Source: Stappia sp. ES.058 (GTDB lineage: Bacteria; Pseudomonadota; Alphaproteobacteria; Rhizobiales; Stappiaceae). From it: DNA of 64,000 nt. The stretch's first letter is position 1, and every line of letters begins with the position of its first letter. Below, in pieces: positions 1 to 64,000 of the stretch. The notes under the pieces were generated by a model. It searched no databases and was not told where the DNA came from. It saw only the letters and a program-made list of their open reading frames with translations. A program made the position numbers and the translations under genes. Location of the stretch: positions 4,562,155 through 4,626,154 of the forward strand of contig NZ_LT629784.1 of NCBI RefSeq assembly GCF_900105595.1. Direction: 5' to 3'.

Positions 1-589
1 CGGTGAAATAGAGCGCGTCCAGATAGTTGTTGATCGACGGATTCTGGTGGCCTTCGGTGACGAAGACGATGGCGGTGACGACGAACACAAAGACGATCAG
101 ATTGATTGCCGACTGGATGATCTCCTCGTTGCGACGGAAGAAATGCGAGGCGGAGCGCAGTTCGCGCAGCAGATGGTAGGAGCGCAGCAGGCGCAGCATG
201 CGCACCACCCTGAGGAACGCGAGATTGTCGATGAAGGCGCTGGCGAGGAGCGACAGGATCACGATCAGGTCGGCGATATTGGTGAATTCGAACACCATCC
301 GCCACGGCCGGTGGGCGGCATACATCCGCAACCCGTAGTCGACGATCAGAACCGCCGCGATGACATAGTCGATCAGGTGATATGCAATCGCGGTTTCCAT
401 CATCGAGGACACCACGAAATAGGCGATCGTCACGAGGTCGAAGACCAGAAGCGCCATCCGCCAGCGCCGCGCGCCCGGCGTCATTCCGTAGTAGAGCCGT
501 CGCACACGGGCGCGGGCCCCGGTCGGTGCCTGGGTTTCGGCTTCGTCTTCGCCGGAATTTTCCATCGTGTCGCGCGTATCGCTGATCAT
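1..589 (-). CDS. Voltage-gated ion channel, C-terminus outside window
   Basis: This is the first 196 residues of an ion transporter of the voltage-gated potassium channel type; the rest lies beyond base 1. Five hydrophobic segments are visible (S1-S5). The fourth is an S4 voltage sensor with regularly spaced arginines (LRVVRMLRLLRSYHLLREL), which is diagnostic. The pore loop and selectivity filter are not in the window, so ion selectivity cannot be read. The start is an ATG at 587-589 followed by an acidic, poorly conserved cytoplasmic N-terminus; a second in-frame ATG lies eight codons later. The protein should sit in the inner membrane. No partner gene is visible. Confidence 0.85.
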   Translation of the reverse strand, partial: MISDTRDTMENSGEDEAETQAPTGARARVRRLYYGMTPGARRWRMALLVFDLVTIAYFVVSSMMETAIAYHLIDYVIAAVLIVDYGLRMYAAHRPWRMVFEFTNIADLIVILSLLASAFIDNLAFLRVVRMLRLLRSYHLLRELRSASHFFRRNEEIIQSAINLIVFVFVVTAIVFVTEGHQNPSINNYLDALYFT

Positions 590-832
590 CGCAGGACAAG
601 ACCCCAGCGGGCGGGCGGCGTCAATCCCGCAGGCGCAGGGCGGGGGGCGCGCCGCTGAACGGGCTGCGCATTGGCTTTGGACTCTTTCGCGAATCGTCGC
701 AAACTTTTTGTTAACCAATTCGGCGAAGGGCGTTCCGGGGTGTCACCGATGAATTCACACACGAGTTTCCTTGACTGGGCGCGGGCGGCCAATGCGGGCG
801 GCGGCGGCACGGCGGCTCGAACGGGGGATGCA

Positions 833-1123
833 ATGCCCGACTTTCAGAACGCGCTCCCGACCCTGGACGACTCGCTGCGGTTTGCCGAGCAGCATGTCGG
901 CGACATCCTGCACACGCCGAAATCGCGTGACGGCGCGGCCTATCGCTTCATCGTGCGTGGCACGGGCCGGTTCGGCGACGGCGCGCGCTCGAGCAGCCCG
1001 AGCGAGGTGCTTGCCGCCACCCGCCGCGAGGCGGAACTGCGCCGTCTGCATGCCGTTGCGACCAGCATCGCCAGCTACCTTGAAGAGCGCATCAAGGCGG
1101 AAGCGCCGCTCCACGACGCATAG
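833..1123 (+). CDS. Small hypothetical protein
   Basis: I do not recognise the family. From the ATG at 833 the product is 96 residues, soluble and mostly helical by composition, with a Ser/Gly linker in the middle and no signal peptide or membrane segment. An in-frame ATG at 749 would add 28 residues of Gly/Ala-rich sequence. I prefer 833 because a G-rich stretch lies just upstream and the conserved-looking text begins there. The gene stands alone between the divergent ion channel gene and the convergent dipeptidase gene. Confidence 0.5.
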   Translation: MPDFQNALPTLDDSLRFAEQHVGDILHTPKSRDGAAYRFIVRGTGRFGDGARSSSPSEVLAATRREAELRRLHAVATSIASYLEERIKAEAPLHDA

Positions 1124-1155
1124 GACGCCCTTGCCGGCCGGACACGTCTCAAGGC

Positions 1156-2211
1156 CTACGCCCAGGTGCGTTCCAGCACCGACAGCCAGTTGCGCCAGGC
1201 GATCTTCTCGATCAGTTCCTCGCCGTAGCCGGCGCTGCGAAACGCCTCGATCAGCCGGGGCAGTCCGGCGACGTCGCCGATGGCGCGGGGCACGAAACAG
1301 CCATCGAAATCCGAACCCAGCGCGACCCCGTCCTCGCCGAGCCGCGACAGCATGTGATCCGTGTGACGCACCATGATCTCCAGCGGCGTGTCGCCCTTGT
1401 GGGCACCGTCCGGCCGCAGGAAGGCGACATGGAAGTTCAATCCCGCCAGCCCCTTGCTCTCCGCCATTGCGTCGAGTTGACGGTCGGTGAGATTGCGTGA
1501 CGACGGGCACACCGCATGGGCGTTCGAGTGGGAGGCGACGAGCGGGCGGTCGCTGATCTCCGCCACGTCCCAAAACCCCTTTTCCGTCAGGTGCGACAGG
1601 TCGATCATGACCCTCAGCTCGTTGCAGGCCCGGATCAGCGCCTTTCCGGTATCGCTCAGGCCCGGTCCCGTGTCCGGGGAGGACGGGCAGGCCATCGGCA
1701 CGCCGTCGCCGAAAACGTTCGGCCGGCTCCAGACGGGACCGAGCGAACGCAAGCCCGCTGAATGCAACACCTCGAGCGCGCAGAAGTCCGGGTCGATGGC
1801 CTCCGCGCCCTCGATGTGCAGCACCATGGCGAGGGCGTCGTCGGCCATTGCCTTCCGGATACCCGGCACATCGGTGCAGATCGCCACCGCGCCCTCCGCC
1901 TCCCGCTCGATCCGGCGCGCGCGGGCGGCCATGCGCAGGGTGAACCCCAGCGCGACGTCCTGCGCGACCGGCGCGAAATTCGCCGGATCGCTCGGATTGT
2001 AGCGCACCGTGAGATCCAGCCCCGTGCGCGAGGGCACATACATCGCGAACAGCCCGCCGGCGAACCCGCCCTCGCGGGCGCGCGGCAGGTCGATGTGATC
2101 GCGGTCCGCGCGGGCGAGGAACGAGCGTTCGCGCGCGGTGCCCGCGCCCAGCTCCAGTTTCAGCAAGGTGTCGTTGTGTCCGTCGAAGACGGGCACCAAG
2201 TCGGGACGCAT
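1156..2211 (-). CDS. Membrane dipeptidase-like metallopeptidase (M19)
   Basis: This 351-residue protein belongs to the M19 (renal dipeptidase) family, zinc enzymes that hydrolyse dipeptides, often ones with a D-residue. The metal ligands are recognisable: His12 and Asp14 in FDGHND, the bridging Glu134 in LHIEGAE, His207 in DLSH, His228 in ASHSNAH, and Asp301 in GSDFDG. Length is normal for bacterial members. There is no signal peptide from this start, so it is probably cytoplasmic. An upstream ATG at 2256 would add 15 basic residues before the conserved FDGHND and seems too early. The gene is divergent from the aminotransferase cassette and may act on its product; that link is inference from position only. 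Confidence 0.9.
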   Translation of the reverse strand: MRPDLVPVFDGHNDTLLKLELGAGTARERSFLARADRDHIDLPRAREGGFAGGLFAMYVPSRTGLDLTVRYNPSDPANFAPVAQDVALGFTLRMAARARRIEREAEGAVAICTDVPGIRKAMADDALAMVLHIEGAEAIDPDFCALEVLHSAGLRSLGPVWSRPNVFGDGVPMACPSSPDTGPGLSDTGKALIRACNELRVMIDLSHLTEKGFWDVAEISDRPLVASHSNAHAVCPSSRNLTDRQLDAMAESKGLAGLNFHVAFLRPDGAHKGDTPLEIMVRHTDHMLSRLGEDGVALGSDFDGCFVPRAIGDVAGLPRLIEAFRSAGYGEELIEKIAWRNWLSVLERTWA

Positions 2212-2374
2212 GCGGTTCTCCGGATAACGGCGTCGGGAGCGGTACACTCGCCACACAGGCCTGGCGTTGCAAGAAAGAACTGCCGACGGAAGGGTCGGGA
2301 AGATGCGGTTTGTACAACTCGAATTGTCGACTGGGATATATCTGGTAAACGACGTAGAGTAATATAAATAATAT

Positions 2375-2389
2375 ATAGAAGATTTCTAT
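2375..2389. promoter_or_regulatory. AT-rich promoter region with a palindrome
   Basis: The 304 bases between the dipeptidase start and the aminotransferase start hold a strongly AT-rich stretch (about 2336-2415) in otherwise GC-rich DNA. Inside it is a perfect dyad, ATAGAA-GAT-TTCTAT. It is the obvious place for divergent promoters and for an operator controlling the cassette. No matching regulator gene lies next to it. Confidence 0.4.
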
Positions 2390-2515
2390 TTAATATAGAA
2401 AAGCAAGGATAAAAAATGAGTCATCGCAACAAATTTGTTGCGCATTTCGGCTGTCTATGATCGTATTGCGAGCATAGCTAAAATATACAATTTAATTGAG
2501 ATTTTGGGTGGTGCC

Positions 2516-3997
2516 ATGATGTGTGAACGTGTGGCCGGCCCCGGGGATGGCCCGGCAGTCGAGAAATTGCGCCGCGCCCGGCTCGCCCTGATGGGTCTGG
2601 GGGAGGACGGCGCGCGCATTGGTCCCGGGATGTTTGATGCGGGTGTTGTGTCCTTCGCGCATGGCGAAGGCGTGCGGCGGCCGTTTCCCGGCGCCATTCG
2701 CAATGCCGTTGCCGCCCTGCGCGACGCCGAAGCCGCGCCGATCGAGAACTACATGTTTCTCAAGCGCTTCCCCGATCTTGAGGCGGAGATTGCGCAAAGC
2801 TTTCGGCGCATCGCCGTGCCCGACATCTACGCGCGGAATGTGGTTCTTGACGCTGGGTCCACCCGCTTGATGGTCGCGGCGCTCGGCCTCATGACGCGCG
2901 GCGGTGCCGAGGTCGTGACGTCGCCTGGCTTCTATCATCCGCTGGCCGGCTGGTGCGGCTATCTCGACCGGGCACTGCATGTGCTGCCAACAACCCGAAC
3001 CTGCGCCTACAAGCTACGAGCGCAGGAGCTGCGGGACTGGCTCACCCGGACACGGCCCGCAACGCCGCCGCTTCTCGTTCTGTTCAACCCGACGATGACA
3101 GGGGCCGTTTACACGCAAGACGAAATGAACGCTCTCGGCGAGGTGCTGGTCGAGGCGGACATGCTTGCCATCGAGGACGCCCTGTTTGCCGGCTCGGAAT
3201 ACGACGCCGACGCGACGGGCGGACGTCTTGCCGCATCCTCGGCTGGCGAGCGCTGCCTCACGGTGGCCGGGGCCAGCAAGCTGCATTGCCTGGCCAATCT
3301 CAGGATCGGGTGGGGATGCGGTCCAGACTGGCTGACCGACGCATTGCAGGACTATGTGACCAGCAGTGCCGCCAGCATACCGCACGTCGCCAAGGCGGCG
3401 GCGCTCGGCGCCCTGCGCGCGCCGGAGGCTTTCGTGCGCCGCAATGTCGAGGAGTGCAGGCAGCGGATCGCGCTTGTGTGCGAACTCGTTCACGGACTGG
3501 ATGCGCGCCTTCGTGCCGCGACGCGCATGAACGCACCGATGGTGACGATCGGTCATGAGGTGGCGGCGGGGCACTCGGTGCTGCTCGAGTTTCCCTGCCT
3601 TGTCGGCCACGAACCGCCCGGCGGTGGCGATGTGCGCGACGGCGCGGATTTGACACGCTTGTTTCTGCACGAGGCCAGGGTTGCCTTCGCGCCGGCGGTC
3701 TCGCATGGCTTCGACGGGCCGCGCGTGCGCGCCAATGTGGCCTCGATCGGCACGAACCTCACCTATGGGGCGTCCAGGCTGTGGGAGAATTGCGCCGACG
3801 AGGACTGGGGCGAGGAACAGGAACGCAGCTTCGACGCCGGCTTCGCCCAGGCGCGGGAACTGATTTCCTCGACATTCGCGGAGCGCATCGAACCTGCGCT
3901 GTTTCGGCTTCTGGACCAGCCGGCGGAATCGGCGCGGCCCCTGCCGCGCAGGCCTTCTCCGGCTGCGATCGCGGCCGGACAGGGAGCGGCGCTATGA
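2516..3997 (+). CDS. PLP-dependent aminotransferase, class I/II fold
   Basis: This fold-type I PLP enzyme has about 493 residues. The likely Schiff-base lysine is Lys255 in GASKLHCLANLRIGWG, with the phosphate/carboxylate-binding Arg263 just after it. LLVLFNPTMTGAVY matches the usual NPxNPTG loop (Asn191), and AIEDALF supplies the PLP-pyridine aspartate (Asp221). The C-terminal 60 residues are longer than in simple aminotransferases. The start at 2516 follows GGGTGG; the reading frame extends upstream, but that part is AT-rich and non-coding in character. The gene overlaps the next by 4 bases. The substrate is unknown; an amino acid or amino-sugar-like compound are both possible. It is probably the entry enzyme of a small biosynthetic or catabolic cassette. 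Confidence 0.85.
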   Translation: MMCERVAGPGDGPAVEKLRRARLALMGLGEDGARIGPGMFDAGVVSFAHGEGVRRPFPGAIRNAVAALRDAEAAPIENYMFLKRFPDLEAEIAQSFRRIAVPDIYARNVVLDAGSTRLMVAALGLMTRGGAEVVTSPGFYHPLAGWCGYLDRALHVLPTTRTCAYKLRAQELRDWLTRTRPATPPLLVLFNPTMTGAVYTQDEMNALGEVLVEADMLAIEDALFAGSEYDADATGGRLAASSAGERCLTVAGASKLHCLANLRIGWGCGPDWLTDALQDYVTSSAASIPHVAKAAALGALRAPEAFVRRNVEECRQRIALVCELVHGLDARLRAATRMNAPMVTIGHEVAAGHSVLLEFPCLVGHEPPGGGDVRDGADLTRLFLHEARVAFAPAVSHGFDGPRVRANVASIGTNLTYGASRLWENCADEDWGEEQERSFDAGFAQARELISSTFAERIEPALFRLLDQPAESARPLPRRPSPAAIAAGQGAAL

Positions 3998-5016
3998 GCC
4001 CGCGCACCGACGCGGGCGTCGCCAAATCCGCTGTCGTCATGTCCGCAAGCCTGCCGCCCGGCCCTGACCTTCTTGAAAAAACTGAAGTTTCCGCCCAGCC
4101 GGAGCGGATCGACGGGCTTGGCGCGCTGTTCGATGGTGCGGCCGGCGCGTCGCCGCGCGCCGCCCTTGTCGATGTCTGGGGGGTTCTCACTGACGGGGCA
4201 CGGGCCTATCCGCCCGCAATCGATGCGCTCAAGCGTTTGCGCGGGCGCGGCGTGCGGGTGGCGCTCGTCTCCAACACGTCGCGTCGCGGCGCGGATCTGG
4301 CCCGCCTGCTTGAGGGGCAGGGGCTCGACCCGGATCTCTACGATGCGGTTGTCACCGGCGGGGAACTGGCGTTTGCGCAACTGTCGGGCGAAGTGGCGCG
4401 GCGCCGGCGCTGCGGTGGCGACGCTCTGCGCTGTTTGGTCGTTGGAACCCAGCCCGGAGGCGATTGGGCGCGCGAGGCCGGTCTCCAGTGCGTCGACACG
4501 CCCGACGCGGCGGATCTTGTTCTCGGCTTCGGCGTGCTGGGCGAAGGCGATCCGCGTGCCGGCGCGCCGCTGCCCACGCTCGACGTGGAGACCCGCCGTC
4601 TTCTGCGCGCCGCCGCGCGCTCCGGCCTGCCTCTGGTTCTGACCAATGCGGACACCAGCGTCCGCATCGCCGGATCGCTTTATCTCGGCATCGGCGCGCT
4701 CGGTGCCGTTTACCAGTCGTTCGGCGGCAACGTTCGCATCTACGGAAAACCCGCCCCGGAAATGTACGCCGCTGCCTTGAAGGCGGCCGGCATGTCCGAT
4801 CCGGCCCGCGCCGTGATGATCGGCGACACGCTGGCGACCGATATCGCCGGCGCGCGGGCCGCCGGCCTTGCGACCGTTCTCGTGACCGGTTCGGGGTCCC
4901 ATGCCCATGAACTTCATGCCGGCCCCGGCGGCGGGCTCTGTGCCGACGCGCTTGCGGATCTTGTCCAGCGCGCGCGGGTCTGTCCGGACCATGTGATGGA
5001 GGCGATGCAATGGTAG
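3994..5016 (+). CDS. HAD-superfamily class IIA hydrolase (NagD-like)
   Basis: The 340-residue product is a HAD phosphatase of the NagD-like IIA type. Motif I reads VDVWGVLTDG (nucleophile Asp60); the second acidic residue usual in motif I is Trp, as in a known IIA subgroup. SNTSRRG supplies motif II. YGKPAPEMY carries the motif III lysine, and MIGDTLATDIAGA is motif IV. The first 50 residues are an extension without clear homology. The ATG overlaps the aminotransferase stop (ATGA), so the two are probably translationally coupled. It likely removes phosphate from a cassette intermediate; the substrate cannot be read. Confidence 0.85.
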   Translation: MSPRTDAGVAKSAVVMSASLPPGPDLLEKTEVSAQPERIDGLGALFDGAAGASPRAALVDVWGVLTDGARAYPPAIDALKRLRGRGVRVALVSNTSRRGADLARLLEGQGLDPDLYDAVVTGGELAFAQLSGEVARRRRCGGDALRCLVVGTQPGGDWAREAGLQCVDTPDAADLVLGFGVLGEGDPRAGAPLPTLDVETRRLLRAAARSGLPLVLTNADTSVRIAGSLYLGIGALGAVYQSFGGNVRIYGKPAPEMYAAALKAAGMSDPARAVMIGDTLATDIAGARAAGLATVLVTGSGSHAHELHAGPGGGLCADALADLVQRARVCPDHVMEAMQW

Positions 5017-6155
5017 ACGGCAGAAAACGCGACCGCGTCCTGATCTTCGGCGCCGGCGTCATCGGCGGCCATGTCTGCGATCTGCTGTCGCGCATGGACG
5101 ACCGCTTCGATCTCGTCGTCGTGGCGCGGCGTCACGATCTGCTCTCGCAGCGCGTGAACCTGTCGATCACCTCGGCGCTGTGTCTGGGGTTCGATCCGCG
5201 CATCGAGGCGGTCGCCTGCGATGTGTTCGAGACCGACGCCTGCGCGGCGCTGATCGACCGCGTCCGCCCCGACATGATCGTCAATGCAACGAGCCTGCAG
5301 ACCTTCTGGGAAATCGGCCAGCTTCCGGTCGATGCCTACCGGCACCTGGAGCGCGCGCGGATCGGGCCGTGGCTTCCCAATCATCTGGCGACCGCGCGCG
5401 CCGTGATGCGCGCGGTGCGCACGTCCGGCAGCGCCGCGCTGGTGGTCAATGCCTCCTTCCCGGATGCGGTCAATTCCGCGCTTGAAACGGTCGGCCTCGC
5501 TCCGCATGTCGGCGGCGGCAACATCGCCAACATCGTTCCCACGCTGACCCGGGCGGCCGCCCGCCAGCTCGGCGTCGAGCGCGGCGCGCTGACGGTTCAT
5601 TTCGTCGCCCATCATGTCGCCTGCAACGCGATCTCCTCCTATGGCACGCCCGGCGATGCGCCCTACCGGCTGAGCGTCGTGCTCGACGGCGGCGAGGTCG
5701 CCGATACGCTCGATCACACGGCGCTCTTTGCCAGCGTGATCGGCGAGTTCAGGCGCGTGCGCGGCGTCACCGGTCAGATCGTCGCCGCGTCCGGCGTCGC
5801 CGCGGTGACGGCTGCCCTGGGCGATCCCGACCGGGAAAGGGCGATGCACGTGCCGGGTCCCAATGCGCTTCCCGGCGGCTATCCGGCGCTCGTCGGCAAG
5901 GGCGAGGTGCGCCTTGCCCTGCCCAACGGCCTGCCGCAGGAGGAGGCGATCCGCGTCAACCTCGACGGACAGGCAGTGGAAGGCATTTCCGAAATCCGCG
6001 CCGACGGCACCATCGTCTACGAGCCAGAGGAAATGGCGGTGCTGCGCGAGGCTTTCGGCTACGACTGTGCGCAAATGCATGTCGACGAGGTCGACGCCTG
6101 GGCGGGCGAACTGCAGGCGCGCTACCGCGCCTATGCCGAACGGGTGAGCGCATGA
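5010..6155 (+). CDS. NAD(P)-binding oxidoreductase, saccharopine dehydrogenase-like
   Basis: The 381-residue protein starts with a Rossmann motif, VLIFGAGVIGGHVCDLL, and continues like saccharopine dehydrogenase or related NAD(P)-dependent enzymes (IVNATSLQTFW; LVVNASFPDAVN; GGGNIANIVPTL). These enzymes make or break C-N bonds by reductive amination or act on carbonyl groups. The start overlaps the HAD gene by 7 bases. Together with the preceding aminotransferase it could form an opine-like or cyclic imine product, but this is inference. The last 40 residues are acidic and unremarkable. Confidence 0.75.
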   Translation: MVDGRKRDRVLIFGAGVIGGHVCDLLSRMDDRFDLVVVARRHDLLSQRVNLSITSALCLGFDPRIEAVACDVFETDACAALIDRVRPDMIVNATSLQTFWEIGQLPVDAYRHLERARIGPWLPNHLATARAVMRAVRTSGSAALVVNASFPDAVNSALETVGLAPHVGGGNIANIVPTLTRAAARQLGVERGALTVHFVAHHVACNAISSYGTPGDAPYRLSVVLDGGEVADTLDHTALFASVIGEFRRVRGVTGQIVAASGVAAVTAALGDPDRERAMHVPGPNALPGGYPALVGKGEVRLALPNGLPQEEAIRVNLDGQAVEGISEIRADGTIVYEPEEMAVLREAFGYDCAQMHVDEVDAWAGELQARYRAYAERVSA

Positions 6156-6940
6156 GCGGGGTGGACGCAATGGCGCAGGACGAGACAACCGGCGATGCGA
6201 CACCGGTCAGCCTGGTCACGGCCAACCGGCGCGGGCGCACCACGACGCGGCTGAACGAGATCAACATGCGCTTCGCCGATCTCGCAGGGACGGCGAATTT
6301 GCCCGTGCTCGATCTCGGCTGCGCCTTCGGCGTCGCCACCCACGCAGCCCTTGAGGCCGGCGCCACCGTTCATGCCAACGACATCGACCCGGCGCATCTG
6401 GAGGCGACGGCCCGCGACGCGCCGCCGGGGACCTGGGAGCGTCTGCATCTGGCGCCGGGCGCCTTTCCCGCAGAGCTCGATTTCCCGCCCGAAAGCCTGT
6501 CGCTGGTGCATGCCTCCAATCTGCTCAATTTCCTCACCGGCGAGGAGATCGAGGCAGGCTTTGCCAAGATCGCAGGCTGGCTGGAACCGGGCGGCCGGTT
6601 CCTGTCGATTTCGGGATCGCCCTATGCCGCCAACATCCGCGCGTTCGGACCCGTCTACGACTCCAATCGCGCCGCCGGACTGCAATGGCCCGGCGAATGC
6701 CACGATCTGCCGGCGGTGTCGGACGACCCGACGATCCGCGAACTGCCGATGTTTCTGCATCTCGTTGACCCTGACGTGCTGACCCGCGCCGCGCGGGCGG
6801 CGGGTCTCGTGGTCGAGGAGGCGCGGTTTTTTCATCGTGCGGGGACGCCCGACTACATCGCGCTCGACGGGCGCGAGAACGTCGTCTTCGTCGCGCGAAA
6901 ACCCATCCCCGAGGACGAAAAGGGGCAAATGCATCCGTAG
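6152..6940 (+). CDS. Class I SAM-dependent methyltransferase
   Basis: The 262-residue product has the SAM-binding motif I VLDLGCAFGVATHAAL near residue 52, an acidic residue ending strand 2 (VHANDID) and a post-motif III stretch (LEPGGRFLSISGSP). It is the last gene of the cassette and starts inside the preceding stop (4-base overlap). It probably methylates the small molecule made by the three upstream enzymes. Its final codons (Met-His-Pro-stop) are read from the same DNA that forms the 5' acceptor strand of the tRNA-like element at 6931, an unusual overlap. Confidence 0.85.
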   Translation: MSGVDAMAQDETTGDATPVSLVTANRRGRTTTRLNEINMRFADLAGTANLPVLDLGCAFGVATHAALEAGATVHANDIDPAHLEATARDAPPGTWERLHLAPGAFPAELDFPPESLSLVHASNLLNFLTGEEIEAGFAKIAGWLEPGGRFLSISGSPYAANIRAFGPVYDSNRAAGLQWPGECHDLPAVSDDPTIRELPMFLHLVDPDVLTRAARAAGLVVEEARFFHRAGTPDYIALDGRENVVFVARKPIPEDEKGQMHP

Positions 6941-7118
6941 CTTAACCGGTAAAATGCTGCAGCGGAACGCCTGGAAGGCCTGGCGACTGGGGAATGATTT
7001 CACCAGGGCATCGTCATTCCACCCCGACCCGGATCCCGGAACGGCGGACTTTACGTGGCTTAAGAGCACCAGCTTTGGGAGTTGGTAGGTGCGGGTTCGA
7101 GTCCCGTCGGATGCGCCA
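6931..7118 (+). tRNA. Interrupted tRNA-like sequence (anticodon UGG, Pro)
   Basis: The 5' part, 6931-6950, reads as an acceptor strand (GCATCCG), TA, and a D-arm start with GG. The 3' part, 7061-7118, has an anticodon arm (CCAGC-TTTGGGA-GTTGG, anticodon TGG), a five-base variable loop, a T-arm with TTCGAGT, the acceptor strand CGGATGC, and encoded GCCA. The two acceptor strands pair perfectly over seven bases. Removing about 110 bases (near 6951-7060) gives a normal cloverleaf. GTAGCTTAA at 6937 and GTGGCTTAA at 7055 flank the insert as an imperfect repeat. The insert holds a GGAATGA/TCATTCC hairpin. Position 1 G and discriminator G are not typical of tRNA-Pro. Whether it is functional, processed or dead is unknown. 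Confidence 0.45.
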
Positions 7119-7216
7119 TTTTCTGCGATTTCGCGGGCCCGGAACGGATCGCGACATGGGGTCAGGCCTCCCGGATTTCGCTCCGGTCGAGGCCAAACGG
7201 TTTCCTGCATGGGAAG

Positions 7217-7229
7217 GAAAGGAGGTGAT
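7217..7229 (+). promoter_or_regulatory. Extended Shine-Dalgarno sequence
   Basis: GAAAGGAGGTGAT is complementary over all 13 bases to the 3' end of alphaproteobacterial 16S rRNA (taken as ...ATCACCTCCTTTC). GGAGG ends nine bases before the ATG at 7235. Most genes in this window have only 4-6 matching bases, so this site decides the start and predicts unusually strong ribosome capture. Confidence 0.7.
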
Positions 7230-7234
7230 TATTC

Positions 7235-7564
7235 ATGGACAAAGTGATGGCTATCCGGGAGATCAAGGCCGCGCTCGCTCTGACGAGCTCGCGTCTCTCC
7301 GAGACCGCTGCGCCAATGGCGAACCGGTCTGTACCAGCGGCTGGGGTTCCAGCCGCGATGCCAAAGCTGGCCGTTCCAGCCGCTGCTCCAGCGGGCAAGG
7401 GCGTGCCAGTGAGCGGGATGCCACCCGCTGTGCCAGCCAAGGATCTTGATGATCTGGCTGTCCCAGCGGCGCATCCACTGGCGCGTGATGCGGCGCCAAT
7501 CGCCAGCTCGGCTCCAATTGCCGCTGGCGCGCTCGCCAAGTTCGATGCCGTTCCAGCCCGCTAA
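7235..7564 (+). CDS. Repetitive Ala/Pro/Val-rich small protein
   Basis: I recognise no family. The product has 109 residues with a short helical head (MDKVMAIREIKAALAL) followed by irregular repeats of a VPAA-type unit (VPAAGVPAAMP, AVPAAAPAG, AVPAAHPL). No signal peptide, cysteine or membrane segment is evident. The coding DNA repeats GTTCCAGCCGC-like blocks and contains many small hairpins. The exceptional ribosome-binding site is the main reason to believe it is translated. It stands alone, downstream of the tRNA-like locus. Confidence 0.55.
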   Translation: MDKVMAIREIKAALALTSSRLSETAAPMANRSVPAAGVPAAMPKLAVPAAAPAGKGVPVSGMPPAVPAKDLDDLAVPAAHPLARDAAPIASSAPIAAGALAKFDAVPAR

Positions 7565-7917
7565 GGCCTGACAGGTTGGCGGGAAACCGTCGCCTCAAAG
7601 CCGCAGCACCGGAACGCGCGCGAACTTGCGCTTTCGCAAAATGTGATGCCCTGGAAATGATGCCCTGGAAACGATGCCCTGTAGAACTCCGCGCCGCGGG
7701 AGGGACGGCCGTCTCGGCCATGCCCTTCCGCGGATGCCACCGCAAGCGTTCAAGCGAAACCGCTGTCTTTTCAATCGCATGCGGCTGATGGTCAATTTCG
7801 CTTAATTTTGCACCGAAAATTGCGAAGTTTGATCTCGAAATTGATGAAATTGATCGCCGAGGCGGAATATTGCCGCACCCGCCCATCGCACCGGCGGCGG
7901 GGACAAACCGGCGTTTG
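7565..7917. other. Gene-free stretch with a short tandem repeat
   Basis: No convincing gene is visible. At 7645-7681 a 14-base unit, GATGCCCTGGAAAY, occurs twice and begins a third time. No promoter or terminator stands out. Confidence 0.5.
7645..7681. repeat. 14-bp tandem repeat, about 2.6 copies
   Basis: Copies begin at 7645, 7659 and 7673; the third is only nine bases long. The unit length is not a multiple of three and no reading frame spans it convincingly. Confidence 0.7.
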
Positions 7918-9660
7918 CTATCCGGTTCGCGATGTCCCTGCAGCGGGTGCATCCGCGCCCGGCACCGCGTCCGGCAACAGTCCGCAGGCGGTCATCGCCG
8001 CCCTGACCTGCGGCTGAAGCACCGCGTCCGCCTCCGGGTCGATATCCCCGTCGCGGCGTGCTTGCGCAAGCCGTGCCAGAAACCGGGCCGGCGCCACCGG
8101 ATCGTCGCGCTCGGATGCCTGGATCAACACCCGCCGGAGCCGTTCGCCCTGCAGCAGCGCGAAGCGGCCTGCGTCGTTTTGCAACAATCCGGCGGCGGGT
8201 GCCGGGCCGAGCGCGAGTGCCGCGAGATCGAAGCCCGGATTGCGCGCCGGATCGGTCAGCGCCGCAAGGTCGATCTCCAGCGCGACGCCGGCCTCCGCGA
8301 TCAGGAACGGGGTGAGCGCGATGGCCGCCACAGCGCGGGCTTGCGTCTCTGCGGGCAGGTCGGCGAGCGGGGCGGGAAGCGCATGGGCGAGCGTGTCGAG
8401 CAGGTCGTCGATCAACAGCGTGTTGCCGGCGCTCGATTTCATCGTCGAGCCCTCAAGCCGCACCAGTTGATGGGCCAGCATCCGGTAGCGTTCGAGACCG
8501 GCCCTGGCGCCGAGCGCTTGCAGGGCCTCGACGCGGATCTGCGTGCTGGTCAGCCACTCCTCGCCCATGACATGCACGATGCGGTCTGCCGGCGCATCGC
8601 CGTCGGCGATTTCCAGCCAGAGAACCAGCGCGCGCAGGTGCTCGGTGGCGAAGCCGTCGCTGCGGGTCAAAGGGCAGCGCGGGTAGTCGTCGCGGCCCGT
8701 CTCCAGGATCACCACGCCGTCGTCCTCGCGGCGCGCGAGACCGAGGTCGACCAGCCGGTCCGCAAGCGCCAGTGCCGGCCCGATCGCATCCGATTCGCGC
8801 AGCTGGAGGTCGTGGCGCTGGCCGAGCCGGGCGAGCGTCGCCGCCTGGTCGCGCAGGACGAGCGCGATGGTCTCCCGCCACAGGGCATGCGTTTCCGCGT
8901 CGCCTTCGCGCCAGGCGGCGAGAACCGCGTCGGCGGCATCGCCATGCAGCGTCAGCTCCCGCGCGATCGGCGCGTCGGCCTCTGCGCCGTCTTCATCGGA
9001 CACAACGGCCCCGGCGACCTCGCCGTAGAGCCGGCCGACGATCCGGTCGACCGGTTCGCTTCCGGAAAGCGCCGACAGTCCGCCGGCAGCAGAAACGCCG
9101 GCCAGCGCTTCGGCGATGTTGCGGCCGATGTCGCAGACGACGCTCTGGCAGGCGACATCGGCGCCCCGCGCCCGCCACAGGGCGGCAATCGCGCCGCCGA
9201 GCGCGATGTTGCGCAGGTGGCCGACATGCAGCGCCTTGTTGGCGTTGGGGTCGAGATAGTCGACCAGAATGCGCATGCCGGTGGCGGTGCCGCGAAGCTG
9301 CAGGGGATCGCCTGCATGCGCGGTAAGTCCTTTGGCGACGCGCTCCAATGTTTCGTCGGTGAACCGCAGGGTCAGCCGGTTCTTCGAAAGCCGCGCGCTT
9401 TCCACCGCCGGCCAGGCCTCGAAGACCGCCGTCAGGGCATTTCGAGCCTCACCGTCGATCCGGCCCTTGAGGATGACGGAAACGTCGGCCGCGCCTTGCG
9501 GGGAGCGGCGAAAGTCGGTCTGCCGGTCGAGACTGCCGATGGCGGCGTCAAGCCCGGCCTCCACGAGCGCCGACAGGGCCCCCGCAACGAGCGGGCCGCC
9601 CGGGTCCGCAATGCTGCCGGGTGGGACGCCGGCGCGGGTCGGCTGTCGGTTTTCGTCCAT
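7918..9660 (-). CDS. Arginyl-tRNA synthetase-like protein (class I aaRS paralogue)
   Basis: The 580-residue product has the class I synthetase signatures in ArgRS arrangement. An N-terminal domain (1-120) precedes LVDYLDPNANKALHVGHLRN, where HVGH (145-148) is the HIGH motif. MKSSAGN (407-413) takes the place of KMSKS, and a helical DALR-type C-terminal region contains RLRRVLIQASERDDP. Overall similarity to housekeeping ArgRS looks low, so I treat it as a divergent paralogue: either a second ArgRS or an enzyme that uses the aminoacyl-adenylate chemistry for something else. The start ATG at 9658-9660 gives a normal-length protein. It lies 83 bases downstream of mtnA on the same strand and may be co-transcribed. 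Confidence 0.75.
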   Translation of the reverse strand: MDENRQPTRAGVPPGSIADPGGPLVAGALSALVEAGLDAAIGSLDRQTDFRRSPQGAADVSVILKGRIDGEARNALTAVFEAWPAVESARLSKNRLTLRFTDETLERVAKGLTAHAGDPLQLRGTATGMRILVDYLDPNANKALHVGHLRNIALGGAIAALWRARGADVACQSVVCDIGRNIAEALAGVSAAGGLSALSGSEPVDRIVGRLYGEVAGAVVSDEDGAEADAPIARELTLHGDAADAVLAAWREGDAETHALWRETIALVLRDQAATLARLGQRHDLQLRESDAIGPALALADRLVDLGLARREDDGVVILETGRDDYPRCPLTRSDGFATEHLRALVLWLEIADGDAPADRIVHVMGEEWLTSTQIRVEALQALGARAGLERYRMLAHQLVRLEGSTMKSSAGNTLLIDDLLDTLAHALPAPLADLPAETQARAVAAIALTPFLIAEAGVALEIDLAALTDPARNPGFDLAALALGPAPAAGLLQNDAGRFALLQGERLRRVLIQASERDDPVAPARFLARLAQARRDGDIDPEADAVLQPQVRAAMTACGLLPDAVPGADAPAAGTSRTG

Positions 9661-9743
9661 CGATCGGTTCCGAAGGTCGCCTGTCTGGGCGAGGTCGGAG
9701 CAGTTTTGCAACCTTCGGTCGATCAGGCAAGCGCGGATGCGCG

Positions 9744-10844
9744 TCAGGCCACCGCGCGGTCGGGAAAGAGGCCCGCAAGGCCGTCCGCGCTTGCATCGCA
9801 AATGCCGCGCTCGGTGATCAGCCCGCTGACGAGACGCGCCGGCGTGACGTCGAAGGCCGGGTTGGCCGCCGGCGTGTCGGGCGGCGAGATCAGCACCTTG
9901 TCGATGGTGCCGTCGGCGCGCCGGCCCTGGATCCAGGTGACTTCTTCCGGATTGCGCTCCTCGATCGGGATCTCGCGCAACCCGTCGCGCACGCTCCAGT
10001 CGATGGTCGAGGACGGCAGCGCGACAAAGAAGGGAATGCCGTTGTCCTTTGCCGCCAGCGCCTTCAGATAGGTGCCGATCTTGTTGCAGACGTCGCCCTG
10101 GGCCGTGGTGCGGTCGGTGCCGGTGATGACGATGTCGACCTGGCCGTTCTGCATCAGGTGGCCGCCGGCATTGTCGACGATCAGCGTGTGCGGCACGCCG
10201 TGCTTGCCGAGTTCCCAGGCGGTCAGGCTGGCCCCCTGGTTGCGCGGCCGGGTCTCGTCGACGAAGACATGAACGTCGATCCCGGCGTTGTGCGCCTGAT
10301 AGATCGGCGAGGTCGCCGTGCCCCAGTCGACGGTGGCGATCCAGCCTGCGTTGCAATGGGTCAGCACGTTGACACGCTCGCCGGGCTTCTTCCGGGAGGC
10401 GATCTCGCGGATGAGCGAAAGGCCGTGTTCCCCGATGGCACGGTTCACCGCAACGTCGTCGTCGCAAAGCTCGGCGGCGAAGCGCCAGGCCGCCTCCGCG
10501 CGCTCCCTCTCGGGCAGGGGCGCGAGGCGGGCGCGGGCGGCATCGAGCGCCCATTTCAGGTTGATGGCCGTCGGCCGCGTCGCGATCAGCCGCGCATAGG
10601 CATCGGCAAGTGCGGCGTCGCCGGGCTCGGCGCGCATCGCCAGCGCCACGCCGTAGGCGGCGGTGGCGCCGATCAGCGGCGCGCCGCGCACCCACATATC
10701 GCGGATGGCGGTGGCCGCGTCGTCGACGCTGCGCAAATCGACGGTGACGAATTCATGCGGCAACCGCGTCTGGTCGATGATGCAGGCGCTGGCGCCGTCT
10801 TCACCCGGCCAGATCGCGCGATAGGGGGTTCCGTCGATCTTCAT
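9744..10844 (-). CDS. mtnA: Methylthioribose-1-phosphate isomerase
   Basis: MtnA converts 5-methylthioribose 1-phosphate to methylthioribulose 1-phosphate in the methionine salvage pathway. The 366-residue product has the normal length and the catalytic residues: Cys164 in LTHCNAGW and Asp244 in TGTDRTT. The [13 protein letters not shown] and NAGGHLMQ stretches are also typical of the family. It is a cytoplasmic enzyme. No other mtn gene is in the window, so the rest of the pathway must be encoded elsewhere. The next gene on the strand is the ArgRS-like paralogue. Confidence 0.95.
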
Positions 10845-10934
10845 GAATTTCCCGCTCCGGTTGCAAAATTTGCCGGCCCAATCCTACCATGCCGCGCGCC
10901 GCCGCAAAACCGGTGCGTATACGGTTTTCCCGAG

Positions 10935-11249
10935 CTATCGGGTCTCGGCGAGCACCACGCGAAAGCCCTCGAAATCTGGCGGGCCGAGGTAGAGCGGCTT
11001 GTTGTCGCCGGCGTTCTTGTGCGCGTCGCGGAAGGCCTGGCTCTTCGTCCAGGCCAGAAATGCGTCTTCGCTTTCCCAGATGGTGTGCGAGGCAAAAAGC
11101 GTGTGTTCGTCGCCGGTCGCGCCGCGCAGCAGGTGAAACTCCTTGAAGCCGGGCACATCGGAAAGCTTGCGCTCGCGGTTGCGCCAGACGGTCTCGAAAT
11201 CGTCCTCGTGGCCGGGTCTGACGCGAAATCGGTTCATGGCGATGAACAT
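10935..11249 (-). CDS. HmuQ/IsdG-type heme-degrading monooxygenase (ABM fold)
   Basis: The 104-residue protein begins MFIAMNRFRVRPGHEDDFE and contains FKEFHLLRG and ASHTIWESEDAFLAWTKS, which resemble the rhizobial HmuQ/HmuD heme oxygenases of the ABM superfamily. These degrade heme to release iron. The start at 11249 is set by an AGGAGG motif nine bases upstream. It overlaps the end of the DUF2325 gene by 16 bases, so the two are probably co-translated. The divergent hemP gene nearby supports a role in heme use. A different ABM monooxygenase activity remains possible. Confidence 0.8.
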   Translation of the reverse strand: MFIAMNRFRVRPGHEDDFETVWRNRERKLSDVPGFKEFHLLRGATGDEHTLFASHTIWESEDAFLAWTKSQAFRDAHKNAGDNKPLYLGPPDFEGFRVVLAETR

Positions 11250-12547
11250 GTCGAGGTGTCCTCCTGTAACGGGTCGAGACCCGTTACTTGGCCATGGTCG
11301 TCCGCTTCGACAAGACTGCGCAAGGCCCGTGCAAAGGCACTCTGGCCGGCGCTGCGCAGCGGAACGAAGGGTGTGTTGAGCTTCTGGCAGGCACGCTTGG
11401 CACGCAGGCAGGCATCGTGACTGACGCAGGTGACGGGACAAAAGACGCAATCGACCGACGGCAGCAGGTGATCGAGACGTTGCGGCGCGTCCTCAACCCC
11501 GCCGTCGTGGTGCAGGAAGTCGGCGTTGAATCCGGCGGCAATGCCACGCAGCCGGTCGCGGTGGCCGTGCAACCCGCCGACATAAAGCACGGTTCGCGGA
11601 CGTTCGTTCGCGTCGGTGGGCAAGGCCTCGTGTTTCGCGGGCGCGGGCGACGGCCGGTCGGCGGGCATCGCCCGGGCCTGGTGCCTGGGCGACGCGGTCA
11701 AGGTGTCGGGCCGGGCCGGAGTGTCTAGCGCCCGCAGCCTTGCTTCCGCCTGGCGCGCCCTCACCCTGGCGCCCTGGAGCGCGCGCTGGGCCTTGTCGAA
11801 CCGCCGTTGCAGCGTCGCGGCCCTGGCGTCCGTGTGGCGCGGAGCGTGCCGGATGCCGGTCCCGGTCTCGCCGGGGGCGGGCCGCGCATGCAGGGCGGCG
11901 ATGCGCGCGTGCAGTCTGGCAATCTCGCTGTCGCGCTCGGCCAGGGCATCGTGCAGGCCGGCCTCGGTGCGTCTTGCGCGCTCTTCGGTTTCGCGGATCT
12001 GGTCGCGCAAGGCCGCCGCTTCGCCGGTCTTGCGCCGAACCGAGGCGCCGGCCAGATGCGACCACATATGCACCTCGCCGAAGATCCGGACCCGCAACTC
12101 GCCGGGAACATGGCCGTGGCTCATGAAGGCCCAATAGGCCGGTGCGACCTGGCCGTTTTCGCTCATGTCGTGCCACAGCGCATTAAGCTTTTCGTCGCCG
12201 CGCGTGCGCGAAACCCGGCGCAGGGCGCCCTCGAAGCGCGTGTCGAGCAGCTTCTGGAAGGCGCGGGAAAAGGCATTGTCGGTGGTCGACAGGCGAACGA
12301 AATGACCGTGCACGTCGTAGTCGGGCGTCTCGGGCGAGACCTCGATGCCGACCCGCCGCGCGACCCGGCGCAGGTCGTCGATGTCGGCGCAGGTGCCGAC
12401 GATGGAGCAATGGACGCTGTCACCCTGCTCCCACAGGGAGATCCGCCGTCGCGGCGGCGGGTCCGTCGCGTCAGGTGCGTTGCTTGAGGCTTCTGCCTTT
12501 ATGGCGGCGGCGACGGCGGCGCCAATGCGGTCATCGCGCGCGCACAT
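11234..12547 (-). CDS. DUF2325 domain protein
   Basis: The C-terminal 100 residues of this 437-residue protein match DUF2325: VLYVGGLHGHRDRLRGIAAGF, FLHHDGGVED, and a cysteine-containing segment (VFCPVTCVSHDACLRAKRAC) ending in TPFVPLRSAGQSAFARAL. The clustered cysteines suggest metal or redox sensing. The middle (about 190-300) is an Arg/Ala/Glu-rich coiled coil. The function of DUF2325 is not established. The gene overlaps the heme oxygenase gene by 16 bases and is divergent from hemP, so it is likely iron- or heme-linked. The start at 12547 is chosen because the upstream in-frame extension is low in conserved character. Confidence 0.8.
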   Translation of the reverse strand: MCARDDRIGAAVAAAIKAEASSNAPDATDPPPRRRISLWEQGDSVHCSIVGTCADIDDLRRVARRVGIEVSPETPDYDVHGHFVRLSTTDNAFSRAFQKLLDTRFEGALRRVSRTRGDEKLNALWHDMSENGQVAPAYWAFMSHGHVPGELRVRIFGEVHMWSHLAGASVRRKTGEAAALRDQIRETEERARRTEAGLHDALAERDSEIARLHARIAALHARPAPGETGTGIRHAPRHTDARAATLQRRFDKAQRALQGARVRARQAEARLRALDTPARPDTLTASPRHQARAMPADRPSPAPAKHEALPTDANERPRTVLYVGGLHGHRDRLRGIAAGFNADFLHHDGGVEDAPQRLDHLLPSVDCVFCPVTCVSHDACLRAKRACQKLNTPFVPLRSAGQSAFARALRSLVEADDHGQVTGLDPLQEDTSTCSSP

Positions 12548-12934
12548 GGCAGACCTCGGGTGAGGGATGAAACGGGGCCCGCGCGAATCGCGCCACGGGA
12601 AAACGGCAAAGGGAGAATGGCGACAGCATGGACCCTCGCTGATCGCGGCGCGGACATCCGCCGAAACGGGGCCGCGCGCATCTTGCGCATGAAAAGGCGT
12701 GGCTGGCTGAACCGACGAGGGAGTTGCCGGCTTGGCTTGCTGGCGCTTGGACATGTCCACCGGATCCCTGGACACGGGAAGAGACCGGCGAACGCGACAG
12801 GGATATAAAACATGATAGAAAGAGTCAAGAATAACGTCCGCGCGCGAAACAGCGACCTCGGCCGAAGGCGTTTATTGCGGATCCAAGGGTCGGATGTGAA
12901 CAGGTGGCGCGCCGGGATTGCATCCATGAAAAAA

Positions 12935-12953
12935 CATGAGTATTTGAGTCATG
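12935..12953. promoter_or_regulatory. Candidate iron-responsive operator
   Basis: CATGA-N9-TCATG is a perfect dyad and contains TGA-N9-TCA, the form described for iron-responsive (RirA-type) operators in rhizobia. It lies 51 bases before the hemP ATG, within the 457-base region dividing the divergent DUF2325-heme oxygenase pair from hemP. The motif is short, so chance occurrence is possible, but its position before an iron gene is right. Confidence 0.45.
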
Positions 12954-13004
12954 AATAAACCCGAAGCGGCGGTTTCGTGCCCGTTTCGTTTCAAGGAGAC
13001 TGTC

Positions 13005-13214
13005 ATGCCCCACAATCCAGCAGTGCGCCGGACGCTTCTTCGCCGGCCGGGTGCCCGCAGGCCCGCCCCCGGCTCTCCCGCGGCCGCGCCTGCCCCGCTT
13101 GAACTCGACAGTTCCGCGCTTTTCCAGGGCGCGCGGGAGGTGCATATCAAGCACAAGGACATGACCTACCGCTTGTCGATCACCCGCTTCGAGAAGCTGC
13201 TTTTGACCAAGTAG
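13005..13214 (+). CDS. hemP: Hemin uptake protein HemP/HmuP
   Basis: The last 38 residues of this 69-residue protein match HemP: LDSSALFQGAREVHIKHKD followed by MTYRLSITRFEKLLLTK, ending in the conserved LLTK. In Bradyrhizobium the homologue HmuP helps activate heme-uptake genes in response to iron. The start at 13005 follows AAGGAGACTGTC; an upstream in-frame ATG at 12951 overlaps the candidate operator and is unlikely. No TonB receptor or heme ABC transporter is adjacent. Confidence 0.9.
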   Translation: MPHNPAVRRTLLRRPGARRPAPGSPAAAPAPLELDSSALFQGAREVHIKHKDMTYRLSITRFEKLLLTK

Positions 13215-13354
13215 GACGCCGCTTGCGCCGCTGTATGTGAATTCGCGAGACGGCTGCGGCTGGAAACCCGTAAAAAGTCTGCTAAAAGACCGAAAACCTT
13301 CTCAACGTGCCGTGCGCGCGAGCCTGCTTGCGCGCCGCCAATTCCGACGGTGTC

Positions 13355-14437
13355 ATGTCCGAACTCGAAAGCCTAGAATCCGAGATCCTCGCGGCCATCG
13401 CCGCGGCGACGAGCGAAGCCGAACTGGAAGAGGTGCGGGTCGCTGCCCTTGGCAAGAAGGGGTCGGTCTCCGAGCAGCTCAAGACACTGGGCAAGCTCTC
13501 TCCCGAGGAACGCCGCGAGATGGGGCCGGCGATCAACGGCCTGAAGGCGCGGGTCGGCGAAGCGCTGGGCGCCCGTCGCGAGATCCTGCAGGAGGCCGCC
13601 CTCAACGCAAGGCTCGAGGCGGAGCGCGTCGATGTCACACTGCCGTTGCGCATGGCCCCGTCGGAAACCGGCCGCATTCATCCGGTAAGCCAGGTGATCG
13701 ACGAACTGACCGCGATCTTCGCCGACATGGGGTTTTCCATCGCCGAAGGCCCGGACGTCGAGACCGACCACCTGAATTTCACCGCGCTGAATTTCCCGGA
13801 AGACCATCCGGCGCGCGACATGCACGACACGTTCTTCCTGCATCCCAAGGAAGACGGCGAGCGCATGCTGCTCAGGACCCACACGTCTCCGGTGCAGATT
13901 CGCACGATGATGTCGCAGGAACCGCCGATCCGCGTGATCACGCCGGGGCGGACCTACCGCTGCGACAGCGACCAGACGCATACGCCGATGTTTCACCAGG
14001 TCGAGGGCCTGGTCATCGACAAGGGCAGCCACATCGGTCACCTGAAGTGGGTCCTTGAGGAATTCTGCAAGGCGTTTTTCGAGGTCGACGAGATCAAGAT
14101 GCGCTTTCGTCCCTCGTTCTTTCCCTTCACCGAGCCGTCGATGGAGGTCGATATCGGCTGCGACCGCTCCGGCAACGAGGTGAAGATCGGCGAGGGTGAC
14201 GACTGGCTGGAGATCCTCGGCTGCGGCATGGTGCATCCCAACGTGATCCGCAATTGCGGGCTGGACCCGGATGTGTATCAGGGCTTCGCATGGGGCATGG
14301 GCATCGACCGGATCGCCATGCTGAAATACGGCATGCCCGATTTGCGGGCCTTCTTCGATGCCGACGTGCGCTGGATCGACCATTACGGCTTCCGGCCGCT
14401 CGATCTGCCGACCCTGTTCGGGGGGCTGTCGCGATGA
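13355..14437 (+). CDS. pheS: Phenylalanyl-tRNA synthetase alpha subunit
   Basis: PheS forms the alpha2beta2 enzyme that charges tRNA-Phe. The 360-residue protein has the N-terminal coiled coil (1-90) and the class II catalytic core with [52 protein letters not shown] and [18 protein letters not shown]. The start at 13355 gives the usual [10 protein letters not shown] opening. The next gene overlaps by 4 bases, and pheT follows about 740 bases later on the same strand. Confidence 0.97.
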
Positions 14438-15108
14438 GGCTCTTCGCAGCTTTCTGGCTGGTGCTGCTGGCGGTCCTGCTTGCCGTGCCGGTGCAGGCCC
14501 AGGCTCAGACGCTGAACCAGACGCCGGCCCAGGCGCAGTTGTCGGGCGAGATGGCGTCGTTTCTGGAGGTCTGCGCCGACAAGAGCGCGGAACGCGGCCG
14601 GCTGCGCTATTGCGACGACTATTTCCGTCTGGGGCTGGGCGCGGGTGCGGACCCGGTGCTGTACCTGCGCGACCGCATCACCAGGTTGCGCGCAAGTCAT
14701 GAGGCCAATGCCTCGGAAAAGTACCAGAGCTTCCTGACTGCCGTTTACATCACCGCCTTCCTCGCGATCGCCACCCTCGTCCTGGTGACGAGCGAGCGGC
14801 GCATCGCCGGGATCTCCAAATGGTCGACGGCAACCTCGGCGCTGGCGTTGCTGGTTCTCATCGGCGCGATGACCTACGGCTGGCTCGACAAAAGCCAGGC
14901 CGAGGATTCGGCGATGCTGGAGCTCGGGTTGCTGCGCGACCAGATCGAGACCGAGGCCTCGCAGGCGATCGCCGGCGGCGACGGGATCGCGGACGCTCAG
15001 GTCGAGCGCTGGAACGACCGGCTGCACGAGATCGGCCGCCGCTTCGCCGAAGCCTATGCCGGGGCCTCCATCATGCCGGACCTGGATCGTTTCACCCCGA
15101 CCGATTGA
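14434..15108 (+). CDS. Hypothetical membrane protein between pheS and pheT
   Basis: I do not recognise the family. The 224-residue product starts with a signal peptide ([21 protein letters not shown], cleavage near QAQA). A soluble helical part with two cysteines (VCADKS, RYCDDY) follows. Two membrane segments lie at about 108-128 and 134-154, and the tail is helical and acidic. It starts within the pheS stop codon and is therefore coupled to pheS, but nothing suggests a role in tRNA charging. Other Hyphomicrobiales also carry unrelated small genes at this position, as far as I recall. Confidence 0.75.
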
Positions 15109-15173
15109 CGCCCGCGTCGAATGGCGCCGCTTGACCAGGCGCCCTCCGCGACAAGACACAAGAGACCGATGCC

Positions 15174-17594
15174 ATGAAATTCACCCTGTCCTGGCTCAAG
15201 GATCATCTGGAGACCGATGCAGGCCTCGACGAGATCGTCGAGATGCTGACCCGCATCGGGCTCGAGGTCGAGGATGTCGCCAATCCGGCCGACCGGCTGA
15301 AGAGCTTCACCATCGCCCGCGTGGTCGAGGCGAAGCCGCACCCCAATGCCGACCGGCTCAAGGTGCTGAGCGTCGATACCGGCGATGGCGCGCCGCCCGT
15401 TCAGATCGTCTGCGGCGCGCCCAATGCGCGCGCCGGCCTCGTCGGCGTTCTGGCGCGGCCCGGCGACTATGTGCCCGGCATCGACGTCACGCTGTCGGTC
15501 GGCAAGATCCGCGACGTGGAAAGCTTCGGCATGATGTGCTCGGAGCGCGAACTCGAACTGTCGGACGAGCACAGCGGCATCATCGATCTCGGCGAGGACG
15601 CGCCGGTCGGTGCCTCCTATGCGCAATTCGCCGGTCTCGACGACCCGGTGATCGAGATCGGCCTGACGCCGAACCGTCCCGATTGCGCCGGCGTCTCGGG
15701 CATTGCCCGCGATCTGGCCGCCGCCGGTCTCGGCAGGCTGAAGGAAAACCGCCCGCCGCAAGTCGCGGGTGAGGGCGATTGCCCGGTTTCTGTGCGCCTC
15801 GACTTCGGCGACACGCCGTCGCTCTGCCCGGCTTTCGGCCTGCGCCTGGTGCGCGGCATCGCCAACGGGCCGTCGCCGGAGTGGATGCAGAAGCGGCTGA
15901 TCGCCATCGGCTTGCGCCCGATCAACGCGCTCGTCGACATCACCAATTACATCACCTTCGACCGGGGCCGGCCGCTGCACGTCTTCGATGCTGCCAAGGT
16001 GTCGGGCGATCTCGTGGTGCGGCGAGGGCGCGCGGGCGACGAATTGCTCGCGCTCGACGGCAGGATCTATCGCTTCGACGACACGATGTGCGTGATTTCC
16101 GACGACAACGGTGTGGAATCCATCGGTGGCATCATGGGCGGGGAGCTGTCCGGCTGCACGGCAGAGACGACCGACGTCCTGATCGAATCGGCGCTTTGGG
16201 ACGAGACCAACATCGCCCGCACGGGACGCGCGCTCGGCGTCAATTCCGACGCCCGCTACCGCTTCGAGCGCGGCGTCGATCCGCAGTTCTGCCTGCCGGG
16301 TCTGGAGCTTGCCACGAAGATGGTGACCGAGATCTGCGGCGGCGCGCCGAGCAAGGTGACCTTCGCCGGTGCGTTGCCCGACACCGACCGGGCGATCGAC
16401 TTTCCCTTCGCCGAGGTCAGGCGTCTTTCGGGCCTGTCCTTGTCTCCGCCGGAGATCAAGGGGGTGTTGAGCCGGCTCGGTTTCTGGGTCACCGGCAGCG
16501 GCGACACCGTCAAGGTCTCGCCGCCGTCCTGGCGGCCGGATGTGCACGGCAAGGCCGATCTGGTGGAGGAGGTCGTGCGCATCGTCGGCCTCGACAAGGT
16601 GGTTTCCACGCCGCTGCCGCGACACACGACGGTGTCCGACCGCGTGCTCACCATCGCCCAGACGCGTCGCTCGCAGGCACGGCGCACGCTTGCCGTGCGT
16701 GGCATGAAGGAGGCGGTCACCTGGTCGTTCATCTCCGCCAGTCAGGCGCAAGCCTTCGGCGGCGGCGGGCGCGACCTTGAGCTTGCCAACCCGATTTCCG
16801 CCGACATGTCCGACATGCGCCCGAGCCTGGTGCCCGGCCTGGCCGCCGCTGCCCAGCGCAACGCCGACCGGGGCTATCCCGATGTGGCTCTCTTCGAGGT
16901 CGGTCAGGTCTTTGCCAACGACACGCCGCAGGGCCAGTCCATGGTCGCCGCCGGCGTGCGTCGGGGGACCGCCGGCTTCATGGGCGCCGACCGCCACTGG
17001 TCGGGCAATGCCGCGCCGGTCTCCGTCTTCGACGCCAAGGCGGATGCGGAGGCAGCGCTTGCCGCCGCCGGCGCGCCGGTTGACAAGCTGATGGTCTTCG
17101 CGGACGCGCCCGACTGGCTGCATCCGGGCCGCTCGGGCGAATTGCGCCTCGGCCCCAAGACGGTGCTCGCCCGCTTCGGCGAATTGCATCCGCGCGTCAT
17201 GCGCGCGCTCGATCTCGACGGGCCGGTTGCGGTTTTCGAGGTGTTCCTCGATGCGGTTCCCGTGCCGAAAGGCAAGGGCGGACGCTCAAAGGGCGCGTTC
17301 AACGCCAGCGGCCTGATGCCGGTGCGCCGCGACTTCGCCTTCGTTGTCGACGAGGCGGTGACCGCCGACAGGCTGATGAAGGCGGCGCGCGGTGCCGACA
17401 AGGCGCTGATTGCCGACGTCACGCTGTTCGACGTCTATCGCGGCAAGGGCGTCGAGGAGGGCCGCAAGTCGCTCGCCATCGACGTGACGCTGCAACCGCG
17501 CGCAAAGACCCTGACCGACGAGGATCTCGACGCGGTCGCGGGCAAGATCCGCGCGGCGGTGGAAAAGGCGACCGGCGGCACGTTGCGCGGCTGA
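15174..17594 (+). CDS. pheT: Phenylalanyl-tRNA synthetase beta subunit
   Basis: PheT is the second subunit of phenylalanyl-tRNA synthetase. The 806-residue product has the expected domain order: N-terminal B1, tRNA-binding OB fold (about 40-150, with [10 protein letters not shown] and [10 protein letters not shown]), B3/B4 editing domain (about 210-390), B5, the catalytic-like core, and the C-terminal anticodon-binding ferredoxin-like domain ending [10 protein letters not shown]. Length is normal. It follows the small membrane protein gene by 65 bases. Confidence 0.97.
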
Positions 17595-17718
17595 GCGTTT
17601 TTGCCGGGGCGCTTGTGTCGGCGCGCTGCCTCCCATACCCTTTGCAGGATGCTTCGGCGCGGCCGGTGAAGACCGGGAGCGCCGGGGTCTGCGGGGGCAG
17701 GGAGCTTTTCAGGAGCGT

Positions 17719-18546
17719 GTGGTGGCTGCACTGACATCGCCTCGAAACCCGATACCTGCGATCGGCCTTGCCCTCGACCGGACGACGCTGGGCGATCCCG
17801 CACGCGCCAGCGAGGACGACCGTCGCCGCGTTCTGGAGCTTCTCGTCCGCACCGATGCCGACCTGATGCGGGTCTTGCGCGGCGCGCGAAGGCTTGCCCT
17901 GCCGGACTGGCGGCTGGCCAGCGGCGCGATTTACCAGACCGTCTGGAACGCGCTTACGGACAGGCCCGTCGGGCACGGCATCAAGGACTTCGATCTGCTG
18001 TATTTCGACGGGTCCGACACCGGCTACGAAGCCGAGGACCGGGAAATCGCGCGTGGCGAAGCGGTCTTCGGAAACACCTCCGTCCCGGTCGAAATCCGCA
18101 ATCAGGCGCGGGTACACCTGTGGTTTCAGGCCCGCTTCGGCCGGGCCTATCCGAGGCTTCGCTGCACCGACGAGGCGCTCTTGAACTACGCCGCAAAGAC
18201 CCATGCGGTCGCCGTGCGGCTGGAAAACGACGATCGTCTGTCCGTCGTGGCGCCCTTCGGACTGGCGGATGTCTTCGCCATGCGGCTGGTGCCCAATCCC
18301 GCGCTCGACAATGCCGCGACCTACGCGCAAAAGGCAGCGCGGATGACGCAGGCCTGGCCGGAGATCGAGGTCGTGGGCTGGCCCCTGGAGGCCGGTGCCG
18401 CGGGCAGCGACGACGCGGTCGCGCCTGTGGAGGATGACCCGCAGCCGGCAACCGGGACGGATCAGCGGCCGCGTTCCGGGCCGTCTTCGGACGGACGGGA
18501 CTGGATGTCGCTGGCCACCAGCCCGCGCACCGAATTGCCGAAATAG
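17719..18546 (+). CDS. Nucleotidyltransferase family protein (COG3575-like)
   Basis: The 275-residue product resembles the uncharacterised nucleotidyltransferase family with WRLASGAIYQTVWNALTDRPVGHGIKDFDLLYFDG near residue 55-95. There GHGIKDFDLLYFD supplies the two acidic residues of a nucleotidyltransferase fold, followed by WFQARFGRAYPRL. The substrate is unknown. The start is GTG (17719 or 17722) after AGGAG. About 45 residues at the C-terminus are Pro/Asp-rich and disordered, and their codons overlap the end of the convergent pabB-pabC gene by 85 bases. Confidence 0.75.
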   Translation: MVAALTSPRNPIPAIGLALDRTTLGDPARASEDDRRRVLELLVRTDADLMRVLRGARRLALPDWRLASGAIYQTVWNALTDRPVGHGIKDFDLLYFDGSDTGYEAEDREIARGEAVFGNTSVPVEIRNQARVHLWFQARFGRAYPRLRCTDEALLNYAAKTHAVAVRLENDDRLSVVAPFGLADVFAMRLVPNPALDNAATYAQKAARMTQAWPEIEVVGWPLEAGAAGSDDAVAPVEDDPQPATGTDQRPRSGPSSDGRDWMSLATSPRTELPK

Positions 18547-20312
18547 ACCTTTTCGGCCCCCAGCACTTCGTCCAGCGTCACGTGCGCCTCGAAGGCGCGC
18601 CCGCTTTCCAGCAGGGCAGCACGCAGCGTGCCCGGCAGAAGGCCGTGGCCAAGCGGAGGGGTCACAAGCCGGCCGGACCGCTTCACGAAGAGATTGGTAT
18701 AACTTCCCTCGGTGGCAAAGCCCTCCCGATTGACGAAGAGCACCTCGTCGCATCCGCGTTCGATCACCATGCGCTTGAGCGTCCCGTCGTAGAGTGCGCG
18801 GCGGGTCGTCTTGTGGGCCAGAAGGGGATTGCGGGCGTCGACCGGCGTGTCGGCGATTTCGATCCGCCAGCGCGGCGGGGTGGCCGCAAGCGCCTCGTCG
18901 GAGATCCGCAGGCGACCGTTTGCGGACAGTTCCAGGCGAACGCGGCGCGGCGCGTCGAAGCGATCCGCACGTGCGGCAAGCTCCGCTGCGATCTTGTCCG
19001 GCGAACAGGAAAATCCCAGTCGCGCGGCGCTTGTCTCAAGCCGGCGCATGTGTCGTTCGAGCAGCAGGTAGCCCTCGCGCGGGTGCCAGGCCATGGTTTC
19101 GAACAGCGCGAAATCGGGCAGAGGATTTTCCAGGAAGGCGAGCTTGAGCCGGCTTTCCGCATATTCCGGGCCCGCGCCGGAATCGAAGACCAGCCCGGAT
19201 CCCGTCCCGATCTCGAAGGTGCCGGATGGTCCGCTTTCGTCGGGCGTGGCGACCAGCGTGCGGATCGCGACATTGAAGCGGAAGTCGCCGCCCGGCTCCA
19301 GATGGCCGATGGACCCGGTGTAGATCCCGCGCGGGCCCGTTTCCAGGCCGTGAAGGATCTCCATTGCCCTGAGTTTCGGTGCGCCGGTGATCGACCCGCA
19401 GGGAAAGAGCCGCGCCATGCAGGCGGCGAACCCTTGGCCGGGTTCGAGCTGCGCGTCCACCGTCGAGGTCATTTGATGGAGCGTGGCATAGCGCTCCACC
19501 TTGAACAGACGGGACACCTGAACGCTGCCCGGCACGGCGATGCGCGACAGGTCGTTGCGCATCAAATCGACGATCATGACATTCTCGGCCTGCGACTTCG
19601 GATCGCGGGCGAGGTCGGCGGCAATCGATGCGTCCTCCGCATCGTTGAGGCCGCGCGGCGCGGTGCCTTTCATCGGCCGGCTCGTTATCCGGGATCCACG
19701 CCGTTCCAGAAACAGCTCCGGCGACAGCGACAGGATCGTGTGCGTGCCCAGATCGAGAAACGCGGCATGGCCCACCGGCTGTGTCGTGACGAGTTGTGCA
19801 AACAACGCGCCGAGATCGCCGCGATAGTCGCCCCGGGCCCGCATCGTCAGGTTGGCCTGATAGATATCGCCCCTGGCGAGATGCGCCTTGACGGCCTTGA
19901 AGGCGGCCGTGTAGTCGCCCTGCTGCATGTCGAGCCCGGTCACCGTTGCAGTTGGCGGCGGCGCATGGGCCGCGCCCCGCGCGTTCTTGCCGGCGAGCAG
20001 CGCAAGCGCCGCTTCACGGTCCATTGGATCGGGGGTGTCGTAGACACCGAACCAGACCAGAGGCAGGTCTGAGGTCCCGGGCGCGAGATCCCGCAGCTTT
20101 TCCTCAAATGCATAGCCGGCTTCATAGGCGAGGTAGCCCGCCACGTGGTGACCGTCCGCCGAGGCCTCTTCGGCAGCCTCCAGGCAGGCTGTCACGTCCT
20201 CGATCCGGAAGCAGGAGACGATGCGATGCGGAGCGGAAAACCGGAGCGCGGTGCCGGCTGTTGCGTCGAGCAGCAGGAGGGTGCCGGTCGTATCGCCGGG
20301 GCGTGCGGTCAT
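18462..20312 (-). CDS. pabB: Fused aminodeoxychorismate synthase component I and aminodeoxychorismate lyase
   Basis: This 616-residue fusion makes p-aminobenzoate for folate. Residues 1 to about 365 are the chorismate-binding PabB part (SRPMKGTAPRG, ENVMIVDLMRNDLSRI, RLFPCGSITGAPK, and IGTGSGLVFDSGAGPE). Residues about 380-616 are a class IV PLP aminotransferase/lyase (PabC) part. It has FALFETM, the catalytic-lysine segment LLAHKTTRR, and EGSYTNLFV. PabA (the glutamine amidotransferase) is not in the window. The 3' end overlaps the convergent nucleotidyltransferase gene by 85 bases. Confidence 0.92.
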   Translation of the reverse strand: MTARPGDTTGTLLLLDATAGTALRFSAPHRIVSCFRIEDVTACLEAAEEASADGHHVAGYLAYEAGYAFEEKLRDLAPGTSDLPLVWFGVYDTPDPMDREAALALLAGKNARGAAHAPPPTATVTGLDMQQGDYTAAFKAVKAHLARGDIYQANLTMRARGDYRGDLGALFAQLVTTQPVGHAAFLDLGTHTILSLSPELFLERRGSRITSRPMKGTAPRGLNDAEDASIAADLARDPKSQAENVMIVDLMRNDLSRIAVPGSVQVSRLFKVERYATLHQMTSTVDAQLEPGQGFAACMARLFPCGSITGAPKLRAMEILHGLETGPRGIYTGSIGHLEPGGDFRFNVAIRTLVATPDESGPSGTFEIGTGSGLVFDSGAGPEYAESRLKLAFLENPLPDFALFETMAWHPREGYLLLERHMRRLETSAARLGFSCSPDKIAAELAARADRFDAPRRVRLELSANGRLRISDEALAATPPRWRIEIADTPVDARNPLLAHKTTRRALYDGTLKRMVIERGCDEVLFVNREGFATEGSYTNLFVKRSGRLVTPPLGHGLLPGTLRAALLESGRAFEAHVTLDEVLGAEKVYFGNSVRGLVASDIQSRPSEDGPERGR

Positions 20313-20347
20313 GGAGATCCTGCTCGACGTCTTGCTGGGGATCCGGG

Positions 20348-21364
20348 TCAGGACCGGGACTGAATGCCCGCCCGCGCCGGCGCGCTCTTGCTCATTCTGG
20401 CATAGACCTGATCCAGGATCCGCGGCGCGGAGCCGTAGCTGAGCGCCAGCAGAAATTCCTTAGGGTAGCGGTAGAGCTTGCCGACAAACCGGCCGATGCC
20501 CTTCTTGCTGGCGACATGAGCGATTGCCGAGGTTCCGGTCAGGTCGTCCCACAGGGCGCGGTAGTTTTCCGGCATCTCGATCGGCGTGTCGCTGAAGCTC
20601 GACGACACCTTTCGCGCAAGGATGGTCGTTGCCGCCGATGCGGCGGGAATGATCTCGAACCCCGCCTTGAGCAGCATCGCCTTCAGGGTCGTGTGGTTGA
20701 AATTGTAGATGTGGGCGTAGTGAAACCGCGTCGAGGGCGCATGGTTGGTGTTCCGGATATTGGGCACCGCCACCGAAAAAAGCCCATCCTCACGGAGGAG
20801 CGAATTGATGAACCGCAGCGAGGCGAGCGGGTCGGGCAGGTGCTCCAGCACATGGTTCAGGTTGATGATGTCGTAGCCGTCCGGATTGAGGTCCGCCGTC
20901 TCGTAATTGCAGTTCTGGACCGGCAGCGAGAGCACCCGCTGCGTGTATTCCGCATAGCCGGTGTTGGGCTCGATCCCGGAGGCGTCGAAGCCCATCTTGC
21001 GCGCCATGTAGAGAAATTCGCCGCTGCCCGAACCGATGTCGAGAAAGCGGGTCTGTCCGGCGCTCGCGTGTTCCGCGATCTGGGCCATGCGCTGATAGGC
21101 CCCCGGCGCATAGCGGAAGGTGTGCTTGAGCCTGGGCTCATAGGTGGACTTGTAGGCCTTGCGGTAGTCCACGGTGTAGAACCGGTCCAGCTCTTGCTTG
21201 GTGGGGATCGGATGGCTGTGCACGAGCCCGCAGCCGGTGCAGACCACCGTGGTCAGCGGCTTTGAATCGCGCCCGACGCCGGAGATGACCCGCCGGTCCT
21301 TGCCGGCGCAGATCGGACACTCCGTCTCGAGCGAAATCAAGCTCCCGTTTTCGAAGTTCGGCAA
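20348..21364 (-). CDS. Class I SAM methyltransferase with N-terminal zinc-binding motif
   Basis: The 338-residue product has an N-terminal CPICAGK...CTGCGLVHSHP cysteine pair arrangement typical of methyltransferases that act on sugars or cell-surface intermediates. A SAM motif I follows (FLDIGSGSGEFLYMA, near residue 109), then INLNHVLEHLPDP. No in-frame ATG precedes the conserved cysteines; the best start is TTG at 21364, seven bases after GGGAG. It is transcribed away from the SDR gene and ends 35 bases before the pabB start on the same strand. The substrate is unknown. Confidence 0.75.
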   Translation of the reverse strand: MPNFENGSLISLETECPICAGKDRRVISGVGRDSKPLTTVVCTGCGLVHSHPIPTKQELDRFYTVDYRKAYKSTYEPRLKHTFRYAPGAYQRMAQIAEHASAGQTRFLDIGSGSGEFLYMARKMGFDASGIEPNTGYAEYTQRVLSLPVQNCNYETADLNPDGYDIINLNHVLEHLPDPLASLRFINSLLREDGLFSVAVPNIRNTNHAPSTRFHYAHIYNFNHTTLKAMLLKAGFEIIPAASAATTILARKVSSSFSDTPIEMPENYRALWDDLTGTSAIAHVASKKGIGRFVGKLYRYPKEFLLALSYGSAPRILDQVYARMSKSAPARAGIQSRS

Positions 21365-21613
21365 GACATGGCTCCCGGTTCTGGCAGGTTCTGCGGCGTT
21401 TCTTTCAAGGTGCTGGATGCCTGGCGCTATCCTGTGGCTCTGTCTTATTGGATCGAATGGTCCGCGACCAGAGGCAGAAGCTGAATTCTTGCCAAATCCA
21501 CCGCAACGGCCGGATGTCGACAATGTGTTCCTCCCGGGCTCGGCAGGGTCGGAAATTGCGATAGGATTGACGGTGTCGATCCCGCGATTGCAAATCCGAT
21601 TTCTGGAGAGCGT

Positions 21614-22384
21614 ATGTCCGAGTTTGAAAACAAGACCGTTGTCATCACCGGCGCCAGCCGGGGCATCGGCGAAGCTGCCGCCCGTCATCTGGCCGCCCTT
21701 GGCGCGAATGTCGTGCTTGCGGCGCGCAGCGTCGGCGACATCGAACGTATTGCCGCCGAGATCGAAAAGGCCGGGGGCAAGGCAACGGCCTTCGCCTGCG
21801 ACGTCAGCCGATATGACGACGTGAAGGCATTGATCGCGCGTGCGGTCGATCTTTACGGTCGGCTCGATGTGCTGGTGAACAACGCCGGCCTGATCGAGCC
21901 GATCGCCCGGCTTGCCGACAGCGACCCGGAGGGCTGGTGCCAGGTCGTCGACGTCAACGTCAAGGGCGTCTATTTCGGCCTGCGCTGCGCGATCCCGGAA
22001 ATGACCGCGCGCGGCGGCGGCACCATTATCAACATCAGTTCCGGGGCCGCCACAGGCGCGCTGGAGGGCTGGAGCCACTATTGCGCGACCAAGGCGGCGG
22101 TGCTCTCGCTCACCCGCTGCACCGACAAGGAGTATCGCGGCGAGGGCATTCGCATGATCGGCCTCAGCCCCGGCACGGTGAAGACCGAGATGCAGGTGGC
22201 GATCAAGAAGTCGGGCGTCAATCCGGTCAGCCAACTCGACCCGTCGGTGCATATTCCGCCCGAATGGGTCGCGCAGACGATCGCCTATCTCTGCGGACCC
22301 GAAGGCGACGCCTATCTCGGCACGGATTTCTCGCTCAAGACGGACGAGGGCCGCGCGGCGGTGGGACTGCCTGCCGTTTCGTGA
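21614..22384 (+). CDS. Short-chain dehydrogenase/reductase
   Basis: This 256-residue SDR has the NAD(P)-binding motif TGASRGIG (13-20), NNAG near residue 90, and the catalytic Ser...Tyr-x3-Lys (ISSG and YCATK, near 143 and 156). Basic residues after the glycine motif (AARSVGD) fit NADP or NAD equally. It starts with ATG after a GGAGAG motif. It is flanked by unrelated genes, so the substrate cannot be inferred. Confidence 0.9.
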   Translation: MSEFENKTVVITGASRGIGEAAARHLAALGANVVLAARSVGDIERIAAEIEKAGGKATAFACDVSRYDDVKALIARAVDLYGRLDVLVNNAGLIEPIARLADSDPEGWCQVVDVNVKGVYFGLRCAIPEMTARGGGTIINISSGAATGALEGWSHYCATKAAVLSLTRCTDKEYRGEGIRMIGLSPGTVKTEMQVAIKKSGVNPVSQLDPSVHIPPEWVAQTIAYLCGPEGDAYLGTDFSLKTDEGRAAVGLPAVS

Positions 22385-22405
22385 GGCAGAGCGCGCGTCG
22401 GCCGG

Positions 22406-22822
22406 TCACTTGGCCGGCTCGACCCGCGCGGCGGCATGTGCGCCGGCCGGCGCCGTGCCAACGCCATGGCGCAGCACCGTGACGGCGAAGAGCGCCATCG
22501 TCGCGATCGCGAGCAGAGATCCCGCCTGCGCCAGCACCGGCCAGTTGTCGCGGATCGCGAAGACGATGCCCGGCGTCAGGACCAGCACAGTTGCGACCAC
22601 CAGGGCAAAATGGATCCGAGCCAGCGGCGAGGCGGCCGCTGTCGGGGTAAGCGCGTAATAGGTGCCGAAGACGGCGGACATCACGAAGCCGAGCAGGTTG
22701 AGGTGGCCGTGGGCGGGGGACAGCGTGTGGTCATGGGACGCCGACATCTGGATGCCCCAGACCATTCCGGCGAGCCCGAAAAGCGCGGCCGTGGCGAAAA
22801 ACCACGTGGGTACGGATCGCAT
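22406..22822 (-). CDS. Four-helix membrane protein with conserved HGHLNLLG motif
   Basis: The 138-residue product has four hydrophobic segments and the motif SPAHGHLNLLGFVMSAVFGTYY. It occurs in small inner-membrane proteins distantly like heme-copper oxidase subunit I; the His pair may bind heme or metal. The function is not established. The start at 22822 follows GGGAGGAACTGCC; an upstream ATG at 22918 would overlap the LysR promoter. It is divergent from the LysR gene and is its most likely target. Confidence 0.75.
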   Translation of the reverse strand: MRSVPTWFFATAALFGLAGMVWGIQMSASHDHTLSPAHGHLNLLGFVMSAVFGTYYALTPTAAASPLARIHFALVVATVLVLTPGIVFAIRDNWPVLAQAGSLLAIATMALFAVTVLRHGVGTAPAGAHAAARVEPAK

Positions 22823-22927
22823 GGCAGTTCCTCCCTCGATATCCGTCGATGGTCTCGGCGTGGTCGTCATGGCGTTTCCCGAAGCCAACCGGCCAAAGAG
22901 TATCGGGCGGAAATGCATATGAAAAAT

Positions 22928-22943
22928 CGATTGATCGTATAAT
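22928..22943 (+). promoter_or_regulatory. LysR-gene promoter with CGAT-TG-ATCG dyad
   Basis: A small dyad CGAT-TG-ATCG (22928-22937) abuts TATAAT (22938-22943), only ten bases before the LysR ATG. No Shine-Dalgarno sequence is visible. The arrangement fits an autoregulated, possibly leaderless transcript. Confidence 0.35.
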
Positions 22944-22953
22944 ATCTATTCGC

Positions 22954-23928
22954 ATGACGAATTTCGCGACTCTCGACCTCAACCTGCTGCGGGTGCTGGA
23001 TGCCCTCTTGAGCGAAGGCTCGACGGTGCGCGCCGGCGAACGTCTCGGGCTGTCGCAGCCTGCGGTGTCCGCCGCGCTGTCGCGGTTGCGCGGCGCGCTT
23101 GGCGACGAACTGTTCTTCCGCCGGGGGCAGGGGCTGGAACCGACGCATTTCGCGCGATCCCTGGAGGCGCCGCTGCGCGAGGCGCTGGACGGCCTCCAGA
23201 CCCTGCTCAACGGCCCGGCGGCGTTCGATCCCGCGGCCTCCGACAGCAGCTTCACCGTATCGGGCAGCGACTTCTTCGCCGAGATGCTGATGCCCGGGCT
23301 TGCCGGGCGGCTGGCGCGGACCGCGCCCGGCATGCGGGTGCATCTCGTCGATCTCGTGCCGGACAGTTTTGTCGGTACGCTGCAGCGTCACGAAATCGAC
23401 CTGGCGCTGGTCCCTGAGGTGGAGGCGCCGGACTGGGTGGAAACCCGGCGGATGTTTTCCTGTCCCTTCGTTGCGGTCGCTCGCAAGGGCCATCCGCGCC
23501 TTGCCGATTCGCGGGTGTCGCCAGGCGATGTCATGCCGATGGATCTCTTCTGCGATCTCGGTCAGGTGGTGTTTTCGCCGGAGGGCAATCTTCGCACGAT
23601 GGGCGACGCCGCGCTGGCGCGGGTCGGGCGGGAGCGGCAGGTGGTGATGACCATGCCGGTGTTTTCCGGCGTCTATCGGGCGGTCGCCGCCTCCGATCTG
23701 ATCGCGCTGCTGCCGATGCAGCTTGCCAGGCAGGTCGCCCCGGGGGCCGGGCTTGTGCTTTATCAGGTGCCCATGCCCATGGCCCCGGTTGAGATCGTGA
23801 TGATCTGGCACCGCCGCTTTTCCGCCAGTCCCTCACATGTGTGGATGCGCGACCAGATCGCCGATCTGCTTGCCCCGCTCGATGCGATGGCCCGAGCGCG
23901 CGGCGGTTGCGGTCGCGGACCCTCCTAG
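22954..23928 (+). CDS. LysR-family transcriptional regulator
   Basis: The 324-residue protein has the LysR N-terminal helix-turn-helix (residues 5-62, with GSTVRAGERLGLSQPAVSAALSRLR) and the periplasmic-binding-like effector domain (about 90-300). LDLNLLRVLDALL is typical of the NodD/NahR-like branch. It is divergent from the four-helix membrane protein gene and convergent with the VIT-family gene, overlapping that gene's end by 4 bases. The effector is unknown. Confidence 0.92.
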   Translation: MTNFATLDLNLLRVLDALLSEGSTVRAGERLGLSQPAVSAALSRLRGALGDELFFRRGQGLEPTHFARSLEAPLREALDGLQTLLNGPAAFDPAASDSSFTVSGSDFFAEMLMPGLAGRLARTAPGMRVHLVDLVPDSFVGTLQRHEIDLALVPEVEAPDWVETRRMFSCPFVAVARKGHPRLADSRVSPGDVMPMDLFCDLGQVVFSPEGNLRTMGDAALARVGRERQVVMTMPVFSGVYRAVAASDLIALLPMQLARQVAPGAGLVLYQVPMPMAPVEIVMIWHRRFSASPSHVWMRDQIADLLAPLDAMARARGGCGRGPS

Positions 23929-24623
23929 ACGTTGACCCCGAACATCATGCCGACGGCGGCGGTCGCCCCCATGGCAAGCGCGCCCCAGAAGGTGACGCGC
24001 AGCGCGCCCTTGGCCAACCCGGCACCGCCTGCGGAGGCACCGAGCCCGCCGAGCACGGCAAGCGCCGGCAGGGTGGTAATCGCCACCGCGAGCGCAATCC
24101 GTGGGTCCGGCGCGAGCCCCGCCACGATCAGCGGCACGACGGCGCCGGTTGCAAAGCTCAGCGCCGACACGACGGCGGCCTGGACCGGATGGGCGGTCAC
24201 GACTTCGGAAATGCCAAGCTCGTCGCGCGCATGGGCTGCGAGCGCGTCCTTTTCGGTGAGCTGGACGGCGACCTCGCGCGCGAGCCGGTCATTGAGACCG
24301 CGCTCGACATAGATCTGCGTCAACTCGTCGAGTTCCGCTTCCGGCGTTTCCTCGAGCTCCCGGATTTCGCGGGCGATGTCGGCCTTTTCCGCATCGGTCT
24401 GCGAGCTCACCGAGACGTATTCGCCGGCGGCCATCGACATCGCGCCGGCGACGAGACCCGCAAGGCCGGCGATCAGCACCTCCGGGCGCCCCGAGCCGGC
24501 CGCGGCCACGCCGACCACCAGGCTCGCTGTCGACACAAGGCCGTCGTTGGCGCCCAACACGGCGGCGCGCAGCCAGCCGATGCGGTGCATCGTGTGGGTT
24601 TCGGAGTGAAGAATACGGGTCAT
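23925..24623 (-). CDS. VIT1/CCC1-family metal transporter
   Basis: The 232-residue product matches the VIT family of Fe/Mn transporters: HRIGWLRAAVLGANDGLVSTASLVVGVAAA (TM1), AGAMSMAAGEYVSVSSQTD (the metal-binding hinge), a cytoplasmic helical linker rich in Glu, and three further TM helices to the C-terminus. The family moves Fe2+ or Mn2+ out of the cytoplasm. Its start overlaps the P-type ATPase stop (ATGA), so the two transporters are translationally coupled. Confidence 0.9.
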   Translation of the reverse strand: MTRILHSETHTMHRIGWLRAAVLGANDGLVSTASLVVGVAAAGSGRPEVLIAGLAGLVAGAMSMAAGEYVSVSSQTDAEKADIAREIRELEETPEAELDELTQIYVERGLNDRLAREVAVQLTEKDALAAHARDELGISEVVTAHPVQAAVVSALSFATGAVVPLIVAGLAPDPRIALAVAITTLPALAVLGGLGASAGGAGLAKGALRVTFWGALAMGATAAVGMMFGVNV

Positions 24624-26509
24624 CGGAGGGGTTTGCCTTTGTTGTCTGCGTTTTGACCGGTCGAGGGATGCGTGCGCGGATGGATCCTGAGCGCGCGCAG
24701 CGCGTTGAGGATCACGGCCACATCGATCACCTCCTGCAGCAGCGCGCCCTGAACCGGCGTGAGATAGCCGAAGGCGGCCGCACACATGCCCGCAATCGAA
24801 AGACCGATGCCGGCGACGACGCTTTCCACCGCGATCCGCCGTGCGCCCCTGGCCACTTCCAGTCCCGGCAGCAGGCGGTCCAGGTGATCGACCAGGAGCA
24901 CCACTTCGGCGGCTTCCGCCGAGGCGGCCGCGCCGCGCGCGCCCATGGCCACGCCGACGTCGGCGGCGGCGAGCGCCGGCGCGTCGTTGACGCCGTCGCC
25001 GACCATCATCACGGGACCGTTCTTGCGCTCGCTCAGCACCAGCAGGACCTTCTGGTCCGGCGACAGGTCGGAGCGCACCGCGTCGAGGCCGAGGCCTTCC
25101 GTGACCGCTTCCGCCACGGCGCGCCGGTCGCCGGTCGCCAGAAGAATGCGTTCGATGCCGTTTTCCCGCAGACCGGCAAGCAACGCCCCCGTTCCCGAGC
25201 GCAAGGCGTCCGCCAGGAGCAGGTGACCGGCCAGCGCGCCGTCGACGGAGACGGCGACAACCACCGATCCCGGTTCGCGGAAGTGGTGATCCCAACCAGG
25301 GCGCTCGGCCTGTCGGGCGACGAAACCGATCCCGCCGACGATCACGCGGCGTCCGTCGACGGTTCCCGCAAGGCCTTCGCCGGCGGTCTCGACGAGGTCG
25401 TCCGGCACGGGAAGGGCCATGCCGCGCGCGCGGGCCTCCGCGACGATGGCTTGCGCGATGGGGTGTTTCGACGCCTGGTCGAGCGCGGCGGAGAAATAGA
25501 GCACGTCGTTTTCGCTGAGCTCGCCATGGCGCTCGACGGAGACGATCTTCGGCCGCCCGTCGGTCAGCGTGCCGGTCTTGTCGAGGATCAGCGTGTTGAT
25601 CCGCGCCAGCGCCTCGAGCGGTTTCGCGCCCTTGATCAGCACGCCGTAATGCGCGGCGCGCGACAGGCCCGCCACCAGCGCCACAGGCACGGCGAGGATC
25701 AGCGGGCAGGGTGTTGCGACAACGAGAACGGCAACCGCGCGGATCGGATCGCCGGTAAACCACCATGCAGCCGTTGCCAGCACCACGGTGACGGCGAGGA
25801 AGGCGAGCGAATAGCGGTCGGCGAGCCGCGCCATCGGGGCCTTGGATTTCTGTGCCGCTTCCACCAGCCGCACGATCCCGGCGTAGGTGCTGTCGGCGGC
25901 GCGGCGAGTGGCGCGCAGGTCGAAGGCCTCGCCCGCGTTGGTCGCCCCGCTCATCACCTCGCCATCGCGCTCAAGCCGCGCTGGCAGGGATTCGCCCGTC
26001 AGCGCCGAGAGGTCGAGAACGGCGCGCGCGCTTTCCACCGTCCCGTCCACCGGTGCGATCTCGCCCTGCCGGATCAGGAGACGGTCGCCGGGCTCGATTT
26101 CCTCCAGCGGCACCTCGTCGAGCGCGCCATCGCGGTGGCGGGTCGCCGTGCGCGGCACGCGGGCGAGCAGTGCGCTCATCTCGCGTCGGGCGCGGCCTTC
26201 CGCGAAACTTTCCAGAAATGTACCGCCGGAATACATCAAGGCGACCACGGCGGCGGCCAGCGTCTCGCCGAAGACAAGCGCTGCCGTCATCGAGAGTGCC
26301 GCGACGATGTCGAGCCCGACCTCGCCGGCGCGCAGGGAGCGCACGATCTCGATGAGAAGCGCCGCCAGCACCGGAATGACGCCGGCCGACCACGCGATGC
26401 TTGCGGCTTGCGCGAAGCCGGTGAGCGAAAGCGCCAGACCGGTCAAGAGCCCGACAAGCGCAATCGCCAGCAGCGCGATCTTCATTCGATCCTGAAACGG
26501 GGCGGTCAT
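24620..26509 (-). CDS. Heavy-metal P-type ATPase without HMA domain
   Basis: The 629-residue P1B-type ATPase has TGES (171-174) in the actuator domain, the TM6 ion motif TPC (266-268, in VVATPCPLILAVP), the phosphorylated Asp310 in DKTGTLT, and MVGDGVNDAPALAAADVGVAMG. The cytosolic N-terminal metal-binding domain is absent. TPC instead of CPC argues against a copper/zinc CPC pump and suggests another divalent metal. It is coupled to the VIT gene, so iron or manganese export is a reasonable inference. Confidence 0.9.
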   Translation of the reverse strand: MTAPFQDRMKIALLAIALVGLLTGLALSLTGFAQAASIAWSAGVIPVLAALLIEIVRSLRAGEVGLDIVAALSMTAALVFGETLAAAVVALMYSGGTFLESFAEGRARREMSALLARVPRTATRHRDGALDEVPLEEIEPGDRLLIRQGEIAPVDGTVESARAVLDLSALTGESLPARLERDGEVMSGATNAGEAFDLRATRRAADSTYAGIVRLVEAAQKSKAPMARLADRYSLAFLAVTVVLATAAWWFTGDPIRAVAVLVVATPCPLILAVPVALVAGLSRAAHYGVLIKGAKPLEALARINTLILDKTGTLTDGRPKIVSVERHGELSENDVLYFSAALDQASKHPIAQAIVAEARARGMALPVPDDLVETAGEGLAGTVDGRRVIVGGIGFVARQAERPGWDHHFREPGSVVVAVSVDGALAGHLLLADALRSGTGALLAGLRENGIERILLATGDRRAVAEAVTEGLGLDAVRSDLSPDQKVLLVLSERKNGPVMMVGDGVNDAPALAAADVGVAMGARGAAASAEAAEVVLLVDHLDRLLPGLEVARGARRIAVESVVAGIGLSIAGMCAAAFGYLTPVQGALLQEVIDVAVILNALRALRIHPRTHPSTGQNADNKGKPLR

Positions 26510-26542
26510 CTGTGTGCTGTCATGAAAAGGGAGATCCCGGTG

Positions 26543-27523
26543 TCAGGTCGCGCAACCGACGCCGGGGGTCGGGCGCGGCTGGAACAAAGATCCGACCGGC
26601 GTCCGGCGAAGCCTGTCGCCGTCGCGGTCGATGAAGAGCGTTTCGAGGCCGAGTTTACGGGCGAGACGCGCGCCCTCCAAGCGTCCTTTGACCATCAGCG
26701 CCGTTGCCCAGGCATCCGCCGTCATGCAGGTGTCGGCGACGACGGTGACCGAGGCCGGCGCATGCGCCAGCGGGCCGCCGCGCTTCGGGTCCATCGTGTG
26801 CGACAGCCGCTGCCCGCCGACCTCGACGAAATGGCGATAATCGCCGGACGTGGCAACGGCGGTATCCTCAAGCGCCAGGATCGCGCAGGGTTTGCGCGTG
26901 AGCGGATCCGGGTCCTCGATGGCGATGGTCCAGGGCGACCCGTCCGGCTGTGCGCCGAGCGCGCGCAGCTCGCCGTCGATGGCAAGGAGCGCAGCGGGTA
27001 TGGCGAACGCCCTGGCGATCTCGGCGAGCCGGTCGACGCCATACCCCTTGGCGATGCCGCAAAGGTCGAGCGACACCGGCGAATGTTTGCGCGCCCGTCC
27101 GCCCGCACAGTCGAGTTCCAGCACGTCATGTGCGGCCGGTCGCGTGGCGGAAAGGGCTGCGCGGATGCGGGTCTCCTCCGCCGCCTCGGGGCCGAATCCC
27201 CAGGCCGAAACCGCATCGCCCATGGCAATATCAAAGGCGCCGTCCGAGGCGCGGCCGACCGCAAGTCCCGCGTCGAGCACCGTCATCAGCGCGGCCGGAA
27301 GGGCGACCCAGACATCCGTCGGGGCCGCGTTCAGCCGCATGAGATCGCTGTCGGCTTTCCAGGTGGACATTTGCGCGTCCACCTCGGCCACGGCCTGCGC
27401 CATGGCGCGTTCGGCAGGCGCGACGTCGAAATCCGCCGGCATGTGAAACAGGGCGGACCAGCGGGTGCCCATCGTCGCGCCGTTCAGGGCGTGGCGTGTG
27501 AGGTCAGTAAATGTCTTCGCCAT
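26543..27523 (-). CDS. apbE: FAD:protein FMN transferase (ApbE)
   Basis: ApbE transfers FMN from FAD to a Ser/Thr of periplasmic flavoproteins. The 326-residue product has MGTRW near the N-terminus, DGAFDIAMGD, LDLCGIAKGYGVDRLAE and SHTMDPKRGGPLAHAPASVTVVA. The TCMTADAWATALMV segment carries the metal-binding residues. A cleavable signal is not obvious from this start, so export may rely on another start or the protein may act in the cytoplasm. It overlaps the reductase fusion gene by 20 bases; the natural acceptor is probably the DUF2271 protein two genes upstream. Confidence 0.9.
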   Translation of the reverse strand: MAKTFTDLTRHALNGATMGTRWSALFHMPADFDVAPAERAMAQAVAEVDAQMSTWKADSDLMRLNAAPTDVWVALPAALMTVLDAGLAVGRASDGAFDIAMGDAVSAWGFGPEAAEETRIRAALSATRPAAHDVLELDCAGGRARKHSPVSLDLCGIAKGYGVDRLAEIARAFAIPAALLAIDGELRALGAQPDGSPWTIAIEDPDPLTRKPCAILALEDTAVATSGDYRHFVEVGGQRLSHTMDPKRGGPLAHAPASVTVVADTCMTADAWATALMVKGRLEGARLARKLGLETLFIDRDGDRLRRTPVGSLFQPRPTPGVGCAT

Positions 27524-29711
27524 ATCGGCCCTCGGCTTTGAGTGTCTGAAGGGAGAGGCCCCGGGGTGCGAGGATCTCGGCCAGCGCTTGGGCAACACCC
27601 GCCGCCATGCCGCGCCCGCCGCACACCAGTACCTCGGCACCGTCGGCGATCAGCTGCGCCACTCTTGCGCCATCGCGGCGCAGTGCGTCCTGGACATAGG
27701 TGCGCGTATCCGCCCGCGAGAATGCGGTGGTGAGCGAGGTGAGCCGTCCGTCCGTCCGCCATTCGCAAAGCTCCGCGCCGTAAAGCAGGTCGCTGTCGGG
27801 ATGCCGGACACCGAACCACAGGTGCATCGGGCGTTTGTCTGCATTGGCCCGGGCAAAGCCGGCAAGCGGCCCGATGCCCGTTCCTGCGCCGATCAGGATC
27901 ACCGGCGCGCGGCCGCGTTTTGGCCGGAACGTCGGGTTGGGGCGCACGAAGGCACGCATTCCGTCGCCGGGTTGAAGGCTCAGGAGCTGTCCCGAGCACA
28001 GCCCGCCGGGGTGTTTTTTCACACAGATCTCGGCAAAACCGTCGCTCGTCGCGGAGGCGAGCGAATAGAACCGGGTGACGGGCGAGCCGTCCGGCACGAT
28101 GCCGAGGAGGTCGCCGGCGGCGAAGCGCGGCAGGCCCTGGCCCAGCCAGCGACGCCAGACCGGCACCCGGGGCACGGCAAAGCGCAGGATGGAAACCGGC
28201 GTCTGCATGTCCGTGCCGTAGTCGCGGCGCGAGACGAGCGTCAGATCCTCGGTGCGCGGCGCGAGCGGCTGGTGATCGATCTCCAGCGGCGTGCCGATGG
28301 CGGCCCCGAAGGCGCGCGCCCAGCGGGTGAAATCCTGCGGCGACTGGCGGTCCACGCTGTCCATCGGCAGGAGCTCCGCCCAGCCTTTCGCCTCTGCCGC
28401 ATCCGCGACATCTTTGGCGAAACCGCAAAAGGCGGGAAAACTGCGGTCGCCGAAGCCAAGCACCGCAAGCGATGCGGCGGGGGGTGCGGGCATTGCCACC
28501 AGCCGGTCGAGAAAGTTCGCGGCCGAGGCCGGCGCCGTGCCGTCGCCATAGGTCGCGGCAAGCACGACGATGCGCCTGGCGCTTGTGTAGCGTGTCGGCG
28601 CGAAACGCGACATCGCATCGGTGTGCACCGTGTGGCCGGCGGCAGCGAGCGCGTCATGCAGCGTCTTTGCAAAGCCCCAGGTGGTGCCGCCTTCGCTGCC
28701 GACCAGCAGGATCGTGTCGGCCCGACCCGGCGCGGCATTGGCACGGATGCGCGGCCGCTTGCCGGCGCCGCCCGCCCACAGCACGACGCCCGTTCCGGCC
28801 ATCACGGGAATGCCGAGCGCCATCAATCCGAGGACAAGCCCGAGCAGGGACGCGCCTTCGCCGGTGTGCAGCATATAGACGGTTTCGGTGATCTGCTCCC
28901 AGCCGCCGAGATCGCGCCAGGCGATGAGCGCGCCGGTGCCCTGGTCGATATAGCCCTGGCCGGCATCGGTCTTCAGCGTGAAGGCGTCCGTCGGGTCGTC
29001 GGGGTAGGGAAAGGTGAGTTCGCGCAAGGAGGAGACGGCGGTGTCGCGCAGCGCCGGCATGTCGTCGGGCTTCGCACTGGTTTCCCCGCTAACGGGGGGA
29101 AAGGCCGGGGGACCGGCCCCCTCCGGCAGGAGGGCGAAGGTTGACGCGCTCATCCACAAAGCGGTGACCGAGGAGAGCAGCAGGCCCGCGACGGTTGTCC
29201 GCGCGATCTCCACATGCAGCCGCCCGGACAAGGGGCCCTTGAGCGGCGAAAACATCTTCCGCCAGCCGCCGGTGCGCCGCGCGACGAGTGCGATGCCGCT
29301 GATCGAGAGGAGAAGCAGCGAGACAGCGCCAACCGCCGCCGCGATCCGGCCCGTGTCGTCGAGGAACAGCGACCGGTGCAGGGTCTTCAGCCAGCCGTGG
29401 GCGGCCGGCGCGTCGGCGCTTGCCACGCCCGCGCCGGTTGCCGGATCGATTGTCGCGGCGCCCGGCGTGCCATCCTCGAACCAATAGGCGACAATCCGGC
29501 CCGACGGGGCGCGCCGGATTTGCTCGACGCCCGGATATTCAGCCTGGATCCGCGTCGCGAGCGCCGCGACGCTGAGCCGTGCCTCAGTCTGCGCCGGAGT
29601 CTGGAGGCTTTCCAGCGCCGGGAACAGCGAGAGGGCGGCGCCCGACAGGGCGAGCACCACCAGGAGCGCCGCGGCAATGAGGCCCGGCCATCGGTGCAGA
29701 CTGCGGATCAT
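27504..29711 (-). CDS. PepSY - flavodoxin - FAD/NAD(P) reductase fusion
   Basis: This 735-residue inner-membrane protein starts with a PepSY transmembrane module (TM at 9-31, 122-145, about 175-200 and 285-318, with HRWPGLIAAALLVVLALSG and WLKTLHRSLFLDD). Next come a flavodoxin domain (about 335-480, ILLVGSEGGTTWGFA) and a sulfite-reductase-like FAD/NADPH domain (about 500-735, with FYSLASAT, GGLCSG, IGAGTGIGPLAGFAR and LVCGGRGM). It should pass electrons from cytoplasmic NAD(P)H across the membrane. The neighbours ApbE and DUF2271 suggest a flavinylated periplasmic acceptor. Confidence 0.9.
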   Translation of the reverse strand: MIRSLHRWPGLIAAALLVVLALSGAALSLFPALESLQTPAQTEARLSVAALATRIQAEYPGVEQIRRAPSGRIVAYWFEDGTPGAATIDPATGAGVASADAPAAHGWLKTLHRSLFLDDTGRIAAAVGAVSLLLLSISGIALVARRTGGWRKMFSPLKGPLSGRLHVEIARTTVAGLLLSSVTALWMSASTFALLPEGAGPPAFPPVSGETSAKPDDMPALRDTAVSSLRELTFPYPDDPTDAFTLKTDAGQGYIDQGTGALIAWRDLGGWEQITETVYMLHTGEGASLLGLVLGLMALGIPVMAGTGVVLWAGGAGKRPRIRANAAPGRADTILLVGSEGGTTWGFAKTLHDALAAAGHTVHTDAMSRFAPTRYTSARRIVVLAATYGDGTAPASAANFLDRLVAMPAPPAASLAVLGFGDRSFPAFCGFAKDVADAAEAKGWAELLPMDSVDRQSPQDFTRWARAFGAAIGTPLEIDHQPLAPRTEDLTLVSRRDYGTDMQTPVSILRFAVPRVPVWRRWLGQGLPRFAAGDLLGIVPDGSPVTRFYSLASATSDGFAEICVKKHPGGLCSGQLLSLQPGDGMRAFVRPNPTFRPKRGRAPVILIGAGTGIGPLAGFARANADKRPMHLWFGVRHPDSDLLYGAELCEWRTDGRLTSLTTAFSRADTRTYVQDALRRDGARVAQLIADGAEVLVCGGRGMAAGVAQALAEILAPRGLSLQTLKAEGRYGEDIY

Positions 29712-29724
29712 GACAATCGCTCCG

Positions 29725-30207
29725 TTACATGTCGTAGGAGAAGGAGGAGATGTAGCGGCGCCCGCGCGCGGGTTTTCCGGCGCCGGCGGAGGTCAGCGGA
29801 ACGACGATTTCCGACGGGCTGTCGCGCATGTCCTCGACGGCGGCGTCGATATGCAGTTCGTAGCCGGCATCGAAGAGCGCGTCGGAGAGATCGAGCGTGA
29901 TCGAGAGCTGACGTCCCGCGCCGACACTTGCGCCGGTGATGCCGTTGATCTCGGCGGTGTTTCCGGCTGTGGCGCGATACCAGTCGCGCAGGTGTTCGTA
30001 GTATTTGGACTTGCCCCCGGCCATCCACAGGCTGCCCTTGTAGGCGCCGGAGGCGTCGGTGACGTAAAGCGCCAGATAGGCGCCGTCGCCGCCGTAGGTG
30101 TTCAGCGTCGTGGTCAGGGTCACCGGCCGGGCCTGCGCGGCGCCGGGAAGGGCGAGTGCCGTGGTCAGCGCCGTGGTGAGGGCAAGGGCGGCAAGAAGGG
30201 ATTTCAT
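29725..30207 (-). CDS. DUF2271 periplasmic protein, candidate flavinylation target
   Basis: The 160-residue product has a signal peptide (1 to about 27, ending AAQA) followed by a DUF2271 domain (VTLTTTLNTYGGDGAYLALYV, KYYEHLRDWYRAT). At residues 88-95, NGITGASV resembles the [ST]GA[ST] sites where ApbE attaches FMN; Ser94 would be the acceptor. DUF2271, PepSY and ApbE genes are known to cluster. The start at 30207 follows GGAGATC. It lies 13 bases upstream of the reductase fusion in the same operon. Confidence 0.8.
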   Translation of the reverse strand: MKSLLAALALTTALTTALALPGAAQARPVTLTTTLNTYGGDGAYLALYVTDASGAYKGSLWMAGGKSKYYEHLRDWYRATAGNTAEINGITGASVGAGRQLSITLDLSDALFDAGYELHIDAAVEDMRDSPSEIVVPLTSAGAGKPARGRRYISSFSYDM

Positions 30208-30293
30208 CGGGGATCTCCGGCCTGCAAAGGTGAGGGGGGTGGTCCCGCCGCCGGAACGGGCGGCGGGCATTGGCGGGTGTGGGGCGAAAGCGG

Positions 30294-30638
30294 TCAGTTC
30301 ACCTTGACCTTGGGGGCGGCGCCGCTGCCGAACAGGCCGTTGGCCGGCGGGGCCACGGTGCCGGCGGGTGCGGCGTTCATGCCGCCACGGCGTCCGCCGT
30401 AATCGTCGTCATCATCATCTTCGTCATCGTCGTCGTCATGATCCTCGTCGTCGCGCTCATGATCGTCGTCGTCATTGCTGGCGAGCTTCAAAAAACCGTC
30501 CTGGAGCGTCGCCGCGCCCTTGGAGATGGCCGCATAGGGTTCGTCCAGGTCGAGGGTCCTGATGGCGCCGATGGCGGGCGCCGCGATCAGCGCGCCGAGT
30601 GCTGTGGTGGCGGCGAGAACGGCAAGTTTCGTCTTCAT
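30294..30638 (-). CDS. Secreted Asp/His-rich acidic protein
   Basis: The 114-residue product has a signal peptide (MKTKLAVLAATTALGALIAAPAIG), a short helical region, and then about 30 residues made almost entirely of Asp with a few His, Glu and Arg. A Gly/Ala/Pro-rich tail follows. I know no defined function; the acidic block would bind divalent or trivalent cations in the periplasm. It starts the redox operon 86 bases before the DUF2271 gene. The Asp tract is encoded by GAC/GAT repeats, which may vary in length. Confidence 0.7.
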   Translation of the reverse strand: MKTKLAVLAATTALGALIAAPAIGAIRTLDLDEPYAAISKGAATLQDGFLKLASNDDDDHERDDEDHDDDDDEDDDDDDYGGRRGGMNAAPAGTVAPPANGLFGSGAAPKVKVN

Positions 30639-30720
30639 GGCAACGTCTCCTCGTGATGTATCGATGCGAGGACAGTCGCGCTCCAGCCTGAGGGCTTGCT
30701 GACGGGTTGCGGATTTTCGC

Positions 30721-30737
30721 TTCAGCTTGGCGTCAGG
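30721..30737. promoter_or_regulatory. Candidate response-regulator site before the Asp-rich gene
   Basis: TTCAGCTTGGCGTCAGG upstream of the acidic protein gene resembles TTCAGCTTGCCGTAAGC at 31832, upstream of the response-regulator gene. Both lie in short intergenic regions of the same redox cluster. This is a two-site similarity only. Confidence 0.3.
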
Positions 30738-30813
30738 TTCGGGCGCCAGCGAAACGAAAAAGCCGGCTCGCGAAGGCGCGGGCCGGCCAGGAAAGGCGCA
30801 AGGCAGGAAACTC

Positions 30814-31419
30814 TCAGTCGATATCGCCCGGCTCGGGCTTGCGCTTGTCGCCGGTGATCATCGCCCGCGCCAGATTCTCGCGGTGACGGATCGACGCCAG
30901 CGCCACGCCGCCGAGATGCAGGATGACGAGAATCAGCATCAGGTCGGCAAGGATCTCGTGAACTTCTTCCAAACCGCCTTCGCCGCCATATGCGGCGGTG
31001 GCGTCATCGTCGTCGGCAAGCGCTGAGGCCACGACCGGAGGCAAATGCGAGAACAGCGACTGTCGCCCGGGGTCTTCCATCAGCCAGCCGGTGTAGGCGG
31101 TCGCCGACATCACGACCAGGATCGCCAGGATCATGACCGCGCCAGCCGGGTTGTGGCCGATGTAGCGCGCTTCCCGCCTTGCAAGGATCTCCCGCAGATA
31201 GTGCAAGACGGCGCCTGGTCCGCGCACGAACTGCGAGAAACGGGCATAGCGCGTGCCGATGACCCCCCAAAGGATGCGCAGGGAAATCAGCGCGACGGCC
31301 GCATAGCCCGCCCATTCGTGCAGGTCAGACCATTCTTCTGCACTGAGCCAGGCCACCGCGAAGGCGACCACAAGGCTCCAGTGAAACACTCTGACCAACG
31401 GGTCCCATACGCGTATCAT
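30814..31419 (-). CDS. Cytochrome b561-family diheme membrane protein
   Basis: The 201-residue protein has four TM helices and the family's histidines: VWDPLVRVFHWSLV (helix 1), DLHEWAGYAAVALISLRILWGVIGT (helix 2), a third helix with TAYTGWLM, and EEVHEILADLMLILVILHLGGVAL (helix 4). It should carry electrons between quinol or a cytoplasmic donor and periplasmic partners. An acidic insert (ADDDDATAAYGGEGG) precedes the last helix. The start at 31419 follows GGAG six bases upstream; an ATG at 31431 lacks such a site. Confidence 0.9.
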   Translation of the reverse strand: MIRVWDPLVRVFHWSLVVAFAVAWLSAEEWSDLHEWAGYAAVALISLRILWGVIGTRYARFSQFVRGPGAVLHYLREILARREARYIGHNPAGAVMILAILVVMSATAYTGWLMEDPGRQSLFSHLPPVVASALADDDDATAAYGGEGGLEEVHEILADLMLILVILHLGGVALASIRHRENLARAMITGDKRKPEPGDID

Positions 31420-31471
31420 GCTATTCTCCATCGGTGGCGCCTGTCGGAATGTCGGAACCGACAGGTCGATC

Positions 31472-31747
31472 TCAGTCGTCGAATTCGAACTCCACGATGT
31501 CCAGCGTCGCGGGATCGACCTTCACCTCGATCGTGCGGCCTTGCGCGTCGCGGCCCTTGATCTCGTAACAGCCGTCGTCGATCTTGATGCGCCGAACCGA
31601 CCAGCCCTTGGCCTCGGCCATGGTCTTGACTGCCTTGCGCGGCTGCCAGTCCGCCATCGGCACCGTGCAGTCGTCGTCGCTGGCGCCAGCCGGACCGGTT
31701 GCGCCAAGGGACAAAAGCGCGGCGAGGAGAATGAGGGGCATCTTCAT
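31472..31747 (-). CDS. Small periplasmic PepSY-domain protein
   Basis: The 91-residue product has a signal peptide (1 to about 22, AGAS) and a single PepSY domain: WQPRKAVKTMAEAKGWSVRRIKIDDGCYEIKG, then VDPATLDIVEFEFDD. Two cysteines (Cys27, and Cys60 in DDGCYE) could form a disulfide. Such proteins often accompany cytochrome b561 and an OmpR-type two-component pair, as here. It lies 52 bases upstream of the cytochrome gene. Confidence 0.85.
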   Translation of the reverse strand: MKMPLILLAALLSLGATGPAGASDDDCTVPMADWQPRKAVKTMAEAKGWSVRRIKIDDGCYEIKGRDAQGRTIEVKVDPATLDIVEFEFDD

Positions 31748-31763
31748 GGGAGGACTCCGGTGC

Positions 31764-31805
31764 GTGTCAGGTCTTGCCGTCTTTCATGCGCCGGCAAGCT
31801 GACAC
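31764..31805. promoter_or_regulatory. Long dyad between PepSY gene and response-regulator gene
   Basis: GTGTCAG-gt-CTTGCC on the left pairs with GGCAAG-CTGACAC on the right around a 14-base centre. The dyad lies in the 146-base region between divergent starts at 31747 and 31894. It is a good candidate for an OmpR-type operator controlling both directions; a transcript hairpin is the alternative. Confidence 0.45.
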
Positions 31806-31893
31806 GGACCTGAAGCCGGCGAGGGAGCGGCTTCAGCTTGCCGTAAGCCGGATAGGCGAGATAGATGCAAGGATCCACCAAGGGCGAGCCATC

Positions 31894-32553
31894 ATGCGCG
31901 TATTGCTGATTGAAGACGATGACGTGCTCGGCGCCGCCGTGCACGACCAGATCGCCGCCGACGGCCACTCGCTCGACTGGGTGAAGCGGCTGGATGCCGC
32001 GCGCGACGCCATCGCCGTTGCCGCCTACGACCTGGTGCTGCTCGACCTGATGCTGCCGGACGGGCGCGGCATTTCCTTTCTGAAAGAGCGCCGCGGCAAC
32101 GGCGACGTCACCCCGGTGATCATCCTCACCGCGCTCGACCAGGTCAGCGACCGGATCGAGGGGCTGAACGCCGGCGCCGACGACTATCTGGTCAAGCCTT
32201 TCGATCTCGCCGAGCTTTCCGCCCGCATCGGCTCGGTGGCCCGGCGGTATTCCGGCAATCCCAATCCGGTCATCACGCTGGGCCCGCTTGAAATCGACCT
32301 TGCCGCCCGCAGCCTGCGCAAGGACGGCAAGCCCGTCCCGCTCACCGCGCGCGAATGGGTGCTGTTCGAGGCCTTCGTCCAGCGGCCCGGCCAGCTTCTC
32401 TCCAAGGCGCAACTGGAAGAGCGGCTCTATTCCTTCGACACGGAGATCGAGAGCAACACCATCGAGGTGCATGTCAGCCGCCTGCGCAAGAAACTCGGTC
32501 GCGCTGCGATCACAACCGAACGGGGGCTGGGCTACCGCCTCAGCGCGCCATGA
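31894..32553 (+). CDS. OmpR-family response regulator
   Basis: The 219-residue protein has a receiver domain (acidic Glu7-Asp10, phosphorylated Asp51 in LLDLMLPDGRG, Lys in LVKPFD) and a C-terminal winged-helix DNA-binding domain (EVHVSRLRKKLG, TERGLGYRL). The start follows a long leader with no other conserved start. Its stop overlaps the kinase ATG by 4 bases. It probably controls the divergent PepSY/cytochrome/flavoprotein genes. Confidence 0.95.
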   Translation: MRVLLIEDDDVLGAAVHDQIAADGHSLDWVKRLDAARDAIAVAAYDLVLLDLMLPDGRGISFLKERRGNGDVTPVIILTALDQVSDRIEGLNAGADDYLVKPFDLAELSARIGSVARRYSGNPNPVITLGPLEIDLAARSLRKDGKPVPLTAREWVLFEAFVQRPGQLLSKAQLEERLYSFDTEIESNTIEVHVSRLRKKLGRAAITTERGLGYRLSAP

Positions 32554-33890
32554 GGTGGGCGCGCTCGATCCAGCTGCGCCTTGCGCTCGCGATCAGCCTG
32601 GGGGTCACGTTGCTGTGGATCGCGGCGGCCATCGTGACGGCCACGATCCTGCGTCACGAAATGGACGAGGTTTTCGACAGCGCGCTTCAGGAGACCGCGC
32701 AGCGCATCCTGCCACTTGCGGTGATGGACATCGTCGCCCGCGAGGAGGAAGGGCTGACGCAGCAGCTTGCCACCCTGCGGGCCCACGACGAGTTCTTCAC
32801 CTACATCGTGCGCGATGCGCAAGGGCGCCCCCTGCTCACCTCCCATGCCGCCGATGCGGCCATGTTTCCCGCCTATGATGGCATCGGCTTCAGCCAGACG
32901 GCAACGCATCGCTTCTATTTCGACGCCGCCCTGCAGGAGACGATCACCATCGCGGTCGCCGAACCGCTCGATCACCGCGCGGAGGTCGCGCGGGAAATGC
33001 GCATGGGCCTGGCCCTGCCGCTGCTTCTGGTTATCCCGCTCTCCGTGGCCATGATCCTCGTGGCGGTGCGGCTTGGCTTCCGCCCGGTGCGGAGACTTGG
33101 TGAGGCGCTTGCCACCCGCGGCGCGGCCGATCTGTCGCCGGTGCCGGCCGACGATCTCCCCGGCGAGGTCGCGCCGATCGCTGCCGCCGTCAACCAGTTG
33201 CTCCAACGGCTCGGGGCGGCGTTCGAGGCGGAGCGCAGCTTCGCCGCCAATGCGGCGCATGAGTTGCGCACCCCGGTGGCCGGCGCGCTTGCGCAGGCGC
33301 AGAGACTGCAGAGCGAGACGAACGATCCGGACGCCGTGCGCCGGGGTGCGGAGATTGAAACCACCCTGAAACGCCTGACGCGGCTTTCCGAAAAGCTGAT
33401 GCAACTGGCGCGCGCCGAAGGCGGGCGGCTGCGCACCGGTGACCCGGCGGACCTGCGCCCGATCCTCAAGATGGTCGCGGAGGATGTCGAACGCGCGCAC
33501 GCGAGCGGGCGTGTCGCGCTCGATCTTCCGCAGGTGGCGGTGCTGTCGGACATGGATCCGGATGCCTTCGCCATCCTGGCCCGCAACCTGATCGAGAATG
33601 CGTTGAAACACGGTGCGCGCGATGCGCCGGTTCTTGTCGCGCTGTCGCCGGCCGGGCGCTTCAGCGTCGTCAACGACGGCGTCGTGATCGCGCCCGACAC
33701 GCTGGTCCGGCTGACGGGCCGGTTCGAACGCGCGGACGGTCATGGCGACGGAAGCGGTCTGGGACTGGCCATCGTGCGCACCATAGCAGAGCGCGCGGAT
33801 TGCGTGCTGTCGCTGACCTCGCCCGCGCCGGGCCGTGCGGGCGGACTGGAGGCAGCCGTCGAGCTCTCGATGCGAGCGGGCGCGCGATAA
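32550..33890 (+). CDS. Sensor histidine kinase
   Basis: The 446-residue kinase has TM helices at about 12-34 and 152-174 bounding a periplasmic sensor of about 115 residues, a HAMP-like linker (GFRPVRRLGEAL), the phospho-acceptor His237 in FAANAAHELRTP, and an HATPase domain (ARNLIENALKHGA, GDGSGLGLAIVRTIAERA). The sensed signal is not evident; neighbours suggest redox state or metal. It is coupled to the response regulator gene. Confidence 0.93.
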   Translation: MRWARSIQLRLALAISLGVTLLWIAAAIVTATILRHEMDEVFDSALQETAQRILPLAVMDIVAREEEGLTQQLATLRAHDEFFTYIVRDAQGRPLLTSHAADAAMFPAYDGIGFSQTATHRFYFDAALQETITIAVAEPLDHRAEVAREMRMGLALPLLLVIPLSVAMILVAVRLGFRPVRRLGEALATRGAADLSPVPADDLPGEVAPIAAAVNQLLQRLGAAFEAERSFAANAAHELRTPVAGALAQAQRLQSETNDPDAVRRGAEIETTLKRLTRLSEKLMQLARAEGGRLRTGDPADLRPILKMVAEDVERAHASGRVALDLPQVAVLSDMDPDAFAILARNLIENALKHGARDAPVLVALSPAGRFSVVNDGVVIAPDTLVRLTGRFERADGHGDGSGLGLAIVRTIAERADCVLSLTSPAPGRAGGLEAAVELSMRAGAR

Positions 33891-33943
33891 GTGGCGCGCG
33901 CAGCCGGCGCCCGGCGTGAAACTTCCGTAGCGTCAAAATGTAT

Positions 33944-33971
33944 TTGCAACATATGAGTGTATAATTATAAT
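33944..33971 (+). promoter_or_regulatory. Sigma70-type promoter before the dioxygenase gene
   Basis: TTGCAA (33944-33949) and TATAAT (33966-33971) are separated by 16 bases in an AT-rich stretch between the kinase gene and the dioxygenase gene. This is one of the clearest housekeeping-type promoters in the window. Confidence 0.55.
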
Positions 33972-34093
33972 TCTCACGCAGGGGACGATAGTCTCCGGTC
34001 GCAAGTATTCCGTTTGCGGGCACACGTCATGCCCCGCGAGGGGAGGTCGGGTTTTTCCTTCTGAAACATTTTGGCAAGAGAAGGGGAATTGGC

Positions 34094-34903
34094 TTGGAAC
34101 GAAATGTGTTCGATGACGCGTATCTGGGCGACCTTTCTTCAATCTCTCCAGACAAGGTGATTGAAAACATATCGGATTTCGGGATCGTCACCTTCTCTGT
34201 CGACAGTGGAAACGCGCGACACGCCCTTGTTGGATTGGCGCAAGCCCTGGGGGAGATCCGCAGTCACCCGCATTCGGACAGGGACGGGGCGACGTCGATC
34301 GCCCCGAGGCGGGACAATGACCTGCATCCGGGTCGGATGGGGTTCACCCAGGAGCGTCTCCTGCCGCACACCGACGCGAGTTCGATGGCGTCGCCGCCCG
34401 ATCTTTTGCTGAACGTGTGTGCGACGCGTGCCGAACATGGCGGCGAGACCCTGCTGGTCGACATGAGGTCCGTGCTGACGCAGGCACTGAAAACGAACCC
34501 GGTGGCGCTGGAGCGGTTGTCCGCACCTGGCACCGTGATCTTCGGTACCGGCGGTTTTTCCCGCGCGTCGTCGGTGTTTGCGGTGCGCAATGGCCGCATC
34601 CATGTCCGCTTCCGCCAGGATGAGGGCGTGTTCTTCGGCGCCCCTGTCCTGAAAGAGGCACTGGAGTTGATCGGTCTGGTCGATGCCATGACCGTTCGGA
34701 TGTCCCTGGAAGAGGGACAGGGGTATATTGTCGACAATCACTGGTGGCTGCACGGTCGTGCAAGCTTTGCCGGACCGCGCGAAATCATCCGCATCCTGGC
34801 GGATGTCAGGGCGGACCGCTCTGGCGGTGTCGGGGAAACCGGGTTTCCCTGGCATGTCTCGTCGACGGCGCAGGAGAAAATCCGCGTCGGCACTGTCGGC
34901 TAG
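34094..34903 (+). CDS. TauD/TfdA-like Fe(II)/2-oxoglutarate dioxygenase
   Basis: The 269-residue product has the facial triad His92 and Asp94 (LLPHTDASS) and His220 (NHWWLHGR), with a nearby arginine for 2-oxoglutarate (Arg222 or Arg231). SPPDLLLNVCATRAEHGGETLLVD is typical of the TauD/TfdA family and of clavaminate-synthase-like enzymes. It probably hydroxylates a small molecule. The start is TTG at 34094 after AAGGGG; no ATG fits. The Nudix gene follows 87 bases later. Confidence 0.8.
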   Translation: MERNVFDDAYLGDLSSISPDKVIENISDFGIVTFSVDSGNARHALVGLAQALGEIRSHPHSDRDGATSIAPRRDNDLHPGRMGFTQERLLPHTDASSMASPPDLLLNVCATRAEHGGETLLVDMRSVLTQALKTNPVALERLSAPGTVIFGTGGFSRASSVFAVRNGRIHVRFRQDEGVFFGAPVLKEALELIGLVDAMTVRMSLEEGQGYIVDNHWWLHGRASFAGPREIIRILADVRADRSGGVGETGFPWHVSSTAQEKIRVGTVG

Positions 34904-34990
34904 ATCTGTGTGCGGATGCCTGACTCCGGACCCGCCGATCGGCCGGAGCTTGCCGGTTCTGGATAGGTTCGACGCAATGGAGAGACGGGT

Positions 34991-35422
34991 TTGAACCGGG
35001 AAGACATCGTCAGCGACAACATTTCCTATCGATACCCCGTATCGATCAAGGGTGTCCTGTTTGTCGGGGACAAGGTTGTTCTGCTCAAGAACGAACGGGA
35101 CGAATGGGAGCTTCCCGGCGGGAAGCTGGAGCCGGGCGAACGGCCCGAGGACTGTGTCGTCCGCGAGATCGAGGAAGAACTCGGCGTAATCGCGACGACG
35201 GCCGAGTTGCTCGACAACTGGGTGTATCAAATCCGCGAGGACGTCCTCGTCTACATCGTGACGTTCGGCTGTCCCGTGCTCAGCGACGCCCGGGTCACGC
35301 ACAGTCCGGAACACAAGGCGGTGGGGCTGTTCGCGCTTGAAGACGTCCCCGCATTGAACATGCCGGCCGGATACAAGACGTCGATCTCAACCTGGGCTCA
35401 AAAACTCGGCATGCTCGAGTGA
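34991..35422 (+). CDS. Nudix hydrolase
   Basis: The 143-residue protein has a complete Nudix box at 44-66 (G-x5-E-x7-REIEEELG), preceded by RDEWELPGGKLEPGE. Such enzymes hydrolyse nucleoside diphosphates linked to another moiety. The start is TTG after GGAGAGACGGGT. It lies downstream of the dioxygenase gene and convergent with the sugar nucleotidyltransferase gene; nucleotide-sugar or cofactor turnover is a possible theme. Confidence 0.88.
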   Translation: MNREDIVSDNISYRYPVSIKGVLFVGDKVVLLKNERDEWELPGGKLEPGERPEDCVVREIEEELGVIATTAELLDNWVYQIREDVLVYIVTFGCPVLSDARVTHSPEHKAVGLFALEDVPALNMPAGYKTSISTWAQKLGMLE

Positions 35423-35506
35423 AGCGACAGGCGGTCGGTCCCGGTTCCGGGGCCACGCGCAAGTGTGCTGCGGCGCGTGAGGCTGTGACGGGGCGAAGCG
35501 ACAGGC

Positions 35507-36226
35507 TTACTCGAACATCGCCGTGAACAGGTCCTCGTCCATGGTCTCCAGCGCCTCGACCTGCGAGAGCGTGCCGACATCGAACATCCCGTCGAATGTC
35601 ACGGCCGACACGCGGATCCCGTCGTCGATCATCATCCGGATCGCATCGGGCATTTCGTATTCACCCCGTCTGGAAAGGGGGAGCTGGGAGAAATACCGCT
35701 TCGCGTCGCTGGAAAACTTGTAGATGCCTGCCACGGCGAGGTTGGATCTCGGAGCCTCGGGCTTTTCCTCGATCTCGACAATGGTGCCTTGCGCATTGGC
35801 GGTGACGATCCCGAAGCGTTCCGGATCCGGCACCTCGACCACGCCGATGGCGTTGCGGGCCGGCGCGTTGACGACGGAGGCGACCGCGTTGCGCGCGAAC
35901 AGGCTGTCGCCGAAGATCACGAGGAAGTCTTCCTCGACAACGGGCAGGGCGAGACGCACGGCGCCGCCGGTGCCGTCCAGGGTCGCCTGTTCGATATACT
36001 CGAACTTCGCGCTGTGTGGATGGCGCCCGTAGTGCTCGACGATGCGCTCCGACAGATAGCCGACGATGAAGATGATCCGCTCGATCCCGGCTTCGATCAG
36101 GCTGTCGACGATGCGGTCGCACAGCGGGGTCCCGCGCACGGGCACGAGGATCTTCGGGACGGTGTCGGTCATGGGACGCAGCCGCGTTCCCCTGCCGGCA
36201 CCCAGGATGACAGCCGTGCGGACCAT
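35507..36226 (-). CDS. Sugar-1-phosphate nucleotidyltransferase
   Basis: The 239-residue enzyme has the signature GAGRGTRLRPMTDTVPKILVPVRG at its N-terminus, VIFGDSLFA (metal-binding Asp) and EIEEKPEAPRSN, the substrate-binding Glu-Lys. It should activate a sugar phosphate with NTP, as in RmlA or GlmU-type N-terminal domains. It lacks the left-handed beta-helix domain. The sugar cannot be named. It is convergent with the Nudix gene. Confidence 0.9.
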   Translation of the reverse strand: MVRTAVILGAGRGTRLRPMTDTVPKILVPVRGTPLCDRIVDSLIEAGIERIIFIVGYLSERIVEHYGRHPHSAKFEYIEQATLDGTGGAVRLALPVVEEDFLVIFGDSLFARNAVASVVNAPARNAIGVVEVPDPERFGIVTANAQGTIVEIEEKPEAPRSNLAVAGIYKFSSDAKRYFSQLPLSRRGEYEMPDAIRMMIDDGIRVSAVTFDGMFDVGTLSQVEALETMDEDLFTAMFE

Positions 36227-36745
36227 GGAGCCTTCTCAGCGGTGGTGTGGTCGAGCCTTAGAACGATCCGGAGACTGTCAGCCGGCGGATCGCGCGACTG
36301 CCGGGTTCCAGGGGCGGGTTTTAGGGGATCGCCCCGGCAATGGCAACACGGGTCGGCCCGGGGCGTCGCGCGGCTATGAGCAGTGCGAGCGTCAGAGAAC
36401 TCCGGTTCAACCAGCCTATGTCGGCCTTGATCGGACGTGCCGCCGGCGGTTCCGTGTTGGCATCGATTTTGGCGCCTCTTCGCGCATGGTGTTTTCTGCG
36501 GCGGCGAACAGCGTTTCAACAGGTGGGTTTACAATCGAATATGGTTGCAGATCGGAAAATCACAGTAGTATAGTAGAAATTGCATCGGATCGACTAAGCA
36601 ACCATGGGCAAGATTTTTTGGCCCGTACGTAGCGTGAGGGAAGCTCTTTCGATCCGGATTTGGCATATGGGACGTGGCCAGGGTTTTTCTTCTATAGAGA
36701 AGCCGCGTGAATTTCAGATGATATTCGTTTCACAAGTGATGAGCA
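36227..36745. other. Gene-free upstream region of the three-gene operon
   Basis: I see no gene in these 519 bases. The right half becomes AT-richer. At 36689-36702 there is a short hairpin, CTTCT-ATAG-AGAAG, 43 bases before the first ATG of the operon. No regulator gene or clear promoter hexamers are visible. Confidence 0.45.
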
Positions 36746-37927
36746 ATGGCAGAAAAGAATCTGAAGGAATTATGGGATAACATTTGGGAGGGTCGCCTCC
36801 TACTCGTCAATATCGCAAGTCAGATAGAAAGCGGTGTTCTTGACTCGGGTGCGGTCAGCGATTTTCTGGGGCGTTTGTCTGGTGTGAAAACCGGGATTTC
36901 GAGCTCTTCCGATCTTGGGAAGTTCTTCAACATACCGGAGGCCGCTTCCGTATCCGGCGGTTCGCCGACCGAACCCGATCTTACGATGCGCGGACCTTTG
37001 GCCACGGATATTTGTTCGAGTTTTTTGATCCGTATAGCACCGTTGACGAAAATCTTGAGTGCCGTGCAGTTGCTGAGTGCGGCAGGAGAGGAGGATATCG
37101 GCCATACGAATACTGTGCGAAAACGGCTCAAGACCTGTCTCGAGTTGCCGCGCCTGCCGAGCGATCATGCCGAGCACCGGAAAGACGAAGAGGCTTTTGA
37201 GCGCGCACAAAGGGTACTGTGCAATTTCCTGTTTCCGAGGAACCATGACGTCTTGAAGATCAGCGGATGGGAGCTTCCCGAACCTTTGCGGGGCAGGCCA
37301 TTGGCTGCGGCCCGGGTGCTTGAGGGTATAGGAGTTGCACTGAGCAAAAAAAGCATGGAGCCGAAATTCTTCGCGCCAATGGTGAAGGACTGCCCGATCT
37401 GCGCGTCAATGCCGACCATGTCCGGATCGACCGAGGGGGCGCCGATCGAAGTCGCCGAGAACGGCGGGCAGCGTGTAAGAGATCTGCTGGGGCTCGATTG
37501 GTGCGGCGCAAACTATGAAAAGGAGAGGACCATTCTCGGCTTCTTCATCGTCCCGGTCGACAAGGAAAACGATGAGGTCAGGCGCCCGACTCCGTTCGAC
37601 TTTACATCGCGCGCCCGCTTTCGCGCACGATACGGATCGAGGGACGGACAGGTCGGACGCATGGGCCGCACGGCGGATCTTGCCGCAATCGAGGACCCAG
37701 AAAAATCGCTCCGCGGTGCACGCGAGGTTGTCCGGCGTGCGGAATTGTTTTCCGAGTATCCGTCAACGGTTTTGGTAGGATACCTTGGGAGTCTGTCCGT
37801 CGGGACAGAAGCATATCACGAGAAAGTGCGGGAGATGTCGGACGTTGATCAAGCCTTCGTCGGCCGGCTTCAGGGCAGTTGGAGCCGGGACGACGTTCTC
37901 AACATCATCTTGAGGGGGGCTGCATGA
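36746..37927 (+). CDS. Unknown protein, first gene of three-gene operon
   Basis: I do not recognise this 393-residue protein. It is soluble and mostly helical up to about residue 215. It then has a KDCPICASM segment near 222 and WCGANYEKER near 257, which could supply a metal site, and a C-terminal part beginning ILGFFIVPVDKEN. No signal peptide or membrane segment is present. The start lies after a weak GATGAG motif. The stop overlaps the next ATG (ATGA). The codon use and base composition are less GC-extreme than the core genes on the left, consistent with transfer. Confidence 0.85.
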   Translation: MAEKNLKELWDNIWEGRLLLVNIASQIESGVLDSGAVSDFLGRLSGVKTGISSSSDLGKFFNIPEAASVSGGSPTEPDLTMRGPLATDICSSFLIRIAPLTKILSAVQLLSAAGEEDIGHTNTVRKRLKTCLELPRLPSDHAEHRKDEEAFERAQRVLCNFLFPRNHDVLKISGWELPEPLRGRPLAAARVLEGIGVALSKKSMEPKFFAPMVKDCPICASMPTMSGSTEGAPIEVAENGGQRVRDLLGLDWCGANYEKERTILGFFIVPVDKENDEVRRPTPFDFTSRARFRARYGSRDGQVGRMGRTADLAAIEDPEKSLRGAREVVRRAELFSEYPSTVLVGYLGSLSVGTEAYHEKVREMSDVDQAFVGRLQGSWSRDDVLNIILRGAA

Positions 37928-38961
37928 CGGACGCGTTCCGCCAATCGGAATTGCTGGAAAGGTTGACGCCCTATGTTGTGCCGGTCGAGGCGCGCGCGCC
38001 GCATGCGGTTGTGAGCGAGTGGGTTGCCCAAGCGCTCGACAAGGTCTTCACAAGCGACAGTGCAGCGGGTGCGTTTGCCCCCTTCAGCGCCTATTTTCAA
38101 ACTCCCAGAGAGTTTCGGCAATCTTTTGCGGCGATGGTCGAAGTCGAGTTCGCCGGCATCGCGCTTGAGCAGATGGATGCGGTGCGCCTCGTCGCGAGCG
38201 GGGTACGCCAGGCTCTAGATCGTCGTATTGCTGGTAGTGGTCGTCCGATGCTCGACGCGCGACGGGTTTCGCCGCTAGTCTTCGAGTTGCTGTCGGTCCT
38301 CTTCGATCTGGACCCTGAGCAGGCACATAGATGGGCGACGAGATGCCTGTTCGACAAGGTTGGCTTTTCGGCACTCAGAAGTGTGAACGACACGCCGGTG
38401 CCGATCGAGCTCTATCTCGTCCTGCCGATGCCTGCGTTTGGCAGAACCGAGGCGGGAGATCGTTTCGAGCTTGAGGTTTTCAACTGGTGTATCGAAAATG
38501 CGAGCGAGCCCGGAGCGCTCTCTCTCTGTCTGGAACTTTTGCCGCGCGTTTTGCAAAGCCAGGGACTGGGAGATCCCGAAAGCGCGGTTTCACGGCAAGC
38601 TGACCTGCTTCATCGACTGGCAATGCATGAGGACGGAGATGGCCGTACGTTGCCCGAGGCTCTGGATGTGATCGCCTGGCGTGAAGCGAGCCTGTCAGTC
38701 GGTGAGCCGACGAATGGGATCCCGAGTCCGGAAGCTATTGATGTGTTTGTTGAAGAGGCCAAGAAGATCACGGGTGCTTTGGCTGATGGGCTGAACGACC
38801 GCCTTGTGGCTCTCGGCCTTGCATCGGATGGGGAGCCCTACAGTGACCTTCTTGCACCGCCGACACGCAGTGACCCTGCTCCCACTCGCAACAATACTCC
38901 ATACATATTTGATTCTCATGGTCCCGGGAGCGTCATGGATTCATTCCAGGTGGCGGCATGA
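37924..38961 (+). CDS. Unknown protein, second gene of three-gene operon
   Basis: This 345-residue protein matches no family I know. It looks all-helical, with several leucine-rich amphipathic segments and no membrane segment or catalytic motif I can name. The last 35 residues are Pro/Asn/Thr-rich and probably flexible. The ATG follows GAGGGGGGCTGC inside the end of the first gene, and the stop overlaps the third gene's ATG. Strict coupling to both neighbours suggests the three proteins are made in equal amounts, possibly as a complex. Confidence 0.85.
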   Translation: MTDAFRQSELLERLTPYVVPVEARAPHAVVSEWVAQALDKVFTSDSAAGAFAPFSAYFQTPREFRQSFAAMVEVEFAGIALEQMDAVRLVASGVRQALDRRIAGSGRPMLDARRVSPLVFELLSVLFDLDPEQAHRWATRCLFDKVGFSALRSVNDTPVPIELYLVLPMPAFGRTEAGDRFELEVFNWCIENASEPGALSLCLELLPRVLQSQGLGDPESAVSRQADLLHRLAMHEDGDGRTLPEALDVIAWREASLSVGEPTNGIPSPEAIDVFVEEAKKITGALADGLNDRLVALGLASDGEPYSDLLAPPTRSDPAPTRNNTPYIFDSHGPGSVMDSFQVAA

Positions 38962-41612
38962 GCGTCGATCGTGAAACCCAGCAGGCATTCTTCCGGGCGG
39001 CGGCGTTCTTGCGGCGCGAATTTCTGGGATCCTTGCGTATGGCGGATGGCGTGGAGGCGACGCGCGTCGAAATTGATGCGCGCCGGGACAGAACCATCCT
39101 GCTCTTCGATACCGATCTTATTCATGTCGCATGTATGCCATGGACCGAGTCCGCCGAGCGATATGGCGAAGTTTTTCCAGGCAGCAAAAATCAGAATCCG
39201 GAAACGCGCAAGCGCACTGGCGCGATCATCGCCAGCTATGTGCTCGAGCATGTGCGGACAGGCAGGCTACCGATCTACCAGCTCGAGCCGCATTTCAAGG
39301 AAACGCAGAATATCTTCGAGGAGAACGCGAAGTATTTTGCGAATCTGGAGCGCGCACGTCCGCGGATCACCGAAGCCGTCGACCGGGAGCGGGTGCGCCG
39401 GGCGGCCGCACTCCTGAACCACCAATTGAAAGCCGGAGGGCACGGTGCCGGGCTCCTTGCATCGCTCCTGCAGATGCTTAATGCGCTTAAACCGTTCAAC
39501 TTTCCGGAAAACAAAAGCGCGGAACGGCTTGAGGCGTGGGACCGCTTCGTGAAGTTGAACACGCGCACGGGCGGGATCTACCCTGCGTCGCGCGCAAGCA
39601 GACACTTGTGCCAGATAGGCGAGGACGAGATCGCGACCGTATTGGACGTCTTCGACGAAACCGATGGTTCGTTGAGCGATGAGGAGAAGGGTTTTGTTTC
39701 GCGGATCGCGACCGTGATGAAAACGCGGATTGAGTACTTTTCATCGGAGAAACAAAAAGAGTCGGGCAATATTTCCCGAGATGCCGAAGCGATCGCGCGG
39801 CTTTATCTGGTGAATGCGCGGCTTGCCGCCGCCGCGAAGGGCCGGCCCGATACCGCCTGGCGGGCGGTTTTTGTGACGGGCTCCAAGGCTGTCACGGAGG
39901 CCTGTTATGAAGACCCGGTCGCAAGCCGGGAAAAGCTTCCGACGCTAACGAGGATTCACGGTATCGAACCAGCGATTGCCGAGGGATTTTCCGGAAAATT
40001 CGTCAGGCATGTTTGGGCCTATACCACGGAAGCGCTCCTGGAAACCGATGGCCAGGCGAAATTCCTCGGCTGGCTCGACGGTTTGCTGGGTGCGGAAGCG
40101 CACCCGACGCACTTCACCGAGCAGCGGCTGACGGAGATCGTACGCAGATCCCATGGCAGGCCATCGGACAAGCGCTCCGGCAACGAAGAGGCGGGGCACA
40201 CCGAAATCACCCGGGACGATATCGTCGAGTGGGAACGGGTCGTTACAGATGCGGTCACCCGCGAACGCTTCAATCATCTTGGCATCGATCAAGCCGCCGC
40301 GAAGAAAATCCAGGACCGTATTGCAGACAAATTGAGTTTTGGATCGTTGGATGACCTGGTCGCCAGGGTCGACGAGCAGTTCCAGCGGGCAAAGGACCGG
40401 GCGTTCGTCGAACTTTCGGAATCCGGCGCGCTCGCCGTCGTTGCCGGGCAGGATTTCGGGGAACGGAATCCGCCCGACCTCGCCTTCGGCTCGCTTGAAC
40501 ACACCAACAGGATCTTCCAGCGGCTTTGCGACCGCGAGGACTACAATGCGGAGGCTTTTCACGCCGATTTGCAGGCGGTTGGGCGCGATTGTCATGTCCC
40601 GGATCTTGACGATCCTGACGATGATGGCGACGACCGGCAGCGCAATCATCTCAAGTTTCTGGTCATCGGGGCCGCATTCGCTGCCGCGAACAAATGGGGT
40701 GTGGCGCTGAGCCAGGGAGAGCGCGCCGTCGCCATCGTGGAGCGGATCAAGGGGACGTACCCGCCGCCGATCCGGGTCAGGGAAGAAAACGGTCGTCCCC
40801 TTACGCATATCTCCGGCCGGGAGGCCTATTTTCTCTGTGCGTCCGCGCAGCGGATATCCGCGTCGAAACCCTGGGAACTGCAGCGCGCCCGGCAGTTGCT
40901 CGACAAGGCGAAAGAAGCACTTGAGATCGATCGGGAGAAGGGCTTCGCTAAAAAGACCACCAAGGTGAGATTTTGGAGCGAAAGCCTGGCGATCTCGCTA
41001 AGCGAATACTATCTCTTGCGATGGATAAACGAAAAATTGCAAGATAGTAATAACGAAGAAGAGCGTTATTGCGATAAAAAGGCCAACCGAACATACGATC
41101 ATTTGGACCATCTTCTTTCGCATATAGAGACGGAAGCCCGCCTTGGAGCGAGATTCAGCGACCCGTCCGCGGACTTCCGCCGCTTGGGTCGCATTACGAT
41201 CGTCAGCATTGCGGTGAACATCATTCAATGTTGCGTCATCCGGGCTTTCCGTGTCAGCAAGGAGCGACCCGACAGTGCGGTGTTTGCCGCAGGCGCCGAC
41301 GATCTCAAACAGGCGATGTCGTTGCTCGACGATTTGCTTGATCCCTCAACAGACACGGCACATCGAGACAGACAGCCGCGTTGGAAACCGGTTCGTGAGA
41401 CGGCGCTGATCAACGCCTATCGCAAGGCCGGCGCCCTGCTACTCAATAACCCGTTGCCCGAAACGTCTTTCGACGGCGCTGGTCGCGCCTATGGCAAGCG
41501 GGTGGCGGTCTACGATGTCTGGCGGTTCGAACAACTGGAACTCTTCTTCAAGGAAATGGAAGAAATCGATCCCGAAAAGCGCCTTCCTCTGCTGAACGGC
41601 GAGAGGCCGTAG
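38958..41612 (+). CDS. Large unknown protein, third gene of three-gene operon
   Basis: The 884-residue product is not assigned to any family. Near residue 50 it has RTILLFDTDLIHVACMPW, where a hydrophobic strand ends in Asp-Thr-Asp as in PIN-like nucleases, but I cannot confirm the other acidic residues. The middle is helical and charged, with an acidic patch near 552-560 (DLDDPDDDGDD). From about 575 on it looks like TPR-type helical repeats. A stretch near 690-720 (DSNNEEERYCDKKANRTYDH) is poor in GC and differs from the rest. No signal peptide is present. Confidence 0.85.
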   Translation: MSVDRETQQAFFRAAAFLRREFLGSLRMADGVEATRVEIDARRDRTILLFDTDLIHVACMPWTESAERYGEVFPGSKNQNPETRKRTGAIIASYVLEHVRTGRLPIYQLEPHFKETQNIFEENAKYFANLERARPRITEAVDRERVRRAAALLNHQLKAGGHGAGLLASLLQMLNALKPFNFPENKSAERLEAWDRFVKLNTRTGGIYPASRASRHLCQIGEDEIATVLDVFDETDGSLSDEEKGFVSRIATVMKTRIEYFSSEKQKESGNISRDAEAIARLYLVNARLAAAAKGRPDTAWRAVFVTGSKAVTEACYEDPVASREKLPTLTRIHGIEPAIAEGFSGKFVRHVWAYTTEALLETDGQAKFLGWLDGLLGAEAHPTHFTEQRLTEIVRRSHGRPSDKRSGNEEAGHTEITRDDIVEWERVVTDAVTRERFNHLGIDQAAAKKIQDRIADKLSFGSLDDLVARVDEQFQRAKDRAFVELSESGALAVVAGQDFGERNPPDLAFGSLEHTNRIFQRLCDREDYNAEAFHADLQAVGRDCHVPDLDDPDDDGDDRQRNHLKFLVIGAAFAAANKWGVALSQGERAVAIVERIKGTYPPPIRVREENGRPLTHISGREAYFLCASAQRISASKPWELQRARQLLDKAKEALEIDREKGFAKKTTKVRFWSESLAISLSEYYLLRWINEKLQDSNNEEERYCDKKANRTYDHLDHLLSHIETEARLGARFSDPSADFRRLGRITIVSIAVNIIQCCVIRAFRVSKERPDSAVFAAGADDLKQAMSLLDDLLDPSTDTAHRDRQPRWKPVRETALINAYRKAGALLLNNPLPETSFDGAGRAYGKRVAVYDVWRFEQLELFFKEMEEIDPEKRLPLLNGERP

Positions 41613-41634
41613 CGGAATGTCCGGCCGCTTTTGG
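41610..41634 (+). terminator. Weak terminator-like hairpin after the three-gene operon
   Basis: AGCGG and CCGCT flank a loop and are followed by TTTT just after the stop of the third gene. The stem is short and the T-run is only four bases, so the call is weak. Confidence 0.25.
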
Positions 41635-41728
41635 TGACGTTGCGGATCCTTGTTGTTGCTTCTCGATAACCGTCCTGACGTGCCGCGCTTTCTTGTTTGA
41701 AGGACGCTCGGCATCTGGCAGACGGGCG

Positions 41729-42424
41729 TTATTTTGTTTCCTCTAGGGAAGGTCGTTGCGCAGGCCGGCGCGCCGCATCGGGAGGCGACGCCTGCCTTGC
41801 GGCAATTTTTCCGCCGGCGGCCGGCAGACGCCATGTTCCAGGCGATAGGTGCGTCTTCTCGAAAGCGGTGATCCGGTCCTGGTGTTCAAGGGTCGCGGAG
41901 AGTTCATCGAGGCCCCGCTCCAGCCGGTACTTCAATCGCGGGGCGATCTCGAACGTTCCTGAGAGAGATCCGATGCGCCAACTCTGGGCCGGCAGGTCGA
42001 CCTCTCCCTTCGTCCCCGGCTTTTCTCTCAGGAGGGCGAGGAGTTTCTCAACCTGTTCCGCCGGCTGTTCCAAGGTCAAAAGACCGTTCTTCCCGGCGTT
42101 CGATTGAAATATGTCGGCAAAGCTCGGCGCGATGACCACCTGCACGCCGTAGTCCATAAGCGCATAAACCGCCGCCTCGCGCGAAGACCCGCAGCCGAAG
42201 TTGTCAGCCGCAACGAGTATTCCGGGCGGCGACTTGAGGTGGTTCAGCGGGAAATCCCGGGCGGGCGTGCCGTGCTCGTTGAAACGCAAGTCATGGAAGC
42301 ACTGGTCGCCGTAGCCCTCGGAACGGGACCGACTCATGAAGCGCGCCGGAATGATCTGATCGGTGTCCACATTGGCACGTGGTAGAGCGGCGGCCTCGGC
42401 CATGATCGTCTGAATGGGCTTCAT
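41729..42424 (-). CDS. LeuD-like dehydratase small subunit
   Basis: The 231-residue protein is an aconitase-swivel small subunit: ANVDTDQIIPARFM near residue 18, DNFGCGSSREAAVYAL near 74 and VVIAPSFADIFQSNAGKNGLL. It pairs with the LeuC-like subunit encoded just upstream (ATGA overlap). The C-terminus is about 25 residues longer than typical LeuD. The neighbours are a transporter and a catabolic lyase rather than leuB, so a role in degradation (for example dimethylmaleate or citraconate hydration) is more likely than leucine synthesis. Confidence 0.88.
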   Translation of the reverse strand: MKPIQTIMAEAAALPRANVDTDQIIPARFMSRSRSEGYGDQCFHDLRFNEHGTPARDFPLNHLKSPPGILVAADNFGCGSSREAAVYALMDYGVQVVIAPSFADIFQSNAGKNGLLTLEQPAEQVEKLLALLREKPGTKGEVDLPAQSWRIGSLSGTFEIAPRLKYRLERGLDELSATLEHQDRITAFEKTHLSPGTWRLPAAGGKIAARQASPPDAARRPAQRPSLEETK

Positions 42425-43794
42425 GTGTCTTCTCCAGCGGTGAGGAGAGTTCGCGCGTCACAGATCTGACCAGTGACAGCTGCGGCGGCGGCCATTTGCG
42501 GGCTCATCAGGTGGGTGCGTGCCCCCGGACCCTGCCGTCCGCGGAAATTCCGGTTCGAGGTCGAGGCGCAGCGCTCCCCCGCCGCGACCATGTCTCCGTT
42601 CATGCTGACGCAGAGCGAACAGCCGCTTGCGCCCCATTCGGCCCCGGCGGCGCGGAAGACCCCGGCGATCCCTTCGGCTTCGGCCTGCCGCGCAACATCG
42701 TCCGAACCTGGCGAGACAAGCAGCGGTACCGCCACCTTGCGCCCCTTCAGCACCGCAGCCGCCGCACGAAGATCGCTCAGCCGGCCATTGGTGCAGCTTC
42801 CGATGAAAGCGCGATCCACGTCGATCCTGGTCATGGGCGCTCCGGCGCTGAGCCCCATGTAGGTCAACGCGTCTGGATCGGCGTCAGGGGGAACGGCGGC
42901 GTCCACAGGAGCGACCTGCTCGGGGCTCGTACCCCAGGTCACCATCGGCGCGACGTCGGCGGCGTCCAGCTCAAGCTCCCGGTCGTAGGCCGCTCCCTCA
43001 TCGGGCCACAGCGCGCGCCAGTCGGCGACCGCGTTCTCCCAGGCGTCACCCTTCGGCGCCATTGGCCGGTCCTTCAGCCAGGCAAAGGTCGTCTCATCCG
43101 GCGGTATCAATCCCGACCGGGCTCCCATCTCGATCGTCATGTTGCAGAGCGTCATACGCTCTTCCATCGTCAGCGCCTCGATCGCCTCGCCGTGGTACTC
43201 AACGGCATGTCCGGTCGCGCCGCCGGTTCCGATCCGCCAGATGATGAAAAGCGCGAGGTCCTTGGCGGTGACACCTCTTGGCAGGCGTCCCGTCACCCGA
43301 ACCCGCATCACCAGCACCGGCGTCTGCCATAGGGTCTGCGTCGCCAGCACATGCGCCACCTCTGAGGCCCCTATGCCGAAGGCGAAGGCTCCGAACGCAC
43401 CATGGGTCGCGGTGTGGCTGTCACCGCATACGATCGTGGTGCCCGGCAGGCTCAGTCCCTGCTCAGGCATTGCGACGTGGACGATCCCGCGCCGCGGGTC
43501 GCCCAGTCCGAAGCTGTCGATCCCGAACTCGCGGGCGTTGCGGTCGAGCCGCTCGACCATCGTTGCGCTCACGTCTGCAGCGCGTGCGGGGTTCGACGGG
43601 ACGTAATGATCAGCCACACCAAACGTCAGTTCCGGATGCCGAATCGTTCTCCCCGCCTCGCGCAGCCTGGCGAAAGCGTGATGCGAGCCTTCGTGCAGAT
43701 AATGTCGGTCGACAAAAAGCAGGTCGCTGCCGTCCTGGGTCATCACGCGATGCGAGTCCCAGATCTTTGCGACGGTGCCACGGGGATCTGTCAT
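42421..43794 (-). CDS. LeuC-like dehydratase large subunit (4Fe-4S)
   Basis: The 457-residue protein is an aconitase-superfamily large subunit with the cluster cysteines in GSCTNGRLSDL (one Cys) and GCSLC (two further Cys). It also has VCGDSHTATHGAFGAFAFGIGASEV and FVDRHYLHEGSHHAF near the N-terminus. It should hydrate and dehydrate a dicarboxylic or tricarboxylic acid together with the small subunit. The gene starts 9 bases after the tctA-like gene. The context favours a catabolic substrate such as 2,3-dimethylmaleate; isopropylmalate remains possible. Confidence 0.88.
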   Translation of the reverse strand: MTDPRGTVAKIWDSHRVMTQDGSDLLFVDRHYLHEGSHHAFARLREAGRTIRHPELTFGVADHYVPSNPARAADVSATMVERLDRNAREFGIDSFGLGDPRRGIVHVAMPEQGLSLPGTTIVCGDSHTATHGAFGAFAFGIGASEVAHVLATQTLWQTPVLVMRVRVTGRLPRGVTAKDLALFIIWRIGTGGATGHAVEYHGEAIEALTMEERMTLCNMTIEMGARSGLIPPDETTFAWLKDRPMAPKGDAWENAVADWRALWPDEGAAYDRELELDAADVAPMVTWGTSPEQVAPVDAAVPPDADPDALTYMGLSAGAPMTRIDVDRAFIGSCTNGRLSDLRAAAAVLKGRKVAVPLLVSPGSDDVARQAEAEGIAGVFRAAGAEWGASGCSLCVSMNGDMVAAGERCASTSNRNFRGRQGPGARTHLMSPQMAAAAAVTGQICDARTLLTAGEDT

Positions 43795-43803
43795 TTTGCC
43801 TCC

Positions 43804-45315
43804 TCAGCCTTCGCCGCCAGGATGCGAGCGGGCGTTGCGCCGACCGACGAGCACGACGATCACGGTCAGCGCCAGAAGAACCAGCATGGCGATCGTGACC
43901 GGACGCTCCAGCAGGAAAGACGGATCTCCGCCCGAAATCTGCCAGCTCCGCGTCAGTTCGCCCTCGGCCATCGGACCGATCAGCAGCCCCACGACCGTCG
44001 CCGTCACCGGGTATCCATAGCGCCGCATCACCCAGCCAAGCGCCCCGGCCCCGGCCACGGTCAACGGCCCGACCATCGAACCGGTTATCGCAAATGCGCC
44101 CATCATCGAGACCGCCAGCACGAAGGGGATCAGGTAGCTCAAGCGCACCTTGACGATAGAACTTGCAAGAAAGACGAAGATGATCCCGACGGCGATCAGC
44201 AGGATCGCCTGGACGATGTTGCCGAGGATCAGCGCATAGACGACGTCGGTGCTCTCGGAGATGAAGCGCGGACCGCCGGTCACGTTGTGCATCGCGAAGG
44301 CACCAAGCAGGATCGCCGTGCCCGCTCCGCCCGGCAGCCCGAGCGCGAGAAGTGTCACCATTCCCCCGCCCTCGGACGAGGAGTTGGCTGCCTCCGACGC
44401 GATAACGCCGTCCGGGTTGCCCTTGCCGAAACCCTCGGTGTCGGTCGAAAGCCGTTTGGCAGCAGCATAAGAAGCGAGGTTCGCAACGCTGGCGCCGACG
44501 CCCGGGATGATGCCGATGGCCGTTCCGATCGTCGAGCCGCGCAACACCTGTGGCCAGGCTCGTATCGTATAGAGCGCCCCCTTCAGGATCGGCTTGAGGC
44601 GCATTTTCCGCAGTTCCCGGTCGGCAACGAGGTAATCCCCCTTTCCGGCCATGTTGATCAGTTCCGAGGCAGCAAAGAGCCCGATCAATGCGGGGATCGC
44701 GGGGATGCCGTCGAGAAGGTACATGCTGCCGAACGTGCCGCGCATCAGGCCGGTGTTGGAATAGCCTATGGTGCTGACGAGGATGCCAAGCAGTCCTGCC
44801 GCGATGCCCTTGGCGACGCTGGAATCGTTCAGCACCGCAATCAGCAGCAATCCCCAGAGCGCGACCGAAAGCATCTCGGTCGGGCCCAGCATCAAAACAA
44901 GGCTTGCCACGGGGCTCACGATAAAGAGCAGGATCAGGTACCCAAAGAGCGTTCCGATTGCCGAGGCGACGAGCCCGATACCGAGCGCCTCGCCATGCTG
45001 GCCTGCACGGGACATCGGGTAACCGTCGAACGCGGTGGCCACGGCGCTCGAGGTGCCGGGGATGTTCATGAGGATCGCGGGCACCGCGCCGCCGAACCCG
45101 CCGCCGGTGAAGATAGCCGTCAGGAAAAGGATCGCCGGCAGGAAATCCATGTACAGCGTCGCCGGGAGAAACACCGCCATGGCGATCGAGATGGAAAGGC
45201 CGGGGATCGCGCCGAAGATCAGCCCGATGAAAAGCCCGGGAATCACCACCAGCCATGCCATCGGGTCGCTGCCGAGCAGGGTCAAGGCCCCAAAGAATGC
45301 GGTGAAGTCGATCAT
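43804..45315 (-). CDS. TctA-type tripartite tricarboxylate transporter large membrane subunit
   Basis: This 503-residue permease has about a dozen TM helices and the family signatures GLIFGAIPGLSISIAMAVFLP, FTGGGFGGAVPAILMNIPGTSSAVATAFDGYPM and GIIPGVGASVANLASYAAAKR. TctA is the large membrane component that works with TctB and the periplasmic TctC protein to import carboxylates. Fixed gene order tctC-tctB-tctA-leuC-leuD on one strand implies that the imported compound is the dehydratase substrate or product. Confidence 0.93.
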   Translation of the reverse strand: MIDFTAFFGALTLLGSDPMAWLVVIPGLFIGLIFGAIPGLSISIAMAVFLPATLYMDFLPAILFLTAIFTGGGFGGAVPAILMNIPGTSSAVATAFDGYPMSRAGQHGEALGIGLVASAIGTLFGYLILLFIVSPVASLVLMLGPTEMLSVALWGLLLIAVLNDSSVAKGIAAGLLGILVSTIGYSNTGLMRGTFGSMYLLDGIPAIPALIGLFAASELINMAGKGDYLVADRELRKMRLKPILKGALYTIRAWPQVLRGSTIGTAIGIIPGVGASVANLASYAAAKRLSTDTEGFGKGNPDGVIASEAANSSSEGGGMVTLLALGLPGGAGTAILLGAFAMHNVTGGPRFISESTDVVYALILGNIVQAILLIAVGIIFVFLASSIVKVRLSYLIPFVLAVSMMGAFAITGSMVGPLTVAGAGALGWVMRRYGYPVTATVVGLLIGPMAEGELTRSWQISGGDPSFLLERPVTIAMLVLLALTVIVVLVGRRNARSHPGGEG

Positions 45316-45347
45316 GATTGATTATGCTCCAGGACCATTCAGCGCCG

Positions 45348-45827
45348 TCAGACCAAAAGGACCGGCAGGCGGACCATCAACAGGTCGACAAAGACCCATG
45401 TGATCGCAGCCGCGCCGCCAATCGACGCCAGCGCAAGTTTCCACCAGCAGCGCTCTCCCTGCACCAGCAGGCAGAGAAGGATGAAGATCACGGTGCCTAC
45501 GTCGAAACCGATCCAGGGCACGGAGCAGGCGTACAGGCCGGTCAGCGCGATCAGGATGAGAGGCCGCGCCGCGTCGCCGCGTGCCGCCGCCACCAGCCGG
45601 TCGACAGTGGGTGATGTGCGGATATCGGCGATACCGGCCCAAAGCGCGGCCGCGGCGCCGATGGCCGCTCCGGGAACGATCAACAGCCAGTCGGTCGTGC
45701 GTCGCGCAACCTCGGCCACGGAAACGGCATAGAAAATCATGACTCCGGCGATGACAACGGCCAGACCGAGAGCTCCCCAGTTCCGGCGGCTTCGGGTCGG
45801 TCTTTCCTGTTTTTCCCCGTGCTGCAT
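45348..45827 (-). CDS. TctB-type tripartite tricarboxylate transporter small membrane subunit
   Basis: The 159-residue product has a charged cytoplasmic N-terminus and four TM helices, the usual TctB layout, and lies between the tctC-like and tctA-like genes. TctB proteins are poorly conserved; the assignment rests mainly on topology and position. Confidence 0.85.
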   Translation of the reverse strand: MQHGEKQERPTRSRRNWGALGLAVVIAGVMIFYAVSVAEVARRTTDWLLIVPGAAIGAAAALWAGIADIRTSPTVDRLVAAARGDAARPLILIALTGLYACSVPWIGFDVGTVIFILLCLLVQGERCWWKLALASIGGAAAITWVFVDLLMVRLPVLLV

Positions 45828-45885
45828 CTCGTGCCCCTTCGAATGGTCAATGGCGGGCGCAAAGAGTGCGCCCGCCGCGCGTCGA

Positions 45886-46893
45886 TCAGTTGATCACGCC
45901 GCTGAGTTCGGAAAGCGCCCCGTAAGCGCCATCCACCATCTCCTGGCTGGCTTCGGGGCCGATCCAATCCGAGCCTACGCCAGCTTCGCGGGCCGCAGCC
46001 TTGTATGCGTCGCTGGTGACGACCTTCTTATAGGCGTCGAGCAGTGCTTCGTAGCGGTCGGGATGCTCGTCCTTCAGGGCAGACGGCACGATCAGGCCGC
46101 TGATATTGCCGCCAATGATCGGCTGCTTTTCGGCCCCAAGCGCAACCAGCGCGTCATTCAGCAAGGGGGCCCCCATGCTGTCCGGATCATTGTCGTTGAC
46201 AATCGCGAGCACCTTGAGGCTGTCCATGATCGAAGCCGCGCCACGGGCGGCCAGGACCTCGAAATCGACCTGATTGCCGGCAAGCGCCGTCCGCAAAGGA
46301 GCACCGCCATCATATGTGACGAAGCGGACGTTTTCCACAGGGATGTCCAGCGCGTTCATGGCAAGGATGGTCTGAAGATGCCCGCCATTGCCGTAGATGA
46401 TCCCCGAAGACACGGTGCCCGGCTCTTTCATCGCCTCGACGAGTTGGTCGAAGGTCTCGTAGGGGCTGTCGTTATGTACCGCCCAGATCGCGTAGTCGTT
46501 CCACTGCGCGTTCAGAAGGCTGAAGTCCTCCCACTTGACCGGCGCGCCGCCAACGAGAATGGCATTGGCGAGATAGGGGGTCGCCTGCATCAACAGCAAC
46601 GTGTTTCCGTCTGCAGGCTGCTGGATGAGGTAGGTCGCCCCGAGGCCGCCTGCACCGCCGGGACGGTTCTCAACCACCACCGGAACGCCGAGCTCCTTGC
46701 TCATCGGGTCGGCCAGGGTCCGTGCCATTCGGTCTGCGGAGCCGCCGGCATTGAAGGGAACGATGATCGTGATCGGCCCTTTGGGCCAGCCTTCGGCGGC
46801 CTGAACGGTGCCGGTGCCGAGACCCAGAGTAAACAGGGCTGCGGCCGCGAGACCAAGGAAGCTGCGACGCGAGGCGTCTTTGAAACTAGGCAT
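45886..46893 (-). CDS. TctC-type periplasmic carboxylate-binding protein
   Basis: The 335-residue protein has an N-terminal signal with Arg-Arg (DASRRSFLGLAAAALFTLGLG), which may be a Tat signal. A Bug/TctC fold follows (WPKGPITIIVPFNAGGSADRMAR, VVVENRPGGAGGLGATYLIQ). It captures the substrate for the TctA/TctB pair. The start follows GGGAGGATCAC. It is the first gene of the minus-strand operon, divergent from the GntR-type regulator gene. Confidence 0.92.
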   Translation of the reverse strand: MPSFKDASRRSFLGLAAAALFTLGLGTGTVQAAEGWPKGPITIIVPFNAGGSADRMARTLADPMSKELGVPVVVENRPGGAGGLGATYLIQQPADGNTLLLMQATPYLANAILVGGAPVKWEDFSLLNAQWNDYAIWAVHNDSPYETFDQLVEAMKEPGTVSSGIIYGNGGHLQTILAMNALDIPVENVRFVTYDGGAPLRTALAGNQVDFEVLAARGAASIMDSLKVLAIVNDNDPDSMGAPLLNDALVALGAEKQPIIGGNISGLIVPSALKDEHPDRYEALLDAYKKVVTSDAYKAAAREAGVGSDWIGPEASQEMVDGAYGALSELSGVIN

Positions 46894-46952
46894 GTGATCC
46901 TCCCAGAATATTGTTTAGGCTCGATTCGCCTACCCCAAATTGCTAAATAATC

Positions 46953-46970
46953 CTATTGTTATGTCAATAG
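46953..46970. promoter_or_regulatory. Palindromic operator between tctC and gntR-type genes
   Basis: CTATTG-TTATGT-CAATAG is a perfect 6+6 dyad in an AT-rich patch of the 173-base divergent intergenic region, 60 bases upstream of the tctC start and 97 before the regulator start. It is the best candidate binding site for the GntR/UTRA regulator encoded beside it. Confidence 0.5.
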
Positions 46971-47066
46971 TACATTTCACTTGGATTGGGCGTTCGAAGC
47001 GACTAATCATTGTGAAAGAGATTGCTCATCCTGTTGAAAGACACCGCTCATCCTGTTGGAGGAGGC

Positions 47067-47894
47067 ATGAAGAAGACGCTTATCGAAGGATCGACGCACC
47101 CCCGCATACAAGCGGATGATACCCCGCTTCCCAAGCACCACCGCGTCTACCTCGTTCTCAGGCAAGAGATCGAGGACTGGGTCTATTCCGATACCGAGCC
47201 GATGCAGGGCGACCTCGCACTGGCAGAGCGTTTCGATGTTTCCCGGATCACGATACGCAAGGCGATGGACCGTCTGGCTGCCGAGCGCATGGTCGAACGC
47301 CAGCGTGGCCGCGGCACGTTCGCGCGCAAGCGGGACGGCCAGCCGTCCCCCGTCACGGCGAGTCTTTCGGGAAATATCGAGAACCTGCTCGCGCTTGGCC
47401 TGCAGACCGACGTCGACCTCATCGAATTCACCTATGCGGTCGCGCCGCCACACATTTGTGCCGCCATGAACCTGCCTGCCGGAACGGTCATGCAGCGCGC
47501 GATCCGGGTGCGCAGTCTCGACGGCCTGCCCTTCAGCCATTTGACGACATGGCTGCCCGAAGAGATCGGGCGCAGCTTCGGCGCCGAGCAGATGCGGCAG
47601 ACGGCGCTTCTGCGTCTGATCGAACGTGCGGGACACCCGATCGCCTCGGCACGCCAGGTCATCACGGCCAAGCTCGCCACTCCGGAGGTCGCAAATCTGT
47701 TGGAAATCGAGCCCGGCGAGGCGCTGCTGGCGGTGCGCCGCATCGTATACGACGAGGCTGGACGGGCGGTCGAGCACATCAACGGCCTCTACCGGCCCGA
47801 CACATACGAACATGAAATGGAATACGTCCGCAGTCGCACCCCGGAGGCGGAATTATGGACAACCCGAGACACACGCAACGGGGCCGACACATGA
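47067..47894 (+). CDS. GntR-family regulator with UTRA ligand domain
   Basis: The 275-residue protein has a GntR winged helix (about 25-90, GDLALAERFDVSRITIRKAMDRLAAERMVERQRGRGTFA) and a UTRA effector domain (HutC subfamily, about 105-250). It should repress the transporter-dehydratase operon and the downstream lyase gene until the substrate or a derivative binds. The start follows GGAGGAGGC. The stop overlaps the lyase ATG by 4 bases, so regulator and lyase are one operon. Confidence 0.93.
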   Translation: MKKTLIEGSTHPRIQADDTPLPKHHRVYLVLRQEIEDWVYSDTEPMQGDLALAERFDVSRITIRKAMDRLAAERMVERQRGRGTFARKRDGQPSPVTASLSGNIENLLALGLQTDVDLIEFTYAVAPPHICAAMNLPAGTVMQRAIRVRSLDGLPFSHLTTWLPEEIGRSFGAEQMRQTALLRLIERAGHPIASARQVITAKLATPEVANLLEIEPGEALLAVRRIVYDEAGRAVEHINGLYRPDTYEHEMEYVRSRTPEAELWTTRDTRNGADT

Positions 47895-48751
47895 GCGATT
47901 TGAAAACCATGCTGGCCGATTCGAGCCGCGGCATAGTAGCGCCGGGGGTCTACGACGCCTTGACCGCGCTTCTGGCCGAGCAGGCCGGGTTCGACTGTCT
48001 TTACCTCTCCGGCGCCTCGATCGCCTATTCAAGGCTGGGTCGGCCCGACATCGGTCTTGTGTCGGTGTCCGAAGTAATTGCGACCACCGAGCTCATCACC
48101 GATCGGGTCGACCTGCCCGTGATCGTCGATGGCGACACCGGCTTTGGCAATGCGCTGAACGTGCAGCGCACCGTACGCGGCTTCGAACGCGCGGGCGCAC
48201 AGGCGATCCAGCTTGAAGACCAGAGCTTTCCAAAGCGCTGCGGCCATCTTGCCGGGAAGAAGCTGGTCGGCAAGGAGGAGATGGTCGGCAAGATTCGCGC
48301 AGCCCTCGATGCCCGCGACAGTGATCGTCTTCAGATCATCGCGCGTACCGACGCCATTGCCGTCGAAGGGTTCGATGCCGCCCTCGCGCGGGCCGAGGCT
48401 TATGCCGAGGCTGGTGCCGATGTCCTCTTCATCGAAGCGCCGCGCTCGCCGGAACAGCTGGGCGCGATCGCCGAGAGGTTTTCCGGACATGTCCCCCTGC
48501 TCGCCAACATGGTCGAGGGAGGGATGACCCCGATGAATTCGGCGCAGGATTTGCACGACCGCGGCTTTCGCATCGTCATATTCCCCGGCGGTGCCGCCCG
48601 TGCAATGCTGCGTCAGGGCCAAGCCTATTACGCGAGTTTGAAAGACAACGGCAGCAACGCCCCGTTTCGTGAGCGGATGGCTGATTTCGACGAACTGAAT
48701 GACGTCATTGGCTTGCCCGAGATGCTGGAGTCCGCGAAAAAATACGAATGA
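47891..48751 (+). CDS. PrpB-like lyase (isocitrate lyase/PEP mutase superfamily)
   Basis: The 286-residue protein has the Mg-binding Asp80 and Asp82 (VDGDTGFGN) and the lyase-specific motif KRCGH with catalytic Cys117, which separates true lyases from phosphonopyruvate enzymes. Members cleave 2-methylisocitrate or 2,3-dimethylmalate. The neighbouring LeuCD-like hydratase matches the Eubacterium barkeri nicotinate pathway, where dimethylmaleate hydratase is followed by dimethylmalate lyase giving propionate and pyruvate; this is the best guess for substrate. Methylcitrate-cycle partners (prpC, prpD) are absent. Confidence 0.88.
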   Translation: MSDLKTMLADSSRGIVAPGVYDALTALLAEQAGFDCLYLSGASIAYSRLGRPDIGLVSVSEVIATTELITDRVDLPVIVDGDTGFGNALNVQRTVRGFERAGAQAIQLEDQSFPKRCGHLAGKKLVGKEEMVGKIRAALDARDSDRLQIIARTDAIAVEGFDAALARAEAYAEAGADVLFIEAPRSPEQLGAIAERFSGHVPLLANMVEGGMTPMNSAQDLHDRGFRIVIFPGGAARAMLRQGQAYYASLKDNGSNAPFRERMADFDELNDVIGLPEMLESAKKYE

Positions 48752-48899
48752 TGCAGCGCCTTGTTTCACAAATCGGCTGAGGGGCTCACCGCGTGACACG
48801 GTGCTGTCAGACCAATTCGAACCAGTCTCTGCAAGGACAGTGAGGCTGCCCCTTGTGCCGCGCTGTGAACAGCCCCTGGGGTCTTTGACGCCTTGAGCT

Positions 48900-49440
48900 A
48901 CTCCCCGGATCGTTGGACAGATTTCGGCGTAACTCAAGCCACTCGTTGTATCTGCCGATCAGATTGGTGTTGTTGAACGCTATTGCCAATAGACCACCGC
49001 AGGCGACCTGTCGCCAGGGGCTGAATGCGGGGGCTTCCGATTGCATAAATCACTCCATTTCCGGACACCGGCCTGGCCCGTTAGCCGGCTTCCCATGGAT
49101 CGAGATGCGCACGCCGAGACCTGGTTCGACCGGTCCACCCTCAGTCCCTTGAGCAGATATGGCCAGATCTTGTGTCCCTTGGCCGGTCTTGAGGTGTTGG
49201 GCTTCTGGTCGATCGGCATCAGACCCATGAGCCGCATCAGCCGCATGATCCGCTTCCATGGACGGATCATGGTGGGATGAACTTCCGAAGAACTCGCCCT
49301 TCCGAGACCGGTTCCTCGCCCCCTCAGGGCTTTCAGGGCGACCTTCGCCTTGCTCCCCGCGCGCGCTGCTTGCGTTTCGACATCTCAGACCTGCATGTTC
49401 TTGAAGACCGGCACACCACAAGCCGGAGCTTACGTCAGAC
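48900..49440 (-). mobile_element. Degenerate IS3-family remnant
   Basis: The clearest piece is at about 49080-49250, where the minus strand reads RIMRLMRLMGLMPIDQKPNTS, then AKGHKIWPYLLKGLRVDRSNQV. This matches IS3-family OrfB just before its first catalytic Asp, but the frame then fails. No ends or target duplications could be defined. The whole gene-free stretch 48752-49570 lies between the lyase gene and the recombinase gene. Confidence 0.55.
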
Positions 49441-49570
49441 CGATTTTCGGGAGGTCCTCCGCTCTCTCCCCCGAGGGCTCTGTGACACAGCCTACATCAC
49501 GGCTTTCAGGAACATTATTTGATAATTTAAAAGAGGTACCGCTTCTTCGATTTCCTTCGAGGAGGCAAAA

Positions 49571-50548
49571 TTGGAACTATCGGATCTGGAAGGGGCAGCA
49601 CGGCGCTTTGTGCGTGAGTGTCGCGATATCAAATCGTTGTCGGCGAATACGATTAGCGCATATGAGCAAGATCTTGCTGAGTTCGAGGTGTTTTTCGGGG
49701 CGGAGGAGGTCGGAAGCGAGATCGATGTGACTCTCGTTGGCGATTATATCCAGTGGCTGCGCGAGAGGCGGGAACTCAAGCCGGCAACGATCCGGCGGCG
49801 CATCGCGTGCCTCAAATCCTTCTGTCGTTGGTTGAAGGAACAGGGGCTGGCTTTACAGTCGCCTTTTGACGAGAAGACTATTGTCGTCCGTATCCCCAAA
49901 AGATTGCCCCGAGCCCTGACCCGAAGCCAGGCCAGTCAGGTCGCAAAAGCGGTTTCCGAAGAGCCAAGAGTTGCGGGTGTCCCGCGACGGGGAGACGCGA
50001 TGCTATCGCAACATGACCCCTTGTCGGATCCATGCGATCCAAGGGTGACGACCCATCTCGCCGTAAGCCTCATGCTCGCCTCGGGAATGCGGGTGGGTGA
50101 ACTGACGGCAATCCGACTGGGCGATATCGATCCGACCTGTTCTGTGATCAACATTACCGGAAAGGGGTCGAGGGAACGAACTGTCTTCCTGACCAACGCC
50201 CGATTGGTGCATGTGCTCCGCCGTTATATCGCCGCGCTTGTGGAGCATTGCGCGGCGGATAACGTCCTCCTGCGCAATGCACGAGGCAGGGCTTTGACCC
50301 CGCAGGCGCTACGCCTTCGCCTGCGCAAGCTTGGAGACCGTCTGGCCTTTTCGCAACGCCTCACTCCGCACCGGTTCCGACATACGGCCGCGACGATCCT
50401 TCTGGAGGAAGGCGTAGACATCCGCTACGTCCAGCGCCTTCTTGGGCATTCCAGTATTTCGACAACCGAGATCTACACACATGTGACGGATGTAAGCCTT
50501 CGTCAAGCGCTGGAACGAGCAGATGTGGTCGGGCGAGTGGGGATTTGA
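49571..50548 (+). CDS. Tyrosine recombinase (XerC/D-like integrase)
   Basis: The 325-residue protein has an N-terminal SAM-like core-binding domain (1-100) and the catalytic residues Arg174 (SGMRVGELTA), Lys198, His267 and Arg270 (TPHRFRHTAA), His293 (LGHSSISTTE) and nucleophile Tyr302 (IYTHV). All are present, so it is probably active. A 15-residue loop near 136-150 is longer than in XerC/D. The start is TTG after GGAGG. It lies immediately upstream of the inverted-repeat-bracketed pair and may mobilise that cassette or the larger island. Confidence 0.9.
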   Translation: MELSDLEGAARRFVRECRDIKSLSANTISAYEQDLAEFEVFFGAEEVGSEIDVTLVGDYIQWLRERRELKPATIRRRIACLKSFCRWLKEQGLALQSPFDEKTIVVRIPKRLPRALTRSQASQVAKAVSEEPRVAGVPRRGDAMLSQHDPLSDPCDPRVTTHLAVSLMLASGMRVGELTAIRLGDIDPTCSVINITGKGSRERTVFLTNARLVHVLRRYIAALVEHCAADNVLLRNARGRALTPQALRLRLRKLGDRLAFSQRLTPHRFRHTAATILLEEGVDIRYVQRLLGHSSISTTEIYTHVTDVSLRQALERADVVGRVGI

Positions 50549-50564
50549 GGAGGGAGATGTATCG

Positions 50565-50585
50565 ATAACTGAGAATTATCAATGC
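50565..50585 (+). repeat. Left copy of 21-bp perfect inverted repeat
   Basis: The repeat begins ATAACTGAGAATTATC and contains the ATG of the ATP-grasp gene (50582-50584). With the base before it, it forms a GATAA-CTGAGAA-TTATC dyad. Its only purine-rich ribosome-binding candidate, GAGAA, sits in the dyad centre. The identical sequence recurs in inverted orientation at 54201-54221. Confidence 0.9.
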
Positions 50586-51694
50586 CATCGACGGTACCAA
50601 GATGGGCTACAGTTGCCGAGTTGCAGGCGCTTATCGACCTCACGATTGAGCAGGCTCACAGTACGGCGATCCTTATAATAGCTGACGATACTGCAGCAGC
50701 GGACCGCATGAGTTCGCTCAAATCGGTGAGATTTCAGGAACGAATGATCAGCGACACCGAGTTGAACTTCCTTGCTGGGACGTTTCAGCGCTGCGGGATC
50801 GCATGTCAGACGGTTTTTGGTTTTGAGAGGTTCATGCAGCTTGCCTTGGAGGGAAAGGCTTTTCCGGCGAGGGCAAGCACCACAGTAGTGTTAGATAAAA
50901 CAGAAGGCGGAGGACATCGCGACGGATTTGGTCCAGCACGGCGTTCAATGGGCGCTCTCCTGGCTAGGCTGTTCGGTTATCACTATGGGCATGCCGACGC
51001 CTACTCTGCGGCGATCACCAGACACAAGCATCACCAATCGATGCTCATGCGCCAAGCAAAAATCGGGGTGCCTGATACCTGGTCATATGACAGCAAACAT
51101 GGCTGGATTACCGGAAAACCAAAACCGGGGAAAAAGGTGATTTGCAAGTCCACGTACGAGGCGTGGAGTATAGGGGTCTCAGAGAGCACGGTCGGCCCTT
51201 TCGACGAAGCGATGGAGCGTCGCATCGCAGATTTGGCCGACGATATCGGTCAGCCTGTTTGCGTTCAGGAATTCATTGAAGGACGCGAAATCTACGCGCT
51301 TGTCGTGGACAACGGCACACCGATGATGGTTGGACTAGCCGAAGCAAGTTCTTCTAACGGTCCAAAGTCAAACGGAAGCTATCTGGTATTCGATGATCAT
51401 TATCGTCCGGGTGGGATTGTTTACAGTGACTGCGACGATCTACCAGAAAAGACACGGTCAGCGATCGCGGATAACGCCCTAAGCACCTTTGCGCTGATGG
51501 CGATGTCAAATGTTGGTCGCGTCGACTTTAGGGTGACATCGGCTGGCAAAGCCTACGTGATTGATATCGCTGACAACCCTGGAACGTCTGAGGCGAGTTC
51601 ACTTGCACACATTCTCAAGAAGCGTGGAATCGCATTTGAAAACACCCCTCTTCTGCTTATCGGGGCAAGCCTCAGTCAAGAGCTACGCCGCTAA
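50582..51694 (+). CDS. ATP-grasp ligase, D-Ala-D-Ala-ligase-like
   Basis: The 370-residue protein has an ATP-grasp fold. A lysine-containing strand (VICKSTYEAWSIGVSES), the loop CVQEFIEGREIYALVV, a metal-binding GRVDFRV and VIDIADNPGTSEASSL resemble D-Ala-D-Ala ligase and related peptide-forming enzymes. It should join a carboxylate to an amine through an acyl phosphate; no substrate or precursor peptide is evident. The ATG is inside the left inverted repeat, and the TAA shares bases with the TAG of the convergent STAND gene. Base composition is less GC-rich than the core genes. Confidence 0.82.
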   Translation: MPSTVPRWATVAELQALIDLTIEQAHSTAILIIADDTAAADRMSSLKSVRFQERMISDTELNFLAGTFQRCGIACQTVFGFERFMQLALEGKAFPARASTTVVLDKTEGGGHRDGFGPARRSMGALLARLFGYHYGHADAYSAAITRHKHHQSMLMRQAKIGVPDTWSYDSKHGWITGKPKPGKKVICKSTYEAWSIGVSESTVGPFDEAMERRIADLADDIGQPVCVQEFIEGREIYALVVDNGTPMMVGLAEASSSNGPKSNGSYLVFDDHYRPGGIVYSDCDDLPEKTRSAIADNALSTFALMAMSNVGRVDFRVTSAGKAYVIDIADNPGTSEASSLAHILKKRGIAFENTPLLLIGASLSQELRR

Positions 51695-54204
51695 TACATA
51701 GACCAAAATTGCACATCTGGCATCCTGAAACCGCGACCAATTTCGATCCAACACGGATGCAAAGGATTGTCCTCTTCGTTGAGAGGATAAGTATCCCAAC
51801 TTGCTGGGGATAACGCGCACGGTTTGTCAAAAAGGGGCGCCATTAACTCATGACGTCTTTTCAGCAAATGCCTAGTTTCGTATGGAATGCGATTAACGAC
51901 TTCGCCCAAAGCGGCCCATTCAGCTTTGCTAGTCTTAGGGCTTTCACCGTTTAGAAACCTGGCACAGCACAGGTTTGAACTCACGAAATAAAGGGGATTC
52001 GGCTCAGGATCGCCTATCTTTTCGAGCTGAGCTTTCAGTTCGCAGAATAGCGCAATTCCTTCTTCTAGCTTTTTGGAAAGACAGTAATAAACAGCCAGAT
52101 GGTTCTTGGTATAGTAGGGATCGCCGCTCAAGCCATAGTTTTGGATGACAGCGATCAGCTCGTCCGCCGCCGCCGCTGCCGATACGGCACCCCCACGATA
52201 TTGGGCCATGACGAGCATGGAGCGCACCATGTCGCTTCTGGGAAAAGCAACATCCTCAAACCTATCAGCCAGCGCCACCGTTTCTAGCGCTAGCGACTCC
52301 GCAGCGCTATAGTTTCCGTTGCCGATATTAAGTGCTGTCAGATTAGTCAGACAGCGAAAGTATTCAGCCGGCTCCTTTGGAGTGCCCCCAACCTCCGGCC
52401 TATGAAATTGTACAGCCCTCTGGGCGCGATGAAGCGCTATGTCTGGAAGGAACAAGCTCTCCGCGCTACGACCTAGCATATGGATTTTTGACTCGGCCAT
52501 TTCGTCGTATCGGATCCTTTCGCTGAGCCTCCGGGTCAGATCTCCTTCGATGGAGCGTGCTCTGGTCTTGTCAAACTCCAACACCAGACCGGAGCGATAC
52601 AACATGGCGAGACGTAATCCCTGCTCGAATTCCGCGTCGATGTGGTGCCCCCATTCCTTTAGCCTTTCGAGCATCCTTGCCCTTCTAACGGCATCTCGCG
52701 AGTTGAGGTCGCCTTGGGATCGAACATACTCAATTTCTGCCAGTACAAGCGGAGAGTATATTGGACTTTGTTGATCCATGAGCGTGCAAGCTTCGTCAAA
52801 TCTTCCTCTGGATAGCAGTGAATATGCCTCCTGGAGGCAATCTGCTAGCGGCCCCAGTCCCTCTTCGAGAACGAGCTCTTTCTCTTCGGAGTGCATGAGG
52901 TGATGCGGTGGTCGTCCGAAGCGTAGGTTTTCTGCGGCGGCTGCGACAAAAAGATCAGCGGCACTCTTGCGGTCACCGGACTTCAAGATGTTTCGCGCTC
53001 GCCTTTGATAATCGTGAGGGGTGAGCTGGCGTAAGCATTCTGAGAAGGCTCGACGTAGTGTCTTTTCTTCCGGCCCGAGATCCTTGGCAAAAAACTCCTT
53101 TATGTATTGGTGGCGAAACTCCACTACATCACCGCGATCCTCCAAGAATCCAAAATCTCGACATAACTGGATCGCTAGCTCTGGATCACTTCCATTGTGT
53201 CGATAGACACAAAGCAGCTCCACCCGTGAGGCCGTATTTCCGATGACCGAAGCTGCGTGAAGCAGTTCCTTTGCGACATCTCCTAAAGTTCCAATGCTTC
53301 GTAAGCGCTGCAAGAAGAGGTCTTCGACAAATCGCGCGCGGTCTTCCGGCGCCAGCTCATTCACGGTGGTTCCACTATCGCTTAGGTAACGGCAGGCCTC
53401 ACCAATCACTGCGAGATGGCCGCCGCTTATTCCATGTACAAACTCAAAATCCTCATCCTTGACTGCGTCCGGGATGGCAAGTGCCTGTCGTAGGGTCCGT
53501 AATTGGGAGCGCTCAACGTACCCCATTTCGATCTCTACCGGAAGCAGCGGCACTACGTGCTTGGAGTAAGCCTCCCTCCAAATCGGCTGCTGGTAATCAG
53601 AATTTGTCGTCGTTGCTACTACCCGCAGCTGACCGAGAAACGGGAAAGCAGTCACAACTTCCCGCTTCAGCATCGTGCGTAGAAGGGAAAGAGAGTCCCG
53701 ATCCCACCAGTGCAGGTTTTCGACGATTAATAGCGCCGGTCTTCCACCTGCGTGGACCGCGAGATCTGAGAGCACAGATTGCTCGTCTTCCGCCAGGAAC
53801 ATGGAGCCACGCTTGCGCCTTGCAGCTTCGGCATCTAAGGCTTGGAGAGCACCTTCTGCATCAAACATCCCTCCCGAAGCCACCTTGGCAGCAACATTTG
53901 CTAACGCTTTTCCCACTGTGACCGCCGGCTTGAAGTAGCCAGACGTTTCAGCCTGAGCACGTTGCAGGGGGTACAATCGGCGGTTCGCCTCACCATCATC
54001 TCCTACCCCACGAAATGCGACGCCACCCGCCTCGACAAAGCTTGCGCCGATACTGCGCGCCAACCAGGTCTTGCCGCACCCGGGCGGCCCAGTGATCACT
54101 GCCGCACTCACGTCGCCGGATAGTATTCTGCCCAGCATGTCGGACACTTTATCTTGAATACCTATGGCGGTCCATAAACGCGCATCGGGCTGCCGCTCAC
54201 GCAT
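51691..54204 (-). CDS. STAND-type ATPase with helical repeats
   Basis: The 837-residue protein has Walker A GPPGCGKTW (39-47), a Walker B-like PALLIVENLHWWD, and a winged-helix-like region, followed by about 450 residues of TPR-like helices. This is the layout of signal-transducing STAND ATPases (AAA_16 and MalT-like proteins). No C-terminal effector domain or helix-turn-helix is recognisable. Such proteins often act as regulators or phage sensors. The ATG is inside the right inverted repeat, and the stop overlaps that of the ATP-grasp gene by 4 bases. Confidence 0.82.
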   Translation of the reverse strand: MRERQPDARLWTAIGIQDKVSDMLGRILSGDVSAAVITGPPGCGKTWLARSIGASFVEAGGVAFRGVGDDGEANRRLYPLQRAQAETSGYFKPAVTVGKALANVAAKVASGGMFDAEGALQALDAEAARRKRGSMFLAEDEQSVLSDLAVHAGGRPALLIVENLHWWDRDSLSLLRTMLKREVVTAFPFLGQLRVVATTTNSDYQQPIWREAYSKHVVPLLPVEIEMGYVERSQLRTLRQALAIPDAVKDEDFEFVHGISGGHLAVIGEACRYLSDSGTTVNELAPEDRARFVEDLFLQRLRSIGTLGDVAKELLHAASVIGNTASRVELLCVYRHNGSDPELAIQLCRDFGFLEDRGDVVEFRHQYIKEFFAKDLGPEEKTLRRAFSECLRQLTPHDYQRRARNILKSGDRKSAADLFVAAAAENLRFGRPPHHLMHSEEKELVLEEGLGPLADCLQEAYSLLSRGRFDEACTLMDQQSPIYSPLVLAEIEYVRSQGDLNSRDAVRRARMLERLKEWGHHIDAEFEQGLRLAMLYRSGLVLEFDKTRARSIEGDLTRRLSERIRYDEMAESKIHMLGRSAESLFLPDIALHRAQRAVQFHRPEVGGTPKEPAEYFRCLTNLTALNIGNGNYSAAESLALETVALADRFEDVAFPRSDMVRSMLVMAQYRGGAVSAAAAADELIAVIQNYGLSGDPYYTKNHLAVYYCLSKKLEEGIALFCELKAQLEKIGDPEPNPLYFVSSNLCCARFLNGESPKTSKAEWAALGEVVNRIPYETRHLLKRRHELMAPLFDKPCALSPASWDTYPLNEEDNPLHPCWIEIGRGFRMPDVQFWSMY

Positions 54205-54221
54205 TGATAATTCTCAGTTAT
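54201..54221 (-). repeat. Right copy of 21-bp perfect inverted repeat
   Basis: It is identical over 21 bases to 50565-50585 in opposite orientation and contains the ATG of the STAND ATPase gene (54202-54204). The flanking bases differ on both sides, so the identity ends exactly at the repeat. Confidence 0.9.
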
Positions 54222-54330
54222 GTGAAATTGACAATCACACTACCCTAGCGGAAGAAGCGTATCTGGCAACCGCAAACTGCTACCGCTTGTGTTCCACCGC
54301 TCGACGTCTTTGCCCGCGAAAGGAGCGCTC

Positions 54331-56619
54331 TCAATCCACCGCATCCAGAACCGCTCTCGCCATCGCTGGCAGCATCCGCGTTAACTCAGTGTGATCCCTC
54401 GCCCAAAGTCGCCGCAGCAATGACACCGGGGCATAGTCGTCATATTTAGCGGTCTCGAAGCTCTCGATGAATTCGGCGAGTGCCTGCGATGTCGGTGGCG
54501 GCGTGGTCGCCATGTGTTTCAACAGGGATCGGGCTTCCTCCAGGCTGGTATCTTCCAGTGTGATGCCGACATCGTGCGGCCAGGCTTTGACCCCTGCGCC
54601 GAGGAAGGCGAGGGCCAGGAGCGCATTCGCCTTGCTGCCGCGCCAGGTGAAGAGGTGCAAGGCTTCGTCTTCAGGCAGAAGCCGGCAGCTTTCGAGCCTC
54701 AGCTCGAGGAAAGTCTTGCGGGCCTCGGCAAGCATCCGGCGGGCTTCGGCGTCCAGATAGGGCGGGGTTGCATTTTCCAGAAGGACGTTCCGCATTTGGG
54801 CGACGAGACGGTCGTGAACCGGTTCGGCAGCCTGATCCGCGAAAAGCGGCACCTTGCCTGCCCGGTGTTGCACGACTTGAAGCACCTTGCCCGGCTCATC
54901 GACTGTTTCCACGCGCCAGCGGCGGCCGGCAAAAAGCAGGATCGAACCCGGGCCGACCTCGTTGAAAAGCGGGATCGTGCCGAGAAAGCGGTCGCCGGCG
55001 ACGAGCCGCCATTCCTGGTCGGTGGGAAAGATCGCGTAAAAATCGCGCGAGGTCGTCAGCCGTTCGCCTTCCGGACCGAGCATGATGGTGCGGTCCGGTG
55101 CCTGTTCGAGAAGGGCCGGATCATGCGCTGCCATGGCCCGCAAAAGCTCCGCGTAGTCGCTTGTGCTCAGCGCGGAGAGAGGGCCGGTGCCGCAAATCGC
55201 CCGATAGAGCGTGTCGGCGCGCGCGCCACCCTGGGCTGCAATGATCGACAACGTTTGATGCAGAGCGACGGTTACGTTGGCCGGATCTGCCTCCGGCGGC
55301 TCGATGAAACGCTCGACAAGAAGTTGTATCGAGGCGATCGCCTGGACGAGATCGAGCCGCAATCGGTCGAGCGGGCCACTTTCGGGAAACAGGTGCGGCG
55401 CGCGGCAATAGATGCGCAGGATCGCCGGCGCGCCCTTGCGCCGACCGCTGCGACCGAGCCTCTGGCGCAATGAGGCAAGCGAGCGCGGGGCGCCGACCTG
55501 GGCGACCGAGACGACGGAACCCAGATCAATGCCAAGTTCCAGCGTCGTCGTGGCAACGGCCGTGGTCGGCAGGTCGCCCTGTTTCAAGCGCGCCTCCACC
55601 TCGTGGCGTGCATGGCGCGAAAGGCTGCCGTGATGGGCGAAGAACTCGTTTGGAACATTGTGTCGCTCGGCGCGGCGCTGAAGCCGGTCGGTGATGGCCT
55701 CGACCATCTTGCGCGATCCGCCGAACACAAGGTTGTTGCTGCCGCGCAACGTGTCGAACATGTGGTCGCCGATCCCGTCAAGCGCGCGCACCGGCGGCTC
55801 GTCGCTCTCCACGATATCGAAGAAGTCCACGTCCGCAGGCTCCTCGTAGCCACGGATCTGGAGCTTCAGTTCCGGAGATCCGGTCCTGGCCTCGATGATG
55901 TGGACGTTCGCGGTGTCCTCCCAGTTCAACCAGCGCGCAGCGATGGTGAGATCACCGATCGTGGCGGACAGGCCAACCCGACGGGGCCGCTTGTCCGCAA
56001 GCGCATCGATGCGGCGAAGCAGGCTCGCCAGATGCAGGCCGCGCGGCCCCTGAAGGAAAGCGTGCAACTCGTCGATGACGATGAATTCGAGCCCGCCGAA
56101 AAGCCGTCGGGCCGCCTCGGGCTTGCGCACCAGCAGGGCTTCGATCGATTCCGGCGTGATCAGCGCGATGCCGGCCGGATTGCCCAGCACTTTCGCCTTG
56201 GCCCCGGCCGGCGCATCCCCGTGCCAGCGCACGACCGGAATGTCGAGCCGTTCGCACAGCGGTTCCAACCGACGAAACTGATCGTTGATGAGAGCCTTCA
56301 GCGGGCCGACATAGAGCGCGGACAGTCCTCCGCCTTCGTGCTCTGCGATCCGGGTCAGGACCGGGAGAAACGCGGCTTCCGTCTTGCCTGCTGCGGTCGC
56401 CGCCGCAACGAGGACATCGCCGGTTTCTTCCAGCACGGCGCGGATCGTCTTTTCCTGCACATCGCGCAGTTCCGACCAGTTCTGCTCCCAGATCCAGCGG
56501 CGGATCTGCGGGTGCAGCCGGTCAAAAGCCGCGATCTCAGAGGCGGAGGGAGGCAAGGTCGCCATCGCTGCCCGGGCCTGGGTCTGAGCTTGCGTCGCCT
56601 TCGTCCTCGGCACCGTCAT
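54331..56619 (-). CDS. sngC: Lhr-like DEAD/DEAH helicase, Shango SngC-like
   Basis: The 762-residue superfamily 2 helicase has motif I AATAAGKTEAAFLP (near 73-86), Ia/Ib (YVGPLKALINDQ), motif II DELH, motif III SATIG, and motif VI RQRLGRSGRR, followed by an Lhr-like C-terminal region. It is shorter than full-length Lhr. It comes after the DUF2791-type ATPase gene (overlap of up to 83 bases) and the TerB gene, the gene set of the Shango anti-phage system. An ATG at 56565 is an alternative start that would shorten the overlap. Confidence 0.85.
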   Translation of the reverse strand: MTVPRTKATQAQTQARAAMATLPPSASEIAAFDRLHPQIRRWIWEQNWSELRDVQEKTIRAVLEETGDVLVAAATAAGKTEAAFLPVLTRIAEHEGGGLSALYVGPLKALINDQFRRLEPLCERLDIPVVRWHGDAPAGAKAKVLGNPAGIALITPESIEALLVRKPEAARRLFGGLEFIVIDELHAFLQGPRGLHLASLLRRIDALADKRPRRVGLSATIGDLTIAARWLNWEDTANVHIIEARTGSPELKLQIRGYEEPADVDFFDIVESDEPPVRALDGIGDHMFDTLRGSNNLVFGGSRKMVEAITDRLQRRAERHNVPNEFFAHHGSLSRHARHEVEARLKQGDLPTTAVATTTLELGIDLGSVVSVAQVGAPRSLASLRQRLGRSGRRKGAPAILRIYCRAPHLFPESGPLDRLRLDLVQAIASIQLLVERFIEPPEADPANVTVALHQTLSIIAAQGGARADTLYRAICGTGPLSALSTSDYAELLRAMAAHDPALLEQAPDRTIMLGPEGERLTTSRDFYAIFPTDQEWRLVAGDRFLGTIPLFNEVGPGSILLFAGRRWRVETVDEPGKVLQVVQHRAGKVPLFADQAAEPVHDRLVAQMRNVLLENATPPYLDAEARRMLAEARKTFLELRLESCRLLPEDEALHLFTWRGSKANALLALAFLGAGVKAWPHDVGITLEDTSLEEARSLLKHMATTPPPTSQALAEFIESFETAKYDDYAPVSLLRRLWARDHTELTRMLPAMARAVLDAVD

Positions 56620-57865
56620 CAGTGTCTGCGGCGAGTTCGACGTCGCCCAGCAAGGACCGCCAGTCGGTTCCCGGGTTCTGGTCGAGAACGGCCAACAGTT
56701 GCACGAAGGCCTTGATGGTGGAGCGCGGCGTGCGGAAATAGGCCTCGCCGATGCGCTGGTTGCAATGGGCCATGAAGGCCGTCAGCGCCTCGTCCGGGAC
56801 GAGATAGTGCTCCGGCTCGCCAAGCGCGAAGACCTTGCGGATGTTGCCGAGCAGGACGAGCAGTTCTTCCGGCGTCAGGCTTTGAAGCCTAATGACGGGG
56901 CCCGTGAAGTCAACGAGGCCGTTGCGGGCGAAAGCATTTTCAGCCAGGCGCGATTGCAGTGCCGGGTAGCTGTAGAGACCGCGACGGGTGTCCATCAGGA
57001 ACTCAGGCGTTCCGCCGAACAGGAAGCCGAGACCCGAAACGCTTCCTTGAAGAACGTCGTTCAGCATGGCGAGTATCTGCTCGAAATTCTGGTTCCGGGC
57101 TTGTGCGCTTTGCAGCTTGTAGAGGTTCACCATCTCGTCGAAGACGACGAGGAGCCCGGCATAGCCCGCCTGCCGTACGAAAGCTGCCAAGAGCTTGAGC
57201 CCGTCATAGACATCCGCATCGTCGATGATCGTGCGCACGCCAAGCGCCTGCCGGGCCTCGGTCTTGGTGGAGTATTCCCCGCGCAGCCAGCGCAGCGCGG
57301 CTCCTTTGAGGATTTCGTCGTCGCTCTCGCTGCCGCGCCAGTAGGCTTTCAGCACGGTTGCGAAATCATAGCCGCCGACGAGATCCTGCAAATGAGCAAG
57401 ACGTTCGTCGATGACCTGCTCGACCGGAACGCCGTTTCGTTCGCTTTCGCGGGTGCACCCGGTGACGAATTTTTCCACCACGCTTGCAAGCGCACCGCCA
57501 TCCGGCTTGGTGCGGGTCGCCATGTTGCGGACGGCTTCTGCATAAAGCCCGCGCGCCTGGCCGCCTGTTGCATGGATCCGGCGATCGGGGGCGAGATCCG
57601 CATGAACCGTCACCAGTTTTCGTTCCAGCGCGATAAGGCGGGTAAGGTTGAGAAAGAAGGTCTTTCCGGCACCATATTCGCCGATGATGAAGCGGAGTGC
57701 GGCTCCGTCGCCGGCGATACGGTCAATATCGCGCACGAGCGCGGAAACCTCTCCGGCGCGACCGACCTGAACATGCTGCAAACCAGTGCGCGGAACGACG
57801 CCTGCCGCGAGCGCCTGAAGGATCGTGTCCTTATCCTTGCCGCGGATGGGCTTTTGCGTGCTCAT
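56537..57865 (-). CDS. sngB: DUF2791/BrxD-like ATPase, Shango SngB-like
   Basis: The 442-residue P-loop ATPase has Walker A FIIGEYGAGKTFFL (62-69 core) and Walker B GLLVVFDEMVNL, with TPEFLMDTRRGLYSYPAL as a family signature of the BrxD-like DUF2791 proteins. The start at 57865 overlaps the TerB gene stop (ATGA), so translation depends on the TerB frame being read through. The C-terminal 35 residues are acidic and disordered. With an Lhr-like helicase next to it, it fits the ATPase of the Shango defence system; BREX type 2 has a similar ATPase-helicase pair, but no other BREX genes are here. Confidence 0.85.
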   Translation of the reverse strand: MSTQKPIRGKDKDTILQALAAGVVPRTGLQHVQVGRAGEVSALVRDIDRIAGDGAALRFIIGEYGAGKTFFLNLTRLIALERKLVTVHADLAPDRRIHATGGQARGLYAEAVRNMATRTKPDGGALASVVEKFVTGCTRESERNGVPVEQVIDERLAHLQDLVGGYDFATVLKAYWRGSESDDEILKGAALRWLRGEYSTKTEARQALGVRTIIDDADVYDGLKLLAAFVRQAGYAGLLVVFDEMVNLYKLQSAQARNQNFEQILAMLNDVLQGSVSGLGFLFGGTPEFLMDTRRGLYSYPALQSRLAENAFARNGLVDFTGPVIRLQSLTPEELLVLLGNIRKVFALGEPEHYLVPDEALTAFMAHCNQRIGEAYFRTPRSTIKAFVQLLAVLDQNPGTDWRSLLGDVELAADTDDGAEDEGDASSDPGPGSDGDLASLRL

Positions 57866-60195
57866 GAGCGCATTTCCTTCGTTTCCCGACATATTTCATG
57901 CAACAGCGGCCGCATGTGTTCGGCCACCGTCAGTTCATCGTCATCCTCGAGAACGGGTTCGTCGTAGAGCTCGAAGCCCCATTCGTTGATTGTCTCGATC
58001 GCGCCATCCGGCAGCACGCGAAGTTCCTTCGCGCGTCCCTCGAAGGCCGAGCGCTCGACCCGTTGTTCAGTGAGCAGGAAGAGAAGGAGATCTCCGTGTT
58101 CCGTATCCAGGCCGTCGAACGGCCGCCGGTGCGAACTTGCCTGGGGACGGTGAGGGGTGACCGAGGCTTCCTCTTCGATGAAAATTTCGGAGAGAAGACT
58201 GGAAACGGCACTGGTCTCGGAAAGGATACGGGTCAGTCGATCGTTGTCGATATCCACTTGCGCCCTTGTTGCAGATACAGGTGCCGGTGCCGGAGGCGGC
58301 GGAATGGGATGTCCGGGCTCCGATGTTTCCGTCATGACCGTGACGGGCTCCTCGGCGACCACGTTGCCGCTGTGAAGGGCGCCATAGAGCTCTTCCTTCG
58401 GGAAGCCCAGCGTTTTCCAGAGCTTCTCGATGAAGACGACTTCCGAGTGCGAGACATGACCGTCGGCAAGGACGACGGCCACGGTGGCCTGCGCGACGCG
58501 GCGGCGACCGGCGTCGTCCAGTTTTGCCAGTCCCTTCATGAGCGCGCGGCTGTTGGCGGTGCCGCCAAGGAGGGCGCTGGCGTACGCAAGGAGACGGACG
58601 CGCTCGACAGGACCAAGCCCGGGTACCGCACTTATTTCCTGCTGCAGGGTCGCAAGTTCGCTCGCATCCACGACGCCGTCGGCCCAAGCGGCCAGAGCAT
58701 TGATTTCCACGATGGTCCGCGCCGCGTGGAACTGCGCGCGATCCTGATCCACAGCCGCCGCATTGGCGGCCCGGAAGAAAACGACCGTACCATCGGGGGG
58801 AGGCGGAACCGCACCGTAGCGACGGTCGGGTTCATAGCCGATGTCGAGCCGGTCGAGCGCGGCGCCCAGCTTGTTGAAGAGGGAGGCGGGACCTTCCCCT
58901 CTCCCGGCGCTCCCAATCCCACCTTTTCGCAAAGCTCGGCCAAAGCGATCTTGCCCGTTGGCCGTCCGGCAAACGTCTCGGAGATTTTTTGCGAAAGTGC
59001 CTTGAGGGGATTGTCATCGTCGCACGACAGGAAGGCCTTTGGCAGAAGCACCGCGGCCTCGGTGCTTTGCGCATCCTCCGGCCGCTTGCCGACAAAGCGG
59101 CTGTAGCTCTCCAGGTCGCTCGTGCAGGTCTCCGCGATGGCGGCGAAACCTTTCAGCGGGCTTGTCAGGCTCGTGATGTCAGGAATTGCTGTGGCACCGG
59201 TCAGGGTGGCCGTGAAGGTGCCGCTGGCGGCTCGGTAGCCGGTATTCTTCAAGGTGCGCTTTGGCGTGCGGACCTTGAGGCCTTCGGGATGACGTTCCTG
59301 AAAACGGATCTTCCAAAGGGTCTGGAACAGATCAAAGCACCGTTTTGCCGGTGTTCGCAGGCGCGTCTCGGGCAATGATACGAACCAGAGCAGGCAATCT
59401 TCCGCGTCGAGGACCTGACCATCGGCAAGCCGGGCACCCAGATACAGGCGTGCGGGGAGGGGGAATTCGAAGCCGTGACTTGCCTCGGCGTCGATTTCGG
59501 GTCTCGTGCGGAGATTGCCGGAAAGCGGCGAGGCAAATTCGAGGAATTGCGTTGCGTAGTTTCGAAACGATCCGTTTCGGCCATAAATCGAAATCAGGCG
59601 CCGCACTTCATCGATGATGGCGTCATTGTCTCGAGACGCCTCATCGACGAAAAAAACGTCGCTCGAGGCCATAAAAATAGAGAAAGACGTACCCGATAGA
59701 GGCATCGGGATCGTCGCGCGCGGATGCCAGCCATTCGAGATAGGATCGGCGGGCATTCGGATGGATCCGGCTATAGGAGGGCCAATACGGCATGGACTGA
59801 CCGGCGGGATCACCTCCGCGGCCGATCATGAGGCTGGGATTGACGAGGCAATTCTCCGGTTGATCGAAATCCGTCGCGCAAAGCGATTGTCCGAAATAGA
59901 AATTCCCGCCCAATATCTCCAAGCCGGCGATTGCGACCTTGTCTCCGGGAGACACCCAGCGTGCGGGAGATGCCGCTGAAGCGGTTTGCCTTGAGGATTT
60001 GTATTGTCGGGACGCACCCGCTTGTTGCCAGCGCTCCTCCGGGATCCCTGACATAGTGGCCTGCGAGGGCGAAGAACTTCCTGTGGCGCCTTCTTGTCGT
60101 CTGAAAATGTAGAAAATGACGGCAATACCGGCGAGAATCAGCAAGAGTTCCAAGTCTCTTCCTCCAAGAGCTTGGTTTGAAACAGATTGCAGCAT
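57862..60195 (-). pseudogene. sngA: TerB_N/TerB/TerB_C protein with two frameshifts, Shango SngA-like
   Basis: Three consecutive frames together make one protein of about 777 residues. Segment 1 (60195 to about 59650) has an N-terminal TM helix (LELLLILAGIAVIFYIF) and the start of TerB_N (SRIHPNARRSYLEWLASAR). Segment 2 (to about 58897) completes TerB_N. Segment 3 (to 57862) has the TerB helical domain (ALAAWADGVVDASELATLQQE) and TerB_C. The first break is at an A7/T7 run (59650-59656), where one base too many is present. The second is at a C4/G4 run (58896-58899), where one is missing. Either the gene is dead, or the frames are joined by slippage, or the runs are sequencing errors. Confidence 0.75.
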
Positions 60196-60269
60196 GGCAC
60201 AGGACCATCCCGCATGGGAAGGTTCCCGTGCAGAGCCTGTTCCACTGAAATGCGGGGAGTAGTTCAAAC

Positions 60270-60690
60270 CTCACGACCGAACAGGAAGACGAGCTTTTGC
60301 GCGATCTCTGGGCAATCACCGAGACGCTGGTCGATCAATCGCTTTCCTTGCCATTTTACCCCCTGCAATTGTCTGTTGCATGTGAGGTATTTGATGCGCT
60401 CGAACAGGAAATTGCGGCAGAAGCCACCAAAGCCCAACTGAAGAAGGGCGACGACTTGGCATCGCAAGAAAACAGATGCCGCGAATTCGTAGCCTGCAAG
60501 GGCTATCAGGTGGTGTAGACCTTCAGGGCGAAGGCGTCTCCTGCGGCATCGTGGATCGTCCCGCCTTCAAGCAGATGCTTGCCTGGCTTAGAAAAGCCGC
60601 GCCGAGGAGCCTGTTGTCCTGATCGATGACATCTCCCGCATGGCCAGAGGCGTTGAAGCGCATTGGAAACTGCGCGCCAGTCGGCGCGGA
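60270..60690 (+). pseudogene. Serine recombinase remnant
   Basis: In one frame the sequence reads LKKGDDLASQENRCREFVACKGYQVV and stops at a TAG (60516). In the next frames it reads GEGVSCGIVDRPAFKQMLAWLRK, then EEPVVLIDDISRMARGVEAHWKLR. Together these match the N-terminal catalytic domain of a large serine recombinase, broken by a nonsense codon and two frame changes. The upstream 50 residues (about 60270-60420) are of unknown origin. The C-terminal DNA-binding part is missing. Confidence 0.55.
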
Positions 60691-61162
60691 CACGTTGCCG
60701 TAGGTTGGGTGCCTGCGGCTGAACGCTGGATCATGCCATGCCGGGTCACGGACATTTCTCCCGGTTCGTCGCCGCTGCGTGCGGCGGTCTGCGGGGCTGT
60801 CTCCATGGTTCGACCCCCTTGATGACGATCATGCACCCGCCACAGCAGGGGCAAGACGCTAATGGCGCGTGGCGCGCTGCGTGCCATATCGCTCAACAGC
60901 TAGGCGGTGATCTCTCCGTTAAATTTGCATGGCGCGAAAAGGATGCGGCAGCGTTCCCCGGCGTCACCGGCCAGATGACCGTTTGATCTTGCGCGAAATG
61001 CCATTTGTTTTTGCGCGCTACAGCACCGCCAAACCCTCTTGAAACTGGTCTTTGCGGCCCCTTTGCCCTATGCGCGGAAGCAGGGTTTTCGAACCGCGAA
61101 AACCACCAGCCCGTTCAAGGTGTTAGCGTCGATTTGTGGGAATCGAAAAGGAATGGCGGGCC

Positions 61163-61201
61163 GAAGCCGACGAAAAAGAGAACTACACCTACGCTATAGC
61201 C
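61163..61201 (+). repeat. 39-bp direct repeat, copy 1
   Basis: It begins GAAGCCGACGAAAAAGAG and is 38/39 identical to 62336-62374. In one frame both copies read KPTKKRTTPT followed by one residue and TAG, so they may be duplicated ends of a gene. Confidence 0.8.
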
Positions 61202-61457
61202 TCCAAACTGATTGAAGTCGCTTATTGCATGAGTCGCGGCTAAAAATCGCTCGTACCAATGGAAATCGCGCAACCGAACTCTCCCGTAATTTGTAGCGAA
61301 TGGCGGCATTGAGCCAAAGCCGCCATTCAAGCCCAACAGGATCGAGCGACCGGGCCGATCGATCCTGCTCTGCCCCTAACGCTATCGGGCCATCAGCGCG
61401 AACACGCCCCACCCCAAATACTCACGCGTGTACTCTGCGTACCGTGTGGGTCTGACG

Positions 61458-62127
61458 TCAGATGTGTTCGGACTTCAGACGCGAAGTCATCATCGGGGTT
61501 TCCTCCAGCCAATGGCGCATGGTGAGCCATTTCGCGGCCTCGTACCTATCCCAGCCTTCCCGATCCGCCAGAACCATTTCGACGACATCGTAACCAAGCT
61601 CTCCGAAGGAGCCGATCAGGTTCGGAAGCATCAGAAAATCCGAGATCGAACCGGCGCCACACTCCCTTGGCGACCTCTTCGCTGGGAGGGGTCTTAAGCC
61701 AGTAGGGCTCGCCGATGAGAATGATCCCATTGGGAAGAAGGCTCTTGGCCAGAAGGTCGATAGCACCGGCAACGCCCCCGCCAATCCATGTGGCGCCGAC
61801 ACAGGCGGCTACACCAACCTTTTCATCGGAGACATAGCCCGTAGCGTCATCGTGGATGAAGTTGACCTGATCGGAAACGCCGAGCGCTTCGGCGCGCGCT
61901 TTCGCCTGTTCGGAAAACACCCGGCTCATGTCAATGCTTGTGCCATTGATACCGAAATCGCGCGCCCAGGTGCACAGCATCTCTCCCGAGCCACTGCCGA
62001 GATCGAGTATGCTGGTGCCAGGCTTCATCCGCAGCACCCTGCCGAGCGTGTCGTACTTGGCGGGGGTGAAAGGGTTGTGAATGCGGTGTCTGCTTTCTGT
62101 GATGTTGAAAATGCGGGGAATATCCAT
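61458..62127 (-). pseudogene. Class I SAM methyltransferase, frameshifted
   Basis: The first part (62127 to about 61670) reads MDIPRIFNITESRHRIHNPF and contains SAM motif I (ILDLGSGSGEMLCTWARDFG) and an acidic strand-2 residue (GTSIDMSR). After EPYWLKTPPSEEVAK the homologous text continues in another frame as ECGAGSISDFLMLPN, then ELGYDVVEMVLADREGWDRYEAAKW. Removing one base from the C3/G3 run at 61664-61666 would rejoin them. The joined protein has about 222 residues, close to normal length. No partner gene is visible. Confidence 0.75.
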
Positions 62128-62335
62128 TGCTCAGTATCCATTGCTTTGGGAATTGATCGTGCCGCTACCGAGGCGCGTCAGCTGACGACGCGGCCCGGTC
62201 ACATGCCTGTATTGGCTCAGCATGTTAGGCACCTTGGTTGTCGGGTTGAGCGCGAACGGAGAGCCGTCCGCGTTTCGAGATGCGATATGGACTGCCAGAC
62301 CGGGACTCGATAAGGCGCTTCTTCCGCAAGCGGAT

Positions 62336-62374
62336 GAAGCCGACGAAAAAGAGAACTACACCTACGCGATAGCC
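62336..62374 (+). repeat. 39-bp direct repeat, copy 2
   Basis: This is the second copy of the repeat at 61163-61201, 1.17 kb further on, with one mismatch at position 33. The 388 bases between the methyltransferase and amidase remnants contain nothing else I can name. Confidence 0.8.
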
Positions 62375-62515
62375 CTCTAAAATTGAGGCGAGCGAATGGT
62401 TCGAATGAGGCAGACGGTCGCGAAATTCAAACTTCTGCTCCGGCGTTTGCGGCAGAGTTTCCTGGGAAATCAGCGCCGCCGATTTTTATGCGACGCATAG
62501 GATTTCCGCGAAATA

Positions 62516-63784
62516 TCAACTGATTATTCTCTTTACCGCGCTCAACAGAAACTCGTCCTGATAGTGGCCTGCAACGAAGGACAAGCCAACCGGACAGTTG
62601 TCCACGGTCAATAGCGGAACAGAGATTTCCGGCAAGCGTGCCACGCCGGAAAACGCGGTGATGGTCATCGTCGGATCATAGAAGTCCATCACCGCTTCAA
62701 GCGTGTTCAGGGAGTCTTTCCGGGGAGCGATTTTCGGCGTCGTAGGGAAGCAGATCACCGTTTCCGGGGTGAAGAAGGCGTTGATCTGCCGGAAGAGGCT
62801 TTCACACCTCGCCATGTTGTCCAGCGCCGCGATGCGGTCGAACCTCTGGACATTTCCGTAGGCCATCGAGAACGTGAAGCCGAGTTCGGGCTTGCAAGCT
62901 TCGATCCAGTTGCCGACCGTGCTCTGGAATTCGGCGGTCTGCAGATCACGCAATCCATTCAGGTTGCAGACCTTCAGCTCGCACGCCTCCCCGACGATTT
63001 CGGAAAACCTTACCGGCTCAATCACAATGCCGGTGCGTTCTGCTATTCGATCCAATGCGCTGCCAACTTCATCTCGAACGGCGGCATCCGCGATCTCCAG
63101 CGCATCCTGCAAGACGAGCATACGCCGTGGCGACGGCATCGACGATGCGGGAGCGTTCAGCAAGAGCGCATCGCCGCATCGAGCACCTCGAACCGATACG
63201 CCAACACGCCTACGGTACTGACGCTTGGCTGGAACGGCAAAACGCCAGCCTCGGAAATCCGATGAAGGGACGCATCCCCCAAAGACCGCAAAGGCTTGCC
63301 GGAACACGGACCGAACCTCCCGCGTCCGTGCAAAGAGAAAAATCCGCAAGACCATTGGCGACGGAAGCAGCCGAGCCGCTGGACGAGCCACCGGGGACGC
63401 GATCCGGTGCTTTCGCGTTTCGGGGGGTGCCAAAATAGAAGCTCTCCCCGTCGAGGCTATACGTGAACTCATCCGCCACGACCTTCCCGACGCAGCGCGC
63501 TCCAGAGGCAAGCAGTTGATCAACGCAGAGGGCGTTGTGAACAGGTGCGGGATGTGCGTCCGCCAAGCGGGGCTTCCATAGGAGGTCTTATATCCCGCAA
63601 GGTCGATGTTATCTTTCACGGTGAAGTGAAGCCCATCCAGCGAACCGTTACGTACTGGTGCTAGGTCAAGCTGTTCGACCAGTCCGCCGGATGGGTCTGT
63701 TGGAGAGTGAGGCATATAGTCTATTTCCTGCACGAATCTGAACGGATTTTCGGGCAGTTCTACACCGCGGGTCGAGACGATCAC
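62516..63784 (-). pseudogene. Amidase-signature enzyme, multiply frameshifted
   Basis: The start (63784) reads through LDGLHFTVKDNIDLAGYKTS, an amidase N-terminus with the catalytic lysine. The frame then changes near 63560. The second frame (about 63560-63290) carries GGSSSGSAASVANG, the amidase signature with the Ser-Ser-Lys triad serines, and CTDAGGSVRVPAS. A third frame gives ISEAGVLPFQPSVSTVGVLA. The original frame returns for the C-terminal half (LPEISVPLLTVDNCPVGLSFVAG). At least three frame changes are needed, so the gene is most likely dead. The intact enzyme would have been about 420 residues and hydrolysed an unknown amide. Confidence 0.8.
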
Positions 63785-64000
63785 GCTCGTCTGTCACAAT
63801 TTCCCAAAATCTGAGACAGACTCAGCGCCTCTATCACCTGTTTCAGGGACACCATTCTTAACGATCAACGGCCGCAAAGGGTCAGAAGCGGGCATTCTGA
63901 TTTTCAAGATTTGGGGCTGTAGCGTAAAAACTGCGGCTTGCTATCCCACCCGGTGGAATGCGTGTTCGGCGGCAATATCGCACCGTAGAGGGCAATCGGC
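63785..64000. other. Gene-free right edge
   Basis: No gene is visible. CTGAG-ACAGA-CTCAG at 63811-63825 is a small perfect dyad upstream of the amidase remnant. Confidence 0.4.

Follow-up and report, generated by a model that had tools for sequence, protein, structure and literature searches.

The window, by which we mean the whole 64,000-nucleotide stretch of Stappia sp. ES.058 DNA that was analysed, contains a 3657-bp segment (50565-54221) enclosed by two inverted arms and filled by two convergent genes. On the plus strand, positions 50582-51694 encode a 370-aa ATP-grasp enzyme with the fold of a D-Ala-D-Ala ligase (Ddl). On the minus strand, positions 51691-54204 encode an 837-aa STAND-type NTPase whose C-terminal half is helical and TPR-like. 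A 325-aa Xer-like tyrosine recombinase (49571-50548, plus strand; Phage_integrase E 4.1e-36) reads into the segment, and its stop lies 17 nt ahead of the core of the left site. Beyond the other end, Shango-like defence genes (54331-59813, minus strand) read towards the segment: SngC (54331-56619, PADLOC E 1.4e-247), SngB (56537-57892, E 1.3e-177) and SngA, in two frames (57862-59813, E 7.2e-37 and 2.3e-16 for its two pieces). They form the context of the locus, outside the switch proposed below.

The arms, at 50565-50585 (plus strand) and 54201-54221 (the inverted copy, minus strand), are 3615 nt apart and complementary at 21/21 nt. The preliminary description of a perfect 21-bp inverted repeat is thus borne out, as are its other observations that identity stops at the repeat edges, that the two stop codons overlap by 4 bases and that both start codons lie inside the arms (ATG of the ATP-grasp gene at 50582, that of the STAND gene at 54204-54202). 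It had also seen a GATAA/TTATC-like dyad: the ATAA and TTAT are present, while the outer G is found on the left side only. The left arm reads ATAA, then a spacer CTGAGAA (50569-50575), then TTAT, forming a dyad at 50565-50579. A purine-rich stretch occupies the position expected for a ribosome-binding site, which is perhaps housed in the 7-bp spacer itself; this would fit the suggestion of the preliminary description that the GAGAA could be such a site.

The ATP-grasp protein passes the Pfam domain cut-off (Dala_Dala_lig_C, E 2.7e-14) and falls below that of the D-Ala-D-Ala ligase family (67.7 bits at best vs 243), so it is an ATP-grasp of Ddl fold and a candidate rather than an established Ddl. 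Its structural model (mean pLDDT 62.4) matches Ddl folds with E 4.6e-13, and a profile built on four such ATP-grasp proteins matches Ddl structures. In the STAND protein, a P-loop NTPase domain (AAA_16 above its cut-off, E 8.5e-12) is followed by helical repeats in a structural model, whose confidence is modest (mean pLDDT 61.9). The top fold match of this model is PDB 6mfv (E 1.6e-9), a STAND protein with a TPR sensor, and EfAvs5 and plant NLR structures are also among the matches. The protein is like STAND/NLR-like immune proteins (Avs and others) in joining an NTPase to a repeat sensor, and unlike them in having no recognised effector domain. PADLOC gives it only a weak match (mad8, E 5e-4), which does not place it in a known anti-phage system, and assigns no family to the recombinase or the ATP-grasp protein.

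The contig that carries the window overlaps itself at its ends over about 24.8 kb. Within this overlap the flanks are colinear, differing by 0 mismatches and 27 one-base indels, 13 of which fall within runs of at least three; the segment is reversed between the two contig ends, identical at 3657/3657 positions, with the exchange exactly at the 21-bp repeats. The same DNA is therefore assembled in both orientations between fixed flanks, which identifies the 3657-bp unit as invertible. The two contig ends may represent a real 25-kb duplication in place of a self-overlap, which would also need an inversion. Within the genome, the 21-mer is confined to the two window sites even with up to 3 mismatches allowed; the search returns four places because the contig ends overlap. 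The arms are thus not a dispersed repeat, which the preliminary description had named as the finding that would tell against it. A chance repeat is ruled out by the 21-nt match (probability of about 1e-6 in 3.7 kb by our own estimate; the next best one within 50000-54800 reaches 75% over 20 nt), by the restriction of the 21-mer to two sites and by a viral control. In that control, 70 stretches totalling 655,200 bases held 128 ATAA-N7-TTAT matches, which made 54 unequal and 0 equal inverted pairs at 1-8 kb. Transposon ends are ruled out as well, since the exchange is seen within one locus.

The same anatomy recurs in other genomes. We collected 27 cassettes of this design, and in 27/27 the 15-bp core ATAA-N7-TTAT is identical at both sites. 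The spacer is the same within each pair and different among cassettes; the two cassettes that G813 has next to one recombinase also have a spacer each of their own. Its length is 7 bp in the window, in L027 and L028 (found as plain repeats) in L029, and in L080 and L082 (these two searched with spacers of 5-9 bp), and was built in for the cassettes found by the 7-bp pattern. The convergent genes begin within the sites or immediately inward of them: 53 of the 54 cassette ends have an ORF of 100 aa or more that begins within 60 nt of the site, and 48 of these ORFs begin 10-20 nt from the core. In 18 of the 27 cassettes a STAND-type NTPase faces an enzyme, some of the STAND calls being weak matches; other cassettes pair enzymes with non-STAND partners. 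Homologous pairs without repeats, the other outcome that had been named as counter-evidence, did not turn up: the repeats are present at 7/7 ATP-grasp/STAND pairs found by protein similarity, the window among them. Three further such pairs were found through their sites and cannot serve as a test of site presence.

In 21 of the 27 cassettes a recombinase is found no more than 220 bp from a site. It reads in at 17 of them, and in 14 of these 17 its stop is at most 17 nt from the core. The remaining six have no adjoining recombinase on the same contig: in L108, L118 and L125 it is at the end of another contig, in L207 it is 6 kb away, in L212 none is present in the 15 kb covered, and for L029 none is known. 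The window recombinase falls in the clade of cassette recombinases, apart from XerC and XerD (21 vs 15 proteins, 99/96). This tree was calculated without the XerC row of G818, a wrong ORF with a branch length of 10 (65/96 with that row). Its 21 cassette recombinases include one from G091, counted because a cassette is present at its locus L254, the one 6 kb from cassette L207, and two beside lone sites (L217 and L221). The window recombinase scores 202 bits for XerC, where the cut-off is 335, and 186 bits for XerD (cut-off 330); it is an orthologue of neither, and XerC-like and XerD-like genes are found elsewhere in the genome, the latter scoring 328.5 bits, just under its cut-off.

These data lead to a model in which the tyrosine recombinase (49571-50548) would recombine the two inverted dif-like sites and so flip the 3657-bp segment. 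That the adjoining recombinase catalyses the inversion is probable from its adjacency and clade. Because the start codon, and perhaps the ribosome-binding site too, is built into the site, both proteins would survive the flip whole: with equal 5' ends, inversion would exchange the two genes, harm neither and change only which of them adjoins the recombinase. Since there is practically no room between the recombinase stop and the site, the proximal gene would be co-transcribed with the recombinase, and the far gene would lose the transcription coming from that side. Either/or expression is thus probable from the geometry, and a population would be a mixture of cells with ATP-grasp ON and cells with STAND ON. 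The same recombinase clade would drive the further cassettes with their other gene pairs. We give a probability of about 0.85 to this reading as a whole, a site-specific inversion switch worked by the 49571-50548 recombinase, with the recombinase-proximal gene ON and other gene pairs elsewhere. It agrees with the earlier proposal that the repeats are recombination ends for the adjacent recombinase, which is supported by the assembly of both orientations and by the like sites of homologous cassettes, mostly beside the same recombinase clade.

The other proposal in the preliminary description was that the repeats act as a shared operator or RNA switch that equalises expression; no recombination would then be needed. 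The dyad does overlap the region expected for the ribosome-binding site, but the inverted copy of the segment contradicts this proposal, and spacers that are equal within a pair and differ among cassettes are what a crossover site requires. Contigs also break at the sites: the repeat edges of Burkholderia sp. WAC0059 are, base for base, where two contigs of the flanks stop and the contig of the segment starts, and in two Pseudoalteromonas luteoviolacea genomes contigs likewise end within the site. Such breaks in three draft genomes are the expected effect of mixed orientations, and a switch without recombination is hardly credible. They bear equally on the idea that the opposite orientation is an assembly artefact of untrimmed, error-prone contig ends, whose one-base indels are in keeping with it. 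An artefact would hardly place breakpoints base-exactly at the sites, leave the segment identical throughout or recur at the same kind of site in other species, and the recombinase-proximal gene itself differs between relatives (STAND in Paenibacillus, ATP-grasp in Methylobacterium); we regard it as very improbable.

Two other readings accept the inversion and give it a lesser part. If both genes were expressed either way, from promoters on each side, inversion would only shift the ratio or timing of one immune system. The Shango genes reading towards the far end could drive the far gene, and a promoter-like match (TTGTCA-16-AATTAT) reads into that end, overlapping the site; the far gene may therefore have some expression. 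Ahead of the recombinase no consensus promoter was found, which also counts against the switch, but the promoter scans were uninformative. The ATP-grasp/STAND combination is found in 10 cassettes from 10 genomes, as would be expected of interacting partners. However, by eye no far-side gene in the ORF lists is common to the loci, the P. luteoviolacea trio and L218/L219 aside, and the same design also pairs enzymes with non-STAND proteins, which makes two-sided expression rather unlikely. The sites might otherwise serve mainly to capture or exchange gene modules, as in pdif modules or integrons, inversion being a side effect and both genes being needed together. Cassette contents are indeed highly variable, and in G813 two cassettes lie next to one recombinase. 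Gene pairs differ among three P. luteoviolacea genomes; the recombinases of two of them are 79% identical to that of the third, IPB1, and DSM 6061 has the same far flank as IPB1. Yet every cassette is bounded by a single inverted pair whose cores match and at which the genes start, an arrangement that an expression swap needs and mere capture does not. Arrays of direct modules did not appear in the loci covered, and inversion itself is observed. Capture as the main function is thus unlikely, and the inversion switch remains the preferred reading.

Several known systems resemble this switch in part. The phage Mu G segment and P1 C segment (Gin, Cin) and the P segment of Escherichia coli e14 (PinE/PinQ) are similar in that segment orientation decides which proteins are made, and Mu has a crossover layout of the same kind as e14. 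In e14, the crossover inside both coding regions is described as giving chimeric proteins, and PinQ inversion as blocking phage T2 adsorption (PMC12529663). These are serine recombinases, whereas the window has an Xer-like tyrosine recombinase at dif-like sites, with start codons in the sites, and would swap whole unrelated proteins. hsdS inversion shuffles the specificity parts of one protein. What it has in common with the window is a tyrosine recombinase, the PsrA of Streptococcus pneumoniae, which is reported to invert DNA (PMC7096588). Invertible promoters (fim, the Clostridioides difficile RecV switches, invertons) share reversible inversion at short inverted repeats, a form of phase variation ascribed to tyrosine recombinases such as RecV (PMC5903667; PMC11868660). 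There the promoter flips; in the window it is the two genes that turn, and the promoter side presumably stays fixed. XerC/XerD-dif and the pdif modules have ATAA and TTAT half-sites around a short spacer and XerC/D-related recombinases, the modules lying between inverted pdif sites. The dif spacer is 6 bp (E. coli dif was located) as against 7 bp in the window sites, where the recombinase belongs to its own clade besides the XerC-like and XerD-like proteins of the genome and start codons lie in the sites. Recombination of resistance plasmids by XerC/D has been described (PMC9947245).

No description of this design was recognised in the literature searched, most subscription journals and preprints being outside its scope, and the words “invert” and “inversion” are absent from the main text of an article on STAND conflict systems (PMC7159879). 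Recombinases are said often to adjoin anti-phage genes, with their function in defence there unknown (PMC12529663). For one recombinase clade we infer a concrete role, the inversion of cassettes of two genes, one of which often encodes an NLR-like protein. Placing start codons inside the crossover site makes two unrelated genes exchangeable whole, and is a simple genetic part. A role in phage defence, by bet-hedging against phages, can be inferred. The wider idea of a modular immune bet-hedging switch, in which the Xer-like clade flips enzyme versus NLR-like sensor and the sites double as translation starts, is tentative, and we incline somewhat against it. If it were true, a clonal population would consist of some cells that change their metabolites or surface by means of a glycosyltransferase, carbamoyltransferase or ATP-grasp enzyme, and of others that have a STAND sensor inside the cell.

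An equal inverted site pair is absent from 24 loci with an ATP-grasp match and no STAND match (L007-L019, L030-L035, L081 and L083-L086; 21 places, as L007-L009 lie inside L030-L032), where the missing STAND match is itself weak evidence, since tblastn misses distant STAND partners such as that of G813. In one search, 13 of 15 matching genomes had ATP-grasp without a STAND match; three of them were covered at 12-14 kb (L030-L032) and ten with flanks of up to 1.5 kb (L010-L019). From another, with 16 matching genomes, which supplied L081 and L083-L086, the genomes G537, G579, G618, G701, G769, G786 and G1050 were left out. From a further one, with 20, all but G000 and G028 were left out; these 18 match part of the model. 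A single-protein scan of genome contigs gave nothing useful, and alignment scans of viral contigs gave one match, L036, which looks by eye as if it were a phage replication contig. Equal inverted ATAA-N7-TTAT pairs serve as a site rule by which more cassettes can be found with nothing but the DNA sequence. All 20 close inverted pairs from the pattern searches (15 and 5) have equal spacers, two spacer bases having been left free. The pattern of the first search included the ATG, which builds in one start per cassette so found; the second left it out. The first search returned 34 stretches, about 15 chance matches being expected by our own estimate: 18 lie in site pairs, one (L123), at the end of a contig, belongs to a split pair, and for 15 no partner was found. 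Among these 15, L217 and L221 stand beside a recombinase, and L220 starts a gene.

The window segment (50565..54221) is bounded by two perfect inverted copies of a 21-bp sequence (50565-50585 and 54201-54221), and the second-best inverted match in the region is only 20 nt long at 75%. Repeat and ORF analysis bears out the symmetrical layout proposed in the preliminary description: both ATGs lie inside the arms, and the stops of the convergent genes overlap by 4 bases. The left-arm gene (50582..51694, + strand) encodes an ATP-grasp protein (Dala_Dala_lig_C, E 2.7e-14), the right-arm gene (51691..54204, - strand) a large STAND-type NTPase (AAA_16, E 8.5e-12), and a tyrosine recombinase gene (49571..50548, + strand; E 4.1e-36) precedes the left arm. 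The 21-mer is not the common dispersed repeat that had been considered, as a whole-genome search allowing up to 3 mismatches found no copies beyond the two arms. Structure models of both proteins were built on 3-4 sequences: that of the ATP-grasp protein (mean pLDDT 62.4) resembles D-Ala-D-Ala ligases, and the STAND model (mean pLDDT 61.9) best matches 6mfv (E 1.6e-9), a STAND protein carrying a TPR sensor, with EfAvs5 and plant NLR structures ranking lower.

The genome is a single contig of 4,626,154 bp, of which the window is the final 64 kb. The contig start (1-24845) repeats window positions 39173-64000 (about 24.8 kb); the two copies show no mismatches and differ by 27 one-base indels, 13 of them in runs of three or more. 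These overlapping ends look like an untrimmed circular assembly, presumably made from long reads. Window positions 39173-50585 and 54201-64000 align colinearly to the contig start, and the intervening 3657 bp is 100% identical in reversed orientation, the alignment changing direction exactly at the 21-bp repeats. Because a reversed segment stands between colinear flanks, the sequence data of this genome contain both orientations. At the level of assembled sequence, the segment has inverted, with exchange at the repeats that had been suggested as recombination ends; a true duplication at the contig ends would likewise require an inversion.

Assemblies of other genomes break at the same kind of site. 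Burkholderia sp. WAC0059 (G1136) has the segment as a separate 3508-bp contig beginning at the outer repeat edge, and contigs of 143,915 and 20,691 bp both terminate exactly at the inner edge. In two Pseudoalteromonas luteoviolacea genomes, the segment contigs measure 3582 and 4078 bp; flank contigs end in the site, two in DSM 6061 and one seen in S2607. One end of the segment contig of genome G091 lies in the site, while the other extends 79 bp past the repeat. We infer that short-read assembly should break at so short a repeat only if the reads included both junction types.

Protein similarity led to related cassettes. Plasmid pMRAD01 of Methylobacterium radiotolerans has the order recombinase, ATP-grasp, convergent STAND (the last two each 24% identical to the window proteins), and a plasmid of Paenibacillus sp. 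IHBB 10380 carries the same three genes with the STAND gene adjoining the recombinase; the perfect inverted repeats at their gene starts are 17 and 30 bp long, respectively. Further cassettes came from the sampled genomes G091, G028 (genes frameshifted), G818, and G813. In G813 (2370475-2381317; L082/L087/L088), two cassettes flank one recombinase, one STAND-like/ATP-grasp with spacer CTGGAAA, the other carbamoyltransferase/STAND plus an extra gene with spacer CTAGGAA. As with tyrosine recombinases in general, unequal spacers should prevent these cassettes from recombining with each other. Three P. luteoviolacea genomes (L204, L216, L222, L223) have similar recombinases and different gene pairs (SHMT-like/STAND, STAND/ATP-grasp, large NTPase/glycosyltransferase), and two share a far flank with, by eye, a cyoE-like gene.

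Searching 84,980 species genomes for ACGATAACTNGRAATTATG matched 34 stretches, of which 18 are in inverted pairs and one marks a contig end where a pair is split; no partner site was found for the other 15. The looser ATAACTNGNAATTAT matched 32 of 385 genomes in an even sample of the class, and five (G007, G028, G082, G091, G327) have an inverted equal-spacer pair 2-4 kb apart, a count that is too low since ATAACTNGNAATTAT misses the window spacer CTGAGAA. With two spacer bases free, spacers are equal in 20/20 close inverted pairs from both scans. As a background control, 128 ATAA-N7-TTAT matches were counted across 70 viral-contig stretches (655,200 bases); at 1-8 kb they form 54 unequal inverted pairs and not a single equal one. 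In the same control the window gave one equal pair, the 21-bp repeats. Each viral stretch (L132-L201) had one match to the loose site pattern. Stretches from Roseobacter (L218, 6789) and Sulfitobacter (L219, 7030) share neighboring genes and a solitary well-formed site, with no partner and no listed gene starting there; perhaps this is an emptied locus.

Together, 27 cassettes were compared: eight from protein similarity, 15 from the site scan and its genomes, and four from the class sample and the locus of a G091 recombinase, with L207 and L208 almost identical. In all 27, the two sites match perfectly over a 15-bp core, ATAA-N7-TTAT. At 53/54 ends an ORF of 100 aa or more starts within 60 nt of the site, and at 48 it starts 10-20 nt from the core start; 34 of these use the ATG of half-site TTATG (offset 13; the window offset is 17), one ATG being predetermined by the pattern in each ACGATAACTNGRAATTATG-scan cassette. 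The spacer is often purine-rich at the expected ribosome-binding-site position (CTAGGAA, CTGGGAA, CTGAGAA) and may serve as one. The core resembles dif, with the same half-sites, but the E. coli copy of dif has six bases between them instead of seven. The paired genes' 3' ends lie -64 to +30 nt apart, except in L057, G813B, and L206.

One gene reads as a STAND-type NTPase in 18/27 cassettes, 15 by Pfam scan and three (L029, L057, L080) by tblastn similarity to the window protein. Among the 15, seven clearly pass the curated NTPase cut-off (window, L027, L118, L209, L210, L254, G813B), L205 scores at it, and seven fall below (L028, L108, L125, L204, L206, L213, G813A), the weakest being L108 (E 4e-4) and G813A (E 8e-3). 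Ten of these STAND proteins face an ATP-grasp protein and five a glycosyltransferase (families 2, 4, 9); a carbamoyltransferase, a serine-hydroxymethyltransferase-like protein, and a PEP-mutase/methyltransferase protein each occur once as the partner. The L206 glycosyltransferase ORF starts 590 nt inside, behind a 240-aa ORF at the site. Nine cassettes have no STAND reading. L251 pairs a glycosyltransferase with a TIR-effector-like/HEAT protein; in the others, a partner with no or weak Pfam matches faces a methyltransferase (L252), a weak ATP-grasp (L253), a glycosyltransferase (L211), UbiA (L207, L208), a CDP-alcohol phosphatidyltransferase (L212), PAP2 (L202), or a cyclopropane-synthase-like protein (L203). 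The window itself shows both states; among the other 13 STAND cassettes with an adjacent recombinase, the enzyme side adjoins the recombinase in 11, and the STAND gene does so in Paenibacillus and the second G091 cassette.

The window recombinase reaches 202 bits against the XerC model and 186 against XerD, missing both cut-offs (335 and 330). XerD-like and XerC-like genes lie elsewhere in the genome, found with the XerD model alone and labeled by score and tree place. A 36-protein tree separates 21 cassette recombinases (two adjoining a lone site, one 6 kb from its cassette) from eight XerD and seven XerC with support 99/96; the value was 65/96 in an earlier tree that contained a wrong row. 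Of the 27 cassettes, 21 have a recombinase no more than 220 bp from a site; it reads into the segment in 17, with its stop at most 17 nt from the core in 14 of these, and is divergent in four (gap 117-220 bp). In L108, L118, and L125 it is at another contig's end, in L207 it is 6 kb off, L212 has none within 15 kb, and none is known for L029. In L213 (7685-8737), the recombinase reading frame extends past the site and on into the cassette; the protein's C-terminus would therefore vary with orientation.

The best-supported reading is that a dedicated recombinase would reversibly invert the segment, swapping whole genes around a fixed promoter side. The inversion itself is shown by the sequence; that the window recombinase catalyzes it is likely (probability about 0.9). 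In the loci where the recombinase reads in, a promoter or terminator would hardly fit between its stop and the site, so the near gene is probably transcribed together with the recombinase. Either/or expression of the two genes is the probable outcome, but a single promoter-like match points into the far end, as do the Shango-like defense genes SngC/SngB/SngA (54331..59813, - strand). An immune function is possible, and we propose it tentatively because of the STAND partners and defense-type neighbors: Shango here, TIR and QatC annotations close to the Methylobacterium copy, and, upstream of the G813 cassettes, genes resembling by eye a type I restriction-modification set. DNA inversion switches are a well-known class. 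The cassette design places start codons in the crossover sites, swaps two unrelated whole genes, and has its own Xer-like clade; no description of it was recognized in an open-access literature search. Within the Shango-like set, SngA (TerB; window 57862-59813) is split into two overlapping frames, and their overlap contains one of the 27 one-base contig-end differences, so the split is possibly a sequencing error.
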